Shown piece after piece: positions 1 through 64,000 of a stretch of DNA of 64,000 nt. The DNA is taken from the NCBI RefSeq assembly GCF_002160515.1, contig NZ_NFKS01000003.1:62001-126000 (forward strand), written 5' to 3'. Each line of letters begins with the position of its first letter. Positions within the stretch are counted from its first letter, which is position 1. The translations under genes and the position numbers were made by a program. The stretch comes from Anaeromassilibacillus sp. An172 (lineage in GTDB: Bacteria; Bacillota; Clostridia; Oscillospirales; Acutalibacteraceae). A model generated the notes under the pieces. The model was given only the letters and a program-made list of their open reading frames with translations. It was not told where the DNA came from and ran no database searches.

Positions 1-2
1 TT

Positions 3-554
3 AAGCTCAGACATAAAGGAATGTCCATAGAAAGCGGTTCTTATTTCTATGATAGCTTTGGTGCTTCAACAGAAAGAAAAGGCTCTAAAAAGCAGGGTAA
101 AAATCAGAGGGGAAAGGCTCAGTCCAATGAAATAACAAGTGAAGAAATTCTTGATTTTTATGACAGCTTGTTTGCAAACAGACCCTTTGGAGAAAATATT
201 TCACAGATTAACGGAAAGATAATTTTACTTCCGGAAGCCCTGAAAAAATTCCCGTCAATAGAAAAATGCGGAGTCCTCAGAGCCGGAGTTTTGCTGGGAG
301 AGGGCAAAAAAGGAAGAATAGAACCTGTTCACAGTGCGTTTATGGCGGCAGAAAAAGACGAATGTGTAAACACCGTCGATTTATCACTCGGTGATGAAAA
401 TATTATAAAGTACCTGAAAGGTGAGGAAATAGAGATTTCTTCCAGTATAAAAGGATATACAGCGGTTTGCTGTGAGGGAATGACCGCAGGCTTTGGAAAA
501 GCCGTTGACGGAACACTTAAAAACAAATACCCGAAAGGATTGAGATTGTTATAA
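3..554 (+). CDS. C-terminal part of RsmF-like rRNA (cytosine-C5) methyltransferase, cut by window edge
   Basis: The reading frame is open from the first full codon at position 3 with no stop upstream, so only the C-terminal part is visible. The ending GKAVDGTLKNKYPKGLRL is the typical end of the PUA-like RNA-binding domain that follows the catalytic domain in Firmicute RsmB/RsmF-family methyltransferases. Family knowledge: these enzymes use S-adenosylmethionine to make 5-methylcytosine in 16S rRNA. The catalytic part, with its two cysteines, lies outside the window. A lysine/glycine-rich linker (GSKKQGKNQRGKAQ) separates the visible N-terminal stretch from the C-terminal domain. It ends directly before the ATG of rsmA (stop 552-554, ATG 555), so the two rRNA-modification genes are probably cotranscribed. 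Internal ATG 21 is not taken as the start because homology should continue upstream. Confidence 0.72.
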   Translation, partial: KLRHKGMSIESGSYFYDSFGASTERKGSKKQGKNQRGKAQSNEITSEEILDFYDSLFANRPFGENISQINGKIILLPEALKKFPSIEKCGVLRAGVLLGEGKKGRIEPVHSAFMAAEKDECVNTVDLSLGDENIIKYLKGEEIEISSSIKGYTAVCCEGMTAGFGKAVDGTLKNKYPKGLRLL

Positions 555-1418
555 ATGGAAAAACTTTCTAATATAAATACGGTAAAAGAAATCCTACATA
601 AGCACGGCTTTACATTTTCAAAAGCACTGGGTCAGAATTTTCTTATAAATCCCTCGGTGTGCCCCAGGATGGCAATGGAGTGCGGTGTGGATGAAAACAG
701 CGGAGTTATTGAAGTTGGCCCGGGAATCGGAGTTTTGACAAACGAGCTTGCAAAGCGTGCAAAAAAAGTTATTGCAGTTGAATTGGACAAAAGACTTTTG
801 CCTGTTCTTGAGGAAACATTGGAAGAGTACGACAATGTAAAGGTTATTAACGAGGATGTAATGAAGCTTGACCTTAACAAGCTTATAGAGGAAGAGTTTG
901 AGGGAATGAATGTATGCGTGTGCGCAAACCTTCCATATTACATCACATCACCTATTGTTATGCGATTGCTGGAAGAAAAACTGAATGTTTCATCTATAAC
1001 CGTAATGGTTCAGAAAGAGGCTGCCCAGAGAATATGCGCAAATGTGGGCACAAGACAGTGCGGAGCGGTAACAGCGGCTGTATGGTATTACAGTGAGCCT
1101 GAACTTCTCTTTAATGTTTCATCGGGTTCTTTTATGCCTGCGCCTAAGGTTGACTCAGCGGTTATAAGACTTAACATAAGAAAAGAACCTCCCGTTTCAG
1201 TGAAGAGCGAGGAAGTGTTCTTTAAGACAATTAAGGCGGCTTTTTCACAGAGAAGAAAAAACATAGCCAATTCCCTGAGCGCCGGACTTTCTGTCGGCAA
1301 ACAGGAGATAATTTCTGTACTTGAGGACTGCGGTATACCTGCTTCAAAAAGAGCTGAGGAGCTTACACTGGAAAACCTTGGAAAAATTGCCGACAGACTT
1401 TGTGATATAATAATTTAA
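555..1418 (+). CDS. rsmA: 16S rRNA dimethyladenosine transferase RsmA (KsgA)
   Basis: RsmA dimethylates two adjacent adenines in the 3'-terminal hairpin of 16S rRNA during small-subunit maturation. Visible signatures are the N-terminal GQNFLINP, the SAM-binding VIEVGPGIGVLTNELA, the acidic DVMKLD that contacts the adenine of SAM, and the catalytic NLPYYITSPI. The C-terminal helical part carries FSQRRKNIANSL. At 287 aa it matches the usual family length. The start follows directly after the stop of the upstream RNA methyltransferase gene, with AAAGGAT about 15 bases upstream. Resistance to kasugamycin is the classical loss phenotype in this family. Identification is secure. Confidence 0.97.
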   Translation: MEKLSNINTVKEILHKHGFTFSKALGQNFLINPSVCPRMAMECGVDENSGVIEVGPGIGVLTNELAKRAKKVIAVELDKRLLPVLEETLEEYDNVKVINEDVMKLDLNKLIEEEFEGMNVCVCANLPYYITSPIVMRLLEEKLNVSSITVMVQKEAAQRICANVGTRQCGAVTAAVWYYSEPELLFNVSSGSFMPAPKVDSAVIRLNIRKEPPVSVKSEEVFFKTIKAAFSQRRKNIANSLSAGLSVGKQEIISVLEDCGIPASKRAEELTLENLGKIADRLCDIII

Positions 1419-1844
1419 CTTAAAAAGGAATAAAAGAACTAATTACAAAAAACAGAAAGTAGTTACAGCTTTAATTTCCGATTTTCATAATAAAAAAGTG
1501 ACGAAATGTGTGTTTAAATATTTTTGTATTTATAAATTTTTAAAATGCTAAAAAGAAATATTGGTAAGAAAACTATTATTCTGATATTGAATTTTCAGAA
1601 AAAAGCTTTAAATCGGGCGTTTTTTTGACAATAATTATATAATTTTAGAATAGATTTCTATTTTGTTAAAATTAACAAAAAAATATAGGGGAATTCTGTA
1701 AGAAGGAGAAAAAATAGTTGCAAATCTGTAATTGTTAGTGGTAAAATAATGACAAAGCTGTTAACAACTTGTTACCGCGGTTAAAACGATGTGTATTTCA
1801 TGTGTTATGGCTTGAATAAAAATTGAATTATGCGAGGTGTTCAA
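1419..1844. other. AT-rich intergenic region upstream of dockerin protein gene
   Basis: About 425 bases without a coding frame. It is very AT-rich, with a run TTTTTTTGACA near 1620-1630 and an AAGAAGGAG sequence at 1700-1707 that leads into no reading frame. I see no convincing terminator after rsmA and no recognisable riboswitch. The right half probably holds the promoter of the dockerin protein. Confidence 0.5.
1718..1747 (+). promoter_or_regulatory. Candidate sigma-A promoter of dockerin protein gene
   Basis: TTGCAA at 1718-1723, an 18-base spacer, and TAAAAT at 1742-1747. This would give a leader of about 90 bases before the GTG start at 1845. The match is moderate. An alternative TTGACA at 1625-1630 has no well-spaced -10. 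Confidence 0.42.
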
Positions 1845-2852
1845 GTGACCAGGAAAAAACGCATTGCGTCGTTAATAGCGGCACTTATCATAGCAATAAT
1901 GTCAACTATGGTATTTATCAGTGCAAACGCTGCTTCAGATACATATGTACCAAGATTGACTGCTCCTTCAAGTGATAATGGATACTATTTTAGTAATAAA
2001 AATATTTTTTACAGCTCAGGATACGGAATGCCAAACTGTACGGCTTATGCCTACGGAAGGGCTTACGAGATTTTAGGTTCTAAACCATCTCTTCCTGGTT
2101 ACGATGCCAGAAGATGGTACGAGCTTACAACCGCTTATGAAAAGGGTCAGGAACCAAGAGTCGGCGCCATAGCTTGTTGGTGGGGTGAAAGCTCAGGACA
2201 TGTAGCTGTGGTTGAAAAGATTGAAGACGGCGTTGTTACTTTCTCCAATTCATCATGGAGCGGAACAATGTTTTATCTTACCACAGGAAAGGCTGACGGT
2301 TCTAATAACTTTGGCGGAAACAGCAGCTGGACATTCCAAGGCTTTATCTATCTTTTAGATGATGACGGAAGTTCAGGAGGAAGCTCAGGCGGAGCAACTG
2401 ATTCCGGAAATAATGAAACACCGGTTGACCCAATCGGAGTTATCGGTGAAAATCAGCTTATGAGAGTTAACATAAAGGTTAACAGTCTTGCAGTTAGAAG
2501 CAATCCTTCAACTGACGCAAGTGCAATCGGATATATTTCAACCGGTTCACAGGGCAAGGATTACTTTGTATCAGAGCTTTGCACAGATACTAAGTACTGC
2601 TGGGGTAAGATAAATTACGGCGGCAGAGAAGGCTGGATAGCTCTTTCAACATGGGCAACAAACGAAGGTTGTTACACTTACGGAGATGTTGACATGGACG
2701 GAAGCTTGACAATTCTCGACTCCACAAAGATGCAGAGATCTATTGCCAGACTTGATAACGGCGAAACAACAGATCTTTACGATTGTGATAAAGACGGAGA
2801 TTTCGACATAGCAGACTGTGTAGCACTTCAGAAAATACTTGCAGTAAGCTAA
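1845..2852 (+). CDS. Secreted CHAP-SH3b cell-wall hydrolase with C-terminal type I dockerin
   Basis: The GTG at 1845 is chosen as start: GAGGTG at 1833-1838 sits at proper spacing before it, whereas the in-frame ATG at 1830 lies upstream of that site. Domain order (from the GTG): signal peptide with basic KKR and a hydrophobic core, predicted cleavage near ANA-AS (about residue 30); CHAP domain with Cys65 in PNCTAYAYG and His119 in SSGHVAVVE; Ser/Gly linker; SH3b domain (MRVNIKVNSLAVRSNPST to EGWIALS); C-terminal dockerin with duplicated calcium-binding loops DVDMDGSLTILDSTKMQR and DCDKDGDFDIADCVALQK. Family knowledge: CHAP enzymes cleave peptidoglycan peptide or amide bonds and dockerins bind cohesins. 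The enzyme may therefore be attached to a cell-surface scaffold. The exact cleavage specificity is unknown. Confidence 0.9.
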   Translation: MTRKKRIASLIAALIIAIMSTMVFISANAASDTYVPRLTAPSSDNGYYFSNKNIFYSSGYGMPNCTAYAYGRAYEILGSKPSLPGYDARRWYELTTAYEKGQEPRVGAIACWWGESSGHVAVVEKIEDGVVTFSNSSWSGTMFYLTTGKADGSNNFGGNSSWTFQGFIYLLDDDGSSGGSSGGATDSGNNETPVDPIGVIGENQLMRVNIKVNSLAVRSNPSTDASAIGYISTGSQGKDYFVSELCTDTKYCWGKINYGGREGWIALSTWATNEGCYTYGDVDMDGSLTILDSTKMQRSIARLDNGETTDLYDCDKDGDFDIADCVALQKILAVS

Positions 2853-2866
2853 TATAAAGAACATAC

Positions 2867-2896
2867 GGCGGTGTCCATGCGGATACCGCCTTTTTT
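2867..2896 (+). terminator. Rho-independent terminator after dockerin protein
   Basis: Ten-base-pair stem (GGCGGTGTCC with GGATACCGCC, one G-U pair), loop ATGC, followed by TTTTTT. Confidence 0.92.
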
Positions 2897-2897
2897 G

Positions 2898-2926
2898 TTT
2901 ACAATAATTTATAAATGTGTTATAAT
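2898..2926 (+). promoter_or_regulatory. Sigma-A-type promoter of nusB-xseA operon
   Basis: TTTACA at 2898-2903, exactly 17 bases, and TATAAT at 2921-2926. It sits right after the terminator of the upstream gene and about 58 bases before the nusB start. Confidence 0.78.
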
Positions 2927-2984
2927 TAAAAAGATTTATTTAAGGTTAGAATTTTGATAATTTATGTGTGCGAGGTATGATGCA

Positions 2985-3428
2985 ATGACTGAAAAGAAAA
3001 ACGACAACAAGCCGGTTTCAAGATATGAATCAAGAGAACAAGCTTTTATCCTTGGCTTTGAGATGCTTTTCCCGGGAAACGACAATATTTATGAGCTTAT
3101 AGAAGCTGCCGATGAAAGCTTTGAGGAATTTACTGTTTCAGATTACGCAAAAAAGACAACTATGGGTGTTGAAGCTCATAAGGAAGAGCTTGACGGAATT
3201 ATAGAGAAATATTTGAAATCAGGCTGGAAGCTTTCAAGAATTCCAAAGGTTGCATTGGCGGTTATGAGACTTGCAATTTATGAAATGAAATACGATAAAA
3301 CTGTTCCTGTTTCAGTTTCAATAAATGAAGCTGTAGAGCTTGCAAAGAAATATACAATTGACGACAGCGGATTTGTAAACGGTGTTTTGGGAGCAGTAGC
3401 CAGAAACGAAAAGTTTGAAAGTGATTGA
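2985..3428 (+). CDS. nusB: Transcription antitermination factor NusB
   Basis: NusB binds boxA RNA together with S10 (NusE) and promotes antitermination and rRNA transcription. The sequence shows the all-helical NusB fold, with [14 protein letters not shown] near the N-terminus and the family signature [16 protein letters not shown], then [14 protein letters not shown] and [12 protein letters not shown]. The start at 2985 (MTEKKNDN) is preferred because GAGGT at 2971-2975 is well placed for it, while an in-frame ATG at 2964 has no ribosome site. It is followed by overlapping or touching genes for a Kae1-like protein and XseA, a frequent Clostridia arrangement. The length of 147 aa is typical. 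Confidence 0.95.
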
Positions 3429-3429
3429 T

Positions 3430-4440
3430 ATGGGAATTTATCTTGGTATCGACACAAGCAACTACACCACATCTGTGGCGGTTTATGACGGCGAGAAAAA
3501 CAAAATAATCCATAAAAGAAAACTTCTGCCGGTGAAAAACGGTCAGTGCGGCTTGCGCCAAAGCGACGCTGTTTTTCACCATACACAGCAGTTTTATGAA
3601 ATATATAAAGAGCTTTCACAGGAAGTTGATTTAAAAAATGTCTGCGCAGTGGGCGTATCATCAAAACCAAGACCTGTGGAAAATTCCTATATGCCCTGCT
3701 TTACTGTGGGTGTAAATATTGCCCATGTTTTAGCGGATACACTTCATGTACCGATGTATGAATTTTCACATCAGGAAGGGCATATAGCTGCGGCTGTATT
3801 CAGCTGCGGCAAAACTGATTTGCTTAACTGTGATTTTATTGCCTTTCATTTAAGCGGAGGAACCACGGAAGCACTTTTGGTAAATTGCAGCGGCGGTTTT
3901 ATAAAAGACATTTCTATAGTCGGTGAAACCCTTGATTTAAACGCAGGACAGGCAGTTGACAGAGCAGGAGTACAAATGGGACTTTCTTTTCCCTGCGGAA
4001 AAGAGATAGAAAAGCTTGCAAAAGAGTTTTATCTCAACATTGAAAAATATATGCCGGAGGATAAGGCTCAAAAGTATAGAAGAAACAGTTCCAAGAAAAA
4101 ACTTTTCAACATAAAAACCTCAGTAAAAGAGGGACGCTGCTGTTTAAGCGGTGTTGAAAATAAATGTAGTCAAATGCTCAAATCCGGAGATTCCAAGGAG
4201 AAAACAGCGGCTTATTGTCTGGCTTATGTGGAAGAAACACTTTCGGATATGACCCGTTATATTCTTGAAAAATTCGGTGACTATCCTTTGATTTATGCCG
4301 GAGGAGTAATGTCCAATTCTATTATCAGAGAAAGAATGGAAAGGGACTTTAATTGCAGCTTTGCCTCTGCGGAATTTTCTTCCGACAATGCAGGTGGAAT
4401 TGCGTTTCTCACGGGAATAAAGCACTGTAAAAGCAGGTGA
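3430..4440 (+). CDS. Kae1/TsaD-family (O-sialoglycoprotein endopeptidase-like) paralogue
   Basis: ASKHA-fold protein of the Kae1/TsaD family. Visible features are the N-terminal GIDTSNYTTSVA, HQEGHIAAA carrying the two metal-binding histidines (HxxxH), LSGGTTEAL, the NAGQAVDRAG segment, and the C-terminal AGGVMSNSIIRE. It differs from canonical TsaD, which makes tRNA threonylcarbamoyladenosine, in having a shortened substrate region and the GETLDLNAGQAVDRAG variant. It lies between nusB and xseA, where Clostridia commonly carry a second Kae1-like gene of unknown function. I therefore read it as a paralogue and not as the essential TsaD. The start is taken at ATG 3430, one base after the nusB stop codon; an in-frame start at 3415 would overlap nusB. 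Confidence 0.8.
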   Translation: MGIYLGIDTSNYTTSVAVYDGEKNKIIHKRKLLPVKNGQCGLRQSDAVFHHTQQFYEIYKELSQEVDLKNVCAVGVSSKPRPVENSYMPCFTVGVNIAHVLADTLHVPMYEFSHQEGHIAAAVFSCGKTDLLNCDFIAFHLSGGTTEALLVNCSGGFIKDISIVGETLDLNAGQAVDRAGVQMGLSFPCGKEIEKLAKEFYLNIEKYMPEDKAQKYRRNSSKKKLFNIKTSVKEGRCCLSGVENKCSQMLKSGDSKEKTAAYCLAYVEETLSDMTRYILEKFGDYPLIYAGGVMSNSIIRERMERDFNCSFASAEFSSDNAGGIAFLTGIKHCKSR

Positions 4441-4445
4441 CTGTT

Positions 4446-5660
4446 ATGATAAATACATCATTTAATGTTGGCAGAACCGGTGTTCTCACTGTAAGCCAGC
4501 TTAATTTTTATATAAAATCACTTATGGACAGCGATCCCAGATTATCCGGGGTTTTTATATCCGGCGAGATATCAAACCTTACAGACCATTACAGAAGCGG
4601 TCATATCTATCTTTCTCTTAAAGATGATAAATCCGTTATAAAGGCGGTAATCTTTGCTGGAAACGCCGCAAGGCTTAAATTTCGTCCGGAAAACGGAATG
4701 AAGGTAATCGCCAGAGGAAGAGTTTCCCTGTATGAAGCCACGGGACAGTATCAGCTTTATATTGATGATTTGCAGCCGTTGGGGGCAGGTGCTTTGGCTA
4801 TAGCCTTTGAACAGCTTAAAAACAGGCTGGAAAAAGAGGGACTTTTTTTGCAGTCCGCAAAAAAGCCTTTGCCCTTATATCCGAAAACAGTCGGAGTTAT
4901 AACATCTCCTACAGGTGCGGCTGTTGAGGATATAAAAAGTATTTTGTTAAAACGCTGGCCTCCTATAAATATTATAATATACCCTTCGCTGGTACAGGGG
5001 GAAGAAGCTCCAAAACAGCTTATACAGGGTATTAAATACTTTTCAGACACAAAATGCGCAGATGTGGTTATAATCGGCAGAGGCGGTGGTTCTGCGGAGG
5101 ATTTGTGGGCATTTAACAGCGAGGAGCTTGCCAGAGCTATATTTGACTGTACTGTGCCTGTAATTTCCGCAGTCGGTCATGAAACGGATTTTACAATCTG
5201 CGATTTTGTGGCGGATGTGAGAGAGCATACACCTTCTGCGGCGGCGAAAAGAGCTGTTCCGGATATTTATGAAGAGAAAAATAAACTTGCTTCTCTGGAA
5301 AAAAGTATGGAGCGTTATGCAGAAAAAAATCTTTTGCATAAAGAGATGATTTTTGCGAGAATTCAGGACAACATGGCAATGCGTGGCCCTGAAAGGGAAT
5401 TTGAAAATAAAATAGCTTATCTCAATGAGCTGAAAAAATGTTTTCATGAAGCTGAAGAAAAGTTTATTTCTTCCAAGGAGCTTGATTTAAACACAATAGA
5501 AAATAAATTCAGCCAGCTTGACCCTGAAAAAATCCTGAAAAGAGGTTATGCCGCTTTGCAAAAAGGTGGTGCGGTGATAAGCTCTGTAAATCAGATAAGC
5601 AAAGGTGACAGGATTTCGGTTACCCTTTCAGACGGTTCATTTACGGCGATAGTTGAATAA
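4446..5660 (+). CDS. xseA: Exodeoxyribonuclease VII large subunit XseA
   Basis: Catalytic subunit of the single-strand-specific exonuclease VII. The N-terminal OB-fold is clear (LTVSQLNFYIKSLMD, VFISGEISNLTDHYRSGHIYLSLKD). The catalytic domain includes VGVITSPTGAAVEDI, ADVVIIGRGGGSAEDLWAFN, and VISAVGHETDFTICDFVAD followed by RAHTPSAAA-type residues (REHTPSAAAKRAVP). A coiled-coil part and the C-terminal LKRGYAAL follow. ATG 4446 is used because AGGTGA at 4434-4439 is well placed; an in-frame GTG at 4437 would be inside that ribosome site. The small subunit gene xseB, which usually follows, is not present in the 90 bases before dnaE. Confidence 0.95.
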   Translation: MINTSFNVGRTGVLTVSQLNFYIKSLMDSDPRLSGVFISGEISNLTDHYRSGHIYLSLKDDKSVIKAVIFAGNAARLKFRPENGMKVIARGRVSLYEATGQYQLYIDDLQPLGAGALAIAFEQLKNRLEKEGLFLQSAKKPLPLYPKTVGVITSPTGAAVEDIKSILLKRWPPINIIIYPSLVQGEEAPKQLIQGIKYFSDTKCADVVIIGRGGGSAEDLWAFNSEELARAIFDCTVPVISAVGHETDFTICDFVADVREHTPSAAAKRAVPDIYEEKNKLASLEKSMERYAEKNLLHKEMIFARIQDNMAMRGPEREFENKIAYLNELKKCFHEAEEKFISSKELDLNTIENKFSQLDPEKILKRGYAALQKGGAVISSVNQISKGDRISVTLSDGSFTAIVE

Positions 5661-5681
5661 ATTAAATATATTAACAGCGTG

Positions 5682-5718
5682 CTTCCGATAAGATATGAAA
5701 GCTGTCGGAAGTTTTGCT
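5682..5718 (+). terminator. Hairpin after xseA, probable weak terminator
   Basis: CTTCCGA at 5682-5688 pairs with TCGGAAG at 5704-5710 across a 15-base loop, followed by TTTTGCTTATTTTT. Confidence 0.55.
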
Positions 5719-5752
5719 TATTTTTAGAAAAATACTGACAGGAGGTGGGAAC

Positions 5753-8700
5753 ATGTCTTTTGTTCATTTGCATCTTCATACCGAATACAGCCTGCTTGAC
5801 GGAGCCTGCCGCATTAACAAGCTGGTGGAAAAAATAAAAGCCATAGGTCAAAATGCGGTTGCCATAACTGACCACGGCGTAATGTACGGTGTTATAGATT
5901 TTTACCGTGCCTGCAAAAAAGCAGGGATAAAGCCTGTAATCGGATGTGAAGTTTATGTAGCTCCCTCAAGCCGTTTTGACAAGGTGAGAACTGCCGGACG
6001 TGATTACTATCATATGGTTCTTTTGTGTGAAAACGATGTGGGCTACAGAAACCTTATCAAGCTTGTTTCAAAAGGCTTTACGGAGGGTTTTTATGTAAAA
6101 CCAAGAATTGACGACGCCCTTTTGGAGGAATATCACGAGGGGCTTATATGCCTTTCCGCCTGCCTTGCAGGAGAGATTCCCTCACTTATTTTAAACGGAG
6201 ATTACACGGCTGCTAAGAAAAAAGCCCTTTATTATAAAAATCTTTTCGGAGAAAACAACTTTTTTATTGAGCTTCAAAATCATGGAATAAGAGAACAGCA
6301 GGAGGTAAATCCGAAGCTTATTTCAATAAGTCAGGAAACAGGTATTCCTCTTGTTGTAACCAACGACAGCCACTATATCGACGCCAAGGACAGCAAGCTT
6401 CACGAGATTCTGCTCTGTATTCAGACCAACCATACAATTTACGACGACAATAAAATGGAGTTTGCAACGGAAGAATTTTATGTGAAGTCGGAAGATGAAA
6501 TGAAAGAAGCTTTTCAAAATATGGAAGAAGCTTTTGAAAACACCGCAAAAATTGCCGAAAGGTGCAATGTGGATTTTGAGTTCGGAGTGAGAAAGCTGCC
6601 AAATTTCGATGTTCCAAACGACGAGGATCACTACGAATTTTTTAAACGCAGATGTTACGAGGGCCTTTACAGACACTATGGCGATAATCCGGATAAATCC
6701 CTTGTGGAGCGACTTGAATACGAGCTTACCACAATTAAAAGAATGGGATTTGTGGACTACTATCTCATTGTTGATGACTTTGTAAATTACGCAAAATCCA
6801 AAGGAATTCCCGTAGGCCCGGGAAGAGGAAGCGGCGCAGGTTCTCTGTGCGCATACTGTGTGGGAATTACAGGAATTGACCCTATTAAATATAATCTTCT
6901 ATTTGAAAGATTTTTAAATCCTGAGCGTGTAAGTATGCCGGACTTCGATATAGATTTCTGCACTGAAAGACGTGGAGAGGTTATCGACTATGTTATTGAA
7001 AAGTACGGCAAAGACCGAGTGGCTCAGATTGTGGCGTTCGGTACAATGGCGGCAAGAGGTTCAGTGCGTGACGTCGGAAGAGTTTTAGGTATGCCATACG
7101 GCTCGGTGGATGTTATAGCAAAGCTTATTCCTCAGGACTTGGGAATGACAATAGAAAAGGCACTTACTGTAAGCTCTCAGCTTAAGGATAAATACGACAC
7201 TGACCCGGCTGTGAAAAACCTTATAGACATAGCCATGAGCATTGAGGGAATGCCCAGAAACACCACAACCCACGCCGCAGGCGTAGTAATTACAGACCGT
7301 CCGGTAAACGATTATGTCCCCCTTGCCAGAAACGACGACACCATTGTAACCCAGTTTACCATGACCACTTTGGAGGAACTGGGACTTCTCAAAATGGATT
7401 TTTTGGGACTGAGAAACCTTACGGTTATAAATGACGCTTTGGAAATGATAAAAAGCGGCGGTGAAAAGGTGTCAATTGAAAATATTGACATAGAGGATAA
7501 GGGCGTCTATAAAATGATGGCGCAGGGCTTTACCGAGGGCGTTTTTCAGTTTGAAAGTCAGGGCATGAAAAGTGTTTTGACACAGCTTGGCCCAACCTCA
7601 ATAGAAGACCTGATTGCGGTTATTTCCCTTTATCGTCCGGGACCAATGGAAAGTATCCCCATGTATATTGAAAACTCCCATCATCCGGAAAAGGTGAGAT
7701 ACAAGCATCCTCTTTTGAAAGATATACTCGATGTTACCTATGGATGTATTGTATATCAGGAGCAGGTAATGCAGATTTTCCGAACCCTTGCCGGATATTC
7801 TTTGGGTCGTGCGGATATTGTTCGCCGTGCCATGAGTAAGAAAAAGCACGACGTTATGGAAAAGGAAAAGGAAATTTTCATAAACGGACTTGTAAATGAA
7901 GACGGAAGCGTGGAGGTTGAAGGTTGTCTGCGCCGTGGTGTTGACAAAAACACTGCTCTTTCCATATTCTCAGAAATGGAAAGCTTTGCTTCTTACGCTT
8001 TTAACAAATCCCATGCTACGGCTTATGCTATAGTTTCATATCAGACAGCTTGGCTTAAATTCCATTATCCCTGCCAGTATATGGCGGCTTTGCTCACAAG
8101 CGTTTTGGACAGACAAAACAAGCTTGCGGTTTATATTGGAGAATGCAGACGACTTAAAATAAGGGTTTTGCCTCCTCATATCAATTACAGCCGAAACACA
8201 TTTACTGTTGTGGGCGGCGATATAAGATTTGGACTTATGGCCATTAAAAATCTTGGCAAAAGCTTTATCGACAGCATTGTTGAGGAAAGACAAAAAGGTA
8301 AGTTTAAATCCCTTTACGATTTTTGCAGCAGAATGTACGGCAAAGGCACAAACTCCAGGGGAATTGAAAGTCTTATAAAATGCGGAGCCTTTGACGGACT
8401 TGGAGCAAACAGACGTCAGATGCTGACAACATTGAAAACCATAATGGACGGTGTGGAGTACGACAGAAAAAGAAACATGGCAGGACAGCTTTCCATTTTC
8501 GATATGGGCGGCGACAGCTCTGAAAAGGTTTCCGACGAGCCGGTTTACCCAAACCTTGAGGAGTTTTCAAAGGACGAACTGCTGTTTATGGAGGATGAAA
8601 TCGCAGGAATGTATCTCAGCGGTCATCCCCTTGACGCCTATGACGGCTACAGCGAAAAAATAAAAGCGGACAGAATAGGTGACATAATAGACGATGAAAA

Positions 8701-9271
8701 TTCCGACAAATACTGCGACGGAAGAAATGTGAGAGTAGTCTGCGTTGTCAAGGCTGTAAAGACACAGCTTACAAAAACCAACCAGATGATGGCTTTTGTA
8801 AGCGCAGAGGATAAGTACGGAACCTGCGAGTTTTTGGTTTTCCCGAAAATATTTGCAATGTACGGCGCATATATAAAGAAGGGCGCAGTCCTCGACATAA
8901 GCGGAAGAGTTAATTGTTCCGCTGATGAAGAACCGAAGATTATCTGCGATTTGATAAAAACAGCGGGAACATCTGCCGATGAAGTGCCGGAAAAAACAAT
9001 TCCGGAGGCGGGCAGAAGCTTTTCAGGCAGACAGAATTTTGAAAACATTTCCCTTTATTTAAAGGTTGATAAAATAGGCGGGAAAAAGTATAATAGAGCA
9101 AAACAAATAATAGATATTTTTGACGGAAATACCCCTTTATATCTATATCTTGAAAACGACAAAAAGCTTCTAAAAGCTCCAAGAAACATGTGGGTTGATA
9201 TAAATGATGTTATGCTTTCTGAGCTTTCGTCAAGGCTCGGGGATGATAATGTCAAAATTAAGAAAAATTGA
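5753..9271 (+). CDS. dnaE: DNA polymerase III alpha subunit DnaE
   Basis: Replicative polymerase alpha subunit of the DnaE type. The N-terminal PHP domain starts FVHLHLHTEYSLLDGACR and has ITDHGVMYG. The polymerase core shows PVGPGRGSGAGSLCAY, the palm aspartates in MPDFDIDFC, and THAAGVVI. YRPGPMESIPMYI and YGCIVYQEQVMQI mark the fingers. The OB domain is near the C-terminus (VRVVCVVKAVKTQLTKTNQMMAFV). The mature length is 1172 aa from ATG 5753, which has AGGAGGTG directly upstream; an in-frame ATG at 5714 lacks one. Clostridia usually also have PolC; it is not in this window. Confidence 0.97.
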   Translation: MSFVHLHLHTEYSLLDGACRINKLVEKIKAIGQNAVAITDHGVMYGVIDFYRACKKAGIKPVIGCEVYVAPSSRFDKVRTAGRDYYHMVLLCENDVGYRNLIKLVSKGFTEGFYVKPRIDDALLEEYHEGLICLSACLAGEIPSLILNGDYTAAKKKALYYKNLFGENNFFIELQNHGIREQQEVNPKLISISQETGIPLVVTNDSHYIDAKDSKLHEILLCIQTNHTIYDDNKMEFATEEFYVKSEDEMKEAFQNMEEAFENTAKIAERCNVDFEFGVRKLPNFDVPNDEDHYEFFKRRCYEGLYRHYGDNPDKSLVERLEYELTTIKRMGFVDYYLIVDDFVNYAKSKGIPVGPGRGSGAGSLCAYCVGITGIDPIKYNLLFERFLNPERVSMPDFDIDFCTERRGEVIDYVIEKYGKDRVAQIVAFGTMAARGSVRDVGRVLGMPYGSVDVIAKLIPQDLGMTIEKALTVSSQLKDKYDTDPAVKNLIDIAMSIEGMPRNTTTHAAGVVITDRPVNDYVPLARNDDTIVTQFTMTTLEELGLLKMDFLGLRNLTVINDALEMIKSGGEKVSIENIDIEDKGVYKMMAQGFTEGVFQFESQGMKSVLTQLGPTSIEDLIAVISLYRPGPMESIPMYIENSHHPEKVRYKHPLLKDILDVTYGCIVYQEQVMQIFRTLAGYSLGRADIVRRAMSKKKHDVMEKEKEIFINGLVNEDGSVEVEGCLRRGVDKNTALSIFSEMESFASYAFNKSHATAYAIVSYQTAWLKFHYPCQYMAALLTSVLDRQNKLAVYIGECRRLKIRVLPPHINYSRNTFTVVGGDIRFGLMAIKNLGKSFIDSIVEERQKGKFKSLYDFCSRMYGKGTNSRGIESLIKCGAFDGLGANRRQMLTTLKTIMDGVEYDRKRNMAGQLSIFDMGGDSSEKVSDEPVYPNLEEFSKDELLFMEDEIAGMYLSGHPLDAYDGYSEKIKADRIGDIIDDENSDKYCDGRNVRVVCVVKAVKTQLTKTNQMMAFVSAEDKYGTCEFLVFPKIFAMYGAYIKKGAVLDISGRVNCSADEEPKIICDLIKTAGTSADEVPEKTIPEAGRSFSGRQNFENISLYLKVDKIGGKKYNRAKQIIDIFDGNTPLYLYLENDKKLLKAPRNMWVDINDVMLSELSSRLGDDNVKIKKN

Positions 9272-9290
9272 AGCACTTTGAAAAAATCTC

Positions 9291-9319
9291 TTGATTATTT
9301 GTTATAGAGGGTATATAAT
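9291..9319 (+). promoter_or_regulatory. Sigma-A promoter of pfkA
   Basis: TTGATT at 9291-9296, 17-base spacer, TATAAT at 9314-9319. It predicts a leader of about 125 bases before the pfkA start, long enough for regulation, although I recognise no riboswitch in it. Confidence 0.85.
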
Positions 9320-9451
9320 AATATTTGAATAGTGTATACGACGTTTAATGTGGTTGTAAGCTTTAAAGCTGCATCACAGAAAATTTTACATAGTGAAATT
9401 TACGTCCTATACGCAATCATGCGCAGCATACACCAATGGAGGTTTTATATT

Positions 9452-10420
9452 ATGGCAAAGGAAAAGATTGCAGTATTGACAAGCGGTGGAGACGCACCTG
9501 GTATGAATGCGGCTGTTAGAGCCGTTGTTAGAGCTGGTATCAACAAGGGTCTTGGCGTTGTAGGTGTTCATCGTGGATATAACGGTCTTCTTAACGGAGA
9601 CGTTGTAGAGATGAATCTCCGTTCCGTTTCAGACACAATCAACCGTGGCGGTACAGTGCTTTACACAGCAAGAAGCAAAGAGTACAACACACCGGAAGGC
9701 GTTGAAAAGGCAGCAAGATATTGCAATAGTTTGGGCGTTAAAGGCGTTGTTGTTATAGGTGGTGACGGTTCCTTCAGAGGAGCAAGAGACCTTACAGCAC
9801 ACGGTGTACCTTGCGTTTGTATTCCAGGTACAATTGATAATGACATCGCTTGCAGTGAATACACAATCGGCTTTGACACAGCTATGAATACTGCTATGGA
9901 AATGGTTGACAAGATCAGAGATACTGCACAGTCACACGACCGTTGTTCTGTTGTAGAAGTAATGGGAAGACGTTGCGGAGATATCGCACTTCAGGCTGGT
10001 ATCGCAGTGGGTGCAACATCAATCCTCGTTCCGGAAATTGAGCACGACCTTGAAAGAGACGTTGTTTCAAGAATTCTTGCAACACAGGCTACAGGTAAAA
10101 AGCATTTTATCATCGTTGTTGCTGAGGGCGTTGGCGGTGTTGAAGAAATCGCAAGATTTGTTCAGGAGCGTACAGGCATCGAATCAAGAGCAACAGTTCT
10201 CGGACATGTTCAGAGAGGCGGTTCACCAACACTCAGAGACAGAGTTGTTGCAAGTATGATGGGTCACAAGGCTGTTGAGCTTCTTATCTCAGGAGCATCA
10301 AACAGAGTTGTCGCTATGCGTGACGGAAGAATCACAGATATCGACATCACAGAAGGACTCAGCATGGAGCGTGTATTTGATAAAAATCTTTATCAGATTG
10401 CAATGGATATTTCTATCTGA
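9452..10420 (+). CDS. pfkA: ATP-dependent 6-phosphofructokinase
   Basis: Catalyses fructose-6-phosphate plus ATP to fructose-1,6-bisphosphate, the committed step of glycolysis. Visible motifs are VLTSGGDAPGMNAAVRA (nucleotide binding), GGDGSFRGA, PGTIDNDI with the catalytic aspartate, and EVMGRRCGDIA. The glycine pattern GGDGS (not GGDDT) marks the ATP-dependent, not the pyrophosphate-dependent, form. ATG 9452 is chosen because GGAGG lies at 9438-9442 and the protein then begins at the conserved KIAVLTSGG, giving 322 aa. It has its own promoter and terminator, so it is transcribed alone. Confidence 0.97.
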   Translation: MAKEKIAVLTSGGDAPGMNAAVRAVVRAGINKGLGVVGVHRGYNGLLNGDVVEMNLRSVSDTINRGGTVLYTARSKEYNTPEGVEKAARYCNSLGVKGVVVIGGDGSFRGARDLTAHGVPCVCIPGTIDNDIACSEYTIGFDTAMNTAMEMVDKIRDTAQSHDRCSVVEVMGRRCGDIALQAGIAVGATSILVPEIEHDLERDVVSRILATQATGKKHFIIVVAEGVGGVEEIARFVQERTGIESRATVLGHVQRGGSPTLRDRVVASMMGHKAVELLISGASNRVVAMRDGRITDIDITEGLSMERVFDKNLYQIAMDISI

Positions 10421-10450
10421 TTTAAAAGCGATAATTATATAGTAAGTAAG

Positions 10451-10485
10451 AAAAGGCACAGTATTTTATATTGTGCCTTTTCTAA
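10451..10485 (+). terminator. Terminator after pfkA
   Basis: Perfect stem AAAAGGCACA (10451-10460) with TGTGCCTTTT (10472-10481) and an 11-base AT-rich loop. The flanking A and T runs make it look bidirectional. Confidence 0.9.
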
Positions 10486-10531
10486 AATTATTTCAACTGA
10501 AAGAGTATGTTGTGAATAAAGGATTTTGAGT

Positions 10532-12196
10532 ATGTTAAAAAACTGGGACAAAGAAAACTACAGAATATATGGTGTTTCCCTGAACGGATATGACTGTGAT
10601 GATATCACCTGCGATGTGCTGTCAAACGTGAGAGGAAGATTTTTTTTGACAGGATGTTCTCAAAAGGACAGACTTGTTAAAAACGGAGAAATCGAAAGTG
10701 TAAAATATATCTATTCCTTGGAAAAAGACAGGCCGTTGTTTTGGAGGGTTTACAAAAACAGCAAGCTCAGTGAAACCAGCCACAAGAACGGCGACGGTTC
10801 CTATTATGTGGAAACAACCAATGACAAGGGTACAGCGGAAAGAAAAATTTTCTTTTCTTCTGACCATCAGTGGATTAGAGCTGAATACTATAATTCCAAT
10901 GGCTTTAACGGGGGACAGATTTTGGTGTCCTCAGGATTTAAAGACGGAAAACGTGTTTTTATCAAAAAAAGTTCTTCTCAGCCCCAGCCTGTAACCCTTT
11001 ATAAGTGCAATTATGAGGATGATCCGGAAATTTTAGAGCGTGCCTTTATGAGAAATGTTTCCGTAGATGTTTCGGTTTTCTCCTCTGATGGTCTTGAGTA
11101 TTATGCAGACGCTGAGGGTGTAAAGAGATTTGAAACTATAGTTGAGGATATTAAAAAAGAGATTGCCGAAGAAAAGAAAGAGGAATTTGACGTTACCGCT
11201 CAGCAGGTGGAGTCGGGCTTCAATTTTAAACCGGAATATTTTAAGAATAACAGCGGTAAAATTGATATAAGAAACGCCAGAAATTACGGCGAAGCACCGA
11301 CTTTTGAACAGAAAAATATGGAAGATATGTATGAAGACGGAGAAGAGTTCAACGCTCCGCCTAAGGGATTTAAAAATATTCCTATGAATGGAGTTGCTAT
11401 GGAAACTTCAAGAACAGCGGTTTCAGGAAATGATTTTGTGTTTGATAATATGGAGTCTGAGTCTGAAAATCCGGACTACAGCGGAGAAGATGTAATCGAT
11501 TTAAGCGCTCCGGTAAAAGAAACAAAGAAAAAGCATAAGACAAAAGAGAGCCTGAAAGCTCACAGAAAAGAAAAACAATACGGTGATATGAATGAGTCCT
11601 TTAATTCTAAGGAAAGGATGAAAGACACTATGAACAATAAAATGGTGTATTCAGAAGAGGCAGATGTACCGGTTGAGAGCTGCTGCGAGGATAAAAATGT
11701 TACTGTTAATCCTTGGAAAGATAAATGCGACATGACTCTCAATCTCAACAATGAAATTTACAGATATTACGGAGAAACAAACAGCCGCAACGAGAGAAAC
11801 GGTTACGGCAGAACCGAACAGCCTAACGGAAGAACAGCCTATGAGGGCGAGTATTTCAAAGACCACAGAGAGGGCTTTGGTGTTCACTACTATAAAGACG
11901 ACGGCGTATCCTATGCCGGTACATGGAAAAACAATAAGCGTGAGGGCATGGGCGTTGGCTTTAAGCCTGACGACGGCTCTGTGCTTGCCGGAAAGTGGAG
12001 CGACAACAAGCCTCAGGGCGTATGCGTTAAATTTGACAAAGAGGGAAACGTTACATATTACGGCAAATACGTTGACGGAAAGAGAGAAGGATTTTCCGTT
12101 GTGTTCCGTGAGGACGGAGTTTTGGAAGTTGTTAAATGGAAAAATGATGAGAAATCTCCTCTTGTGCGAGAGATAGATTTAAGCGAGTTAATCTGA
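10532..12196 (+). CDS. MORN-repeat protein of unknown function
   Basis: 554 aa from ATG 10532, preceded by AAAGGA. The C-terminal roughly 150 residues contain MORN repeats of the form YEGEYFKDHREGFGV, YAGTWKNNKREGMGVG, LAGKWSDNKPQGVCV and YYGKYVDGKREGFSV. These form an elongated beta sheet in known MORN proteins and often bind lipids or partner proteins. The N-terminal roughly 230 residues are globular and unrecognised (NWDKENYRIYGVSLNGYDCDD). The middle is acidic and low-complexity, with a KKHKTKESLKAHRKEKQ stretch. There is no signal peptide or membrane segment, so it is probably cytoplasmic. It is followed by an MscS channel gene, with no clear functional link. No function is claimed. Confidence 0.8.
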   Translation: MLKNWDKENYRIYGVSLNGYDCDDITCDVLSNVRGRFFLTGCSQKDRLVKNGEIESVKYIYSLEKDRPLFWRVYKNSKLSETSHKNGDGSYYVETTNDKGTAERKIFFSSDHQWIRAEYYNSNGFNGGQILVSSGFKDGKRVFIKKSSSQPQPVTLYKCNYEDDPEILERAFMRNVSVDVSVFSSDGLEYYADAEGVKRFETIVEDIKKEIAEEKKEEFDVTAQQVESGFNFKPEYFKNNSGKIDIRNARNYGEAPTFEQKNMEDMYEDGEEFNAPPKGFKNIPMNGVAMETSRTAVSGNDFVFDNMESESENPDYSGEDVIDLSAPVKETKKKHKTKESLKAHRKEKQYGDMNESFNSKERMKDTMNNKMVYSEEADVPVESCCEDKNVTVNPWKDKCDMTLNLNNEIYRYYGETNSRNERNGYGRTEQPNGRTAYEGEYFKDHREGFGVHYYKDDGVSYAGTWKNNKREGMGVGFKPDDGSVLAGKWSDNKPQGVCVKFDKEGNVTYYGKYVDGKREGFSVVFREDGVLEVVKWKNDEKSPLVREIDLSELI

Positions 12197-12237
12197 TTTC
12201 GGTTCTTTAAACTTATGAAAGATTTAGAGGTGTGAAA

Positions 12238-13194
12238 TTGTTTTACGGTATTTTGAGGGATTTGGTGGAATCAACCACATCTGCCACACAGGCTGCCACA
12301 GCTGCGGCAGAAACCACAGAGGATGTCACAATATCCGTTGAAGAAATTGTGGAGCAGGTAACAAATGACCCGGCGACATTTTTTGACGGGGTTTTGCAAT
12401 GGCTCAAATCCATTGCGGGAAATCTTGTTGGTGCGGCTCTGATAATTATTATCGGATTTTGGGTTTCCAAAAAGATAGTAAAAATAATAAAAAAGGGAAT
12501 GTTAAAGGCGAAAAACGATTATACAGTTATAACCTTTATCGGTTCCGTGGTAAATATTATTTTAAAATTTATTATAATAATTTCTGCATTGGCGGTTTTA
12601 GGTGTTGATATAACCTCGATACTTACCGCATTCGGTGCGGCGATGGTTGCCATCGGTCTTGCCTTGCAGAACAGCCTTTCAAATATTGCCAGCGGAGTGC
12701 TTATTATTTTAAACAAGCCTTTTAAAGCTGGTGATATTCTGGAGTTTCAGGGAATGACTGGAACGGTTGTAAAAATCGACCTTTTCAACACACACATGAA
12801 AACCTATGACAACAGAGAGATTATAGTTCCTAACTCCATTATGACCGGCGACAGCGTTATAAACTGTACCTCGCAGGATAAACGCCGTGTTGATTTAAAG
12901 TTTTCTATAAGCTATGACGACGACATATTGAAGGTTAAAGGCCTGCTTTATACACTTATTGCAAATTATGACTTGGTAATGAAAGACCCCGAGCCTGCTG
13001 TTTATGTGGGAAGTCATGCGGACAGCGCAATAATTATAGAGGTAAAGCTATGGACTGACCCTGCAAATTACTGGAAAGTGTATTACTATATGATGGAAAA
13101 TGTTAAGCTGCTCTTTGATAAAGAGGGTATAACCATACCTTTCCCTCAAGTGGTTGTTCACAACGCTGAAGAAGAAAAAGAAAAGAAAAACTGA
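12238..13194 (+). CDS. MscS-family mechanosensitive ion channel
   Basis: Small-conductance channel of the inner membrane that opens under membrane tension. Transmembrane helices are visible: SIAGNLVGAALIIIIGFWVS, then a second near VVNIILKFIIIISALAVLGV, and the pore-lining helix rich in Gly/Ala (AFGAAMVAIGLALQNSLSNI). The cytoplasmic beta domain follows (ILEFQGMTGTVVKIDLFNT, REIIVPNSIM). The N-terminus has an unusual Thr/Ala-rich segment (STTSATQAATAAAETTED). TTG 12238 is the likely start since GAGGTG at 12227-12232 gives correct spacing; an in-frame GTG at 12232 overlaps that site. Length and motifs match the short bacterial MscS type. Confidence 0.93.
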   Translation: MFYGILRDLVESTTSATQAATAAAETTEDVTISVEEIVEQVTNDPATFFDGVLQWLKSIAGNLVGAALIIIIGFWVSKKIVKIIKKGMLKAKNDYTVITFIGSVVNIILKFIIIISALAVLGVDITSILTAFGAAMVAIGLALQNSLSNIASGVLIILNKPFKAGDILEFQGMTGTVVKIDLFNTHMKTYDNREIIVPNSIMTGDSVINCTSQDKRRVDLKFSISYDDDILKVKGLLYTLIANYDLVMKDPEPAVYVGSHADSAIIIEVKLWTDPANYWKVYYYMMENVKLLFDKEGITIPFPQVVVHNAEEEKEKKN

Positions 13195-13198
13195 GCAA

Positions 13199-13241
13199 CC
13201 TGTAAGTGTAGGGATGTGTTTTCCTATGCTTACAGGTGTTT
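13199..13241 (+). terminator. Long hairpin after mscS, probable terminator
   Basis: Fourteen-base-pair stem CCTGTAAGTGTAGG (13199-13212) with CCTATGCTTACAGG (13223-13236), including two G-U pairs, followed by TGTTTTG. The T tract is short, so read-through to the next gene is possible. Confidence 0.65.
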
Positions 13242-13259
13242 TGCAGAAAGGGGATTTTT

Positions 13260-13859
13260 ATGTATCCTTCAACAGAACAGGTTTATAAGGAATTGGAAGA
13301 AGCGGGAAAAAGAAATCCCGGACAGTGGATTGCCCATTCAATAAATGCCGGAAAAGCCGCAAGATTTATTGCGGAAAAGTGCCCTGAATTAAATCCGGAA
13401 AAAGCCTTTGCTTTGGGTGCGCTTCACGATATAGGAAGACGTGAGGGCGTATTCTATATGAGGCATATAATTGAGGGATACAATTATACAACGGAAAAAG
13501 GCTGGGACGAGGTGGCAAGGGTTTGTCTTACCCATTCTTTCCCTTTGCAGGACATTGCTACAGATATACAAAAGGCGGATATAACCGGAGAGCAGTATTC
13601 TTTTATAGGTGATTACATAAAGAATGCAGAGTATGACGATTATGACAGACTGATAATTCTCTGCGACTGTCTTGCAAATTCAAAGGGTTTTTGTATTCTG
13701 GAAAGACGTATGGTTGATGTGGCAAGAAGATACGGAATTTTTGAACACACCCTTGATAGATGGAACAAGTATTTCGAGCTTTTGGAGTACTTCGGAAATA
13801 AAGCCGGATGCAGTATCTACAGCCTGCTTCCGGATATAGAAAAAACAACTTTTGCATGA
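13260..13859 (+). CDS. HD-domain phosphohydrolase
   Basis: The protein carries the metal-binding HD signature: His in IAHSINAGKAARFIAEK and ALHDIGRREG, then CLTHSFP, with a further Asp in IILCDCLAN. Proteins of this type hydrolyse phosphate esters of nucleotides or cyclic nucleotides; the substrate cannot be predicted. ATG 13260 follows GAAAGGGG at correct distance, giving 199 aa; an upstream in-frame TTG at 13236 is inside the terminator. It is immediately followed (14 bases) by a HAD phosphatase gene, suggesting a two-gene unit of small hydrolases. Confidence 0.85.
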   Translation: MYPSTEQVYKELEEAGKRNPGQWIAHSINAGKAARFIAEKCPELNPEKAFALGALHDIGRREGVFYMRHIIEGYNYTTEKGWDEVARVCLTHSFPLQDIATDIQKADITGEQYSFIGDYIKNAEYDDYDRLIILCDCLANSKGFCILERRMVDVARRYGIFEHTLDRWNKYFELLEYFGNKAGCSIYSLLPDIEKTTFA

Positions 13860-13873
13860 TTTGAGGTGTTTGT

Positions 13874-14467
13874 ATGATTAAAAATATAGTTTTTGATTTT
13901 GGAAACGTAATAGGAAAATTTGACCCTGATTACATATGCGGTTTTTACTGTGATAAGGAAAATCTTGAAACTTTCAAGGACATAATTTTTGACAAATGGG
14001 CTGATTTGGACGCCGGATATATTGAATACGACGATTTCAAAAATGAAAAAATAGATAGACTTCCCGAAAATTTGAAAGATGCGGGAGAAAACTTTTTCAA
14101 GGACTGGTATACTCACATGCCATTGCTTGAGGAAACAAAGGAGCTTGTAAGGTATTTTAAAGCCAAGGGCATGAGGCTTTTCCTGCTTTCCAATGCGCCT
14201 CAGTTTTTTGCAGACCACATCGACCACTTTAAAGAAGGTGTGGAAAGCCTTGAGGATATGGTATTTTCAGGCCCGTTGAAAATGGCAAAGCCTGATAAGG
14301 AGATTTATCTCTATGCAATGAAAAAGTTCAATACAAAGCCGGAGGAATGTCTGTTTCTTGACGACAAGGCGGAAAACGTCACCGCAGCAAGACTTATCGG
14401 TATGAACGCCCTTGTATATAAGGGGGAAGCACAGCCGGTAAAAGAATGGTACGCTGTGTTTGGCTGA
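13874..14467 (+). CDS. HAD-superfamily (subfamily IA, YihX-like) phosphatase
   Basis: The four HAD motifs are visible: motif I IVFDFGNVIGKFDP with the nucleophilic Asp, motif II FLLSNA, motif III lysine in MAKPDKEIY, and motif IV LFLDDKAENV. Motif I has Gly at the usual +2 Asp position, as in YihX-type sugar-phosphate phosphatases (FDLGNV). This makes a sugar phosphate a reasonable but unproved substrate. The alpha-helical cap lies between motifs I and II (about residues 20-90). It is cotranscribed with the HD-domain gene upstream. Length 197 aa is typical. Confidence 0.86.
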   Translation: MIKNIVFDFGNVIGKFDPDYICGFYCDKENLETFKDIIFDKWADLDAGYIEYDDFKNEKIDRLPENLKDAGENFFKDWYTHMPLLEETKELVRYFKAKGMRLFLLSNAPQFFADHIDHFKEGVESLEDMVFSGPLKMAKPDKEIYLYAMKKFNTKPEECLFLDDKAENVTAARLIGMNALVYKGEAQPVKEWYAVFG

Positions 14468-14511
14468 TAAAGTTTAAGAAACTACTCCTTTGAAATATTT
14501 CAAAAAAAGTA

Positions 14512-14540
14512 TTGATTTTTGCATATCACTGTGTTATACT
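14512..14540 (+). promoter_or_regulatory. Sigma-A promoter of rimP-nusA-infB operon
   Basis: TTGATT at 14512-14517, 17-base spacer, TATACT at 14535-14540, directly upstream of a leader hairpin. Confidence 0.82.
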
Positions 14541-14558
14541 TAGCAGAGATGTAAAGGA

Positions 14559-14587
14559 AAAGGAGTGGGCAGCAAACCCGCTCCTTT
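14559..14587 (+). promoter_or_regulatory. Leader hairpin upstream of rimP-nusA, candidate attenuator
   Basis: Eleven-base-pair stem AAAGGAGTGGG (14559-14569) with CCCGCTCCTTT (14577-14587), one G-U pair, 7-base loop, followed by GTATTTATT. It begins about 12 bases after the predicted transcription start. Its weak U tract resembles NusA-dependent terminators. Autoregulation of the rimP-nusA operon through a leader terminator is known in Bacillus subtilis; its operation here is inferred. Confidence 0.62.
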
Positions 14588-14618
14588 GTATTTATTAAAA
14601 TAAGGGAGTGATATTGAG

Positions 14619-15101
14619 GTGGCAGGAAAGAATAAAAAGAGTACTGTTGAAGTTGTTTACGAGCTTGCAAAGCCTATTGCCGATTCATTGGGCTTAAATA
14701 TTTGGGATATAAGATTTCTCAAAGAGGGAGCAGGCTGGTACCTGAGAATTTTTATCGACAAGCCTGAGGGCGTAACAATCGAGGACTGCGAAAATATGTC
14801 AAGAGCTATAGACGAGCCTTTGGACAAAGCAGACCCTATTGACCAGAACTATTGCCTTGAGGTATGCTCACCGGGACTTGAAAGAGAGCTTATAAAAGAG
14901 GAACACTTCTTACAGTTCATCGGAGCAGATGTTCAGGTTAAAATGATAAGACCTATTGAAGGTATAGGCAAGGAATTCGGCGGAGTTCTCACAGGCTATG
15001 ATAAAGGCGAAGTGGAGATAACAGACCACGACGGTGAAAACAAAGTTGTTATCAATAAAAAAGACGCCGCATGGATTAAGCTTGACGACCTTGATTTTTA
15101 A
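14619..15101 (+). CDS. rimP: Ribosome maturation factor RimP
   Basis: RimP assists late assembly of the 30S subunit. The sequence has the family N-terminal domain (ELAKPIADSLGLNIWDIRFLKEGAGWYLR split by a short loop), FIDKPEGVTIEDCE, NYCLEVCSPGLERELIKEEHF, and a C-terminal SH3-like Sm fold. The start is GTG 14619, with GGGAG upstream at 14604-14608. It is the first gene of the conserved rimP-nusA-rnpM-ylxQ-infB-rbfA operon. Length 160 aa is normal. Confidence 0.96.
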   Translation: MAGKNKKSTVEVVYELAKPIADSLGLNIWDIRFLKEGAGWYLRIFIDKPEGVTIEDCENMSRAIDEPLDKADPIDQNYCLEVCSPGLERELIKEEHFLQFIGADVQVKMIRPIEGIGKEFGGVLTGYDKGEVEITDHDGENKVVINKKDAAWIKLDDLDF

Positions 15102-15176
15102 ATTCAAACACCTTTATATCATCGGTAAAATACAAATAGATTAACATATAATTTTCAGAAAGGATAGATTGGAAAA

Positions 15177-16472
15177 ATGGCAGCCAGATCAACAAAATCC
15201 AAAAAGGACAATAATAACTCCAACGACGAGCTTTTTGAAGCCCTTGCTCTTCTTGAAAAAGAAAGAGGAATCCCCGTTGATTATATGATAAGCCAGATCA
15301 GCAAGGCAATCCTCATTGCCTGCAAAAACACATATGGCAGCAACGAAAATGTAGATATAGTTATGAACCCGGAGCAGAAGATTTTCTCCGTAAAGCTTAA
15401 AAAGAGAGTTGTAGATGAGGTTGAAAACCCTGCAGAGGAAATCACTCTCCCGGAGGCACTTCAGTACGATAAAAGAGCTTATGTTGGCGGAGAAATCACA
15501 ATAAAGCTTGACCCTAAGGAGTTCGGCAGAATTGCTGTTCAGACCTCAAGAAGCGTTATCAGACAGGGTATCAGAGACGGCGAGAAGGGCCAGATGCTTT
15601 TGGAATTCCAGAGCAAGAAGCAGGAGCTTGTAACTGCTGTTGTTGAAAAGATTGACAACAAGACAGGCGCCGCAACAGTAAGAATCGGCAAAGCCGAAGC
15701 TGTTCTTCCAAAGAGCGAGCAGGTTGGCCAGGATAACCTCAAAGAGGGCGACTTGGTTAAGATTTATGTTCTTGACGTTAAGGAAACAGAAAAAGGTCCT
15801 AAGGCATATATCTCAAGAACACATCCTGACTTTGTAAAGCGTCTCTTTGAGCAGGAAGTTCCTGAAATCTTCGACGGCATTGTTGAGATTAAGTCAGTTT
15901 CAAGAGAAGCAGGCTCAAGAACAAAGCTTGCAGTATGCAGCAAGGATAAGGAAATCGACGCAGTTGGCGCATGTATCGGTGCTAAGGGCTCAAGAGTTGC
16001 AACCATTGTTGAAGAGCTTGGCGGAGAGAAAATCGACATTGTTGAGTACAGCGACGATATTGAAAAGTTTGTTGCAGCAGCTTTGTCACCGGCAACAGCT
16101 ATTTCAGTTGTAGTTACAGACCCTGTTGAGCACACATGTAAGGTAACTGTTCCTGACGGTCAGCTTTCACTTGCTATCGGCAATAAGGGACAGAACGCAA
16201 GACTTGCCGCAAAGCTTACAGGCTGGAAAATTGATATCAGACCTGAGAGCGGTTTCTACGGCGAAGAGGAAGAGCCTGTTGTAACTGCTAAGGCAGAAGA
16301 AACAGCAGAGCCTGCTAAGGAAGAGCCGGTTGCAGAAACACCTGTACAGCAGGAAACAGTGGAAGCACCTGCAAAACCAAAAAGACAGATAAACAACGAC
16401 ATTGATATAGACGCCCTTGTTGACAACATCGTTGCAGATTTTGATTTTGGTGACGACGAGGAAGAGGAATAA
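15177..16472 (+). CDS. nusA: Transcription termination/antitermination factor NusA
   Basis: NusA binds RNA polymerase and nascent RNA to control pausing and termination. Domains in order: N-terminal RNAP-binding domain (about 1-125), S1 domain (KGQMLLEFQ.. to KAYISRTHPDF), KH1 with CIGAKGSRVATIVEELGGEKID, and KH2 with AIGNKGQNARLAAKLTGWKID. A Pro/Glu/Ala-rich C-terminal tail (about residues 360-431) ends in acidic residues; this replaces the acidic repeats of proteobacterial NusA. ATG 15177 follows AGAAAGGA. It lies in the expected operon position. Confidence 0.97.
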   Translation: MAARSTKSKKDNNNSNDELFEALALLEKERGIPVDYMISQISKAILIACKNTYGSNENVDIVMNPEQKIFSVKLKKRVVDEVENPAEEITLPEALQYDKRAYVGGEITIKLDPKEFGRIAVQTSRSVIRQGIRDGEKGQMLLEFQSKKQELVTAVVEKIDNKTGAATVRIGKAEAVLPKSEQVGQDNLKEGDLVKIYVLDVKETEKGPKAYISRTHPDFVKRLFEQEVPEIFDGIVEIKSVSREAGSRTKLAVCSKDKEIDAVGACIGAKGSRVATIVEELGGEKIDIVEYSDDIEKFVAAALSPATAISVVVTDPVEHTCKVTVPDGQLSLAIGNKGQNARLAAKLTGWKIDIRPESGFYGEEEEPVVTAKAEETAEPAKEEPVAETPVQQETVEAPAKPKRQINNDIDIDALVDNIVADFDFGDDEEEE

Positions 16473-16519
16473 TTTTTAGTTTAAAGATTGACAATGCATT
16501 GTGAAAAGGAGGGTATAGA

Positions 16520-16825
16520 GTGCGAGTAAAAAAAGTGCCTATGAGAAAGTGCAACGGCTGCGGCGAGATGAAACCGAAAAAGGAGCTTGTCAGAGTCGTA
16601 AAAGCTCCGGACATCAAGGACGAGGAAGGCAATGTTATTTCTCCCGGTGAGATAAGCCTTGACCTTGTAGGCAAAAAGCCGGGAAGAGGAGCTTATGTGT
16701 GCAACAATATTGAATGCCTGAGGGCGGCAAGAAAAGCCAGAAGAATTGAAAGGGCTTTCAGCTGTCAGATACCTTCCCAGGTGTACGACGCAATGGAAGA
16801 GGAGATGAACCGACATGAACGATAA
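16520..16825 (+). CDS. rnpM: YlxR/RnpM-family nucleic-acid-binding protein
   Basis: Small basic protein of the YlxR (DUF448) family, located between nusA and ylxQ as in most Firmicutes. The family motif MRKCNGCGEMKPKKELVRVV and GRGAYVCNNIECLRAA with paired cysteines are visible. Family knowledge: the Bacillus member, RnpM, interacts with RNase P and modulates its activity; nucleoid-related regulatory roles have also been proposed. The start is GTG 16520, with AAGGAGGG at 16506-16513. It overlaps ylxQ by 11 bases, so translation is probably coupled. Confidence 0.92.
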   Translation: MRVKKVPMRKCNGCGEMKPKKELVRVVKAPDIKDEEGNVISPGEISLDLVGKKPGRGAYVCNNIECLRAARKARRIERAFSCQIPSQVYDAMEEEMNRHER

Positions 16826-17150
16826 ACTGCTTTCTATGCTGGGACTTTGCAGAAGAGCCGGCAAATTGATTGTAGGAAACGATATTGCCGAGGACTCAGT
16901 TATAAACGGCAAAGCAGTGCTTGTTATTGCCGCCGGCGACGCTTCACAGAACACCGTTAAAAAGCTGTTTTCTACGGCTCACATGTGCAATGTTAAAACA
17001 CTTGTATTGAATAGAACAAAGGATGAGCTGGGTGTGGCAGTCGGAAAATACTGCGCAGTGGCAGCCATAGTGGATGCGGGGTTTGCAAAGAAAGTTGCAG
17101 AGCTTGCAAAGATAGAGTCAGAACAGGAGGATGCAAATGATAAAGTATAA
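16815..17150 (+). CDS. ylxQ: YlxQ, L7Ae-family K-turn RNA-binding protein
   Basis: L7Ae/L30e-fold protein encoded between rnpM and infB. The N-terminal [19 protein letters not shown] and [17 protein letters not shown] are typical of the bacterial YlxQ group, which binds kink-turn RNA. It is 111 aa, slightly longer than some relatives, with an acidic C-terminus (ESEQEDAND). It overlaps rnpM upstream and infB downstream, indicating tight translational coupling. Its ribosomal role is inferred from family and position. Confidence 0.93.
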
Positions 17151-19587
17151 GATACATCAGGTAGCAAAAGATTTGAATGTTCCAAGTAAGGATGTAATAG
17201 ATGCGGTAGCAGAGTATTGTAAGGTGACAAAAAAGTCCATGACCGCATTGGAGGAAAGCGAGCTTAACGCTGTTTTCGAGCATTTTACACAGAAAAATCA
17301 GGTAGCAAATTTTGATGAGTATTTTGCATCAAACAAGGCTGAAGAGACTCAGTCTGAAGATAAAAAGGAAGCTCCTCAGAAAGAGGAAAATTCCCAGAAA
17401 AAGGACAACGACAGACAGCAGAAAAACCGCAGACGTCAGGAGTCCGATAAAAACAACGACAATAGAAACAATAAAAAGCAGAATAACAGAAACGATTTCA
17501 AAAAGCCTTTTGACCAGAACAAAAAGAACCAGCAGCAGACAAACAACCAGCCTGCACAGAAGAGCGAAGCTCAGCCGGAGCCTGTTGTTCAGACAGAGGG
17601 CGCAATAAAGAGCAAAAGAGGAAGCGGAAGAGTTATCGACACAAGAGCCGCAGTTGTTGACGTTGAGAGATACAACGAAAAGTACGACAGACTTGCTTCC
17701 GAGAAGATTAAGACAGACAACACTGTTTCAAAGCAGAAGATAACACAGCGCTCTCAGCAGAGAGGCAAGAAGAACAGCAGAAAGGAAACAGAGGCAGAGC
17801 GTCTTAAGAGAATTGCAAACGAGAGAAAGTCAAAGCCTATCACTGTACTTATTCCTGATGAGATTGTTGTTTCTGAGCTTGCTTCAAGACTTAAGGCTAC
17901 AGTTGCCGAGGTTGTTAAAAAGGCTTTCCTTATGGGAACAATGGTTACAGCCAATGATACAATAGACTTTGATACAGCAAGCCTTATTGCTATGGAATTC
18001 CATGCAAAGGTTGAAAAAGAAGTTATTGTTACAATAGAAGAAAGAATTATCGACGACAGCGAGGACGACGACGAGAACCTGGTTGAGAGAGCTCCGGTTG
18101 TTGTTGTTATGGGTCACGTTGACCACGGTAAAACATCACTTTTGGACGCTATCAGACATGCAAATGTTACAGCTTCCGAGGCCGGCGGTATTACACAGCA
18201 TATCGGTGCTTACAGAGTTAAGGTTCAGGGCAGAGATATCACATTCCTTGATACACCGGGACACGAGGCTTTCACAACCATGAGAGCAAGAGGTGCACAG
18301 GTTACAGATATAGCTATCCTTGTGGTTGCCGCTGACGACGGTATCATGCCTCAGACAGTTGAAGCTATCAACCACGCAAAGGCAGCAGGCGTTTCCGTTA
18401 TTGTTGCAATCAACAAGATGGATAAGCCGGGCGCAAACCCGGAACAGGTTAAGCAGCAGCTTACAGAATATGAGCTTGTTCCTGAAGAGTGGGGCGGCGA
18501 TACACCTTGTATTCCTATCTCTGCAAAGACAAAGCAGGGACTTGACGAGCTTTTGGAAATGGTATTGCTTGTTGCAGATATGAAGGAGCTTAAAGCAAAT
18601 CCTGACCGTGCCGCAAAGGGTACAGTAATCGAAGCACGTCTTGACAAGGGCAGAGGTACAATCGCAACAGTTCTTGTTCAGAATGGTACACTTAGAGTTG
18701 GAGATACTATAGTTGCAGGCACATCCGTAGGACGTGTAAGAGCTATGACCAACGATAAGGGCGAAAAGGTAAAGGAAGCAGGCCCATCTATTCCTGTTGA
18801 GATTACAGGTCTTGACGACGTTCCATCCGGCGGCGATATCTTCAACGCTGTTTCCGACGAGCGTCTTGCAAGAGAGCTTGTAGAGCAGAGAAAGACTGCC
18901 CGTAAGGAAGAGATGTTCAATTCTCAGACAAAGGTTACACTTGATAACCTCTTTGACCAGATGAAGCTTGGCGAGGTTAAGGAGCTTAAAATCATCGTTA
19001 AGGCTGACGTTCAGGGTTCTGTAGAGGCTGTTAAGCAGTCACTTATGAAGCTTTCAAACGACGAGGTTAGAGTAAACGTAATCCACGGCGGCGTTGGCGC
19101 TATCAACGAGTCCGACGTTATGCTTGCAAACGCTTCAAACGCTATTATTGTAGGCTTTAATGTTCGTCCTGACCCTGTTGCAAACGAAAATGCCGAGCGT
19201 GACGGTGTTGACATGCGTCTGTACAGAGTTATTTACGATTGCATCGAAGAGATTGAAGCCGCTATGAAGGGTATGCTCGCTCCTAAGACCAGAGAGGTTA
19301 TTTTGGGTACAGCAGAATGCCGTAACGTAATCAAGGTTAAGAATGTTGGATTTATCGCAGGCAGCTATGTTAAGAGCGGTAAGGTTCAGAGAAACGCCGA
19401 GGTTAGAGTTGTTCGTGACGGTATTATCATTGCCGACGACAAGATTGCTTCACTCCAGAGATTCAAGGACGCTGTTAAGGAAGTTTCCGAGGGCTACGAA
19501 TGTGGTATCGGACTTGAAAGATTTAACGACCTTAAAGAGGGAGATATCTTCGAGGTTTACACAATAGAAGAATACAGAGAAGACTGA
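17137..19587 (+). CDS. infB: Translation initiation factor IF-2
   Basis: GTPase that brings initiator tRNA to the 30S subunit. The N-terminal small helical domain ([21 protein letters not shown]) is followed by a long polar Lys/Asn/Gln-rich linker (about residues 75-230). The G domain carries [26 protein letters not shown] and AINKMDKP. Domains II-IV then follow, ending [19 protein letters not shown] 17137 is chosen: AGGAGG at 17124-17129 is too close for the in-frame ATG at 17131. It overlaps ylxQ by 14 bases. Length 816 aa is normal for Firmicutes. Confidence 0.97.
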
Positions 19588-19600
19588 TAAATATAAGGAA

Positions 19601-19629
19601 AAGACGCCCGCTTTTTTAACGGGCGTCTT
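19601..19629 (+). promoter_or_regulatory. Intercistronic hairpin between infB and rbfA
   Basis: Perfect ten-base-pair stem AAGACGCCCG (19601-19610) with CGGGCGTCTT (19620-19629), loop CTTTTTTAA. No T tract follows (AGTAATAC), so it is a poor intrinsic terminator. It may be a factor-dependent terminator or an mRNA-end or processing structure inside the operon. Confidence 0.7.
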
Positions 19630-19650
19630 AGTAATACAGCGAGGTTTAAA

Positions 19651-20034
19651 ATGGCAAATCATAAACTTGGAAGAACTACAGAGGATATTAAAAGAGAACT
19701 TACGGATATACTGCGCCATGTAAAAGACCCGAGAGTCAGCGATGCCTTTATCTCAATTATCCGTGTAGAGGTTACAAACGACCTTTCATACTGCAATGTT
19801 TATATAAGCGCAATGGAAGGACTTGAAAGGGCAAAGCTGGCTTTAAAGGGACTTAAATCCGCTTCAGGATTTATAAGACGTGAGCTTGGAAACAGACTTA
19901 AGCTCAGACATGTGCCGGAGCTTATTTTCCACGCAACAGATTCAATAGAGTACAGCGCAAATATTTCAAGAATACTCAACAGCCTTGACATAAAAGGGGA
20001 TGAGGAAGAAGATGAGCAAGACAATAACCCTTGA
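19651..20034 (+). CDS. rbfA: Ribosome-binding factor A
   Basis: RbfA is a KH-fold protein needed for 16S rRNA 5'-end processing and 30S maturation. The family features are LGRTTEDIKRELTDILRHVKDPRV, the central VTNDLSYCNVYIS, and RELGNRLKLRHVPELIFHATDSIEYSANISRIL. At 127 aa it has the normal length, with an acidic tail (DEEEDEQDNNP). The 3' end overlaps nrnA by 23 bases. The position after infB is conserved. Confidence 0.96.
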   Translation: MANHKLGRTTEDIKRELTDILRHVKDPRVSDAFISIIRVEVTNDLSYCNVYISAMEGLERAKLALKGLKSASGFIRRELGNRLKLRHVPELIFHATDSIEYSANISRILNSLDIKGDEEEDEQDNNP

Positions 20035-20980
20035 TGAAGCCGCAAAGCTGCTGCTTTCATGGAATAATATTGAAATTTTAACACATCAAAGCCCAGACGG
20101 AGATACTCTCGGAAGCGGTTACGCCCTTGCCTGCGCCTTGAAAGCAAAAGGCAAAAACGTAAGGGTGATTACCTGTGAAGAAATCGTGGGAAACTTCGCC
20201 TTTTTAAAGGACGGTTTGGAAACAGATGAAGATTTTGTCTGTGAGAAAGTGGTAAGCGTTGACGTGGCAACACCGTCGCTTTTAGGTGTAAACAGAGAAA
20301 AATATGAAAATATAATAGACTTGTGCCTTGACCACCATGTCACAAACGATATGGAAGCCACATACAAGTATGTGGACAGCGAAAGTGCGGCGGCAGGAGA
20401 AATAGTTTTAAAGCTTATAGACGCTTTGGGTGTTGAGATAGACAAGCATATTGCAAACTGTCTTTACACTGCAATAACCACAGATACCGGCTGTTTTAAA
20501 TATTCAAACACAACCGGAGATACTCTCCGCGCGGCGGCAAGACTGCTGGATTTAGGCTGCGACAGCCAGATGATTAACTATACATTTTTTGAGCTTACCA
20601 CAAGAAAAAGGGTTGAGCTGGAAAAATATATCTATGACACCATGGAGTTCTGCTGTGGCGGAAAGTGTGCTGTTATTTATATCACCTGTGATATTGTAAA
20701 TAAATTTCAGCTTACAGATGACGATATGGGCGGCATTGAGAGTATTCCCAGAAGAATTGAGGGAGTCCGCCTTGGCTTGACCATAAAGGAAAAGTCTGAA
20801 AATCTCTGCAAAATTTCCGCAAGAACCAACGGTGACGTAAGCGCAAACGAATTTTGCAAAAACTTCGGCGGCGGCGGTCATGCTGCTGCGGCAGGATGCG
20901 CCATAAATGAAAATATCCAAAAGGTCAGAGAGATGATTATTTCAAAGGCAGAAGAGGTGCTCAATGAAGGAAACTGCTGA
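20012..20980 (+). CDS. nrnA: DHH/DHHA1 phosphoesterase NrnA (nanoRNase / pAp phosphatase)
   Basis: Bifunctional oligoribonuclease and 3'-phosphoadenosine-5'-phosphate phosphatase in Firmicutes. It has the DHH motifs THQSPDGDTLGSG, VSVDVATP and LCLDHHVTND, then TAITTDTGCFKYSNT, and the C-terminal DHHA1 substrate domain with FGGGGHAAAAGC. ATG 20012 (MSKTITL) is preferred, with GAGGA at 20002-20006, giving 322 aa. It overlaps rbfA at the start and truB at the end by 17 bases, so the three genes are translationally coupled. The rbfA-nrnA-truB order is common in this phylum. Confidence 0.94.
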   Translation: MSKTITLDEAAKLLLSWNNIEILTHQSPDGDTLGSGYALACALKAKGKNVRVITCEEIVGNFAFLKDGLETDEDFVCEKVVSVDVATPSLLGVNREKYENIIDLCLDHHVTNDMEATYKYVDSESAAAGEIVLKLIDALGVEIDKHIANCLYTAITTDTGCFKYSNTTGDTLRAAARLLDLGCDSQMINYTFFELTTRKRVELEKYIYDTMEFCCGGKCAVIYITCDIVNKFQLTDDDMGGIESIPRRIEGVRLGLTIKEKSENLCKISARTNGDVSANEFCKNFGGGGHAAAAGCAINENIQKVREMIISKAEEVLNEGNC

Positions 20981-21884
20981 GTTAAACGGTGTTATAGTGG
21001 TAAATAAACCCATGGACTACACATCCTTTGATGTAATCGCTGTAATGCGTGGACTTTTGGGACAGAGAAAAATAGGTCACTGCGGCACCTTAGACCCAAA
21101 CGCCACAGGAGTGCTTCCACTGCTTTTGGGAAATGCAACAAAGGCTCAGGATATTGTGCCAAACCACGACAAGGAGTATGTGGCAGGATTTAAACTGGGG
21201 ATGACCTCGGATACACTGGATATCTGGGGGAAAATCCTTACAGAGAATAAATCTCAGGTGTCCAAAGCTGAGGCTGAGGAAGCCTTGAAAAAATTTGTGG
21301 GAGAAATTGAACAGATTCCCCCCATGTATTCTGCGGTTCAGATTGACGGAAAAAGGCTCTATGATTTGGCAAGAGAGGGCAAAGAAGTTGAAAGACAAAG
21401 CCGAAAGGTTACGGTCTATAACGCCGAGCTTTTGAGCTTTGACCCTGAGAACCAAAGCGGAACCATAAGAGTTAAATGTTCAAAAGGCACTTATATACGC
21501 ACAATAATCGACGACTTGGGAAAAGAGCTTGACTGTGGTGCAGTTATGAACTCATTGCAGAGGGTTTCCGCCTGCGGCTACAATATTGAGGACGCAGTGG
21601 ATTTTCTCAAGGCGAGGGAAGAGGAAAACAGGGAAAAGCTTTTGACCCATGTAATGCCTGTTGAAAGTCTTTTCACGGTCTATGGATACGTTGCTGTTTC
21701 AGAGCCTCAGGCAAAGAGATTTTCAAACGGCGGCGAGCTGGATATAAACAGAACCTTTTTAGGGAAAAAAGGCTGTGAAGACGGCGAAATTTATCGTATC
21801 AAGACGAAGGACGGGGTTTTCTTAGGACTTGGAAAAGTGAATAAAGAAAAGAATGTTATTAAATTCTATAAAAAGTTTAGCTGA
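20964..21884 (+). CDS. truB: tRNA pseudouridine-55 synthase TruB
   Basis: Converts uridine 55 to pseudouridine in the T-loop of tRNAs. Signatures are GVIVVNKPMDYTSFDVIAVM, the catalytic-aspartate motif HCGTLDPNATGVLPLLLGNATK, and EYVAGFKLGMTSDTLD. YLKGTYIRTI-like KCSKGTYIRTIIDDLG and a C-terminal PUA-type domain follow. GAGG lies upstream inside the nrnA 3' end. At 306 aa it matches the family. A ribF gene, often next in the operon, is absent; a macrodomain gene follows instead. Confidence 0.96.
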   Translation: MKETAELNGVIVVNKPMDYTSFDVIAVMRGLLGQRKIGHCGTLDPNATGVLPLLLGNATKAQDIVPNHDKEYVAGFKLGMTSDTLDIWGKILTENKSQVSKAEAEEALKKFVGEIEQIPPMYSAVQIDGKRLYDLAREGKEVERQSRKVTVYNAELLSFDPENQSGTIRVKCSKGTYIRTIIDDLGKELDCGAVMNSLQRVSACGYNIEDAVDFLKAREEENREKLLTHVMPVESLFTVYGYVAVSEPQAKRFSNGGELDINRTFLGKKGCEDGEIYRIKTKDGVFLGLGKVNKEKNVIKFYKKFS

Positions 21885-21911
21885 CGAACTTTTACTTAGG
21901 AGGAATTTGGT

Positions 21912-22415
21912 ATGAGTCTTAGAATAATTCAGGGAGATATTACAAAGCTCAACGTAGACGCCATTGTAAACGCCGCAAAATCAAGCCTTATGGGCGGAGG
22001 CGGAGTAGACGGCTGTATCCACCGTGCCGCCGGAAAGGGACTTTTGGAGGAATGTTCAAAGCTTGGCGGCTGTCCTACCGGAGAGTCAAAAACCACAGGA
22101 GCATATAACCTGCCATGCAAGTATGTAATACATACGGTTGGCCCTGTCTGGAACGGCGGAGATTGGGGAGAGCAAAGGCTTTTGGAGTCCTGCTATAACT
22201 GCTCTTTGATTGAAGCCTTGAGACACTCATGCAAAACAGTTGCTTTTCCGCTGATTTCGGCAGGAGCTTACGGCTATCCGAAAGAAGAGGCTTTAAAAGT
22301 TGCCGTGGACTCAATCGTGACTTTCCAAAGCTATGACAAGCTTCAGGTTTTGCTGGTTCTTTTCGATATTGATACATATAAATTAGCCGTGGACATGTTC
22401 CCACAGTATATTTAA
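21912..22415 (+). CDS. Macrodomain protein (O-acetyl-ADP-ribose deacetylase-like)
   Basis: Stand-alone macrodomain. Visible are the N-terminal [21 protein letters not shown], the glycine-rich loop [15 protein letters not shown] that binds ADP-ribose, the [10 protein letters not shown] strand, and [17 protein letters not shown]. This set fits the MacroD/YmdB group that removes acetyl from O-acetyl-ADP-ribose or ADP-ribose from proteins. The substrate here is inferred only from the family. AGGAGG sits nine bases before the ATG. It ends at a strong terminator facing gdhA. Confidence 0.92.
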
Positions 22416-22432
22416 TTTTTATATTAAATCAA

Positions 22433-22463
22433 AACACCCCCGCAGGTTTCCTGCGGGGGTGTT
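22433..22463 (+). terminator. Strong terminator between macrodomain gene and gdhA
   Basis: Fourteen-base-pair perfect stem AACACCCCCGCAGG with CCTGCGGGGGTGTT and loop TTT. The genes on either side converge, so it may serve both. The T run after the stem is short. Confidence 0.85.
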
Positions 22464-22510
22464 CTATATGGATAAAGAGTAAACAATGTAAACTATTATA
22501 TACTATGAGA

Positions 22511-23857
22511 TTAGATAAGACCCTCTGCCATCATAGCGTCTGCAACCTTCTTGAAGCCTGCAATGTTTGCACCTGCAACAAGGTCATAACCGAGGCCATA
22601 TTCCTCAGCTGCTTCTGCTGACATGTCGTGGATGTTCTTCATAATCTGCTTGAGTTTAGCGTCAACCTCTTCAGCAGTCCATGAATATCTCATTGAGTTC
22701 TGGCACATCTCGAGAGCAGATGTAGCAACGCCGCCTGCGTTTGCAGCCTTTGAAGGAGCAACAGCAAGGAGGTTAGCCTTGAGATACTCAAGAGCCTCGT
22801 TAGATGTAGGCATGTTGGAAACTTCGATGTAGTACTTAGTGCCGTTCTCAACAATCTTCTTAGCCTCTTCCATACCAACTTCGTTCTGAGTTGCGCATGG
22901 GAGAACGATATCGCCCTTAACGCCCCATGGCTTCTCGCCCTTATGGTACTCAACGCCGAACTTGTCAGCATACATCTTTGCGCTTCCGTGACCGCATGCA
23001 CGCATGTAGAGGAGGTAGTTGATCTTCTCTTCTGTTACAACACCGTCCGGATCGTAAGCATAACCGTCAGAACCGGAAATTGTGATAACCTTTGCGCCGA
23101 GCTCAGCAAGCTTCAAAGCAGCCCCCCATGTTACGTTGCCGTAACCGGAAGCAACAACTGTCTTGCCCTTAATATCGTCGCCGAAGTGCTTCAATACTTC
23201 GAGGAGATAGTAGATTGCACCGAAACCGGTAGCTTCTGGACGGATGAGGGAACCGCCGTAGCTGAGACCCTTACCTGTGAGAACACCGTTCTCAAATGCG
23301 CTTCTGATTCTCTTGTACTGACCGTACATATAGCCAATCTCACGGCCGCCAACGCCGATATCACCGGCAGGAACGTCTGTGTCAGGTCCGATGTACTTAT
23401 AAAGTTCTGTCATGAAAGACTGGCAGAAACGCATGATTTCAGCGTCTGACTTGCCCTTAGGGTCGAAGTCGGAACCGCCCTTACCACCGCCGATTGGAAG
23501 ACCTGTAAGGCTGTTCTTGAAAGTCTGCTCAAAACCGAGGAACTTAATAATACCCTGATATACGCTTGGGTGGAAACGGAGACCGCCCTTGTAAGGTCCG
23601 ATAGCACCATTAAACTGGCATCTGAAACCTCTGTTAACCTGTACATTGCCGTTATCGTCCATCCATGATACACGGAAAGAGAAAAGTCTGTCAGGCTCTA
23701 CCATTCTCTCAAGAAGACCTGCTTTTTCATACTCTGGGTGCTTGTCGAAAACAACCTCAAGTGACTTAAATACTTCTTCTACGCTCTGAATAAATTCCGG
23801 CTCGCCTGCATTGCGCTTCTTCACGGTGTCCAGAACTCTCTGCATATAATCATTCAT
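22511..23857 (-). CDS. gdhA: NADP-specific glutamate dehydrogenase
   Basis: Reductive amination of 2-oxoglutarate with ammonium and NADPH to glutamate, a main ammonia-assimilation route in gut Clostridia. The sequence matches the 450-residue hexameric class: FRCQFNGAIGPYKGGLRFHP, then LPIGGGKGGSDFDPKGKS with the catalytic lysine region, DTDVPAGDIGVGGREIGYMYGQYKR-type residues, and the Rossmann VVASGYGNVTWGAALKLAELG. Conserved acidic/neutral residues in the dinucleotide loop fit the NADP form, but cofactor use is inferred. The ribosome site GGGAGG lies before ATG 23857. It has its own promoter and is monocistronic. Confidence 0.96.
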   Translation of the reverse strand: MNDYMQRVLDTVKKRNAGEPEFIQSVEEVFKSLEVVFDKHPEYEKAGLLERMVEPDRLFSFRVSWMDDNGNVQVNRGFRCQFNGAIGPYKGGLRFHPSVYQGIIKFLGFEQTFKNSLTGLPIGGGKGGSDFDPKGKSDAEIMRFCQSFMTELYKYIGPDTDVPAGDIGVGGREIGYMYGQYKRIRSAFENGVLTGKGLSYGGSLIRPEATGFGAIYYLLEVLKHFGDDIKGKTVVASGYGNVTWGAALKLAELGAKVITISGSDGYAYDPDGVVTEEKINYLLYMRACGHGSAKMYADKFGVEYHKGEKPWGVKGDIVLPCATQNEVGMEEAKKIVENGTKYYIEVSNMPTSNEALEYLKANLLAVAPSKAANAGGVATSALEMCQNSMRYSWTAEEVDAKLKQIMKNIHDMSAEAAEEYGLGYDLVAGANIAGFKKVADAMMAEGLI

Positions 23858-23910
23858 TGGAATTGACCTCCCTGTTAATTTTTATGGCCGTGATTTTGTT
23901 CACGTACATA

Positions 23911-23939
23911 ATTTTACTATCAGTCCGGCTCTTTGTCAA
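23911..23939 (-). promoter_or_regulatory. Sigma-A promoter of gdhA
   Basis: On the minus strand TTGACA (plus 23934-23939), 17-base spacer, TAAAAT (plus 23911-23916). The leader would be about 45 bases. Confidence 0.85.
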
Positions 23940-24125
23940 TAGAAAACTGTCTATTATTTCAAGGAATTTCAAAAAAAATTCATTTTCTGGAAAAAAAGCA
24001 GATAAAAAAATGCTTTTATAGGGTTTTATGCAATTTAAAAAACTAAACTTGCATGATTTTATCCTGTTAATGCTTTTATGCAACAAAGTATGACTATAAT
24101 TTGAATTTTTGGATTATATATATGC

Positions 24126-24151
24126 ACATATTATTATGTTAAACATATGAT
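24126..24151 (+). promoter_or_regulatory. Possible sigma-E-type promoter of cotJ operon
   Basis: ACATATT (24126-24132) and CATATGAT (24144-24151) resemble sigma-E -35 and -10 elements. The 11-base gap is shorter than the usual 13-15, so this is tentative. cotJ is sigma-E-dependent in Bacillus subtilis. Confidence 0.3.
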
Positions 24152-24195
24152 ATAGAGGAAGTCGATTAACCATTAAGAAAAATAAGGAGGATATT

Positions 24196-24399
24196 ATGGA
24201 CAACATGGAAAAAATCATGGGGGAATACGGCATTAAACCATTTCCGGAAATAACCTCAGAGGCGATGGCTTATGTTTCCTACCAGCCAAACGGCGCAGAT
24301 ACCCTTGACCCATTACAGGGTTTTGAAGTGGGAACTATGTTTAAATCCCTTAACAAACCCTTTTACGGCAAAAAATGCAGAGGTGATATGAATGACTGA
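24196..24399 (+). CDS. cotJA: Spore coat associated protein CotJA
   Basis: Small 67-aa protein. The central AMAYVSYQPNGADTLDPLQG, then FEVGTMFKSLNKPFYGKKC, fits the CotJA pattern (aromatic-rich AYVPWQ..., DP..G...GT.F..L..PF.G). AGGAGG at 24184-24189 gives a strong start. It overlaps cotJB by 8 bases, and the pair is followed by the beginning of cotJC, the standard cotJA-B-C order. Family knowledge: products of the operon are made in the mother cell and enter the inner spore coat. The assignment rests on the pattern plus context. Confidence 0.82.
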   Translation: MDNMEKIMGEYGIKPFPEITSEAMAYVSYQPNGADTLDPLQGFEVGTMFKSLNKPFYGKKCRGDMND

Positions 24400-24646
24400 A
24401 CGACAAATCCTTATGAAAAAGCTGTCTACCTACGCTTTCGCCGCTGACGACCTGCATTTGTTTTTGGATACTCACCCAAACGATAGAGAAACTGCGGCAA
24501 AACTTGTTCGATATAAAGAAAAGCTAAGACCCTTGGTTGAGGAATACGAGAGCAAATTCGGCCCACTTACTGCCGACGAGAAAAACGGCAACCGCTGGGG
24601 CTGGATTCAAAGTCCCTGGCCATGGGAAATAGAGGAGGGCAAATAA
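24392..24646 (+). CDS. cotJB: Spore coat protein CotJB
   Basis: 84-aa protein with the CotJB hallmark LHLFLDTHPNDRETAAKL, a middle helix, and the C-terminal KFGPLTADEKNGNRWGWIQSPWPWE split over two loops, ending in the conserved SPWPWE. It starts inside the cotJA stop region. Its stop overlaps the ATG of cotJC (TAATG at 24644-24648), with GAGGAGG before it. The operon structure is therefore intact up to cotJC, and only cotJC is interrupted. Confidence 0.9.
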   Translation: MTERQILMKKLSTYAFAADDLHLFLDTHPNDRETAAKLVRYKEKLRPLVEEYESKFGPLTADEKNGNRWGWIQSPWPWEIEEGK

Positions 24647-24762
24647 TGTTTGTATATGAAAAGCGTCTTCAGTATCCGGTAAATATAAAAACCACAAACC
24701 CGAAGCTTGCAAAAATTATAATAACTCAGTATGGCGGGCCTTTTGGAAAAAGGTTATTGTAA
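24646..24762 (+). pseudogene. cotJC: cotJC piece 1 (5' part, interrupted)
   Basis: The frame encodes MFVYEKRLQYPVNIKT, then NPKLAKIIITQYGG, which is the start of CotJC, the manganese-catalase-like coat protein. Homology ends at the GGCGG core (24733-24737). Beyond it the frame runs PFGKRLL and stops at 24760-24762. It has a perfect operon position after cotJB. The continuation of the family sequence (GGPDGELGASLRY) is found 4.0 kb away at 28766, and the next part at 49523. In the integrated state only a 38-residue peptide could be made. Listed as pseudogene for lack of a better type; it may be a rearranging gene. Confidence 0.9.
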
Positions 24763-26123
24763 ATATCCTCCTTGAAAAATACAGCGAGTTTTTCTTCCGG
24801 GCGATAAAAAACAATTTTGTCAATTATGGCGGAAAGAATAGCTTCCTTTTGATTGGGTTTAAGTTTTTCGGAGTTAAAAATAATATTAAATAAATCTGCG
24901 GATGAGGGAACAATATTTTTCTTTTCAAAATTTTTTTTGGCAAAATTAGAATCAAAATTTTTAATCTCTAAAGATGCCTTTTTAAGCTCTTCAATGGGGT
25001 AAATGCCCTCTTCGTAAGCTTTTTTTACTCTTTCATATTTTAGCTGTAACTGTTTTTGCAGTTTTGCAATATTAACAGGTAAGTTTTCTGTTTCTTGTAA
25101 ATTGATTTTTTCTGCACCGCTGAAAATTTCGGCAAAAATCATAGTTAAAGATTTTTTAAGACGGTTTATTGAAACACTGTGAGAAACTGTGCATTTGTGT
25201 TTTATGTAATTGATGCATTGAAGATTTTTACCATCACCGCAGATACAGAATTTTCCCCCGCAGGAGGAACAGCGCAGAAATTTCAGAAAACAGCAATCCG
25301 TCTGTTTTTTCGTGATTTTTCTCTTTTTTTGATTTTTGATGATTGATTGAGCTTGTTTGTAATCGTTTTCGCTTATTATTGGCTCATGAACTCCAAAACA
25401 GGTTACATTATCCCAAACAACATAACCTGCATAGACCGGATTTTTAAGAAGATAAAGTACAGAACGTGAAGTCCATGGATTTCCTTTTGAAGTTTTAACG
25501 CCTGTTTTATTTAGAATTTCGCTGATTTCCTCTGTGCTTTTTCCCGATAAAAACAGGCTGTAAATCAGTTTTACATATTCCTTTTCCGTGTCAAAGGGAA
25601 CAAGACTGCCTTTTAAAAATCTATAGCCGAATGGCGCCCTGCTTTGAAATTTTCCTTTTTCTGCTCTTTTGGTCATTCCTCTTTTGACCTCTTCGCCTAA
25701 GTTTACAGAGTAAAATTCATCCATCGCCTCAATCATGGCTTCCATTAAAACGGACATTTTGTCATCGCCTATGTCCTCGCTGACTGAAATCACCCTGATA
25801 CCGTATTTTTTTCTGAGCATTGATTTATAAAGTATGCTGTCCTCACGGTTTCTGGCAAATCTTGAAAATTTCCAAACAAGAATTGCTTTAAATGGTGTGG
25901 GTTTATTCTTTGCTTTTTCAATCATGGACTTGAAGCCTTCACGTTTATCAGTAGATTTTCCGCTTATGCCGTTATCGCAGAATATATTTTCTTTTTTTAT
26001 GCTGTAGCCATGGCTTTCAGCATAGGATAAAATTCTGTCAAGCTGGCTTTCGGGGCTGAACTCTCTCTGTTCATCGGTGGAAACCCTTATGTATGCGGCG
26101 GCTTCCCTCTTGTTGTCTGTCAT
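24726..26123 (-). CDS. Large serine recombinase 1 (integrase of the 4-kb cotJC element)
   Basis: 465-aa site-specific recombinase. The N-terminal resolvase domain has the catalytic serine in AAYIRVSTDEQ and the arginine pair in KFSRFARNREDS. The recombinase domain follows (APFGYRFLKG, NPWTSRSVLYLLKNPVYAGY). A zinc ribbon shows CSSCGGKFCICGDGKNLQC, and then comes a coiled-coil (about residues 355-400). Its stop codon lies in cotJC piece 1, seven bases outside the GGCGG core, so the last codons (PPY) are supplied by the host gene. In the predicted circle the C-terminus would instead read PPNIHRLL. This position is typical for an integrase next to its attachment site. It reads divergently from the small gene at 26179. 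Confidence 0.95.
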   Translation of the reverse strand: MTDNKREAAAYIRVSTDEQREFSPESQLDRILSYAESHGYSIKKENIFCDNGISGKSTDKREGFKSMIEKAKNKPTPFKAILVWKFSRFARNREDSILYKSMLRKKYGIRVISVSEDIGDDKMSVLMEAMIEAMDEFYSVNLGEEVKRGMTKRAEKGKFQSRAPFGYRFLKGSLVPFDTEKEYVKLIYSLFLSGKSTEEISEILNKTGVKTSKGNPWTSRSVLYLLKNPVYAGYVVWDNVTCFGVHEPIISENDYKQAQSIIKNQKKRKITKKQTDCCFLKFLRCSSCGGKFCICGDGKNLQCINYIKHKCTVSHSVSINRLKKSLTMIFAEIFSGAEKINLQETENLPVNIAKLQKQLQLKYERVKKAYEEGIYPIEELKKASLEIKNFDSNFAKKNFEKKNIVPSSADLFNIIFNSEKLKPNQKEAILSAIIDKIVFYRPEEKLAVFFKEDIYNNLFPKGPPY

Positions 26124-26178
26124 AAAATCACCGTAACAATTTTCTTTGATAATACATAGTATACCAAGGGGAGAAAAT

Positions 26179-26355
26179 ATGCATAAAATTATTAAATCTG
26201 ATGTCTATTTAAAAAGCCATGAAAAAGCTTTTTTGTGGTTTGATGTGGATGAAAAAAGCGGTATAAATTTAAGTGTAACTGAAAAAGAAAACAGATTTAT
26301 ATGCACTGAAATTTATAAAAAGCTTCGTGACTTCTATAAAAAAATTATTTTATAA
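26179..26355 (+). CDS. Small unknown protein beside recombinase 1
   Basis: 58 aa from ATG 26179, preceded by AAGGGGAGAAA. The first part looks beta-rich (AFLWFDVDEKSGINLSVTEKE) and the second is a basic amphipathic helix (ICTEIYKKLRDFYKKIIL). It diverges from recombinase 1 with 55 bases between the starts. I do not recognise a family. The size, charge and location would suit a recombination directionality factor or a small repressor; this is inference only. A similarly built small protein lies next to the right attachment site at 49349. Confidence 0.6.
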   Translation: MHKIIKSDVYLKSHEKAFLWFDVDEKSGINLSVTEKENRFICTEIYKKLRDFYKKIIL

Positions 26356-26445
26356 ATTTTAGTTGCAGGGATTTATGCAATTTTCTTTAATTTTTTACTC
26401 CTTTATGGGGAGCAGTTCCCAATATTAAAGGAAAGGAATGAGAAA

Positions 26446-27402
26446 ATGCTTCAGAGAGAAATAAACATTACTGTAAGAAAGGATTTTATAGAAGCTTCAT
26501 CCGACTGGGCAGGAACATCGGGAGACCACAAAAGCACAGTTCTTGTATTTGACATACAGGAAGAAGGTCTTGTAAACAGCGAGTATACCTACAAATTGCA
26601 GTTAAACGATGAGTTTGCATTGCTGGAACTTGAGGGGGACAAGCTTAGATTTGAACTGCCTCAGGCTGTGCTTTTTGAAAAGGACTTTCTACAGGTACAG
26701 CTCACAATATCTCACGGAGAGGAACAGGTATATGTAAGCGATATACTGGATTTTCATATATCGCCGAATTTGTGCAGTGAGCCGGTAGAAATTAAATATG
26801 ACGGGCTTTTAAATGACAGTGTGGAAAACTTTAATTCCGCTGTAAAGGAATTTGAAAAGCTGTGTGATAATTTCCCTTATGTGGACAAGACCACATTGAC
26901 CTGGTGGGTTTTCGACGGAAAAACAGACAAGTATGTGGACACAAAAATAAGCGCCGTTTGGGGAGAGGGCGACATGCCGGCAGGTTTTATAAAACCTGAA
27001 AATCTCTCATTTTTTGAACATGTATTGACATATACTCAGGTGCTTCCGCTTTGCAGCAAATTTTTGGGCGGAATAAACGATTACGGCAATATTGATGAAG
27101 CCATATTTGGATACTACACGTATCTTCTTGATAACTATCATGTTGGAGAGGATATAATTCACACTCAGTATTGTCATGAAGCTGTGTATGTAAATTCCGG
27201 AGGTGTTACAAGAAAGAGTCTTGATACCGGAGATTCGGATATAAATACTTCCTCAGCTTATACAAAGCTTTATATTGTTGTATCCTTTGAAAATGACTCA
27301 AAGGCTGCTGCATGGTATGAAAACAACGGTAAAGTGGACAAGTATATTTTTACGGATGAAGGCTTTAAGAAAGCTATTATCAACTGTGTCAATGAGAAAT
27401 AA
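26446..27402 (+). CDS. Phage baseplate-upper/tail-fibre-like protein (BppU N-terminal type)
   Basis: 318 aa. The N-terminal region (MLQREINITVRKDFIE, then a beta-rich run with STVLVFDIQE, YTYKLQLNDEFALLELEGDKL and FDFHIS-like ILDFHISPN) resembles the N-terminal domain of BppU baseplate proteins of Gram-positive phages. The middle has KEFEKLCDNFPYVD, and the remainder is unrecognised. AAGGAAAGGAATGAG precedes ATG 26446. It is the first of three phage-type genes (baseplate, lysozyme, holin) in the usual late-gene order, 12 bases before the lysozyme. No capsid, terminase or tail-tube genes accompany it. Confidence 0.62.
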   Translation: MLQREINITVRKDFIEASSDWAGTSGDHKSTVLVFDIQEEGLVNSEYTYKLQLNDEFALLELEGDKLRFELPQAVLFEKDFLQVQLTISHGEEQVYVSDILDFHISPNLCSEPVEIKYDGLLNDSVENFNSAVKEFEKLCDNFPYVDKTTLTWWVFDGKTDKYVDTKISAVWGEGDMPAGFIKPENLSFFEHVLTYTQVLPLCSKFLGGINDYGNIDEAIFGYYTYLLDNYHVGEDIIHTQYCHEAVYVNSGGVTRKSLDTGDSDINTSSAYTKLYIVVSFENDSKAAAWYENNGKVDKYIFTDEGFKKAIINCVNEK

Positions 27403-27414
27403 GGGGGTGAAAAT

Positions 27415-28176
27415 ATGAGCGTTAACAGAAAAGGTATTGATGTCAGCACATGGCAGGGGGATATTGACTGGAAGAAAGTTAAGGCTGACGGAATAGAATT
27501 TGCCATGCTTCGTTCAAGTTTTGGTAAAGAAAATATTGAAAAACAGACAGACAATAAGTTTCATAAGAATTACAAAAATGCCAAAGCGGCAGGAGTTCCG
27601 GTTGGTGCATATCATTATTCTTATGCTACAACTGTGGAGGACGCAAAAAAAGAAGCTGATTTTTTCCTTAGTATAATTAAGGGATACCAGTTTGAATATC
27701 CTGTTGCATTTGACATTGAGGACGCCAGTCAGATGAATCTGGGTAAAACACGCATAACAGATATAATCATGGCATTCTGTGAGAGGGTACAGGCAGCCGG
27801 ATACTATGTTTCCGTGTATACAAATCTTGATTGGATTAACAACAGGATAGACATGAACAGGGTAAAGGTATTCGACATCTGGCTTGCCCAGTGGAACGAC
27901 AAGCCAACCTATACGGGTAATTTCGGAATGTGGCAGTACACTTCAAAAGGAGTTGTCAGCGGTATAGCAGGCAATGTTGATATGGATATTGCCTATCTTG
28001 ACTATCCTGAGATAATCAAAGGTGCCGGCTTAAACGGCTATACAAAAACATCACAGAACTGCAATTATGAAGTTGTGGCGATGGATAAAATCTGCAAGGA
28101 AAAAGCCCAAACCCTTGTAGAGGAGCTTAAAAACGATGGCTATTGCTGTGCTTTTTTAAGAGAAATGAAAGAGTAA
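27415..28176 (+). CDS. GH25 lysozyme (phage-type endolysin)
   Basis: Muramidase of family GH25. The N-terminal RKGIDVSTWQGDIDWKKVK holds the first conserved aspartate, FAMLRSSFG follows, AYHYSYA marks the barrel, and FPVAFDIED-like YPVAFDIEDASQM carries the catalytic Asp/Glu. IWLAQWNDKPTY and GMWQYTSKG complete the fold, and VDMDIAYLD ends it at about residue 200. A roughly 50-residue C-terminal segment with two Cys-Cys spots (NDGYCCAFLRE) is not a known wall-binding domain. AGGGGGTG lies before the ATG. There is no signal peptide, as expected for a holin-dependent endolysin, and the holin gene follows. Confidence 0.93.
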   Translation: MSVNRKGIDVSTWQGDIDWKKVKADGIEFAMLRSSFGKENIEKQTDNKFHKNYKNAKAAGVPVGAYHYSYATTVEDAKKEADFFLSIIKGYQFEYPVAFDIEDASQMNLGKTRITDIIMAFCERVQAAGYYVSVYTNLDWINNRIDMNRVKVFDIWLAQWNDKPTYTGNFGMWQYTSKGVVSGIAGNVDMDIAYLDYPEIIKGAGLNGYTKTSQNCNYEVVAMDKICKEKAQTLVEELKNDGYCCAFLREMKE

Positions 28177-28230
28177 TGAAATTTAAAAAGGATGTAGGAA
28201 AAGAGCGTTAAGGCAAAAGGAAGGTGAAAA

Positions 28231-28710
28231 ATGAACGAGATAAAAACATTGTATGTGATTATCTGCGGCGGCGTAGGAGCTATGTTTTCTGCGATAGCTT
28301 CATATTTCGGCGGATGGGACAGCTCGCTTGCAACGCTGGTAATTTTCATGGCGGTTGATTATATTACGGGACTGCTTGTGGCGGCGGTATTCCATAAATC
28401 ACCGAAAACCGCCACAGGCACATTGGAGAGCCGTGCAGGCTGGAAAGGTCTTTGCAGAAAAGGAGTGACTTTTCTAATTGTGCTTGTGGCGTGCCGCCTT
28501 GACATAGTGGCAGGTACAACATTTTTAAGAGATACTGTAATAGTGGCGTTTCTGGTAAACGAATCGCTGAGCATAATAGAAAATGCCGGACTTATGGGAA
28601 TACCAATACCGGAAGTGATTATAAATGCTGTAGATACTTTGAAGAATAAATCTGAAAGTCATTACAGTGACGAGGACGATATTCTGTACGAAGAGGATAT
28701 GGAAGAGTAA
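28231..28710 (+). CDS. Phage holin (toxin secretion/phage lysis family)
   Basis: 159-aa membrane protein with hydrophobic helices near LYVIICGGVGAMFSAIASYF, then LATLVIFMAVDYITGLLVAA with the family DYITG motif, GVTFLIVLVACRLDI, and AFLVNESLSIIENAGLMG, which is characteristic of this holin group. The C-terminus is acidic (DEDDILYEEDMEE). It follows the GH25 lysozyme by 54 bases and ends at a strong terminator just before the right end of the element. With the lysozyme it forms a complete lysis cassette. Confidence 0.93.
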   Translation: MNEIKTLYVIICGGVGAMFSAIASYFGGWDSSLATLVIFMAVDYITGLLVAAVFHKSPKTATGTLESRAGWKGLCRKGVTFLIVLVACRLDIVAGTTFLRDTVIVAFLVNESLSIIENAGLMGIPIPEVIINAVDTLKNKSESHYSDEDDILYEEDMEE

Positions 28711-28714
28711 GAAA

Positions 28715-28740
28715 AAGGGGACAGATTTTTCTGTCCCCTT
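28715..28740 (+). terminator. Terminator after holin
   Basis: Ten-base-pair stem AAGGGGACAG with CTGTCCCCTT, loop ATTTTT, followed by AAATTAT. It lies 26 bases before the right core of the element. Confidence 0.82.
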
Positions 28741-28765
28741 AAATTATAATAACCTGTGAATATTA

Positions 28766-28864
28766 GGCGGTCCTGACGGTGAGTTAGGAGCTTCTCTGAG
28801 ATATTTAAGCCAGAGATTTACAATGCCTTATCCGGAGCTTAAAGCCACTCTCACCGATATAGGT
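28766..28864 (+). pseudogene. cotJC: cotJC piece 2 (middle part)
   Basis: Translation from 28766 gives GGPDGELGASLRYLSQRF, then TMPYPELKATLTDIGT. This is exactly the middle of CotJC, between the end of piece 1 (QYGG) and the start of piece 3 (ADELGHLEM). Left of it is the GGCGG core shared with piece 1. At its right end GGT (28862-28864) is the core shared with 49523-49525. Beyond, the frame degenerates (TSATK, stop). It has no start codon of its own. The glutamate in GEL and the following helix are part of the ferritin-like metal site. Piece 1 (92 bases to the core) plus piece 2 (94 bases) gives 62 codons in frame. Confidence 0.9.
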
Positions 28865-28889
28865 ACATCGGCGACGAAATGATACAAAA

Positions 28890-30227
28890 TCAAAGTCCCC
28901 TGTTTTTTAAATCCGAAACAAGATTTACATAAAACTCACGGACATCAAATTCCGGGATATTTTCTCGGTTTAAATCCACCATATCTCCGTGAGAAATGCC
29001 TCTTTTGCCTTTTACAGTTAAAAATGTATACATTTCGCCCCATTGAAAGGATTTTTCCGAAACAAGTCCGTCGTTGGGGCCGTCAAAATATTTTACAAGG
29101 TCGTAGGTAAAGTTTAGAGGAAATTTTCCTGAGGTTCGCTTATTAAGCTTTGAACCAACGCTTTGGCAGAAAATACCCTTAAATTTATCCTTTTCCTTTT
29201 CCATAATTCTGTTAAGCTTCTCGCAGTTTTTTTCCGTAAGGTCAGTAACGGCTTCCATAAAGTCGGGGGAAGTGTCGCCAAGCTTTTTAAGAGATGTGTT
29301 GTATGTATCGGCTATTTTATTCTGAACATTTTCAGGTATCTTTTTTAAAAGATAGTCTGCAAAACCACATCCACGATGGGGAGTATTTATAGTTGTGAGA
29401 GAAGCCACATATTTTTCAGCACCGCAGAAGCTTACTGCGTATCTGCAATCAAGACCGCCTTTTGAATGGGCGATGATGTTTACTTTTCCACATCCGGTTT
29501 GATTGACAATGCTTTTTATTCTGTTTGTAAGTTCCTGGGCGCTGTCAGACACAGAGGAAGCGGAATGATGGTTTCCGTAAAATATAACAGCTCCGTTGCG
29601 TTCAAGCTCTTTGGGAATTCTTCCCCAGTAGTTAAGTTTTTTTGAATCTCTGAAAAAGACTCCATGAACCAATAAAATTGGATACTTTGTTTTACAGATT
29701 TTATATTCTGCTCTCAATGTGTTTGTCTTTTCCTTGTTTTCTTCAAACTTTATTTCATCAGAGGTAATGCGAATGATTTTAATAAGCTCAATTACATTTA
29801 CAACAGGAATAAAAGCCAGAAATACTCCCATAAATCTGTGATGTATTCCCAGCTGTGTTGATGAAATATATACGGAGACCATTCCGTTCCAGAAAATAAC
29901 ACAGTGGGCAAAAATGCATACAAGGACGCTGATAAGCAGCGGAAACCAGGAAAGTCCGAGAAAAAAGAAGGCAATAACATGAATTGTAAATGATATAATG
30001 GAAGAAAACAAAAAAGTTTTAAGCCTTTGTACACCGTGGGCGCACACTTTCATTCTCGACGACCTGTACTTACCGGGAACATAACAGTTTAATATGTTTG
30101 CACTTATAAAAGCCACAACGCTTAGCGGGATTAAAAAATACATATTGTGCTTAGCAATAAGCAGTACGGAGTTTGCTGAAAAAATAAGAAGAAGGCAATT
30201 TACAATGTTTATTATAACGGAGTTCAT
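28890..30227 (-). CDS. Membrane-anchored alpha/beta-hydrolase, lipase-like
   Basis: 445 aa. The first roughly 150 residues hold four probable transmembrane segments (SVIINIVNCLLLIFSANSVL, YFLIPLSVVAFISANIL, FLFSSIISFTIHVIAFFFLG, CIFAHCVIFWNGMVSV). The rest is an alpha/beta-hydrolase with the oxyanion motif PILLVHGVFFRD, the nucleophile elbow NIIAHSKGGLDCRYA, and INTPHRGCGFADYL. DGLVSEKSFQWGE and ISHGDMVDL contribute candidate Asp and His. This is the pattern of triacylglycerol-lipase/esterase families. Cell location: membrane, with the hydrolase side not determined. The 3' end is only 26 bases from the cotJC piece-2 junction. The substrate is unknown. Confidence 0.82.
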   Translation of the reverse strand: MNSVIINIVNCLLLIFSANSVLLIAKHNMYFLIPLSVVAFISANILNCYVPGKYRSSRMKVCAHGVQRLKTFLFSSIISFTIHVIAFFFLGLSWFPLLISVLVCIFAHCVIFWNGMVSVYISSTQLGIHHRFMGVFLAFIPVVNVIELIKIIRITSDEIKFEENKEKTNTLRAEYKICKTKYPILLVHGVFFRDSKKLNYWGRIPKELERNGAVIFYGNHHSASSVSDSAQELTNRIKSIVNQTGCGKVNIIAHSKGGLDCRYAVSFCGAEKYVASLTTINTPHRGCGFADYLLKKIPENVQNKIADTYNTSLKKLGDTSPDFMEAVTDLTEKNCEKLNRIMEKEKDKFKGIFCQSVGSKLNKRTSGKFPLNFTYDLVKYFDGPNDGLVSEKSFQWGEMYTFLTVKGKRGISHGDMVDLNRENIPEFDVREFYVNLVSDLKNRGL

Positions 30228-30472
30228 AGAAACCAGCCTTTTTAAGATTTATTATTACCTAAATTATAACATATAGAGTATAGCTGTGCAATTCGGTTTA
30301 AGTAAGTCTGCTATGACATGTTTATACAGATTGTTTATATTTATACACTTTTGTCAACATGTAAAAATTTCATTTATCAAAGGATTTGTTGTGGTTATAG
30401 AACACAATATGAGTTTTAAAGCTACAAAGTGTGTACAATAATAGGAAGAATATTGTAAAAAATCTCAGTTTA
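30228..30472. other. AT-rich intergenic region between lipase and candidate RNA
   Basis: About 245 bases without a coding frame. On the minus strand TTGACA occurs upstream of the lipase but lacks a well-spaced -10. No CotJC-like sequence was found here. Confidence 0.4.
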
Positions 30473-30506
30473 TTGTCTGGAAAAAATATTTTCTATATGA
30501 TATAAT
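30473..30506 (+). promoter_or_regulatory. Candidate promoter of an unassigned plus-strand transcript
   Basis: TTGTCT at 30473-30478, 17 bases, TATGAT at 30496-30501, overlapped by TATAAT at 30501-30506. No plus-strand gene follows before the hairpin terminator at 30627-30668. Confidence 0.5.
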
Positions 30507-30512
30507 ACATAT

Positions 30513-30668
30513 TGTAGAATATCTGGCAGATGAAATAATATACACTTTTTATTTATCTGAATTTCTTTAATATTTAAAAAGCTTACAACTTTTGCCAATT
30601 CGGGCAACAACAATATCTCAATTATCAGCGAAAGGAACATTCGTCAGGGTGTTCCTTTCGCTATTTTT
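30513..30668 (+). ncRNA. Candidate small RNA (about 155 nt)
   Basis: Defined by a plus-strand promoter-like sequence (30473-30506) and a strong plus-strand terminator (stem 30627-30639 with 30650-30662, then ATTTTTAT). Between them is a small hairpin TTGCC-aattcg-GGCAA (near 30594-30608) and no credible reading frame. It overlaps the 3' end of recombinase 2 on the other strand by two bases. It could be an antisense or regulatory RNA of the element, or a relic of a lost gene. Evidence is structural only. Confidence 0.35.
30627..30668 (+). terminator. Strong hairpin terminator left of recombinase 2
   Basis: Thirteen-base-pair perfect stem AGCGAAAGGAACA (30627-30639) with TGTTCCTTTCGCT (30650-30662). 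The T tract is on the plus strand, so it terminates plus-strand transcripts and not recombinase 2. Confidence 0.85.
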
Positions 30669-32190
30669 ATGTGGTATATTGTTTGGATTTTTTGAAATAT
30701 ATCTCAAATTCAAATACTTGTGGAAGATGGCAAAATTTGAGTTTAACTATGCCGTTTTCATAGGCGTGCACCTTTTCAATACAATTATATATAATACTTT
30801 TTGTAATATTATTATAGTTTATTATTTTATCTATATATTTTTTTATGGTTGTATTTTTAAGTTTCTTTACAGATTGAGTTTTTTGAAGATTTTCAATCTC
30901 ATTGTTATGATGAATAATCAGACTGTCATACTTTGATTTTAAAGCCATAAACTCATCTTCCGAAATTTTACGGGTTGCATAGGCGTCAATTATGTTAAGT
31001 TTCTTTATCTTTAATTCTTCAATTTCCGATTTTTTTTGTTTTAAAGAAGTTGTGGATGTTCCTGTTAATTGAATTTCTGCCATGTTCATGAGAGAGTGTA
31101 TGTGCTCTGTTAGTTTTTCGTTTTGTATATTTAACAGAGAATAGCTGTAGGCTGTCATATACATAAGGCTGTCGTTTCTTATTTGATATCTCACATGACA
31201 TTGATTGTTCAAACATTTCCAGACTGTGTAATATCCGTCCTTTCCTTTCTTTTTTCTTGCTGAAAAGGGACAGCCGCAGTTTGTACAGATGATTTTTCCT
31301 GAAAAATAAAACTTGTTGCTTCTTCCGGAGTCTTGTTTTTTAACATGGCTTCGGCTACATAATTCCTGCTGTGCCGCCTCCCATAAATCACGTGATATAA
31401 TAGGGGCGTGGTGGTCTTTAATAAAGACGGTTTTTTCATTGCATTTGTTGGTTTTCTTTTTGTGGGTGAGATAGTCCGGTGTAAATGTCTTTTTTTGCCT
31501 TAAATCTCCGCAGTATTTTTCGTTTTTCAGAACTTTTATAATTACCGACGGAGTCCATTTTTCTTTGCCTGTATAGGTTTTAATGCCCTCGTTTTGAAGT
31601 TCCTTTGCGATTTCTGAAGCAGACATATGCAGGAAAACATATTTATTGAATATGTTTTTTACAATTTCTGCGCCATCCGTATTTACGGCTATTTTTCCCT
31701 TTTTTACATCGTAACCGAGCATTGAGGTTCCGAATACCACGCCTTTTTCCATTCTTCTTGTCTGTCCCCATTTTACACGGTCTGAGGTTTTTCGGCTTTC
31801 CTCCTGGGCAAGACTGGCCATAATTGACAGCCTAAGCTCGGCGTCAGGCTGAGATGTGTCTATTCCGTCATTCATAAACCTTATTGAAACTCCGAGATTT
31901 CTAAGCTTTCTGGAATAGGAAACGGCGTCAAGAATATTTCTTGAAAAACGGCTTACTTCCTTGGTGATTATGACCTGAAATAAACCCTTTTCCGCATCCT
32001 CCATCATCTGAATAAATCTGGTTCTGTTTTTTACGGCAGTTCCTGAAATTCCCTTGTCTGCGTAAATCTGAAACAGGGTCAAATCGGGACAGTTTTCAAT
32101 GTAATTAAGAAAATAACTCATCTGACTTTCAAGAGAGTTTATCTGATCGTCTTTTTCCGTGGAAACACGGCAGTAAACAGCTGCAAGCAT
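30667..32190 (-). CDS. Large serine recombinase 2
   Basis: 507 aa from the ATG whose complement is at 32188-32190; AGGAGA is 7 bases upstream, too close for the ATG two codons earlier. The resolvase domain has AAVYCRVSTEKDDQ with the catalytic serine and VSRFSRNILDAVSY with the arginine motif. The recombinase domain shows FGTSMLGYDVKKGKI and KWTPSVIIKVLKNEKYCGD. The zinc ribbon has CTNCGCPFSARKKKGKDGYY and a further cysteine pair, with a coiled coil around IEELKIKKLNIIDAY. It differs clearly from recombinases 1 and 3. Its attachment site should be near 30640-30670 but no disrupted gene is recognisable there. Confidence 0.94.
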   Translation of the reverse strand: MLAAVYCRVSTEKDDQINSLESQMSYFLNYIENCPDLTLFQIYADKGISGTAVKNRTRFIQMMEDAEKGLFQVIITKEVSRFSRNILDAVSYSRKLRNLGVSIRFMNDGIDTSQPDAELRLSIMASLAQEESRKTSDRVKWGQTRRMEKGVVFGTSMLGYDVKKGKIAVNTDGAEIVKNIFNKYVFLHMSASEIAKELQNEGIKTYTGKEKWTPSVIIKVLKNEKYCGDLRQKKTFTPDYLTHKKKTNKCNEKTVFIKDHHAPIISRDLWEAAQQELCSRSHVKKQDSGRSNKFYFSGKIICTNCGCPFSARKKKGKDGYYTVWKCLNNQCHVRYQIRNDSLMYMTAYSYSLLNIQNEKLTEHIHSLMNMAEIQLTGTSTTSLKQKKSEIEELKIKKLNIIDAYATRKISEDEFMALKSKYDSLIIHHNNEIENLQKTQSVKKLKNTTIKKYIDKIINYNNITKSIIYNCIEKVHAYENGIVKLKFCHLPQVFEFEIYFKKSKQYTT

Positions 32191-32345
32191 TATCATTTCT
32201 CCTAATTTTTTTTGGCAATAATAGTTATTTCTACACAAGTATATGAAACTGCATGGCACAGGATAATATATACATCATTTTGTGGACAAGAAAGAGCTTG
32301 TACGGTATAATTTACGGTGGAAAATATGTAAAAAGGAGATGTATA

Positions 32346-33104
32346 GTGAGGCAGTTTTTTAAAACAGAATTGAATAATTGGAAAATTCCAGAAATTATAT
32401 GGCTTTGTTCATCGGTTTTTATTATTATATCTCTTTCTATTTATTGGAATGACAGCATAATAGGAATAATTGCGGCGGTTTCAGGGGTAGTTTATGTTAT
32501 TTTGACGGGTAAAGGCAGACCATCGGGATACATTTTCGGTGTGGTTAATGTTTTACTGTATGCCTATATTTCCCTGGGCGCAAGATATTACGGGGAAGTT
32601 ATGCTGAATATAATCTATTATCTTCCGATGAATTTTGTAGGCTGGTTTGTATGGCGTAAAAATATGGATGATGCCACAGGAGAGGTTAAGAAAAAAAGAC
32701 TTTCTCAAAGATCCGCTCTGCTGATTTTCGGCGGCACACTGGTTGCTATTTTCCTTTACGGTGAAGTGCTTAAATACCTTGGAGGAAATATGGCTTATAT
32801 GGACAGTATGAGCACAGTAATATCCGTTGTAGCTCAAATTTTGTGCGTAAAAAGATATATTGAGCAGTGGATATTGTGGATTGTGGTTGATATTGTCACG
32901 GTTGTGATGTGGATATTTGCATTTTTCAATGGGGGAGAAAGCGTAGCTACTCTGATTATGTGGAGTCTTTACACAGTCAATGGATTTATAATCTATTTCA
33001 GATGGAATAAAGATTTAAACAGACAGAGCGCAGACCTTGAATTTGCAGCGGTTCCCATTTCTGAAGGGAAGTTATCCTATTATGACAGCGGTAATATAAA
33101 GTAA
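32346..33104 (+). CDS. pnuC: Nicotinamide mononucleotide/riboside transporter PnuC
   Basis: 252 aa from GTG 32346, chosen because AAGGAG at 32334-32339 precedes it; codons further upstream in frame are not protein-like. It is a membrane protein with about seven hydrophobic segments. The family pattern appears as GRPSGYIFGVVNVLLYAYIS, YGEVMLNIIYYLPMNFVGWF, AQILCVKRYIEQWILWIVVD and the ending YFRWNKDLNR. Family knowledge: PnuC facilitates uptake of the NAD precursor nicotinamide riboside. A ribosylnicotinamide kinase gene is not nearby. It starts divergently from recombinase 2 and ends at a hairpin. Confidence 0.92.
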   Translation: MRQFFKTELNNWKIPEIIWLCSSVFIIISLSIYWNDSIIGIIAAVSGVVYVILTGKGRPSGYIFGVVNVLLYAYISLGARYYGEVMLNIIYYLPMNFVGWFVWRKNMDDATGEVKKKRLSQRSALLIFGGTLVAIFLYGEVLKYLGGNMAYMDSMSTVISVVAQILCVKRYIEQWILWIVVDIVTVVMWIFAFFNGGESVATLIMWSLYTVNGFIIYFRWNKDLNRQSADLEFAAVPISEGKLSYYDSGNIK

Positions 33105-33109
33105 AAAAT

Positions 33110-33140
33110 ATGCAGACGAGCGTTTTGCCGTCTGCATTTG
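33110..33140 (+). terminator. Terminator after pnuC
   Basis: Nine-base-pair stem ATGCAGACG (33110-33118) with CGTCTGCAT (33129-33137), then TTGTTAT. Confidence 0.72.
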
Positions 33141-33155
33141 TTATATTCCTTTGTT

Positions 33156-33338
33156 TTACCAATCCTGTTTGCTGTAAAGGAGATTTAACGACATGGAAAA
33201 TATCTCTGCGTCGATTACATTATTTTCTTTCAGTTCTCTTAAAATATTTTGAATTAAAAGCCGTTCAAATTTTGAATAATTTTCCTCAGTGCATTTTTCA
33301 CTGTTATAAATTGTTTTAAAAACAGGTTTTCTGACCAT
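33156..33338 (-). CDS. Small unknown protein (60 aa)
   Basis: Minus-strand frame starting at the ATG complement 33336-33338, preceded by AGGTGAGG. The product (MVRKPVFKTIYNSEKCTEEN, then a helical YSKFERLLIQNILRELKENN) is mostly helical. The family is not recognised. Its size and place near recombinase 2 resemble accessory small genes of recombinase elements, but that is only context. It converges with pnuC across the terminator. Confidence 0.5.
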   Translation of the reverse strand: MVRKPVFKTIYNSEKCTEENYSKFERLLIQNILRELKENNVIDAEIFSMSLNLLYSKQDW

Positions 33339-33482
33339 TAGCCTCACCTGATAAAAAGATATGCGGTAATTGCGGAAATTTGCATGTCCTATAAAAGATA
33401 CATTGTAAACCCGATGTAGGTACAGAAGAATAAGACCCAAAAGGGTGTAGGTGATTTTTGAGCTGTAAAAAGGAGAAAAAAT

Positions 33483-33992
33483 ATGAACGAAAAGAGTAAT
33501 CAGCTGCTGTCTCCTCTTAGCGGAACAGTGGTTCCCCTTGAACAGGTATCAGACCCGGTATTTTCAACAAATATACTGGGAAGAGGTTTTGCCATAAAAC
33601 CTGAAAGCGGAAAGCTTTGCAGTCCGGCTGAATGTATTGTTGAGTCAATATCCGATACAAAACATGCCTATGTGTTAAAGACAAAACAAGGACTTGAAAT
33701 GCTTATCCATGTGGGACTTGAAACGGTTTATTTAAAAGGAAAGCCTTTTAATTGTGCAGTCAAGTCCGGTGATAAAGTAAAAGCCGGTGACTTGATTTGT
33801 GAGATAGACTTGGACATGATAAAGGAAGCCGGAGCGGACACAATAGTTCCGATAACTTTCCCTAAAATACCGGGAGATAGTAAAATAGAGATAAACTACG
33901 GAAAAGTAAAAACCGGCGATGAGGTTATGTACATAGAGGAAAAGAAAAAGCTTCCGGATTTTAAAATTTTGAAAAAGCTTGGAATAAAATAA
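33483..33992 (+). CDS. PTS glucose-type EIIA domain protein
   Basis: 169-aa stand-alone EIIA of the glucose superfamily. The phosphorylated histidine lies in EMLIHVGLETVYLKG; SDTKHAYVLKTKQG carries the partner His. The N-terminal LLSPLSGTVVPLEQVSDPVFS and the C-terminal half (GDKVKAGDLICEIDLDMIKEAG) match the fold. It is very close in layout to the EIIA domain at the C-terminus of the sucrose permease at 42197-44095. It may donate phosphate to a permease lacking its own IIA or take part in regulation. AAAAAGGAG precedes the ATG. A terminator follows. Confidence 0.93.
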   Translation: MNEKSNQLLSPLSGTVVPLEQVSDPVFSTNILGRGFAIKPESGKLCSPAECIVESISDTKHAYVLKTKQGLEMLIHVGLETVYLKGKPFNCAVKSGDKVKAGDLICEIDLDMIKEAGADTIVPITFPKIPGDSKIEINYGKVKTGDEVMYIEEKKKLPDFKILKKLGIK

Positions 33993-33998
33993 GCGATT

Positions 33999-34027
33999 AA
34001 ACACCTTCTTTTTGAGGGTGTTTTCTT
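33999..34027 (+). terminator. Terminator after EIIA gene
   Basis: AAACACC (33999-34005) pairs with GGTGTTT (34017-34023), followed by TCTTTTA. Confidence 0.7.
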
Positions 34028-34074
34028 TTACTATGAATTTTAAAAAACGGTTGGAAAACAATAACAAAAGTATA

Positions 34075-34103
34075 TTGAAAACAGTGTACCTATTTGATAT
34101 TAT
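34075..34103 (+). promoter_or_regulatory. Sigma-A promoter of MATE gene
   Basis: TTGAAA at 34075-34080, 17 bases, TATTAT at 34098-34103. Confidence 0.7.
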
Positions 34104-34129
34104 AGTGTGGATGTAAAGGAGTGTTTGTT

Positions 34130-35485
34130 TTGTTCACAAGTGAGTTGACAACCAAAAGCGTTAACAAAGTGTATCTTAAATACCTGATACCCACACTTTT
34201 GGGAATGTTATCAAATTCAATTTACTGTATCGTAGACATCTATTTTGTATCGGCAGGTTCAGGAAGCCAGGGCTTGGCGGCAATGAATATATGTATGCCG
34301 GTGTTTACGATTTTGTCCTGTGTGGGTCTGCTTTTCGGAGTAGGCGGAGCTACAATAATGTCCATAAGTCAGGGAAGCGGTGATATGAATACCCGAAACA
34401 AGGCTTTTTCCGTTTCAGTATTTATGATGCTTATAGTGGGACTGATGTTCTCGGTGTTTGGAGTGCTGTTCAGAAGGGAATTTGCCTATCTTTTGGGTTC
34501 TGATGACCAGCTTCTTCCATTGGTTTTGGAGTACCTGACGCCTGTTATGTGCAGTGCATTGCCCTTTGTGCTTATGTACTCGCTGAGTGTGCTTTTAAGG
34601 GCGGATAACAACCCAAAGCTTGCAATGTCTGCCCTTATGGTGGGAAATATTTCAAATATAATATTGGACTATGTTTTTGTTTCTGTGTTCCATATGGGGA
34701 TTTTTGGAGCTTCAGTGGCAACATCTATTGCGCCGGTGCTTTCACTTATCGCCGCATCATTCCATTTTATCCTTAGAAAAAATACCGTGCATTTTAAGCT
34801 TAGATCCTTTGACCCAAAGGTTATAGGCAGAATTTTGTCTGTGGGAATAGGAAGCGGCATAATGGAATTAAGTGCCGGAGCTATAATATTCATGTTTAAC
34901 AGTGCAATTTTAAACTTGGGCGGAGAGGTTTACCTTGCCGCCTATGCGGTTATCACAAATATCGCCTATGTGTTTAAAGGCCTTTTAAATGGTTTTGCCC
35001 AGGCGGCACAGCCTTTAATTTCCACCAATTTCGGCTCGGGAATCATAAAGAGATGTTCAAAATCCTTGCGTGTGTGTCTGATTTACTCTTCGGTTTTTTG
35101 TATAGTTTGTTACGGAATAATTACGGTGGTTCCGGGATTTATAGTTTCCTTTTTCTCAAACGGTGATACAAATATGGAAGCTATAGCCTCAAAGGGAATG
35201 ATAATGTATTTTTCATCACTGCTTTTCACAGGAATAAACACAATGCTTATGTACTTTTTCCAGTCTATAGAACAGGGAAGAAAATCCTTGCTTTTGGCTG
35301 TGTGCAAAGGATTTTTGTTTGTAACGCTTGGACTTTGGATTTTAACATCATTTATGGGTGTTGAGGGAGTTTGGTATGCGGTTTTATTTGGTGAGGTTCT
35401 GACATTTATTATCGCTTTGCCAATGGTTTTGCGCAGTGTCAAAAAGCTTAAAACAGTGACAGAAATGAAAGCGGCTACCGTTTAG
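34130..35485 (+). CDS. MATE-family multidrug/metabolite efflux transporter
   Basis: About 451 aa with twelve predicted membrane helices. Family features are the N-terminal KVYLKYLIPTLLGMLSNSIY, VDIYFVSAGSGSQGLAAMNI, the repeat QGSGDMNTRNKAFSVSVF, the central GIMELSAGAIIFMFNSAI, and PLISTNFGSG in the second half. MATE proteins export cationic drugs or metabolites using Na+ or H+. TTG 34130 is the likely start with AAAGGAG at 34114-34120; an in-frame GTG at 34121 touches that site. The last 11 bases overlap the 3' end of recombinase 3 on the opposite strand, but the protein has normal length and seems intact. Confidence 0.92.
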   Translation: MFTSELTTKSVNKVYLKYLIPTLLGMLSNSIYCIVDIYFVSAGSGSQGLAAMNICMPVFTILSCVGLLFGVGGATIMSISQGSGDMNTRNKAFSVSVFMMLIVGLMFSVFGVLFRREFAYLLGSDDQLLPLVLEYLTPVMCSALPFVLMYSLSVLLRADNNPKLAMSALMVGNISNIILDYVFVSVFHMGIFGASVATSIAPVLSLIAASFHFILRKNTVHFKLRSFDPKVIGRILSVGIGSGIMELSAGAIIFMFNSAILNLGGEVYLAAYAVITNIAYVFKGLLNGFAQAAQPLISTNFGSGIIKRCSKSLRVCLIYSSVFCIVCYGIITVVPGFIVSFFSNGDTNMEAIASKGMIMYFSSLLFTGINTMLMYFFQSIEQGRKSLLLAVCKGFLFVTLGLWILTSFMGVEGVWYAVLFGEVLTFIIALPMVLRSVKKLKTVTEMKAATV

Positions 35486-37034
35486 GTAACTTAGGATAAA
35501 CAGTAATTTCAAAAGCGTCGGGTGAGCAATGCCACCTTGCGCTTTTTTCTTTTTTGTATTCGACCTTGAAAAGCAGTTCTTTTAAAATGTCATTTTTTAT
35601 TTTTGGGTCTGTTGTTTTTTGGTAAATCTCTGTGATTTTTATAGGCTCAAAAACCAATTCTGTATCATCTTTTTGCGGTGAGTTTTGATTTTCAAAGTCA
35701 GACAAGAGCTTTTTTATCTCGGATATTTCTGTTGTGAGTTTGTTTTTTCTCATATCAAAAACTTCCTTTGAATATATTCCCTGTTCAAAAAGGCTGTAAA
35801 CCTTTTCCAGCTGGTTCTGTAACTTTTTTAGATTGTTTTCAAGATTTAAAACTGACAGGCAACGCAGACTTTCCTCCTGAACAGGTGTATTTTTGGGGGA
35901 TTTATTTAATCGGACTTCGTATCCTTTTGCCCAAAAATCAACTGCGTTTAATATCTTTTCCTCTGCAAGGCTTAAAAGACAGGATACGTTTCCGCAGTTT
36001 TTGGGACAGACAAGATAATCGCCTGTGCATGCAGGTTTTCTAACCATTTTAGCTCCGCATTTTTCGCAGATAACTAATCCGGCTAATGGATTTTTTATTG
36101 TCTTGCTTCGGTTTACAGGAGGCCTGTGACAGGCTGAAATTTTTTCTTGAGTCTTTATAAATACGTCTTTGTCAATAATTTTTTCATGAAGCCCCGAAGT
36201 CAACATGTATTTTTCAGGTGAGTTTCTCGGGCGCTCAGTTCTCATTTTTCCCATAACTACAGATTTTAAGGCAGGACGATAATTCCAGCGTATTTGACCG
36301 CAGTAAACCGGATTGGTGAGAATTCCGTAAACAGAAGATGGCGACCACTTTTTACCGGAGGGAGATGGAATATTGTTTGAATTAAGATACCGGGAAATTT
36401 TTGAAATTCCCAAAGGCTCATATTTTTCAAGGATTTCAGTTCCATTTAAAAATAAATTAAAGATAAGCTTAACAACAGCGGCTTTATCCTCATCGATTTC
36501 AAGTGTAAAGCCTTTTTCACCTTTCAATTTAATTTTCCTGTAACCGTAGGGAGCGATGCTTCCGGTATACTTTCCCTCTCTGACTGATGATAACCGCCCA
36601 CGCTGCAATCGCCTGTTTATAACCTTGTATTCACGACGGCTCATAAACAGCCCGAACTCAAAATATTCCTCGTCGAATTCGTCGCATGGGTCGTATATCT
36701 TTATAGGAGTTATAATTTTTGTTTTGCTGTACTTGAAAGTCCTTGCCACAACCCCTTGGTCAACCGTATCGCCTCTTGCAAGTCTTTCAACCTCAATTAC
36801 AAAAACACCATCCCAGAGTTTTTTCTCAACCTGAAAAAGCAGTTCCTGCATAACTGGACGGGCTTCAATGCTGTCTCCTGAAACAATCTCCCGAAATATC
36901 TTTTCAATCTTTAAATCAAGCTTTCTGCTTAGTTCAAAAAGTATATCCTCATGCCTTTGTAAAGTATCAAACCGATTGGAAATATCAGCCTGCTCATCCG
37001 CTCTGGACTTCCTGAGATACATACAATAGCTCAT
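35475..37034 (-). CDS. Large serine recombinase 3
   Basis: 519 aa. The resolvase domain begins MSYCMYLRKSRADEQAD with the catalytic serine in YLRKSR, and EVERLARGDTVDQG has the arginines. It then shows IAPYGYRKIKLKG, KWSPSSVYGILTNPVYCGQI, a zinc ribbon CEKCGAKMVRKPACTG with further cysteines in CPKNCGNVSC, a coiled coil (NLKKLQNQLEKVYSLFEQGI), and a basic C-terminus. The longer helix after the catalytic serine (RFDTLQRHEDILFEL) places it in a different branch from recombinases 1 and 2. AGGTGATTTT precedes the ATG. The stop lies inside the MATE gene end, suggesting insertion beside that gene. Confidence 0.95.
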   Translation of the reverse strand: MSYCMYLRKSRADEQADISNRFDTLQRHEDILFELSRKLDLKIEKIFREIVSGDSIEARPVMQELLFQVEKKLWDGVFVIEVERLARGDTVDQGVVARTFKYSKTKIITPIKIYDPCDEFDEEYFEFGLFMSRREYKVINRRLQRGRLSSVREGKYTGSIAPYGYRKIKLKGEKGFTLEIDEDKAAVVKLIFNLFLNGTEILEKYEPLGISKISRYLNSNNIPSPSGKKWSPSSVYGILTNPVYCGQIRWNYRPALKSVVMGKMRTERPRNSPEKYMLTSGLHEKIIDKDVFIKTQEKISACHRPPVNRSKTIKNPLAGLVICEKCGAKMVRKPACTGDYLVCPKNCGNVSCLLSLAEEKILNAVDFWAKGYEVRLNKSPKNTPVQEESLRCLSVLNLENNLKKLQNQLEKVYSLFEQGIYSKEVFDMRKNKLTTEISEIKKLLSDFENQNSPQKDDTELVFEPIKITEIYQKTTDPKIKNDILKELLFKVEYKKEKSARWHCSPDAFEITVYPKLPKR

Positions 37035-37078
37035 AAAATCACCTCAATACAATCGTTATTATATATTGTAAAATAATG

Positions 37079-37107
37079 TTGAAATTTCTGATTAGCTGCG
37101 ATATAAT
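37079..37107 (+). promoter_or_regulatory. Sigma-A promoter of unknown gene at 37168
   Basis: TTGAAA at 37079-37084, 17 bases, TATAAT at 37102-37107. Confidence 0.78.
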
Positions 37108-37167
37108 AATGGTAAAAAAATATTATATTTTTGGTGTATATTTAATTAAGAAAGGATTGATTATAAC

Positions 37168-37899
37168 ATGAGTAACGAAAAGAACACTAAAAGTGATGAG
37201 GAAATACGTAATGAAGTGGCTAAGTCAATGATATTTTCAAAAGAAGAAAATTTAGATGAAATGTGCGATAGCTTTGACAGTATAATGAAAGAGTGGAAGG
37301 AAGACGAATTGCGTATCCCTGAAGAAGCCATAAAGGACCTTTGCACTGATAAATACAAAAGTCAAACTGATATAAATGGTGTTATTGCAAAAATAAGCAT
37401 CATAAATCAGATATATTCTACACGAGTAAAAAATATTGATACATATTGGCTGGCTAAACATATTACAAACAATGGAGAAAAGTTAGAAAAATATATATTC
37501 TCAGATAATGAAAAACAGAGAATAGAAGCGGTACAGATTATAGCAAATTCAAAATACTCAAGTGAAGACTTAAGTGATGAGAGAATAAGTCAAATGAACG
37601 ACCATTATTCGTTTGCAACTAAATATTGCAGTTTTCATAATCCGGATAAGTTCCCGATTTATGATGGCTATATGTGTGCCATAGTAAAAAGCAACTGGAA
37701 TAATTTATGCAAAAAAATATTTAAGAAAAAAGGAGATATTGAAAATATTGAATTTTATGAAAATTTCTGTGAAGCAATGGGAAGATTAAAGGAAATTTTT
37801 TCTAAAGAATTAGGTGAAAACATATCTGCTAAGGAGTTCGACCAGTTTTTATGGTTGTATTTAAAAAATAAAATTAAATTATTAAAAGAACAAGAATAA
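37168..37899 (+). CDS. Unknown protein, AT-rich cargo gene next to recombinase 3
   Basis: 243 aa, hydrophilic, no signal peptide or membrane helix. I do not recognise a family with confidence. A distinctive stretch is YSFATKYCSFHNPDKFPIYD followed by GYMCAIV; such F-A-x-K-Y-C-S-x-x-N-P motifs occur in helical DNA-associated proteins of mobile elements. The N-terminal half is strongly charged (KNTKSDEEIRNEVAKSMIFS). The gene is clearly more A+T-rich than surrounding metabolic genes and has its own strong promoter and an AAAGGA ribosome site. It diverges from recombinase 3 and probably arrived with it. A defence role is possible but unsupported. Confidence 0.75.
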   Translation: MSNEKNTKSDEEIRNEVAKSMIFSKEENLDEMCDSFDSIMKEWKEDELRIPEEAIKDLCTDKYKSQTDINGVIAKISIINQIYSTRVKNIDTYWLAKHITNNGEKLEKYIFSDNEKQRIEAVQIIANSKYSSEDLSDERISQMNDHYSFATKYCSFHNPDKFPIYDGYMCAIVKSNWNNLCKKIFKKKGDIENIEFYENFCEAMGRLKEIFSKELGENISAKEFDQFLWLYLKNKIKLLKEQE

Positions 37900-37924
37900 A
37901 TAGACTTTCATACCCATAACTAGC

Positions 37925-37962
37925 AAAAGAGCGCTTCCTTTTTATCGGAAACGCTCTTTTTC
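37925..37962. terminator. Bidirectional terminator between unknown gene and feo locus
   Basis: AAAAGAGCGCTTCC (37925-37938) pairs with GGAAACGCTCTTTT (37947-37960) with one mismatch, with A and T runs on both sides. The genes on either side converge. Confidence 0.82.
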
Positions 37963-37981
37963 GGCTTGTATTTTTACATAA

Positions 37982-38152
37982 TTACTTATGGCATGAGCTG
38001 CTGTTGGGACAGTGGCCGCATCCGCAGCCACAGGAGCAGGAAGATTTGCCTTTTTTCTTGTTTCTAATCAAGGAAAATATCACAAGTCCCACGATAACTG
38101 CAACTATAAGTCCCACAATTATTGTACCCAAATTTGCAATTATAAAACTCAT
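37982..38152 (-). CDS. FeoB-associated Cys-rich membrane protein
   Basis: 56-aa protein, start ATG complement at 38150-38152. One N-terminal transmembrane helix (FIIANLGTIIVGLIVAVIVG) is followed by basic RNKKKGK and a cysteine-rich tail (SSCSCGCGCGHCPNSSSCHK). This is the composition of the short FeoB-associated proteins found after feoB in Clostridia, often called the p12 attachment family. It is 26 bases downstream of feoB and on the same strand, so it is cotranscribed. It probably acts as a membrane partner or metal-binding chaperone of FeoB; the mechanism is unknown. Confidence 0.85.
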   Translation of the reverse strand: MSFIIANLGTIIVGLIVAVIVGLVIFSLIRNKKKGKSSCSCGCGCGHCPNSSSCHK

Positions 38153-38178
38153 ATACGGCCTCCTGTTTTTATTTTTTA

Positions 38179-40653
38179 TTAAACTCTTACTTTCTTTGTA
38201 AGTCTGTTATTGTCTGTATTGTTTGGTCTGAAAAGGAGATAGAGGAACAAAACAACCAGAAGTATTGCAACTGCTGTTGCTACTGTAAATCCGCCGCCTG
38301 TGATAAGTGTTCCAAGCTGGAATATGCACATTGAAACAACATAGGCGAATACACACTGATAACCTATTGCAAACCAAGTCCATTTTGCGTTGTTCATCTC
38401 TCTTTTAATTGCGCCGATTGCGGCAAAGCATGGAGCGCAGAGCAGGTTGAACACAAGGAATGAGTAAGCGGAAAGACCTGTAAAAGATGCTCTCATGTTT
38501 GCCCAAATCTGCCAGCCGTTTTCCGCAACCTCGTCAAATCCCCCGTAGAGAACACCGAATGTGCCAACCACGTTTTCTTTTGCGATAAGTCCGGTAAAGG
38601 CGGCAACTGTTGCCTGCCAGTTTCCCCAGCCAAGAGGGGCAAAGATAGGGGAAATAAAGCTTCCGATAATTCCCAAAATACTGTTTTGCATATCCTCAAC
38701 TTTGGTAAATCCGCCGCCCTCAAAACCGTAAGCGGAAGCAAACCAAACGAAGATTGTGGCGAGAAGAATAACTGTACCGGCTTTTTTGATGAATGACCAG
38801 CCTCTTTCCCACATGCTTCTGAGAACATTTCCAACAGTCGGCAGATGATATGCGGGAAGCTCCATAACGAAAGGAGCAGGGTCGCCGGAGAACATTCTGG
38901 TCTTTTTAAGGATAATACCTGAGCAGATTATGGCGGCAATACCAACAAAATATGCGCTTGGAGCTACCCACCAGGCTCTGCCGAAAAGTGCACCGGAAAT
39001 AAGGGCGATTATCGGAAGCTTTGCGGAGCAGGGGATAAAGGTGGTTGTCATTATGGTCATCTTTCTGTCCCTGTCGTTTTCTATGGTTCTGGAAGCCATA
39101 ATGCCGGGAACTCCGCAGCCTGTTCCTATAAGCATAGGAATAAAGGATTTACCGGAAAGTCCGAATTTTCTGAAAATTCTGTCCATGATAAATGCAATAC
39201 GTGCCATGTATCCGCAGCCCTCAAGGAAAGCTAAGAACAGGAAGAGAACGAGCATCTGTGGAACAAATCCCAAAACTGCTCCAAGACCTGCAACTATACC
39301 GTCCAAAATAAGCTCCTGAAGCCAGTCTGCGCAGTTGATAGCTGTAAGACCCTGTTCAACAAATACAGGAATACCTGGAACCCAAACGCCGTAATCTGCC
39401 GGGTCTGGCTCTGAAACCTGATATGCTTCTTTAAAAAGAGCAAGATTAACCGGAACGGTTTCTGAAACCTCTCCTGTGTCGTCGTCATAGAAAACAGCTT
39501 CGCCAGTTACATTGGCGGCGGAAGCTTCAAAGGCGGCAAGCTCTTCTGCTGAGATTTCTTCACCGTTTTCTCTTGCTTCGCTTATGGCTGTTGTGTCGAT
39601 ACCGGCGTTCTCTGCGGCTTCAAGAAAAGCGGAAACCTCTGTGTCGGCTGTGGAATATTCCTCGCTTGCGGTTTCGTATTTGCCGGCTCCTATGCCCAGC
39701 AAATGCCAGCCGTCTCCGAATACGCCGTCGTTTGCCCAGTCGGTAAATATGGTTCCAACGGTGGTAACGGAAATGTAGTACACAATAAACATAACCACCG
39801 CAAATATTGGGAGAGCCGCCCAGCGGTTTGTTACAACTCGGTCGATTTTATCGGAGGTGCTGAGCTTATTTTTGTTGTGCTTTGTGTAACAGCCTTTGAT
39901 AATTGAATCTATGTAGCTGTATCTTTCGTTGGTTATTATGCTTTCTGTGTCGTCGTCAAACTCAGTTTCAGCCTGATTGATTATTTCTTCAACATCAGGA
40001 AGATTTTTCATTGTTTCCTTTATTTTTTCGTCACGCTCAAAAAGCTTAACAGCGTAAAATCTTTTTTGGAACTGAGGAATTTCAGAAGTTAATTTATCTT
40101 CTATACTGTCAAGATATTCCTCGCATTTTTTTGAAAAGCGGTGAACAGGCTCGGTTTTTCTGCCGTTGACTGCGGCGTCGTAGGCGGCTTGAGCAGCTTC
40201 CTGAATACCTGTACCTTTCAAAGCGGAAATTTCCACCACTTTACAACCCATTTTCTTTGAAAGAACATCTATTTTAATGACGTCCTTGTTTTTTCTCACA
40301 ACGTCCATCATGTTGATAGCCATTACAACAGGGATTCCCAGCTCCATAAGCTGAGTTGAAAGATAAAGGTTTCTTTCAAGGTTAGTACCGTCAACTATGT
40401 TGAGTATTGCGTCGGGCTTTTCCTGTAAAAGATAGTTTCGTGCCACAACCTCTTCCAAAGTGTAAGGGGAAAGGGAATAGATACCGGGAAGGTCGGTGAT
40501 TATTACATCCTTATATCCCTTGAGTTTTCCCTCTTTTTTCTCAACGGTAACTCCGGGCCAGTTACCGACAAATTGATTTGCGCCGGTGAGACCGTTAAAC
40601 AGTGTGGTTTTACCGCTGTTTGGGTTGCCGGCAAGTGCAATTTTAAACGACAT
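38179..40653 (-). CDS. feoB: Ferrous iron transporter FeoB
   Basis: 824-aa Fe(II) permease of the inner membrane. The N-terminal G domain has G1 ALAGNPNSGKTTLFNGLTG, G3 DLPGIYSLSP and G4 AINMMD. The linker helical domain follows, then the first membrane helix (WAALPIFAVVMFIVYYISVT). An acidic roughly 110-residue insertion comes next (ASEEYSTADTEVSAFLEAAE to PVNLALFKEAYQ), then the two Gate motifs (LAFLEGCGYMARIAFIMDRI; GTGCGVPGIMASR). The insertion after helix 1 makes it longer than typical 650-750-aa forms, but such inserts exist in Firmicutes. An operator-like box lies 23 bases before its start. Confidence 0.95.
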   Translation of the reverse strand: MSFKIALAGNPNSGKTTLFNGLTGANQFVGNWPGVTVEKKEGKLKGYKDVIITDLPGIYSLSPYTLEEVVARNYLLQEKPDAILNIVDGTNLERNLYLSTQLMELGIPVVMAINMMDVVRKNKDVIKIDVLSKKMGCKVVEISALKGTGIQEAAQAAYDAAVNGRKTEPVHRFSKKCEEYLDSIEDKLTSEIPQFQKRFYAVKLFERDEKIKETMKNLPDVEEIINQAETEFDDDTESIITNERYSYIDSIIKGCYTKHNKNKLSTSDKIDRVVTNRWAALPIFAVVMFIVYYISVTTVGTIFTDWANDGVFGDGWHLLGIGAGKYETASEEYSTADTEVSAFLEAAENAGIDTTAISEARENGEEISAEELAAFEASAANVTGEAVFYDDDTGEVSETVPVNLALFKEAYQVSEPDPADYGVWVPGIPVFVEQGLTAINCADWLQELILDGIVAGLGAVLGFVPQMLVLFLFLAFLEGCGYMARIAFIMDRIFRKFGLSGKSFIPMLIGTGCGVPGIMASRTIENDRDRKMTIMTTTFIPCSAKLPIIALISGALFGRAWWVAPSAYFVGIAAIICSGIILKKTRMFSGDPAPFVMELPAYHLPTVGNVLRSMWERGWSFIKKAGTVILLATIFVWFASAYGFEGGGFTKVEDMQNSILGIIGSFISPIFAPLGWGNWQATVAAFTGLIAKENVVGTFGVLYGGFDEVAENGWQIWANMRASFTGLSAYSFLVFNLLCAPCFAAIGAIKREMNNAKWTWFAIGYQCVFAYVVSMCIFQLGTLITGGGFTVATAVAILLVVLFLYLLFRPNNTDNNRLTKKVRV

Positions 40654-40675
40654 ACCAATTCCTCCATTAAAATAA

Positions 40676-40691
40676 GTTAGAATAAGCTAAC
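40676..40691. promoter_or_regulatory. DtxR-type operator box upstream of feoB
   Basis: GTTAG-aataag-CTAAC, identical in architecture to two boxes upstream of feoA (41239 and 41265). Confidence 0.75.
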
Positions 40692-40759
40692 TTTGTGCTC
40701 AAATAAAGATGTGTTTTAATAGATTTACTCTGCACTAAAAATATTAAAACACATCCGGA

Positions 40760-40981
40760 TTATCCCACTTCAATCATTTCTGCGTCAGCTTTTCTCAGCG
40801 AAAGCTCGTAGCCTCGCACCTTAACTTCAACAGGATCTCCCAATGGGGCGGTCTTTCTTACAAAGATTTCCACGCCTTTGGTAATTCCCATATCCATTAT
40901 TCTGCGTTTTACTGCGCCGTTGCCGTTGAGCTTTGAAACTTTTACGGTTTCGCCGCACTTAACATCCTTCAAAGTACGCAT
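40760..40981 (-). CDS. feoA: FeoA-domain protein 2
   Basis: 73-aa SH3-like FeoA protein. The core KRRIMDMGITKGVEIFVRKTAP followed by GDPVEVKVRGYELSLRKADA is the classical FeoA pattern. FeoA assists FeoB, probably by binding it in the cytoplasm. It is the second of two feoA copies, 12 bases after the first, and is separated from feoB by about 105 bases that contain a further operator-like box. The second copy fits the known tendency of Clostridia to carry two different FeoA proteins. Confidence 0.94.
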   Translation of the reverse strand: MRTLKDVKCGETVKVSKLNGNGAVKRRIMDMGITKGVEIFVRKTAPLGDPVEVKVRGYELSLRKADAEMIEVG

Positions 40982-40993
40982 AATAACCTCCTA

Positions 40994-41218
40994 TTAGTTA
41001 CCCACCATGATTTTATTTGCCATTTCACGGCTTATAGCAACTCTTGATTCTTTTATATTTACAATCACGTTTCCGTGATTTACAGCCACAACGGTGACAT
41101 CAGCGCCGACGACAAAACCGAGACTCTCCAAAAAACGTCTGATTTTTTCGTTTCCGCCAACCTTTTTGATTAAATTAACTTCACCGGCATTAGCCATAGT
41201 TAAAGGCATCATAGCCAC
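40994..41218 (-). CDS. feoA: FeoA-domain protein 1
   Basis: 74 aa. The sequence NLIKKVGGNEKIRRFLESLG followed by FVVGADVTVVAVNHGNVIVN and SRVAISREMANKIMV fits the FeoA SH3-like fold, more divergent than copy 2. It is first in the feoA-feoA-feoB-Cys-rich operon, with a promoter overlapped by two GTTAG-N6-CTAAC boxes. The ribosome site GAAGGGGTGG precedes the ATG. Confidence 0.9.
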   Translation of the reverse strand: MAMMPLTMANAGEVNLIKKVGGNEKIRRFLESLGFVVGADVTVVAVNHGNVIVNIKESRVAISREMANKIMVGN

Positions 41219-41238
41219 CCCTTCTTTTATGTTAATCG

Positions 41239-41291
41239 GTTAGATGTTTCTAACTACATTGTATGTTAGCACAAACTAACTTATTTGTCAA
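41239..41291 (-). promoter_or_regulatory. feo promoter with two DtxR-type operators
   Basis: Minus-strand promoter TTGACA (plus 41286-41291), 17 bases, TAACAT (plus 41263-41268). Operator GTTAG-cacaaa-CTAAC at 41265-41280 covers the -10 and spacer. GTTAG-atgttt-CTAAC at 41239-41254 lies over the transcript start region. Centres are 26 bases apart. The boxes resemble the DtxR/IdeR consensus core TTAG-N6-CTAA. Binding by the neighbouring regulator at 41423 is inferred. Confidence 0.8.
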
Positions 41292-41362
41292 TAATTCTCT
41301 GTATTTTTTTGCTAATTAAATAACTTTTCTATCCTAAAAAGGAATATTATGGACGTTTTGAC

Positions 41363-41392
41363 TTGAAAATTACCATTGGTATATGATATACT
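41363..41392 (+). promoter_or_regulatory. Candidate promoter of DtxR-like gene
   Basis: TTGAAA at 41363-41368, 18 bases, TATACT at 41387-41392. An overlapping TTGACT-18-TATGAT alternative exists. Confidence 0.6.
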
Positions 41393-41422
41393 GTACAAAA
41401 GCCATAATGGGAGGTGTATTCC

Positions 41423-41788
41423 TTGAAAATTCAGGAATCAGCGGAAAATTATCTGGAGACTATACTTATAATAAGACAGAGAAAGGGCTATGTGCGTTCA
41501 ATAGATATAGTAAACGAGCTTGATTTTACAAAACCAAGCGTAAGTGTTGCAATGAAAAATCTCAGAGAAAACGGTTACATAAGCATGGACGAAAAGGGAT
41601 ATATAACACTTCTTGAAAAAGGAGAAGAGATTGCTCAGACAATGCTGGAGCGTCATGTGATGCTTACAAAGTGGCTTATACAGCTTGGAGTTGACGAACA
41701 GACAGCTGCTCATGACGCATGCAGAATTGAACATGTAATCAGCAAGGAAAGCTTTGAAGCTATTAAAAAGCATGTTTCTGCCACTTGA
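41423..41788 (+). CDS. DtxR/MntR-family metal-dependent repressor
   Basis: 121 aa from TTG 41423, with GGGAGG about nine bases upstream; an in-frame GTG at 41414 overlaps that site. The N-terminal winged helix (ENYLETILIIRQRKGYVRSI, then LDFTKPSVSVAMKNLRENG) and the dimerisation domain with metal ligands (LLEKGEEIAQTMLERHVMLT, DACRIEHVISKESFEAI) are clear. It lacks the SH3-like C-terminal domain, as MntR does. It diverges from the feo operon and probably senses iron or manganese and represses feo through the GTTAG-N6-CTAAC boxes. Metal specificity cannot be read from the sequence. Confidence 0.9.
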   Translation: MKIQESAENYLETILIIRQRKGYVRSIDIVNELDFTKPSVSVAMKNLRENGYISMDEKGYITLLEKGEEIAQTMLERHVMLTKWLIQLGVDEQTAAHDACRIEHVISKESFEAIKKHVSAT

Positions 41789-41816
41789 TTTTAATTTTTA
41801 AAATAAAATTTTCACT

Positions 41817-41840
41817 GCCGCCGAATTTCGGCGGCTTTTT
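41817..41840 (+). terminator. Terminator after DtxR-like gene
   Basis: Stem GCCGCCGA with TCGGCGGC (41817-41835), small loop, then TTTTTCTTTT. Confidence 0.88.
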
Positions 41841-42027
41841 CTTTTGTGTGAAAATTTTAGAAAAAATGAAAAATATAGTAAATTTGCTTTGTTGTTTATA
41901 TCTAAATGGGATGTGGCTCATTTGTGCAGGATATTGAATTTTGTGTTTTTTCATGGTAAAAACGCACAACAGGACAAGCTGTTAAATAGTCATTTATACA
42001 AAGTTAAATTTTTTGATGAAAAAGTAT
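41841..42027. other. AT-rich intergenic region upstream of the sucrose operators
   Basis: About 190 bases with no coding frame and no motif I recognise. The only notable point is that it leads into the operator pair at 42028-42075. Confidence 0.4.
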
Positions 42028-42075
42028 AGAAAAACGATTTCATATATGGTATTATACATATGGAAACGATTTCAT
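42028..42075 (+). promoter_or_regulatory. Paired LacI-family operators of sucrose operon
   Basis: Two 16-base sites with central CG: AGAAAAACGATTTCAT at 42028-42043 and ATGGAAACGATTTCAT at 42060-42075. Their centres are 32 bases apart, about three helical turns. A TATTAT at 42050-42055 lies between them as a possible -10. The shared half ACGATTTCAT suits the LacI-type protein encoded at 45853. Confidence 0.68.
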
Positions 42076-42196
42076 AACTAATTTCAGAAATAGAAATCAA
42101 AAAGACGAGTGGGAATAAGAACTGATTTTTAAATTATTCTGTATTTTAATCCGAAAGCGGATTTTAATAAAATATTTAAAAAAGTGAGGAGAAGTT

Positions 42197-44095
42197 ATGG
42201 ATTATCGAAAAGTGGCTCAAGAAATCTATGACAAAGTTGGGCAAAAAGAAAACATTGTGTCTGCTGCCCACTGTGCTACAAGACTTCGCTTGGTTCTTGT
42301 GGATAACGGAAAATGCGACGCAAAAGCTGTGGAAAACATTGACGGCGTTAAGGGCGTGTTCAGTGCATCCGGTCAGCTGCAGATTATTATCGGTACAGGA
42401 GAGGTAAACAAAGTTTACGACGAGTTTATCAAGATTGCCGGAATAACTGCCGCCAGCAAGGACGACGTGAAAGCGACTGCTGCTGCAAAGCAAAATGTTT
42501 TTAAACGTGCCATAAAAACATTGGGTGATATTTTTGTGCCTATCATCCCTGCTATCGTAGCAAGCGGTTTCCTTATGGGAATCATGGAAGCCTTGAACTT
42601 TATGGTAAACAACGGCTATTTGAACATGGATACATCCGGTTCAATATACGTATTTGCCAATCTGTTTGCAAACACTGCCTATACATTCCTGCCGATTTTG
42701 ATAGCCTTCAGCGCAGCAAAGGCTTTCGGAGGAAACCCGTACTTGGGCGCAGTTATAGGTATGATTATGATTCACCCGAATCTCCAGAACGCATGGACAG
42801 TTGCTACCGAAGGCGTTCAGCAGACCCAAAGCGTTTGGTTTGGCCTATATTCAATAGATATGGTTGGATATCAGGGTCATGTTATTCCTGTTATTATAGC
42901 CGTATGGGTAATGTGCTTTATTGAAAAAAGACTTCACAAGATTGTACCTCCAATGTTCGACCTCTTTGTTACACCGCTTGTAAGCGTATTTGTAACAGGA
43001 TATCTTACATTGTCAATTATCGGACCTGTTTTCGTAACAGTTGAAAACGCTATTATCGGCGGAATTCAGACATTGCTTACATTGCCTTTCGGTATCGGAA
43101 GCTTTATTATGGGCGGTCTTTATTCAGCAACAGTTGTTGCAGGTATTCACCATATGTACACTGTTATTGATGTTGGACAGCTTGCAATGTACGGATTTAC
43201 ATATTGGCTGCCGTTGGCATCCGCTGCAAACATTGCACAGGGTGCAGCTGCTTTGGCAGTAGGCTTAAAGACAAAGAACAAGAAGACAAAGGCTGTTGCA
43301 ATTCCTTCTGCAATGTCCTGCTTTATGGGTATCACAGAACCTGCAATCTTCGGTGTAAACCTTAGATTCTTCAAGCCTTTCCTTTGCGGAGCTGTAGGCG
43401 GCGCCTGCGGTGCTCTGTACGCTTCAATCGTAGGCCTTGGCGCCAGCGGTACAGGTGTTACAGGTATCTTTGGACTTTTGCTCTGCCTCCACAACCCAAT
43501 CAACTATATCATCATGTTCATAATTTCAGCAGGCGTTGCATTTGTTCTCACATGGCTTTTCGGCTTCAAGGATAAAAAAGAGGACGAAACAGCAACCGCT
43601 CCTGAAAACAATAACACAGATAAAAAAGAAATTCCTGCACTTCAGTGCAAAAGCGGTGTTATCTATGCACCTGTAAACGGAAAAGTTTTCTCATACGAGC
43701 AGATTCCAGACCAGACCTTTGCAGCAGGTATTCTCGGTAAAGGCGTTGGAATTGAACCTGAGGTTGGAGAAGTAGTAGCTCCCTTTGACGGAGAAATTTC
43801 ATCAGTTACAGATACAAAACACGCAGTTGCAATTACATCACCGGACGGCATGGAGGTTTTAATCCATGTAGGTGTTGACACAGTTGCAATGAAGGGCGAC
43901 GGCTTTAACTGCCTTGTAAAAGAGGGACAGAAAGTAAAAGCCGGAGAAAAGCTCATCACATTTGACAGAGAAAAAATCAAGAAGGCAGGACATCCGGACT
44001 GCGTTGTGGTTCTCCTGACAAACTGTGACGATTACAGTGATTTCAAGTTTAACACAGGCAGCTGCAAACTGCTTGACCAGGTTATAACAGTATAA
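42197..44095 (+). CDS. Sucrose-type PTS permease EIIBCA
   Basis: 632-aa phosphotransferase permease. N-terminal EIIB has the phosphocysteine in AAHCATRLRLVL. EIIC (about residues 100-450) has ten or so membrane helices with AIVASGFLMGIMEALNF, GVNLRFFKPFLCGAVGGACG and ITEPAIFGV. C-terminal EIIA has the phosphohistidine in EVLIHVGVDTVAMKGDG. It imports and phosphorylates a disaccharide. Sucrose (or trehalose-like sugar) specificity is inferred from the adjoining sucrose-6-phosphate hydrolase, fructokinase and LacI-type repressor. GTGAGGAG precedes the ATG. It is the first gene of the operon, downstream of two operators. Confidence 0.9.
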   Translation: MDYRKVAQEIYDKVGQKENIVSAAHCATRLRLVLVDNGKCDAKAVENIDGVKGVFSASGQLQIIIGTGEVNKVYDEFIKIAGITAASKDDVKATAAAKQNVFKRAIKTLGDIFVPIIPAIVASGFLMGIMEALNFMVNNGYLNMDTSGSIYVFANLFANTAYTFLPILIAFSAAKAFGGNPYLGAVIGMIMIHPNLQNAWTVATEGVQQTQSVWFGLYSIDMVGYQGHVIPVIIAVWVMCFIEKRLHKIVPPMFDLFVTPLVSVFVTGYLTLSIIGPVFVTVENAIIGGIQTLLTLPFGIGSFIMGGLYSATVVAGIHHMYTVIDVGQLAMYGFTYWLPLASAANIAQGAAALAVGLKTKNKKTKAVAIPSAMSCFMGITEPAIFGVNLRFFKPFLCGAVGGACGALYASIVGLGASGTGVTGIFGLLLCLHNPINYIIMFIISAGVAFVLTWLFGFKDKKEDETATAPENNNTDKKEIPALQCKSGVIYAPVNGKVFSYEQIPDQTFAAGILGKGVGIEPEVGEVVAPFDGEISSVTDTKHAVAITSPDGMEVLIHVGVDTVAMKGDGFNCLVKEGQKVKAGEKLITFDREKIKKAGHPDCVVVLLTNCDDYSDFKFNTGSCKLLDQVITV

Positions 44096-44118
44096 AAAGT
44101 ACTTTGCCAATGTACAAT

Positions 44119-44154
44119 GGCGGCAAAAGCATCTGCACGTTTGTTTTTGCCGCC
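44119..44154 (+). other. Intercistronic hairpin between permease and GH32 genes
   Basis: Ten-base-pair stem GGCGGCAAAA (44119-44128) with TTTTGCCGCC (44145-44154), 16-base loop, no T tract after it. It may stabilise the upstream mRNA end or set the ratio of the two genes. Confidence 0.6.
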
Positions 44155-44189
44155 GGAGTACCGCCAACAATAAAGGGAGTGATTTTGAA

Positions 44190-45680
44190 ATGACATCAGA
44201 AATCCTGCAACAGGCACGAGATTATGAAAATAAAAATGCGGACAGTATAACAAAAGAAGAGCGTCCCTCATTTCATGTGACGCCGCCAATAGGATGGATG
44301 AACGACCCAAACGGTTTTTCCGTTTACAAGGGAGAATATCACTTGTTTTTTCAGTATCATCCCTACAGTATAAAATGGGGCCCTATGCATTGGGGACACT
44401 ACAAGACAAAAGATTTTATCCGCTGGGAAAGACTTCCCGTGGCGATTGCCCCTGACAGTGATTTTGACATTGACGGATGTTTTTCCGGCAGTGCAGTTGA
44501 ACTTTCAGACGGCCGTCAGATGCTAATGTACACAGGCGTTTATCCTGAAATGCTTGAGAACGGAACAAAGAAAACGGTTCAAGCTCAGTGCGTGGCATTT
44601 GGTGACGGAATAAATTACGAAAAATCAAAACTAAACCCCATTTTGACAGAAAAGGATTTGCCGGAATGGGGAAGCAAATGGGATTTCAGAGACCCGAAAA
44701 TCTGGAAAAAAGATAAAGATTTGTATGCGGTAATAGGTACACGTACAACAGACGGAAGCGGAGCGATACTTCTCTACAAAGCCGCTGAGGACGCTCCGGA
44801 GAAATGGACTCTTGTAAGCACGGTTGACAGGTCAAACAATGAATACGGAAAGATGTGGGAATGTCCGGATTTGTTCATGCTTGACGGCAAATGGGTTTTA
44901 ATCACATCACCTCAAAACATGGTTGCCAAGGGTCTTGAATATCACAACGGCCATGACGTTATATGTATCACAGGAAATTTTGACTATGAAACAGGAAAAT
45001 TCACAAGAGAAAACGTGATGCCCGTTGAAGGCGGAATTGATTTTTATGCACCACAGACTTTGCTCACACCGGACGGCAGACGCATAATGATTGCATGGAT
45101 GCAGGCTTGGGACTCATCAAAATTTGTACCCAAGGGTCAAAAATGGTTCGGTATGTTCACAATACCCAGAGAGCTGACCATTAAAAACGGTTGTTTAATT
45201 CAAAACCCCGTAAGAGAAATTGAAAATTACAGATGCAATAAAGTATCGTATAAAAATATAGATATCAAAGAAGAGGTAAAACTCCCCGGAGTGGCAGGAA
45301 GAATTATTGACCTTACCGCAACGGTATACTTTGATAAAAAAGAAGCCAGCGGAAAGTTTGTAATAAAATTTGCGCAGAACGAAGATTTTTACAGCAGTAT
45401 AACATATGACCCGGCAGATAATCTGCTGACTTTGGACAGAACCTATTCAGGTTTTCCACACTACATTGTCCACAGCCGCACAATAGAGGTTAAAAGGAAT
45501 GAATACAATTCTTTAAAGCTCAGAATACTGCTGGACCGCAATTCGGTAGAATTGTTTGTAAACGACGGAGAGAAAGCTATGTCGGCAGCTTTGTATACTC
45601 CTCTTGACGCAGACTCAATAACATTCGAGTCAAAAGGAAATGTAAAGCTCGACATTGAAAAGTATGATTTAAAGTTTTAA
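44190..45680 (+). CDS. GH32 sucrose-6-phosphate hydrolase
   Basis: 496 aa, family GH32. The nucleophile is in PIGWMNDPNGFSVYKGEYHL, the transition-state Asp in DFRDPKIW, and the acid/base Glu in MWECPDLFMLDG. The C-terminal beta sandwich follows (about residues 340-496, with NSVELFVNDGE). It cleaves the beta-fructosidic bond of sucrose-6-phosphate to glucose-6-phosphate and fructose. It is intracellular, without a signal peptide. AAGGGAGTG precedes the ATG. The family lies downstream of the permease in a typical scr operon. Confidence 0.93.
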   Translation: MTSEILQQARDYENKNADSITKEERPSFHVTPPIGWMNDPNGFSVYKGEYHLFFQYHPYSIKWGPMHWGHYKTKDFIRWERLPVAIAPDSDFDIDGCFSGSAVELSDGRQMLMYTGVYPEMLENGTKKTVQAQCVAFGDGINYEKSKLNPILTEKDLPEWGSKWDFRDPKIWKKDKDLYAVIGTRTTDGSGAILLYKAAEDAPEKWTLVSTVDRSNNEYGKMWECPDLFMLDGKWVLITSPQNMVAKGLEYHNGHDVICITGNFDYETGKFTRENVMPVEGGIDFYAPQTLLTPDGRRIMIAWMQAWDSSKFVPKGQKWFGMFTIPRELTIKNGCLIQNPVREIENYRCNKVSYKNIDIKEEVKLPGVAGRIIDLTATVYFDKKEASGKFVIKFAQNEDFYSSITYDPADNLLTLDRTYSGFPHYIVHSRTIEVKRNEYNSLKLRILLDRNSVELFVNDGEKAMSAALYTPLDADSITFESKGNVKLDIEKYDLKF

Positions 45681-45852
45681 TTAGATTTTAATTATTCACT
45701 TATCTTTGTTAAAAAGAGCATTATAATCCGGTTGCATAAAGCTGAATATTGATGTATATTATTGATATAATTTTTGCTTTTTGCAATAACAGGGCTTGAT
45801 AGCGTTTAAACAAAAGCCCACTATATAATGTACAGAAGTGAGTTGATAATAT

Positions 45853-46866
45853 ATGCAGATAAAGGATATTGCACGTCTTGCCGGAGTGTCACCGTCTACG
45901 GTGTCAAGAGTGCTGAATAATTCAGGTTATGTAAGCGAGGAAATACGTCTAAAGGTTCAAAGCGTAATAGACGAAACCGGTTACAGACCCAATCAGATTG
46001 CAAAATCCCTTAAGGACAGAAGCACCAAAACTATAGGAATAATTATTCCTCAGATAGCTTCTGAAACAATGGCGAAACTTGTCGAAGCCGCTTACAGATG
46101 CTGTAATGATAGAGGATATAAAATCCTTATGGAAAACACCCAGCTTGACTGGGGCAGAGAAATTGAAAGCCTGAAAAGTCTTTATCATCAGCAGGTTGAA
46201 GGAATACTTCTGATGTCGGTGGGACTTTCTCAGGAGCATAAACAGGTTATAGATAGTTTAAAAATACCGGTGATTGTAACCGGTCAGAAAATGGACGGGC
46301 TTTGCTGTTACACTCATGACAACAGAAACGCAGTTAAAGCTTTAGTCACAAAAATGATTGAAAGAGGCAAAAAAAGAATTGCCATTTTGAATGTGGATAT
46401 AGAAGAGGATGACTCTATCAGAGTTCAGAGAGAGCTTGGATATCGTGACGCCCTTTCTGAAAATGGTATAGAGTTTGACCCGAAGCTTGCGGCTTACGGA
46501 AAATTCTCAGTGGCTTCCGGAATGGAAATGATGGGAAAAATCTGGAATGAAAACGAGGTAAAGCCCGACGGAGTTTTCGCAGTGACAGACAAAATAGCTA
46601 TCGGCGCAATGAGATTTCTCATGAAACAGAAAGTAGATATACCCGTAGAATGTGCCGTGGCAGGAGTGGGCAACAATAAGCTTTCAGAATTTATTGAGCC
46701 CGCCTTGTCCACAATAGAGTATCATTATACAGAGCTTGGCACAGCGGCAACCAATTTGCTGATTGACGCTATAGAAGGAAATGAAAAGGCGGAGGGAATC
46801 CACCTTATGAAATATGACATAATTGAGAGGAGCAGCACTAATGAACAATATTCTTGTAATGGGTGA
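45853..46866 (+). CDS. LacI-family repressor of the sucrose locus
   Basis: 337 aa. The helix-turn-helix is MQIKDIARLAGVSPSTVSRV followed by LNNSGYVSEEI and the hinge helix RPNQIAKSLK. The effector-binding domain resembles sugar-binding proteins (TIGIIIPQIASETMAKLVEA, then VFAVTDKIAIGAMRFL). The direct neighbours are two GH32 genes, a fructokinase and a sucrose PTS permease, so the likely ligand is fructose or sucrose-6-phosphate. The probable targets are the paired operators at 42028-42075. It overlaps the kinase gene by 26 bases. Confidence 0.92.
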   Translation: MQIKDIARLAGVSPSTVSRVLNNSGYVSEEIRLKVQSVIDETGYRPNQIAKSLKDRSTKTIGIIIPQIASETMAKLVEAAYRCCNDRGYKILMENTQLDWGREIESLKSLYHQQVEGILLMSVGLSQEHKQVIDSLKIPVIVTGQKMDGLCCYTHDNRNAVKALVTKMIERGKKRIAILNVDIEEDDSIRVQRELGYRDALSENGIEFDPKLAAYGKFSVASGMEMMGKIWNENEVKPDGVFAVTDKIAIGAMRFLMKQKVDIPVECAVAGVGNNKLSEFIEPALSTIEYHYTELGTAATNLLIDAIEGNEKAEGIHLMKYDIIERSSTNEQYSCNG

Positions 46867-47812
46867 ACTTTTAATTGACTTTATTCCGTGTGAAAAGGGC
46901 AGAGCCCTTAAAGATGTAGATAATTTCCAGCGTGCCGCAGGCGGTGCACCCGGCAATGTTGCGGCGGCTATTTCAAAGCTGGGCGGTCATTCCATTATGA
47001 TTTCAAAGCTGGGATATGACGCTTTCGGCGACCACATTGTTGAAAACCTCAACAGCGCAGGTGTTGACACAAAATACGTTTTCAGAACAAACGAGGCAAA
47101 AACAGCTTTGGCATTTGTATCCCTTGATAAAGAGGGCAACAGAGATTTCAGCTTTTACAGAAATCCAAGTGCAGACCTGTTTTTAAGCCCTGATGATATA
47201 ACAGAGGATATGTTTGATAATTGCAGTGTGTTCCATTTCGGTTCTGTAGATCTTGTGGATTATCCCGTTAAGAAGGCTCACAAGAGAGCAATAGAAATTG
47301 CGAAGGAAAAAGGTATCACAGTAAGCTTTGACCCTAACATCAGACTTCCACTTTGGGATAGCCCGGAAGCTTGTCAGGCGGCTGTAAGAGAGTTTCTGCC
47401 TTATGCTGATATAGTAAAAATTTCAGATAACGAGCTTGAGTTTATCACAGGCAAGGATGACCCGGCAGAGGCTGCAAAACTGCTTTTTGAAAACGGCTGT
47501 AAGTTCTTTATGTATACAAAGGGTAAGGACGGAGCGGAAGCTTTCACAAAGAATGTTCACGTTTCAATGCCTTGCTTCCCTGTAGAAGTTGTTGACACAA
47601 CAGGTGCAGGAGATTCATTCATGGGTTCAATGCTTTACAGCATAACAGAAAAGGGAATGAGCCTTGAAGAGCTTGAAAATATCGACGAAAATACATTGAA
47701 AGAATTTGTAAAATTTTCATCACTCTATGCTGCAAGCACAACAACAAGAAAAGGCGGCGCCTGCTCAATGGCTACAATGAGTGAAATCAAAGAATTTGCA
47801 AAAAGGTTTTGA
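46841..47812 (+). CDS. PfkB-family fructokinase
   Basis: 323 aa ribokinase-fold sugar kinase. Motifs are the N-terminal MGELLIDFIP, AAGGAPGNVAAAISKLG (substrate binding), and the C-terminal ATP/anion-hole signature VDTTGAGDSFMGSMLY with the catalytic aspartate. It phosphorylates fructose released by the GH32 enzymes, feeding it to glycolysis. Fructose specificity is inferred from the operon. ATG 46841 is chosen since GAGGAGC lies at 46827-46833; it overlaps the repressor gene end, so the two are translationally coupled. Confidence 0.93.
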   Translation: MNNILVMGELLIDFIPCEKGRALKDVDNFQRAAGGAPGNVAAAISKLGGHSIMISKLGYDAFGDHIVENLNSAGVDTKYVFRTNEAKTALAFVSLDKEGNRDFSFYRNPSADLFLSPDDITEDMFDNCSVFHFGSVDLVDYPVKKAHKRAIEIAKEKGITVSFDPNIRLPLWDSPEACQAAVREFLPYADIVKISDNELEFITGKDDPAEAAKLLFENGCKFFMYTKGKDGAEAFTKNVHVSMPCFPVEVVDTTGAGDSFMGSMLYSITEKGMSLEELENIDENTLKEFVKFSSLYAASTTTRKGGACSMATMSEIKEFAKRF

Positions 47813-47816
47813 TTAT

Positions 47817-49181
47817 ATGAAAAATACTTACAGACAAGAATATCATCTTATGCCTGAAACAGGCTTTTTAAATGACCCCAACGGACTTTGCTATTACAAC
47901 GGCGAATATCATATTTTCCACCAGTACGCCCCACAGGGACTTTCGGCTCAAAGGGGATGGGGACATTATACAACAAAGGATTTTGTAAATTACAATAATT
48001 ACGGAATGGTTATTTATCCCGATTCTGTCTGGGATAAAAACGGTTCATATTCAGGTTCTGCCCTTATTGACGACGGTGAAATGGAGCTGTTCTACACAGG
48101 AAACGTGAAGCAGCCGGGCAACCACGACTATACACTCAGCGGCAGAGAACAAAACCTCATATATATGAGTTCAAAAGACGGAGTTAATTTCTCAGAAAAA
48201 GAACTCCTTATGACAAACGACGATTATCCTGAAAATTGTTCCTGCCATGTTCGTGACCCAAAGGTTTGGAAAGAGGGAGAAAATCTCTATAAAATGATAC
48301 TGGGTGCAAGAACCAGAGATGACAGGGGAGAAGCTCTCGTTTACAAATCTTCAGATAAAAAACACTGGACTCTTGATAAGGTTTATACAAAACCACAGCT
48401 GGGATACATGTGGGAATGTCCGGACTTCTTTGAGCTTGAGGGAAAAACATTCCTCTGCTGCTGTCCCCAGGGCGTAGAGCCAAAGGGAATAGAGTGCCAA
48501 AACATTTATCAGAGCGGATATATGATAGTTGAGGGCGACGAGCTTTCAGAGTTTGTAGAGTTCGACAGAGGTTTTGACTTCTATGCACCTCAAACATTCC
48601 TTGCACCGGACGGCAGAAGAATAATTATAGGTTGGTTCGGACTTCCGGATGTTCCTTATAAGAACCCAACAGAGGAAACCGAAAACTGGATTCACTGCCT
48701 TACAATTCCAAGAACACTGGAATTTAAAGATAACAAAATCTGGCAGGAACCTATAGCCGAGCTTGAAAAGCTTAGAACCGATGAAATATCCCTTTCACTT
48801 GAACCGGGAAAGATAAATATTCTTCCTAAGGTTCAGTGTGAAGCATTTATAAATTTTAAAGATAAAACAGACAGTTTTGATATTTCAATAAGAAAAGATA
48901 TAAATATATCTCTCAAGGACGGCGTGTTTACCTTAAAAATAGGTGACAGTGGAAAAGGCAGAACTGAAAGAAGCTGTAAAGTAGATAAAACCGACAGCGT
49001 AAGAATTTTCAGCGACACTTCCTCAATAGAGATATTTGTAAACGGAGAGGTGTTCTCCTCAAGAATTTACGAAGAAAAAGACAATTCCGAGGACTTTACA
49101 GTTGTCCTCAATTCATCTTCACAGGGATGCGATCTCGCCTATTATATTCTGCGTCCCTTTGAGATAACAAAAATAAGCTAA
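47817..49181 (+). CDS. Second GH32 beta-fructosidase
   Basis: 454 aa GH32 protein. The nucleophile is in TGFLNDPNGLCYYNGEYH, the second Asp in CHVRDPKVWKEG, and the acid/base in MWECPDFFELEG. A beta-sandwich C-terminus (SIEIFVNGEVFSSRIY) follows. The kinase gene ends five bases before ATG 47817, so it is cotranscribed. It is clearly divergent from the first GH32 gene and may prefer a different fructoside, such as sucrose-6-phosphate or short fructo-oligosaccharides. There is no signal peptide, so its substrate must enter the cell first. Confidence 0.92.
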   Translation: MKNTYRQEYHLMPETGFLNDPNGLCYYNGEYHIFHQYAPQGLSAQRGWGHYTTKDFVNYNNYGMVIYPDSVWDKNGSYSGSALIDDGEMELFYTGNVKQPGNHDYTLSGREQNLIYMSSKDGVNFSEKELLMTNDDYPENCSCHVRDPKVWKEGENLYKMILGARTRDDRGEALVYKSSDKKHWTLDKVYTKPQLGYMWECPDFFELEGKTFLCCCPQGVEPKGIECQNIYQSGYMIVEGDELSEFVEFDRGFDFYAPQTFLAPDGRRIIIGWFGLPDVPYKNPTEETENWIHCLTIPRTLEFKDNKIWQEPIAELEKLRTDEISLSLEPGKINILPKVQCEAFINFKDKTDSFDISIRKDINISLKDGVFTLKIGDSGKGRTERSCKVDKTDSVRIFSDTSSIEIFVNGEVFSSRIYEEKDNSEDFTVVLNSSSQGCDLAYYILRPFEITKIS

Positions 49182-49233
49182 CGCCACAGTTTTTGTACTG
49201 TTTACTCCTTTCAACAAATATATATTGCTAAAA

Positions 49234-49279
49234 AATAAACGTTCTGAGGTAGGGATGACCTCAGAGCGTTTATTTTTGT
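49234..49279 (+). terminator. Terminator of the sucrose locus
   Basis: Eighteen-base-pair stem AAATAAACGTTCTGAGGT with ACCTCAGAGCGTTTATTT (one G-U pair), loop AGGGATG, then TTGTG. Confidence 0.9.
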
Positions 49280-49348
49280 GTTTTAAGAACATTGTCTTTT
49301 AAGGTCTTTTTTTAATTAGCCGGCGTATTCTTTACCGAGGTGATTGTT

Positions 49349-49513
49349 TTGGATAAGGATACTACAGAATTTTTTCTGGGAGAGACAAAAGTTAAAATTG
49401 CAGATCCAAAGGAAAACGTCGGTAAAGATGAAATTGAAAAAATTTTGAATACAATAGCTTTGCTTTACAAAAACACATTGAAAAACCCGGAAGATAAAAA
49501 CTATAAACAGTGA
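49349..49513 (+). CDS. Small unknown protein next to cotJC piece 3
   Basis: 54 aa from TTG 49349, preceded by GAGGTGA at 49337-49343. A beta-rich first part (TTEFFLGETKVKIADPKENV) is followed by a helix (EIEKILNTIALLYKNTLK). The stop (49511-49513) is ten bases before the GGT junction with cotJC piece 3, pointing toward it. I do not recognise a family. Its layout (short beta part plus basic helix) is like the gene at 26179 in the other element. A recombination directionality factor is a plausible guess, without direct evidence. Confidence 0.5.
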   Translation: MDKDTTEFFLGETKVKIADPKENVGKDEIEKILNTIALLYKNTLKNPEDKNYKQ

Positions 49514-49522
49514 CAGCCTTTT

Positions 49523-49843
49523 GGTGCTGATGAGTTGGGACATTTGGAAATGATAGGAGCGATAGTTTATCAGCTTACAAAGAACCTGACAGAAAAGGAA
49601 ATTAAGGAAGCAGGTTTTGAAGATTACTTCGTAGACCACACTTTGGGAATTTATCCCCAGTCCGCATCAGGTGTGCCTTTTTCAGCGGGAACCTTTGCTG
49701 TGAAAGGCGATCCAATAACCGATTTGCACGAAAACATGGCAGCAGATGACAGTACTTTAAAAATACATACAAAAATCCCGCATACTCTAAATCTGAGTAC
49801 ACGGGATTTTTTGGCTTTATGTTACGGTTTTATATTTGTTTGA
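49523..49843 (+). pseudogene. cotJC: cotJC piece 3 (C-terminal half, truncated)
   Basis: Frame from GGT 49523 gives G-ADELGHLEMIGAIVYQLTKN, then AGFEDYFVDHTLGIYPQSAS, and GVPFSAGTFAVKGDPITDLH. This is CotJC residues after piece 2, including the metal-ligand-type ELGHLE motif. Homology ends at ENMAAD (about 49747). The frame continues with unrelated residues (DSTLKIHTKIPHT) to a stop at 49843, over a terminator. The last CotJC helix (the ferritin-like ExxH helix near the C-terminus) is missing. With pieces 1 and 2 the joined frame is 167 codons long, of which about 137 resemble CotJC (family about 190 residues). Confidence 0.88.
49771..49812. terminator. Bidirectional terminator between cotJC piece 3 and pgm
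   Basis: AAAAATCCCG with CGGGATTTTT outer stem and TACTC/GAGTA inner stem separated by a small internal loop, with A and T runs on both sides. Confidence 0.82.
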
Positions 49844-49879
49844 TGGTAAACATCAATATGACTTTTGTTTAAGGTCAGA

Positions 49880-51598
49880 TTAAAGACCCATGATTTTTTT
49901 CATGTCGTCTGTAATCAAATCGGTGATTCTCTGTGCGTCAGCCTTGTCTTTACCAACTGCTGTCACATAAATCTTAATCTTTGGCTCTGTGCCGCTTGGA
50001 CGAACAATAGCTGCATTGTTGCCCTCAAGATAATATGCCAAAACATTTGACTTAGGAAGCTCGATAACTTTTTCTGTTTCGGCAACAATGTCCTTTTCAA
50101 CGCTCTCTTTGAAGTCGGAGAATTTAACAACCTTCATGCCGCTTACTTCTGCCGGGCTGTTAGCTCTGAGAGAAGCCATAATGTCAGCCATTTTCTGCAT
50201 ACCTGCAGCGCCGTCAAAGCTGAAGCTGAGAGTTGTGTTCTTGTAGTAACCATATTCCTCATACATAGCGTCGATAACCTGAGCAAGAGTCTTGCCCTGC
50301 TTCTTGTAATATGCCGCCATTTCGCAGATAAGCATAGAAGCAACAACTGCGTCCTTATCTCTTACATAGCTTCCTGCAAGGTAGCCGTAGCTCTCTTCAA
50401 AACCGAATACAAATCTGTCTGTTTCGTTTGCAGGTTCAAGGTTCAGGATAACCTCGCCGATGTATTTAAAGCCTGTGAGAACGTTTTTAAGTTCACAGCC
50501 GTACTTTTCGCAAAGTCTGTCAATCATTATGCTTGTAACGATTGTCTTTACAATGATTGGCTTCTCAGGAAGTGTGCCGAGACGCTTTCTGTTGGAAAGT
50601 ATGTAATCTGTAAGCATAATTCCTGTTTCATTACCTGTAAGCAGACGATAGCTTCCGTCGCTGTCGATAACTGCGATACCTACACGGTCTGCGTCAGGGT
50701 CAGTTGCCAGGAGAAGGTCAGGCTTTTCAACTTCGCAAAGCTCAAGACCTTTCTGGAGAGCCTCTTTAATTTCCGGGTTTGGATAAGGACAGGTTGTAAA
50801 GTTGCCGTCCGGCATTTCCTGCTCTTTAACAATCTTAATATCCTCAACGCCGATTTCACCCAAAACTCTGCGTACAAGCTTGTTGCCTGTTCCGTTGAGA
50901 GGAGTGTAAACAACCTTAAGGTCAGCACCCTTGCAGATGCCTTCGTTTATCTGCTGTTTCTTAACATTGCCAATATATCTGTCATAAACTTCGTCAGCAA
51001 CATACTCGATAAGTCCCTTGCTGATTGCTTCGTCGAAGTCCATTGTCTTTACATCTTTAAATATATCCAGCTTGCAAATCTCATCATAAACAATACCTGC
51101 GGCAACGTCTGTCATCTGGCAGCCGTCCTCACCGTAAGCCTTGTAGCCGTTGTACTTTGCCGGGTTGTGGCTTGCAGTAACCATGATACCTGCCTGACAC
51201 TTGAGATCTCTTACGAGGAAGCTGAGTACAGGTGTTGGCTGAAGCTCGCTGGTGATATATGCCTTGATTCCGTTAGCTGCCAAAACCTTTGCAGCCTCAA
51301 TCATAAACAGGTCTGCCTTAATACGGCTGTCGTGAGAAATAGCAACTGCACCGCCGCCGAATTTTGAGTTAACATAATTTGCAAGACCCTGTGTTGCATG
51401 TCTTACAACATAGATATTCATTCTGTTAGTACCTGCGCCGATAACACCTCTGAGACCTGCTGTACCGAACTCAAGGGAGCGGTAAAAACGCTCGTAAATC
51501 TCATCTTTATTATCTTTAATGCTTTCGAGCTCTGCAATCAGATCTTTGTCGTCTGTTGCAGACTGACACCATTGGTTATAGCTTTCCATAAAATCCAT
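49880..51598 (-). CDS. Alpha-D-phosphohexomutase (phosphoglucomutase/phosphomannomutase)
   Basis: 572 aa. The phosphoserine loop is GIMVTASHNPAKYNGYKAYG. The metal-binding loop is LLATDPDADRVGIAV, the sugar-binding loop FGFEESYGYLAG, and the phosphate-binding C-terminus AIVRPSGTEPKIKIY. These define the long Firmicute form, close to PgcA, which interconverts glucose-1-phosphate and glucose-6-phosphate. It starts MDFMESYNQWCQSA, with a GGAGGG upstream on the minus strand. It is monocistronic and faces the cotJC remnant. Confidence 0.95.
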   Translation of the reverse strand: MDFMESYNQWCQSATDDKDLIAELESIKDNKDEIYERFYRSLEFGTAGLRGVIGAGTNRMNIYVVRHATQGLANYVNSKFGGGAVAISHDSRIKADLFMIEAAKVLAANGIKAYITSELQPTPVLSFLVRDLKCQAGIMVTASHNPAKYNGYKAYGEDGCQMTDVAAGIVYDEICKLDIFKDVKTMDFDEAISKGLIEYVADEVYDRYIGNVKKQQINEGICKGADLKVVYTPLNGTGNKLVRRVLGEIGVEDIKIVKEQEMPDGNFTTCPYPNPEIKEALQKGLELCEVEKPDLLLATDPDADRVGIAVIDSDGSYRLLTGNETGIMLTDYILSNRKRLGTLPEKPIIVKTIVTSIMIDRLCEKYGCELKNVLTGFKYIGEVILNLEPANETDRFVFGFEESYGYLAGSYVRDKDAVVASMLICEMAAYYKKQGKTLAQVIDAMYEEYGYYKNTTLSFSFDGAAGMQKMADIMASLRANSPAEVSGMKVVKFSDFKESVEKDIVAETEKVIELPKSNVLAYYLEGNNAAIVRPSGTEPKIKIYVTAVGKDKADAQRITDLITDDMKKIMGL

Positions 51599-51815
51599 TT
51601 TAAAATCCCTCCATGGTTAGTGATTTAAAAGACGAAAATTGTGTATTCTCAAAGATAGTATAAACTTACTTTGACACACTAAATTATATCATAAATGCAT
51701 AGGATTTACAAGAGATAATTTTATATTATCACCAAAAAAATGCGTTTTTTCCGAGAATTATTCTACATAAAGACTTTTAACAGGAAATATTCAACAACCG
51801 TTCACATTCTTTCTG

Positions 51816-51844
51816 TTGATTTGTTGCCAATGATATAGTAATAT
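51816..51844 (+). promoter_or_regulatory. Sigma-A promoter of membrane protein gene at 51884
   Basis: TTGATT at 51816-51821, 17 bases, TAATAT at 51839-51844. Confidence 0.72.
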
Positions 51845-51883
51845 ATAAAACATACAAAATAGATTATTCTGGAGGTTTAACCA

Positions 51884-52990
51884 ATGGGCGAAGAGCAAAA
51901 TAAGTCTGTTTTTGAAAATAAAGAACAGGAAGATTCAAAAGACACTGATATGAACGAAACTGTTAGTGAAACAAGTGTTGAAAACAATGAGGAAGAAACT
52001 CAGTTTGTTTCAGAACCACAAAATGATTTTTCTGATGATGTTACAGATGATCTGAATACGGAAAACGACAGCTCTGAAGAAACAGATTCAGCTGAGTTTT
52101 TTAATGAATACAGTTTTGAAAACAGCGAAGAGTCTTCCGAAAACACTGAAGAAGGAACAGAAAACCAGGTTGATACTGACCTTAGCAGCTATCAGGGACA
52201 GTATGTAAATGTTGAAGCTCAGGAAAGTACACCTGTAAAGACCAAGAAAAAAGGTATTCTTTATCCTTCAACAATAGTTGTTTTGGTGCTTGTAGTTGCG
52301 TCAATAGTTATCTATGGCATTTATGCATCGTTCCAGCCGTCAATTAAGGGCGCATGGGTGAGCACAAGTGTTGATGAAACCTCAACTGCAAATTCCTATC
52401 TTGTTTTGGGCGACGATAATGTGGCTTATATGACATTGGGAACAATGAGATATATGGGTATTTACAGCACATCTTTTGATGATGACGGTCAGAAGATTTT
52501 AACAGTTGATATTCCTTATGCACTGCAATCAAATTTTGTATATGAATTGCAGGGAGATATAATGACTCTCGTAATGGAAGGCGACACAACAGAGTATACC
52601 TTTAAGAATGTAGAGCTTCCTGACTATACCCTCACAGTTCCTGATGACTATGTAAGAGATGACAACCTTTTGGGTAAATGGAAGGATTATACCTACGATA
52701 TAGAATACACATTCAGAGCTGACGGCACAATGCTCATAAGCGAAGCCGGAGTTGTTGAAGCTGACTGTATCTATAATATAGTAGACGGAACAATCCATGT
52801 TGAGTATCTCGCCGGAGAAGTATATTCAATGGATATGGAATACACAGTTGACGGAAACAATCTGACAATAGGAGTTATGAACTTCCAGAAAATTGCAGAT
52901 GAAAACGGAAAAGCAATCCAGACAGAAGAGCAGACAACCGAGGCAGACACAACAGCCGAAACAACAGTAGAAGAAACAGTTGCTGCATAA
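51884..52990 (+). CDS. Membrane-anchored protein with two lipocalin-like beta domains
   Basis: 368 aa. The first roughly 120 residues are highly acidic and low in complexity (many E, D, S, N, T). A single membrane helix follows basic KTKKKG (LYPSTIVVLVLVVASIVIYG). The C-terminal part has two similar beta-rich units beginning IKGAWVSTSVDETS and LLGKWKDYTYDIEYTFRADG (about residues 155-250 and 255-340); such G-x-W...F...G repeats are typical of lipocalin-like domains. The tail is Thr/Glu-rich. Topology: acidic N-terminus in the cytoplasm, beta domains outside. Function unknown. GGAGG precedes the ATG. Confidence 0.8.
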   Translation: MGEEQNKSVFENKEQEDSKDTDMNETVSETSVENNEEETQFVSEPQNDFSDDVTDDLNTENDSSEETDSAEFFNEYSFENSEESSENTEEGTENQVDTDLSSYQGQYVNVEAQESTPVKTKKKGILYPSTIVVLVLVVASIVIYGIYASFQPSIKGAWVSTSVDETSTANSYLVLGDDNVAYMTLGTMRYMGIYSTSFDDDGQKILTVDIPYALQSNFVYELQGDIMTLVMEGDTTEYTFKNVELPDYTLTVPDDYVRDDNLLGKWKDYTYDIEYTFRADGTMLISEAGVVEADCIYNIVDGTIHVEYLAGEVYSMDMEYTVDGNNLTIGVMNFQKIADENGKAIQTEEQTTEADTTAETTVEETVAA

Positions 52991-53020
52991 AGAAAAGATC
53001 ATAATTAAATAAAAAATGAA

Positions 53021-53050
53021 AAAACACGCCGATTTCTTACGGCGTGTTTT
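53021..53050. terminator. First of two tandem terminators between convergent genes
   Basis: Stem AAAACACGCCG (53021-53031) with CGGCGTGTTTT (53040-53050). Confidence 0.9.
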
Positions 53051-53064
53051 CTACATAATAAAAC

Positions 53065-53090
53065 AAAAGAGCGGTGAAAACCGCTCTTTT
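53065..53090. terminator. Second of two tandem terminators between convergent genes
   Basis: Stem AAAAGAGCGGT (53065-53075) with ACCGCTCTTTT (53080-53090), loop GAAA. It serves yebC on the minus strand and probably the plus-strand gene as well. Confidence 0.9.
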
Positions 53091-53113
53091 TAGATTTTAA
53101 TGATTTAATTAAA

Positions 53114-53866
53114 TTAGTCCTCGTCTGGTGTTTCCGGCATATCCCAGTTGTGCCATACGTTCTGAACGTCGTCGTTGTCCTCAAGCATGTCGAGGAGCTT
53201 CTGCATTTTAACCTGTACATCAGGGTCGTCAATCTTTGTGTAGGTGGATGGAACCATCTCAACTTCTGCTGATGCAAAGGTATAGCCCTTAGCTGTCAGG
53301 TCGTCACGAACTGCGCCCATGTCAGAAGGCTCTGTGTAAACTGTATAGATATCCTCGTCTGCTTCAAAATCAGCAGCGCCTGCTTCCAAAGCGTCCTCCA
53401 TGAGTTTATCCTCTTCAACCTCGTTGTCCTCTTTGTCGAGAACCAAAACGCCCTTCTGCTCAAACATAAAGCTAACGCATCCAGGTGTACCCATGTTGCC
53501 GCCGAACTTATCGAAATAGTGTCTTACATCGCCGGCAGTTCTGTTTCTGTTGTCTGTAAGAGCCTCAACAATAACAGCGATACCGCTTGGGCCGTAGCCT
53601 TCGTATGTTACAGCCTCGTAGTTTGCGCCGCCTGCTTCACCTGCGGCTTTCTTAATAATTCTTTCGATGTTTTCGTTGGGCACGTTGTTTGCCTTTGCTT
53701 TTGCGATGCAGTCACGAAGCTTTGAGTTAGCGGCTGGATCTGCGCTTCCGCCGTCACGAACTGCAACGATAAGCTCTCTGCCTATCTTTGTAAAAATCTT
53801 TGCTCTAGCAGCGTCGTTTTTACCCTTTTTCTGCTTAATAGTACTCCATTTATTATGTCCGGACAT
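53114..53866 (-). CDS. YebC/PmpR-family regulator
   Basis: 250 aa. The N-terminal [20 protein letters not shown] is the unmistakable family start, followed by [16 protein letters not shown] and [15 protein letters not shown]. The middle has [20 protein letters not shown] and [20 protein letters not shown], which also match. Members have been described as DNA-binding transcription regulators and, more recently, as factors helping translation of proline-rich stretches. The actual role here is open. The ribosome site is AAGGGAA. Terminators follow the gene. Confidence 0.95.
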
Positions 53867-54026
53867 TTATTACCATTCCCTTGTAAATAAAATTGTATTA
53901 AAAATTGCAATCTATTATACCATGAAATCACAGTTAATGCAAATGTTTTTTAATGTCGGTTTGTGTTAAACAGGGAAATATAAAGAAGATTTACAAATAA
54001 AAGGTTACAATTTTGTAACTTTTCTA

Positions 54027-54055
54027 TTGTCAAAATAATATAGGGGTGATATAAT
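54027..54055 (+). promoter_or_regulatory. Sigma-A promoter of yicC-remA-gmk-rpoZ-priA cluster
   Basis: TTGTCA at 54027-54032, 17 bases, TATAAT at 54050-54055. The transcript leader would be about 75 bases. Confidence 0.85.
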
Positions 54056-54134
54056 TATCTGTGGAAAAGCTGAAAACGAAGGGAATATCAGCTTACCACA
54101 GAAATTATCATAGAGTAAGAAAGGAAAAATTATT

Positions 54135-55013
54135 ATGGCAAGGTCAATGACCGGCTTCGGAAGATGTGAAGCCACCATAAACGGACGTGACATTGTGGTT
54201 GAAATTAAAAGTGTCAACCATAAGTATTTTGAGTTTTTTTGCAGAACCTCAAGAGGATATTCATTCCTTGAGGAAAGACTTAAATCAGAGATAAACAGTA
54301 AGATAAGCAGAGGAAAGCTGGATGTTTTTGTTTCGGTTTCCGTACCTGAGGATACACAGGCAAATGTTACCGTTAATCATAACTTGGCGGCAGGATATGT
54401 AAACGCTCTTAAAGAGCTTGCGCAGACATATGATTTGACATATGATATAACCGCTTCCATGCTTTCAAGATATCCGGATATTTTGACAGTTCATAAAACA
54501 CCTGAGGATGAGGACGAAGTTTGGGCAGCAGTAAAGCCTGCTTTGGACGAGGCTCTCAACAGATACATAGAGATGAAAAAGTCAGAGGGTGAAAGACTTA
54601 AAGCTGACGTTTTGGGCAGAGCCGGGCATATTCTGGAAATCGTATCAAAAATAGAAGAGCGTTCTCCTCAAACCGTAAAAGAGTACGAAGCAAGACTAAA
54701 AGAAAAGATAAAGGATTTCCTCCAGGGAGCTACAGTAGACGAGCAGAGACTTTTGACAGAGGTTGCAATATTCTCGGATAAGGTTGCCGTGGCAGAGGAA
54801 ACCGTAAGACTTAGAAGCCATTTTGAAGAGCTTAAAAATGCTTTGGACACAGACGGCGCAGTGGGCAGACGACTTGACTTTATAATTCAGGAAATGAACA
54901 GAGAGGCAAACACAATAGGCTCTAAGGTGTCTGACGCAGAGCTTGCCCACAGAGTTGTAGATATAAAGGTTGAAATAGAGAAGATAAGAGAGCAGATACA
55001 GAATCTTGAATAA
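54135..55013 (+). CDS. YicC/YloC-family endoribonuclease
   Basis: 292 aa. The N-terminal [20 protein letters not shown], then [18 protein letters not shown], and the C-terminal [20 protein letters not shown] are the family signatures. Family knowledge: YicC proteins cleave RNA, and in Bacillus the gene precedes remA and gmk in the same order as here. AAGAAAGGAAAAAT precedes the ATG. It leads an operon that runs through at least rpoZ-priA. Confidence 0.95.
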
Positions 55014-55024
55014 GAGGGAAAATA

Positions 55025-55276
55025 ATGAAACTTATAAATATAGGATTTGGCAATACAGTGTCATCTGCAAGGATTGTTGCGGTGGTTTCTCCTGACTCTG
55101 CGCCTATAAAAAGAATTGTACAGGACGCAAAAGCCAAGGGAACACTGATAGACGCTACCTACGGCAGAAGATGCAAAGCTGTTATTATAACCGACAGCGA
55201 CCACATCATACTGTCAGCCATTTCCCCTGAAACTATTGGAAACAGAAATGAAGAAGGAGCTGAGCAGATTGACTAA
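55025..55276 (+). CDS. remA: RemA/DUF370-family DNA-binding regulator
   Basis: 83 aa, with the family N-terminus [20 protein letters not shown] and [20 protein letters not shown]. In Bacillus subtilis RemA activates extracellular-matrix and osmoprotection genes as a ring-forming DNA binder; in Clostridia the target genes are unknown. The position between yicC and gmk is conserved. Its 3' end overlaps the likely start of gmk by eight bases. Confidence 0.94.
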
Positions 55277-55847
55277 CAATACTGTAAACAAGGGAGTTTT
55301 GATTGTATTTACCGGAGCGTCAGGAGTCGGCAAGGGAACTGTAATGAAAAAAATTCTTGCAGCAGACCCAAACAACTGGCTTTCGGTTTCTATGACCACC
55401 AGAGCTCCGAGAGCCGGTGAAGTTGCCGGAGTTGACTACAACTATATTTCTGTTGAGGAGTTTAAAAGCATGATGGCAGAGGACGCTTTTTTGGAGTCCG
55501 CATGCTACTGCAAAAACTATTACGGAAGTCCAAAAGCTCCGGTTGAAGAAAATCTCAAAAACGGCAAGAATGTTTTTCTTGAGATTGAGGTTCAGGGATT
55601 TGAGCAGGTAAGAGAGCTTTATCCGGATTGTTTGAGCATTTTCCTGCTTCCTCCGTCAATAGAGGTTTTGGAGCAAAGACTCAGAGGAAGAGGCACAGAG
55701 AAAGAAGAAGTAATTCAGGATAGACTCAATACCGCTTTAAGAGAGATTTCAAGATCAAACGAGTATAAATACAATGTTGTAAACGACGACATAGACAGAG
55801 CAGTTGAGGAAATACTCAATATTGTAAAAAATGAACGTGCAAAGTGA
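55269..55847 (+). CDS. gmk: Guanylate kinase
   Basis: Phosphorylates GMP to GDP with ATP. Visible: P-loop [40 protein letters not shown] (GMP binding), and [16 protein letters not shown] (lid region). The start is set at TTG 55269 (GGAG lies at 55255-55258), giving 192 aa and a normal N-terminus just before the P-loop. Alternatives are ATG 55248 or TTG 55236, but they lack a clear ribosome site. Overlap with remA suggests coupling. The enzyme itself is certain; the start is moderately so. Confidence 0.93.
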
Positions 55848-55924
55848 TATTTTAACATGAATTTCACAGCCACAACACAGAATAAGACTATACTATAATT
55901 TAAAGAATAAAAAGGAGAATAAGT

Positions 55925-56131
55925 ATGCATAAGGTTTCAGTAGATGATATGTTCAGCGGAAAGAAGAGCAGATACGCATTGGTAATAGGTGTTGCAAAGA
56001 GAGCACGTGAGATTGCAACATATTTTAATGAAAATGAGATTGTAACAAAAGATAAGCCTGTGCTTTTGGCTATTGAGGACTTCAAACAGCACAGATACAA
56101 TATTTTAGAGCCTGACACAGATGAGGAATAA
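55925..56131 (+). CDS. rpoZ: RNA polymerase omega subunit
   Basis: 68 aa. SRYALVIGVAKRAREIATYF is the omega signature that clamps the beta' C-terminus, followed by KPVLLAIEDFKQHRYNIL and the acidic ending EPDTDEE. It lies between gmk and priA as in many Firmicutes and is preceded by AAAAGGAG. The last 11 bases overlap the priA start. Confidence 0.94.
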   Translation: MHKVSVDDMFSGKKSRYALVIGVAKRAREIATYFNENEIVTKDKPVLLAIEDFKQHRYNILEPDTDEE

Positions 56132-58613
56132 TAGAGAAGAGGATTACTCTCTTGTAGCGGCTGTTGCCGTTGAAAAGACAGTTTACCACTTTGATAAACT
56201 TTTTGATTACAGAGTGCCGAAAAAGCTTGAAAAGTCCATAGAAAAGGGCAGACGTGTCTATGTTCCCTTTGGAAAGGGAAACTGCCTGCGTCAGGCAATG
56301 GTTTTTTCGGTGGATAAAGCGAAAGCTTCCGATATGGAAAACTTAAAGGAAATAAGAAGGGTTTTAGATAAGACAGCGGTTTTAACCGATGAAATGCTGG
56401 AACTTGCCCTTTTTATAAAGGACAGATGCTTCTGTACAATTTTTGAAGGTGTAAAGGCAATGCTTCCGGCAGGCCTTATGTTCAAAATGAAGCTGTACTA
56501 TAAGCTTTCGGAAAAAGGCGAAAAGCTTGTAAAATCGGAAAGCCTTGAAGATTTTTCACAGGAAGAAAAAAATATACTCCTTGCAATTTTTAAAAGCAAG
56601 GGACTTGAAAAGGAAAAAGTTGCCGATACTTTCGGAAAGGACGCCGAAGAGGTTTTTGAAAAGCTTTGCCGTGAGGGACTGGTTCTTGAAACAGAAAAAG
56701 CCAAAAGGAAAACCGCCGATGCCACCGTAAAGTGTATGGCGCTTACCGATGACGCATTTGATTATGAGGACTCACTTACCGAAAAACAGGAAGCGGTGTT
56801 TGAAATATTATCAATGTGCAAGGGCGCATCGGTAAAGGAAATTTGCTATTATACAGGGGTTACAACTGCGGTAGCCGACGCCCTTGTGAAAAAGGGCATA
56901 GCCTATTATTACGAGGAAGAGGTTTTCAGAACACCTAAAAAAGTGTCTGTAAACACCGGATTGCCGGAAAAGAAAATGACCCTGTCAGAGGAACAAAACA
57001 GAGTTTTTGAAAATATATACGGAAGATTTAAAGAGGATAAACCGTCGGTAACACTGCTTTTCGGAGTTACCGGTTCGGGAAAAACTTCGGTATATATTAA
57101 ACTTATAGACAGCGTTCTGAAAGACGGAAAAACCGTAATTTTTATGGTTCCGGAAATTTCATTGACGCCTCAGTTTACCGAAAAGTTTGAAAAGCTTTTC
57201 GGCAGCGACGTGGCTGTTTTTCACAGCCGATTGTCATTAGGGGAAAGGCTTGACGAGTATAAAAGAGTGCTGAGAGGCGATGCAAAAATAGTTGTAGGCA
57301 CAAGGTCTGCGGTTTTTGCGCCCCTTAGAAATATAGGTCTTATCATTATGGATGAGGAACACGAGCACACATATAAATCCGAAAGCACCCCAAGATACAA
57401 CGCCTGTCAGGTTGCAAAATTTCGATGTACAAAGAACAACAGCCTGCTTCTGCTGGGTTCGGCAACGCCGTCGGTTGAAAGCTATTATCATGCACTAAAC
57501 GGCACTTACTCATTGGAGATGCTGAAAGAGAGATACGGAACCTCGGTTTTGCCGGATGTTATGATTGAAGATATGAACCTTCAGACAGCAGAGGGAAATT
57601 TCGGAAACTTTTCTTCCGGACTTGCGCTGGAGATAGAAAAGAATCTTGAAAACGGAAAACAGTCCATACTGCTTTTAAACAGAAGAGGTCACAACACCTT
57701 TGTGGCGTGTACAAGGTGCAAAGAGGTTGTAACCTGTCCCAACTGTTCAATATCATTGACCTTTCACAGCGCCAACAACAGGCTTATGTGTCATTACTGC
57801 GGGTACTCAATACCCTATACCAACACATGCCCGTCCTGTCATCAGGATGGTTTGAGGTTTTCGGGTGCAGGAACTCAGCGTGTTGAACAGGAGCTGGCGG
57901 AGCTTTTTCCGTCGGCGAGAATTTTAAGACTTGATACAGATTCCACCATGGGAAAGTATTCCCACGAAAGAAAGCTATCGGCTTTCGCCGCTGGGGATTA
58001 CGATATACTGGTTGGTACTCAGATGGTGGCTAAAGGTCTTGATTTTCCGAAGGTCACATTGGTGGGAGTAATAAATGCGGACACCATGCTTTATTCCGAC
58101 GATTTCAGAAGCTATGAAAAGACCTTTTCCCTGCTGACCCAGGTGGTTGGAAGAAGCGGAAGAGGAGAGGAAAAGGGCAGAGCGGTTATACAGACATTTA
58201 CTCCCGATAACCCCATAATTTACCTTGCTGCAGAGCAGAACTATGAGGCTTTTTATCAAAGCGAAATAGAGATACGCAGAGGTATGCTGTATCCGCCTTT
58301 TGCGGATATCTGTTATATAGGCTTTGTGGGATTAAACCATGACGCCGTAAGGCGGAAAGCTATGGAGTTTTCCAAGTCTTTGGCGGAAACCGCAAGACTT
58401 CGCTACAGTCATATTCCCATGAGAGTTTTAGGGCCGTCGCCATCTTCGGTGACAAAGGTAAACAACAAGTACAGATACAATATAATTATAAAATGCAGGG
58501 ACAACAGGGAAACCAGAAGTCTGATAACCCTGATGCTCTGCGAATTTGGAAGAACCAACAACAGGGGAAAAGGCGTGAGAATTTTTGCCGACATGAATCC
58601 CCTGTCAATATAG
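56121..58613 (+). CDS. priA: Primosomal protein N' (replication restart helicase PriA)
   Basis: 830 aa 3'-to-5' helicase that reloads the replisome at stalled forks. The N-terminal DNA-binding domain (DYSLVAAVAVEKTVYHFDKL, then FDYRVP) is followed by a winged helix. The helicase core has Walker A LLFGVTGSGKTSVYIKLID, DEEH, LGSATPSVES, and the later motifs VGTQMVAKGLDFPKVTLVG. The inserted zinc domain shows CTRCKEVVTCPNCSISL and CHYCGYSIPYTNTCPSC. Length and order are normal. It overlaps rpoZ; def follows after 58 bases. Confidence 0.96.
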   Translation: MRNNREEDYSLVAAVAVEKTVYHFDKLFDYRVPKKLEKSIEKGRRVYVPFGKGNCLRQAMVFSVDKAKASDMENLKEIRRVLDKTAVLTDEMLELALFIKDRCFCTIFEGVKAMLPAGLMFKMKLYYKLSEKGEKLVKSESLEDFSQEEKNILLAIFKSKGLEKEKVADTFGKDAEEVFEKLCREGLVLETEKAKRKTADATVKCMALTDDAFDYEDSLTEKQEAVFEILSMCKGASVKEICYYTGVTTAVADALVKKGIAYYYEEEVFRTPKKVSVNTGLPEKKMTLSEEQNRVFENIYGRFKEDKPSVTLLFGVTGSGKTSVYIKLIDSVLKDGKTVIFMVPEISLTPQFTEKFEKLFGSDVAVFHSRLSLGERLDEYKRVLRGDAKIVVGTRSAVFAPLRNIGLIIMDEEHEHTYKSESTPRYNACQVAKFRCTKNNSLLLLGSATPSVESYYHALNGTYSLEMLKERYGTSVLPDVMIEDMNLQTAEGNFGNFSSGLALEIEKNLENGKQSILLLNRRGHNTFVACTRCKEVVTCPNCSISLTFHSANNRLMCHYCGYSIPYTNTCPSCHQDGLRFSGAGTQRVEQELAELFPSARILRLDTDSTMGKYSHERKLSAFAAGDYDILVGTQMVAKGLDFPKVTLVGVINADTMLYSDDFRSYEKTFSLLTQVVGRSGRGEEKGRAVIQTFTPDNPIIYLAAEQNYEAFYQSEIEIRRGMLYPPFADICYIGFVGLNHDAVRRKAMEFSKSLAETARLRYSHIPMRVLGPSPSSVTKVNNKYRYNIIIKCRDNRETRSLITLMLCEFGRTNNRGKGVRIFADMNPLSI

Positions 58614-58671
58614 AGTATGAAGAATAAGCAAATTGATTTTTGAAAGATTTTATTGGATTGGATGATGAAAA

Positions 58672-59139
58672 ATGGCAATTAGAAATATAGTAAAAGAGGG
58701 CGACGAGGTACTGAGAAAAAAGTGCCGTCCCGTTGAAAAATTCGACCAGCACCTCTGGACTTTGCTTGACGATATGGCAGAAACCATGCACCAGGCAGGC
58801 GGCGTAGGCCTTGCAGCTCCTCAGGTAGGTATAATCAGAAGAGTTGTGGTAATTGATGTGGGCGATGGTGTTATCGAGCTTGTAAACCCAAAGATTATTA
58901 TGAAAGCCGGCGAGCAGATTTCCGCAGAGGGCTGTCTTTCCTGCCCTGGTGAGTACGGAATTACAAGCCGCCCGATGTTTGTAACTGTTAAGGCTCAGGA
59001 CAGATTCGGCAACGAGTTTACCAAAGAGGGCAAGGAACTTTTGGCAAAGGCATTTTGCCACGAGCTTGACCACCTTGACGGAATTATATTCAAGGATATA
59101 GTTCAAAGAATGTTAAGACCGGAAGAACTGGGCGACTGA
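58672..59139 (+). CDS. def: Peptide deformylase
   Basis: 155 aa metalloenzyme that removes the N-formyl group from nascent proteins. The three motifs are GVGLAAPQVGI (motif 1), EGCLSCPG (motif 2, with the cysteine ligand) and CHELDHLDG (motif 3, HExxH with two histidine ligands). It lies next to fmt, which adds the formyl group, the usual pairing. A small upstream gap of 58 bases shows no promoter I trust. Confidence 0.96.
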   Translation: MAIRNIVKEGDEVLRKKCRPVEKFDQHLWTLLDDMAETMHQAGGVGLAAPQVGIIRRVVVIDVGDGVIELVNPKIIMKAGEQISAEGCLSCPGEYGITSRPMFVTVKAQDRFGNEFTKEGKELLAKAFCHELDHLDGIIFKDIVQRMLRPEELGD

Positions 59140-59180
59140 TTTACTGAAATTATAAAACAGTTTTGAAATGGAGATAATTT

Positions 59181-60107
59181 ATGAAAGTAGTTTTTATGGG
59201 AACTCCGGACTTTGCCGTTCCATGCCTTGAAAGACTTGTAAGCGACGGTCATGATGTGGCGGCGGTATTTACTCAGCCGGACAAACCAAAGGGCAGAGGA
59301 TATACATTGACGCCTCCTCCGGTAAAAGTGTGCGCCATGGAACACGGCATTGAGGTTTTCCAGCCAAAATCCATGAAAGACGGCGAAGCCCTTGAAATAC
59401 TTAAAAAGATTGAACCTCAGCTCATTGCGGTTGTGGCTTTCGGAAAAATTCTTCCTAAAGAAATCCTCGATTTGCCGCCTTACGGCTGTATAAACGTACA
59501 CGGTTCATTGCTTCCTAAATATAGAGGAGCTGCCCCAATACAGTGGTCGGTATTAAACGGAGATAAAATAACCGGAATTACCACAATGTATATGGACGTG
59601 GGACTTGATACAGGCGATATGCTTTTGAAGTCTGAAACCGAAATCGGAGAAAACGAAACCTCCGGAGAGCTTTACGACAGAATGAAAGTTATGGGCGCAG
59701 ACCTTCTTTCCGAAACAATAAAGAAACTGGAAGATGGAACTGTAACAAGAACAAAGCAAAAGGACGAGGAAAGCTCATACGCTTCCATGCTTGATAAATC
59801 CATGTGCCGCATAGACTGGAATCAAAGTGCTGATAAAGTCCATAATAAAGTGAGAGGTCTTTCACCATGGCCTGTAGCTGTGGCTGAGCTTAACGGAAAA
59901 AAAGTAAAAATCCACAAAACACTGCTTAACAGCGTAAGCGGTAAAAAAGGTGACTGCGGAGAAATAATCTCCCTTAACCCATTTGTGGTGGCTTGTTCCG
60001 ACGGTGCGGTTGAAATTCTCGAGCTTCAGCTTGAGGGCAAAAAGAGAATGAACAGCAAAGATTTTCTCATGGGTCACAGACTTAATGTAGGTGACAGATT
60101 TTCATAA
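59181..60107 (+). CDS. fmt: Methionyl-tRNA formyltransferase
   Basis: 308 aa. The N-terminal VVFMGTPDFAVPCLERLV starts the family. The formyl-tetrahydrofolate site includes INVHGSLLPKYRGAAPIQWS, with the catalytic Asn/His/Asp set completed by TGITTMYMDVGLDTGDML. The C-terminal OB-like domain binds tRNA (KVHNKVRGLSPWPVAVAEL). It formylates methionyl-tRNA for initiation. AATGGAGA precedes the ATG. Cotranscribed with def. Confidence 0.96.
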   Translation: MKVVFMGTPDFAVPCLERLVSDGHDVAAVFTQPDKPKGRGYTLTPPPVKVCAMEHGIEVFQPKSMKDGEALEILKKIEPQLIAVVAFGKILPKEILDLPPYGCINVHGSLLPKYRGAAPIQWSVLNGDKITGITTMYMDVGLDTGDMLLKSETEIGENETSGELYDRMKVMGADLLSETIKKLEDGTVTRTKQKDEESSYASMLDKSMCRIDWNQSADKVHNKVRGLSPWPVAVAELNGKKVKIHKTLLNSVSGKKGDCGEIISLNPFVVACSDGAVEILELQLEGKKRMNSKDFLMGHRLNVGDRFS

Positions 60108-60125
60108 ACAAAAGGAGAATAGAAA

Positions 60126-60824
60126 ATGCCTTTTTTATATTTTGACTGGACATATCTTGTGTTTGTAGTACCATGCCTTATAATTTCAATTATATGCAGT
60201 GCCAATGTACAGACAACCTACGCTAAATATTCTCAGAGAATGAACTCAAGAGGAATGACAGGAGCGCAGGCGGCTGAATATGTTTTGAGAAGCAACGGCG
60301 TAACCGGTGTTAGAATTGAAATGGTTGAGGGAAAGCTTTCCGACCATTTTGATCCGAGAACAAATGTTATAAGACTTTCAAGGGATGTATATATGAATTC
60401 ATCTATCGCTTCTGTAGGTGTTGCCGCCCACGAGGCAGGTCATGCTGTTCAGCATGCGGTGGGATATTTTCCAAATAAATTGAGAAGCGCAATCCTTCCA
60501 GCTGCAAATATCGGCTCATCCTTGGGCTGGATTTTGGTAATTGTTGGATTGATTTTGCCGGTTCAGTATTCCTTTGTAGTGACATTGGGAATAATTTTCT
60601 ACAGTGCGGCTGTATTGTTTACAATAGTGACTCTTCCTGTAGAGTTTAACGCATCTGCCAGAGCTTTGGCTTGTATTAAAAACACAAATCTCCTTTACGG
60701 CGAGGAATACAACGGAGCAAAAAGGGTTTTGCAGGCTGCTGCGATGACTTATGTTGCCTCAACACTCACATCTGTTCTCCAGCTTCTCAGACTTATTGTT
60801 ATCGCCAATAACAGAAGGAGATAA
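60126..60824 (+). CDS. YugP-family zinc metallopeptidase
   Basis: 232 aa membrane protein. The catalytic motif VGVAAHEAGHAVQHAVGY contains HExxH. A hydrophobic N-terminal helix (YLVFVVPCLIISIICSANVQ) and further helices after residue 125 (GSSLGWILVIVGLILPVQYS) anchor it. The short peptide SKLRDHFDPRTNVIRLS-like KLSDHFDPRTNVIRLSRDVY is typical of the family. Its protein substrate is unknown. The position between fmt and rsmB is conserved in Clostridia. AAAAGGAG precedes the ATG, and its stop overlaps the rsmB start. Confidence 0.94.
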   Translation: MPFLYFDWTYLVFVVPCLIISIICSANVQTTYAKYSQRMNSRGMTGAQAAEYVLRSNGVTGVRIEMVEGKLSDHFDPRTNVIRLSRDVYMNSSIASVGVAAHEAGHAVQHAVGYFPNKLRSAILPAANIGSSLGWILVIVGLILPVQYSFVVTLGIIFYSAAVLFTIVTLPVEFNASARALACIKNTNLLYGEEYNGAKRVLQAAAMTYVASTLTSVLQLLRLIVIANNRRR

Positions 60825-62173
60825 TGATGACGCAGAACAGTTCTATAAATCCCAGAACCTTGGCGTTTAATATACTTTATAAGGTGTCTGAGGATAAGGC
60901 TTATTCCAATATCGCTGTAAATACAATGCTGAAAGAAAGCGGACTTTCAGGACTTGACAGCGCCTTTGTTTCAGCAATAGTTTACGGTGTTTTGGAAAAA
61001 CAGATTACAATAGATTATATAATCAGGCAGTATTCAAATCTGCCTATGAGAAAAATAGAGATAAAGACATTGATAATTCTCAGAATGGGAATTTATCAGA
61101 TGCTTTTTATGGATAAGGTTCCCGACAGTGCGGCGGTCAACGAAAGCGTTAAAATCGCAAAAAAGAAAGGACTTATGAAGTCCTGCGGTTTTATAAACGC
61201 TGTGCTGAGAAATTTTGTGAGGGCAGATAAAAAATACAGTCTGCCACCTGAAAATGAAAGGGGAAAATATTTAAGCGTTAAGTATTCCTGTCCTGAGAGC
61301 CTTATAAGCCAATGGCTTGATGCTTACGGATACAACGTAACAGTTGATATGCTTAAATCCCTTGAGGGCAGACCGCCTGTGACTGTAAAAGTAAACACAT
61401 TGAAAATTACTTTAGAGGAGCTTATAAAGATCTTTGAAGAAGAGAGCGTAAAAGCCGAAAGAAACTTAATTCCTCAAAGTCTCAATATTAAGTTTTCAGG
61501 TTCAATAGAAAATTTAAAATCCTTTAAAGAGGGATATTTCCATGTGCAGGATGGCGCAGGCACACTGTGCGCTTTGACGGCAAATCCTAAAAGGGGCGAT
61601 GTGGTTTACGATATCTGCTCTGCTCCGGGAGGAAAAGCTTTTTCAATGGCAGAGATTATGGAAAACGAAGGTGAGCTTTATTGCTTTGACCTTTACGAGC
61701 ATAAGCTCAGGCTTATTGAAAAGGGCGCAAAACGATTGGGACTTAATATAATAAAAACAGCTGTGAGAAACGGCGCAAATCCTCAGAATAAAGAGGAAAA
61801 ACCGGCAGACGTAATTTTATGCGATGTGCCATGCAGCGGTACGGGTATTTTGAGAAGAAAGCCGGAAATAAGATATAAAGATAACCAGTATGATGAAAAT
61901 TTAACTGATATACAATATAAGATACTTTCAGAAAGCGCAAAGCTTTTAAAAGAGGGCGGAAAGCTGGTTTATTCAACCTGCACCCTCAATCCTTTGGAGA
62001 ATACCAATGTGGTAAAAAGATTTTTAGAAGAAAACAAGAATTTTTCAGGAAAAGCCTTAGAGCTTCCAAAGGATATAAAAAGAACGATAAAGGAAGAGGA
62101 GTACGAGATAACTTTGTTCCCACAGACAAACGGAACAGACGGATTTTATATTGCTCTTTTGCAGAAGGGATAA
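60824..62173 (+). CDS. rsmB: 16S rRNA (cytosine-967-C5)-methyltransferase RsmB
   Basis: 449 aa. The N-terminal NusB-like RNA-binding domain (NPRTLAFNILYKVSEDKAYS, then PDSAAVNESVKIAKKKGL) is followed by the SAM-dependent methyltransferase with VYDICSAPGGKAFSMAEIM, ILCDVPCSGTGILRRKPEIR, and the second catalytic cysteine in LVYSTCTLNPLEN. It methylates C967 in 16S rRNA. ATG 60824 overlaps the previous stop (TAATG); the next codon is also ATG. GAAGGAG lies upstream. Confidence 0.95.
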   Translation: MMTQNSSINPRTLAFNILYKVSEDKAYSNIAVNTMLKESGLSGLDSAFVSAIVYGVLEKQITIDYIIRQYSNLPMRKIEIKTLIILRMGIYQMLFMDKVPDSAAVNESVKIAKKKGLMKSCGFINAVLRNFVRADKKYSLPPENERGKYLSVKYSCPESLISQWLDAYGYNVTVDMLKSLEGRPPVTVKVNTLKITLEELIKIFEEESVKAERNLIPQSLNIKFSGSIENLKSFKEGYFHVQDGAGTLCALTANPKRGDVVYDICSAPGGKAFSMAEIMENEGELYCFDLYEHKLRLIEKGAKRLGLNIIKTAVRNGANPQNKEEKPADVILCDVPCSGTGILRRKPEIRYKDNQYDENLTDIQYKILSESAKLLKEGGKLVYSTCTLNPLENTNVVKRFLEENKNFSGKALELPKDIKRTIKEEEYEITLFPQTNGTDGFYIALLQKG

Positions 62174-62177
62174 AGAC

Positions 62178-63299
62178 ATGATACAAAGGGAAGAACTACC
62201 GGTCATAGATAAAGCATCAGAAAAGACACATGAAGGATTTGTGCCGGCTTTTGACAAAGAAGGCAGGATTGATATTAAATCCTTAAATGAACAGGAGATT
62301 TTAGACCTGCTTTTAAAGCTGGGACAGCCCAAGTTTAGAGCCAAACAAATTTTTGGCTGGATAAACAAAGGTGTGGAAAATTTTGAAGAAATGCGAAATA
62401 TTCCCCGCAGCCTTATAGACGAACTGAATAAAAAGTGCTATATTTCTGTTGCAGCTATTGAAAAAAAACAAGTTTCATTATATGATGGTACAGTAAAATA
62501 CCTGTTTAGATTAAATGACGGTGAATATGTAGAGTCCGTCCTTATGAAATATCATCACGGATATTCCCTTTGTATTTCCACCCAGGTGGGATGTAAAATG
62601 GGGTGTACCTTCTGCGCCACAGGCAGAAGCGGCTTTACCAGAAGCCTTACACCCTCTGAAATGATTTGTCAAATAGAAAAAGCAGAAAAGGATTGTCAGA
62701 TACGAGTTTCAAATATTGTTCTTATGGGAATGGGAGAACCTCTTGATAACTTTTATAATGTGGTGAGGTTTATTCAGCTTGTAACATCTGACGACGGACT
62801 TAATATAGGTGTCAGACATATATCTCTGTCAACCTGCGGACTTGTTCCGAGAATTTACGACCTTGCAGAATATAATTTTGGTCTTACATTGTCGGTGTCG
62901 CTCCATGCGCCGAACAATACTATAAGAAGTGCAACAATGCCGGTTAATAAAAAATATCCGGTTGAAGAATTACTTCAAGCATGCAGATATTATGCAGAAA
63001 AGACCAAAAGAAGAATCTCCTTTGAATACGCCATGATAAGCAAGGTCAACGACATGGACGAATGTGCCCACGAGCTGGGCAGAAAACTCAAAGGCATGCT
63101 TTGTCATGTAAACCTTATACCTGTAAATAACGTTGTAGAAACGGATTATAGAAAGAGCAACAAGGACAGACTGGAGTCATTTGTAAAAATTTTAGAAAAA
63201 TACTCCGTGACTGCGACGGTTAGAAGAACTCTCGGCAGCGATATTGACGCTTCCTGCGGACAGCTGAGGGGAAAACATATAAGAAAAGGAGGAGTTTAG
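62178..63299 (+). CDS. rlmN: 23S rRNA/tRNA adenine-C2 methyltransferase RlmN
   Basis: Radical-SAM dual-specificity RNA methyltransferase. The CxxxCxxC cluster is in STQVGCKMGCTFCATGRSGF, with GMGEPLDN and the conserved methyl-accepting cysteine near LGSDIDASCGQL. The N-terminal domain has LGQPKFRAKQIFGWINKG. The start is set at ATG 62178 (AGAAGGGA upstream), giving 373 aa, with a slightly long N-terminus before the usual homology; an in-frame ATG at 62151 overlaps rsmB. It is followed by prpC. Confidence 0.95.
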   Translation: MIQREELPVIDKASEKTHEGFVPAFDKEGRIDIKSLNEQEILDLLLKLGQPKFRAKQIFGWINKGVENFEEMRNIPRSLIDELNKKCYISVAAIEKKQVSLYDGTVKYLFRLNDGEYVESVLMKYHHGYSLCISTQVGCKMGCTFCATGRSGFTRSLTPSEMICQIEKAEKDCQIRVSNIVLMGMGEPLDNFYNVVRFIQLVTSDDGLNIGVRHISLSTCGLVPRIYDLAEYNFGLTLSVSLHAPNNTIRSATMPVNKKYPVEELLQACRYYAEKTKRRISFEYAMISKVNDMDECAHELGRKLKGMLCHVNLIPVNNVVETDYRKSNKDRLESFVKILEKYSVTATVRRTLGSDIDASCGQLRGKHIRKGGV

Positions 63300-63300
63300 C

Positions 63301-64000
63301 TTGAATATATTCGGTAAAAGCGATATAGGTCTGGTGCGTCAGACAAATCAGGATTCTTTTTCCGTGGGGAAAATCAACGATGATATTGTTTGGGCGGTAG
63401 TCTGCGACGGAATGGGCGGAGCCAGCGGGGGAAATGTTGCAAGCTCCGAAGCGGCAAAAGCTATTATTGAGCGGATCAAAACACTTGATATACCGGAGAA
63501 TATTATCAGCAACGAGGAGCTATCCTTGTTTATGACAGACGCTGTAAAACATGCAAACACAACAGTCTTTGAGATGGCTCAAAACAATGTTGAGTTAAGC
63601 GGTATGGGTACAACCTGTGAATTTGTATTTGTGATAAATCATAGGGTACATGTTGCCCATGTAGGTGACAGCCGCACATATCTTATAAGAAACAATCGTA
63701 TAATTCAAATTACGGAGGATCACTCTTTTGTACAGGAGATGGTCAGACAGGGTCAGATAACTCAGGAAGAAGCAGAAAAGCATCCCAACAAAAACATCAT
63801 TACCAGAGCGGTGGGCGTAGGCGCTGATGTAGATGTGGATTATATAGAAACTGAATTTGAACAGGGGGATAAAATACTTACCTGTACAGACGGTTTAAGC
63901 AATATGGTGTCTGCCGCTGAGATGCTCTCTATTATAACTGAAAACGACGGAAAAACAGCCGTCGGAAAGCTTGTGGAGAGAGCAGTGTCAGAGGGCGGCT
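63301..64000 (+). CDS. prpC: PP2C-type serine/threonine phosphatase PrpC/Stp, cut by window edge
   Basis: It starts at TTG 63301, preceded by AGGAGG at 63287-63292; the gene is open to the window end, so 233 codons are seen. Motifs are DIGLVRQTNQDSF, then WAVVCDGMGGASGG with metal-binding Asp and Gly, SGMGTTCEFVFV, VAHVGDSRTYLI, ITEDHSFVQEMVRQGQ and LTCTDGLSNMV. It dephosphorylates targets of the PASTA Ser/Thr kinase (usually prkC, next gene, outside the window). The position after rlmN is standard. Confidence 0.94.
   Translation, partial: MNIFGKSDIGLVRQTNQDSFSVGKINDDIVWAVVCDGMGGASGGNVASSEAAKAIIERIKTLDIPENIISNEELSLFMTDAVKHANTTVFEMAQNNVELSGMGTTCEFVFVINHRVHVAHVGDSRTYLIRNNRIIQITEDHSFVQEMVRQGQITQEEAEKHPNKNIITRAVGVGADVDVDYIETEFEQGDKILTCTDGLSNMVSAAEMLSIITENDGKTAVGKLVERAVSEGG

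Follow-up and report, generated by a model that had tools for sequence, protein, structure and literature searches.

The spore-coat gene cotJC of Anaeromassilibacillus sp. An172 lies in five fragments parted by four recombinase-bearing elements

Fragments of cotJC and the joined gene

The window analysed here comprises 64,000 nucleotides (C23:62001-126000) of the genome of Anaeromassilibacillus sp. An172 (G000; 2.81 Mb in 63 contigs, 98.9% complete). In its cotJ locus, cotJA and cotJB are followed by a cotJC gene that is divided into five fragments over 47887 bp, parted by four elements with large serine recombinases (LSRs) at three sites. Genes and fragments are given below, with the evidence in brackets.

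24196..24399, plus strand: cotJA (PF11007, E 4.5e-11)
24392..24646, plus strand: cotJB (PF12652, E 6.2e-27)
24646..24738, plus strand: cotJC fragment 1, codons 1-31, ending in the site-1 core (PF05067, family model, joining)
28766..28864, plus strand: cotJC fragment 2, codons 30-62 (family model, shared cores, joining)
33419..33430, plus strand: cotJC micro-fragment, codons 62-65 (GGT ACA GAA GAA), at the right end of E2b and the left end of E2a (sequence read)
49532..49744, plus strand: cotJC fragment 3, codons 65-135 (family model, shared cores, joining)
window-equivalent 72317-72532, plus strand: cotJC fragment 4, outside the window (PF05067, family model)

A search of the whole genome with PF05067 gave four matches, all on C23, on the plus strand and in order (profile positions 1-35, 27-64, 61-152 and 150-198). 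Three of these lie in the window and none of the three is the C-terminus, in agreement with a preliminary description of this DNA, which had found no C-terminal piece within 24.7-51.9 kb and had placed any fourth piece outside the window. It had also correctly seen that CotJC homology stops near 49747 at ENMAAD: the open reading frame at 49535-49843 reads ...DLHENMAAD, then the unrelated residues DSTLKIHTKIPHTLNLSTRDFLALCYGFIFV, with the stop at 49843. The CotJC model match of this piece ends at position 138, and its last in-register codon is 135. The same description doubted that a C-terminus exists, naming decay or a further, unlinked piece as the options. A further piece is indeed present, though not an unlinked one: the fourth match (C23:134320-134466, window-equivalent 72320-72466; profile 150-198, E 2.1e-8) lies 8.3 kb past the window end at 64000; it shares contig and strand with the other pieces and follows 22.6 kb downstream. 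Scored against a model built from 14 intact genes of the family, fragment 4 reaches E 8.5e-35; from the core onward it reads EQKARTTYDNILRFCDDYDVRDAIRFLREREIVHYQRFGENLRILTDKLDERNFYAFNPSFDKCPVKKPK followed by a stop (as translated in the in-silico join) and contains the helix that had been expected there. Piece 2 alone scores 24.3 bits, under the Pfam cut-off and with one TGA within the match, whereas as an open frame it matches the family model at E 3.3e-16. A full-length cotJC elsewhere, considered in the preliminary description, did not turn up: the PF05067 search of all 2.81 Mb lists no other match and no second cotJC. A second PF05067 type (MFKHEKQL... or similar) is intact in the relatives that were read, and none is listed in G000.

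Joined at their cores in silico, the fragments yield 205 amino acids that align without gaps to positions 1-201 of 202 of the 14-gene model (383 bits), a full-length match to the CotJC / manganese catalase family (PF05067). The restored product of 137 CotJC-like residues plus 30 others, probably inactive, that had been expected in the absence of a fourth piece is not supported, as the CotJC joined in silico is complete. The residues E35, E65, H68, E136 and H169, which we take to be the metal ligands from solved manganese catalases, are all present in the joined protein. The breaks fall inside the coding sequence of this sporulation gene (codons 31, 62/65 and 135/136), and the crossovers at codons 31, 62, 65 and 135/136 are on or beside three predicted ligand motifs. 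It might be argued that phages use cotJC DNA that the protein cannot change.

Since every large fragment is an open frame, the fragments could in principle be translated apart as a split protein, or be joined at the RNA or protein level. Fragment 2, however, comes after a stop codon and has no start codon before its GGPDGE motif, one fragment consists of four codons only, and recombinases with att cores are found at the breaks. This explanation is almost certainly wrong.

Elements, recombinases and att sites

Each element of the split gene carries a serine recombinase. The four LSRs, with both PF00239 and PF07508, account for four of the 22 PF07508 matches in G000.

24736..28768: element E1, 4033 bp (in-register core common to fragments 1 and 2; orthologous element in the sister species)
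24726..26123, minus strand: LSR1 of E1, site-1 clade (PF00239, PF07508; tree)
27415..28710, plus strand: phage-type lysis genes of E1, GH25 lysozyme and holin (PF01183, PF05105)
28862..33418: element E2b, 4557 bp, nested in the left end of E2a (shared cores, buried joint; absent from the sister)
30667..32259, minus strand: recA, LSR of E2b, second site-2 tree group (PF00239, PF07508; tree)
33428..49531: element E2a, 16104 bp, carrying genes for sugar uptake and further metabolic functions (cores; also in the sister)
35475..37034, minus strand: recB, LSR of E2a, first site-2 tree group (PF07508, PF00239; tree; sister orthologue)
49743..49770, plus strand: left att site of E3, core CAGA and arm GTACTTTAAAAATAC (15-bp perfect inverted repeat with the right end)
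49771..49813: hairpin with T-run just within E3 (read by eye)
49745..64000: window part of element E3, 22575 bp in all (profile matches, recombinase position, joining)
window-equivalent 70707-72296, pointing at fragment 4: LSR3 of E3, 529 aa (PF07508, PF00239)

LSR1 and LSR3 abut breaks, recA is 1.8 kb from one, and recB is located within E2a rather than at its end. LSR3 ends 24 bp before fragment 4; a C-terminal piece beside another recombinase had been named beforehand as something that would strengthen the idea of a split gene, and with its own LSR adjoining it this piece does so. LSR1 overlaps the site-1 core with its last codons (24726-24740), so that excision would alter the end of the recombinase itself. 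The terminator reported earlier after piece 3 is readable by eye as a hairpin with T-run at about 49771-49813, and probably serves the opposed phosphoglucomutase gene.

The att sites are direct and each fragment pair has a short in-register core in common, such that precise excision restores the frame in silico. For the inverted repeats at the element ends, the median number of matches per 24 positions is 16, 15 and 16 for true pairs at sites 1-3 against 12, 12 and 12 for mismatched pairs, with overlapping ranges (95% of mismatched pairs at 16/24). In G000, E3 stands out with its 15-bp perfect arms; the longest run of E1, E2b and E2a is 8, a length that mismatched pairs reach as well (95% at 9).

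At site 2 the left end resembles the ends beside one group of site-2 LSRs in relatives, while the right end matches that of the sister. Insertion of an element into the left end of an older one predicts a buried joint, and this was found at 33419-33430, where the sequence reads CGATGTAGGTACAGAAGAATAAGACC; the sister has GATATAGGTACAGAAGAATCTGTACC directly after fragment 2. These four codons form the fifth fragment, inside the window, which the preliminary description had missed. A single element at site 2, joined at GGT, was considered and rejected: it would yield IGADELGH and its ends form a poor inverted repeat (longest run 5, 11/24), whereas the buried joint fits the nested model. The exact pattern of the sister's left end has no match in the window, since the letters past the core differ.

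A short ORF precedes the site-3 LSR in all seven elements that were read (G000 at L007:12562-12702, and L074, L119, L121, L122, L123 and L145). Several of these ORFs look alike by eye, and we regard them as candidate directionality factors on that likeness.

By Pfam, E3 contains genes for phosphoglucomutase, YebC, YicC, guanylate kinase, PriA, peptide deformylase, Fmt, RsmB, RlmN, a PASTA kinase, RsgA, thiamine pyrophosphokinase and acetate kinase. Single-copy status in G000 was established for gmk (guanylate kinase), copy number being checked for part of the other core genes. In the sister, phosphoglucomutase is contiguous with a membrane protein gene, a zinc-ribbon gene and a sulfhydrylase-like gene, and a guaA-like gene directly follows acetate kinase (the latter two names were given by recognition). 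These neighbours suggest that a later rearrangement placed host genes between the ends of E3. Excision of E3 would consequently remove core genes, which should be bearable only for a cell that is about to die.

Sister species, selection and recurrence in the family

The sister species (G001; same genus, 86% complete) carries E1 with the same gene order and an E2a, and is without E2b and E3. Site 3 is uninterrupted there and reads ...NMAAEQKARTTYDN..., a natural empty site, with fragments 3 and 4 in one frame, ...DLHENMAAEQKARTTYDN..., matching the joint predicted for G000. The possibility raised earlier of a full gene in sister strains thus holds for fragments 3 and 4, whereas sites 1 and 2 are still occupied by elements. 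In the sister, the cotJC stop codon is closely followed by another LSR gene (L041:9762-10652), which the end of the contig truncates.

Between G000 and the sister the joined cotJC shows 86 synonymous and 12 non-synonymous differences, and a dN/dS of about 0.016 (0.037, 0.012, 0.008 and 0.016 for the large fragments 1 to 4), ratios that are rough because dS is near saturation. Control genes gave 0.014 for gdhA, 0.061 for fructokinase, 0.078 for LacI, 0.098 for sucrose hydrolase, 0.131 for a tail-like gene, 0.133 for PTS-IIA, 0.139 for recB and 0.145 for LSR1 (cotJB, lysozyme and holin had no usable dS). The joined cotJC is therefore constrained like gdhA and more strongly than the LSRs. The break between fragments 1 and 2 predates the divergence of the two species; that both fragments have been constrained since argues that the joined product is made. 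E3 is younger than the split from the sister, and for fragments 3 and 4 selection accordingly speaks to non-decay, not to joining since that time. As to the cargo of E1, identity between the species is 88.5% for the lysozyme, 76.7% for the holin and 64.4% for LSR1, and the lysozyme and holin may have been taken over by the host.

These results bear on the option of decay put forward in the preliminary description. Spelled out, it would mean that phages disrupted cotJC and left a dead gene, with the fragments as its remains. Stops within pieces do occur in some other genomes (G025, G068, G081, G100 and G142), and loss of CotJC in B. subtilis gave no apparent defect, so that the protein seems dispensable there (PMC12122855, available in part). 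Yet several of the stops fall past the break, with the Pfam match running into the element, and the frames of G068 and G142 are open to the break. In G000 itself the fragments complement one another, join seamlessly at the cores and lack nothing, and purifying selection is strong, also on fragments 1 and 2 since their ancestral separation. Decay is not supported, and we consider it very unlikely.

The same breaks recur across the family. PF05067 matched in 152 of 200 family genomes (own and sister included). The 58 genomes with a weak best match were searched again and 80 regions were taken from 51 of them (those not fetched were G020, G111, G113, G120, G150, G167 and G194). Among the 53 genomes made up of these 51, G000 and G001, 51 have a break at one of three sites, with 60 events in total: site 1 alone in 20 genomes, site 2 alone in 16, site 3 alone in eight, sites 1 and 2 in five and all three in two. 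A break was counted when at least 100 bp of contig lay beyond it, and a frame break at codon 42 in G144 was left out. The figure of 51 out of 200 is a minimum, since genomes with an intact best match were not followed; partial second copies are seen in G022, G030, G080 and G099. Where a contig holds two or more fragments, these are on one strand and in order in 13 of 14 cases (G144 not counted). The exception is G100:C19 (L124, L125 and L345), where fragment 4 is found some 23 kb upstream of fragment 1, both being on one strand and separated by an rpoC-like gene. Taken literally, joining would here split the chromosome into two circles; the contig may be misassembled.

An LSR within 200 bp and pointing at the break was found for 17 of 24 events at site 1, 11 of 20 at site 2 and 7 of 8 at site 3 (counting events in which 2 kb or more of an element side could be seen). 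With both sides visible, an LSR is at the break in 12 of 14, 7 of 13 and 2 of 2 events. As a control, an LSR ORF occurs in the 1.5 kb flanks of 2 of 30 intact cotJC-like loci, one of them a 133-aa fragment. In a tree of 61 LSRs, the 18 site-1 LSRs form one clade and the seven site-3 LSRs another (100/99). The 11 site-2 LSRs require four changes and fall in two groups, with one of the two from G000 in each; some placements in the tree (e.g. that of G064) depend on long branches.

We also scanned genome contigs with 15 site-1 LSR queries and without any cotJC sequence, and kept 80 of the 566 relatives found. In 73 of these 80 the 3' end of the LSR adjoins a cotJC fragment broken near codon 31, two further ones lie at 187 and 903 bp from a fragment, and five are without one (one of these with only 127 bp of room). 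The 80 relatives are not independent of the family sample, given that the queries were chosen for their nearness to cotJC and that five of the contigs appear common to both.

Proposed excision in the mother cell and related systems

Taken together, we consider it very likely that skin-like elements are excised from cotJC in the mother cell and that the whole CotJC is rebuilt at sporulation. The four elements that interrupt the three sites, each encoding an LSR and one lying inside another at site 2, would derive from phages, and growing cells could not read cotJC whole. At sporulation each LSR, together with a directionality factor, would excise its own element from the mother-cell chromosome (attL x attR), after which the pieces would join in frame to give full CotJC for the coat; the forespore would retain the unrearranged chromosome. 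E2b would have to leave before E2a, because it sits in the left att site of the latter. Among the sporulation genes of G000 are SpoIVA and those of two sigma factors of sigma-K/E type, whose matches to the sigma-K model are strong yet fall short of its curated cut-off.

A sigma-E-like motif upstream of the LSRs was sought as well. In our own LSR set it occurs in 5 of 18 (1.0 in shuffles, maximum 4). In a larger set there is no enrichment (8 of 77 against 6.1 in shuffles), and sites 2 and 3 give 3 of 13 (1.3 in shuffles) and 1 of 7 (0.4 in shuffles). In C. difficile skin, expression of the LSR depends on sigma-A and takes place in both cells, while a small directionality factor under sigma-E and SpoIIID limits excision to the mother cell (PMC5025042, in the part available); as a result, the null outcome of the sigma-E test is not decisive.

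Alternatively, the elements might leave by ordinary phage excision, now and then and in any cell, with cotJC restored in such cells alone and the att sites chosen for their conserved DNA. The sigma-E test, lending no clear support to developmental control, leaves room for this, and so do viral contigs with relatives of the site-1 LSRs: of the 80 kept from 192, 20 border on a fragment of cotJC and 18 offer too little room, which leaves 42 with no adjoining fragment (in one of them a cotJC fragment lies further on). For 39 of the 42, an inverted repeat in the 90 bases after the LSR exceeds 95% of shuffles in one of two measures, and these repeats are read as attP of temperate phages. Ordinary excision would, however, need four separate events, in order, in one cell, and selection keeps fragments 1 and 2 complete. 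Loss of E3 with its single-copy gmk and other core genes should moreover be lethal in a growing cell, and it is chiefly for this reason that we favour a mother-cell programme rather than free phage excision. Ordinary excision is in our view very unlikely.

A broader reading, for which we see somewhat better than even grounds, is that a coat gene is kept as five separate pieces of DNA, from which four recombinations, two of which must follow a set order, rebuild it. The mother-cell chromosome would be irreversibly dismantled in the process, with single-copy core genes such as gmk lost from a non-growing cell. cotJC would be a family-wide docking gene, with att sites on or beside metal-ligand motifs and dedicated recombinase clades.

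As in sigK of B. subtilis and C. difficile, where skin resides, an LSR element in direct orientation interrupts a mother-cell sporulation gene and its excision restores the frame. The present case differs from skin in the gene, in the number of elements (four, two of them nested) and in the essential-type single-copy gene within, and excision is here in silico. In B. cereus ATCC10987, gin (28.6 kb, with three serine recombinases and excision shown) likewise interrupts a small sporulation gene, gerE, and is without phage genes (PMC5595907, as far as available); it is one element in one gene, whereas for cotJC position and tree assign an att site of its own to each of the four LSRs. One phage-type element each sits in the sporulation genes yabG (yin), spsM (SP-beta) and spoVFB (vfbin), yabG having been added to sigK, spsM, spoVFB and gerE as interrupted genes; cotJC is not among the genes named in the accessible part of that source (PMC10747680). 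The term cotJ is absent from PMC10747680, PMC5595907, PMC10083194 and PMC5814915. Several elements in one gene are known for cyanobacterial heterocyst elements (10 of 87 interrupted genes, with four in Rivularia nifD; PMC4874684, in part), although in another lineage, cell type and set of genes; the terms 'nested', 'within another' and 'essential' do not occur in the available part of that paper.

From what the partly available sources tell, the nearest known case is phi027 of C. difficile R20291, a functional temperate phage with a CotJC-like gene next to its attR (PMC11222575; PMC12122855). This homologue is a 678 bp ORF downstream of attR and, unlike cotJC of G000, is unsplit. In the accessible portions of the open-licence literature we found no description of a split cotJC, and an earlier one may exist elsewhere. 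Overall, the split cotJC is an unusually elaborate variant of the skin kind. Programmed rearrangement in spore formers concerns a handful of genes with one element each in the published cases, as far as these were available, whereas cotJC is hit again and again in a large group of gut Clostridia, always at fixed positions and with up to four elements, one of them nested, and single-copy core genes lie inside an excisable segment. The system makes it testable whether mother cells discard core genes as a routine, how the order of excision is set and why phages settle in cotJC. In many genomes that possess cotJC the gene is likely annotated as absent or broken.

The LSR clades also supply many LSRs with known natural targets. 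An order-level search found LSRs in 14 of 59 genomes at E 1e-60 or better, and close relatives of the site-1 LSRs (E below 1e-160; including L359 and L360) are present in another four families of the order (f9, f14, f17 and f26). A record titled Bacteroides sp. (L220), probably misnamed or mis-binned, has a site-1 LSR beside a cotJC fragment.
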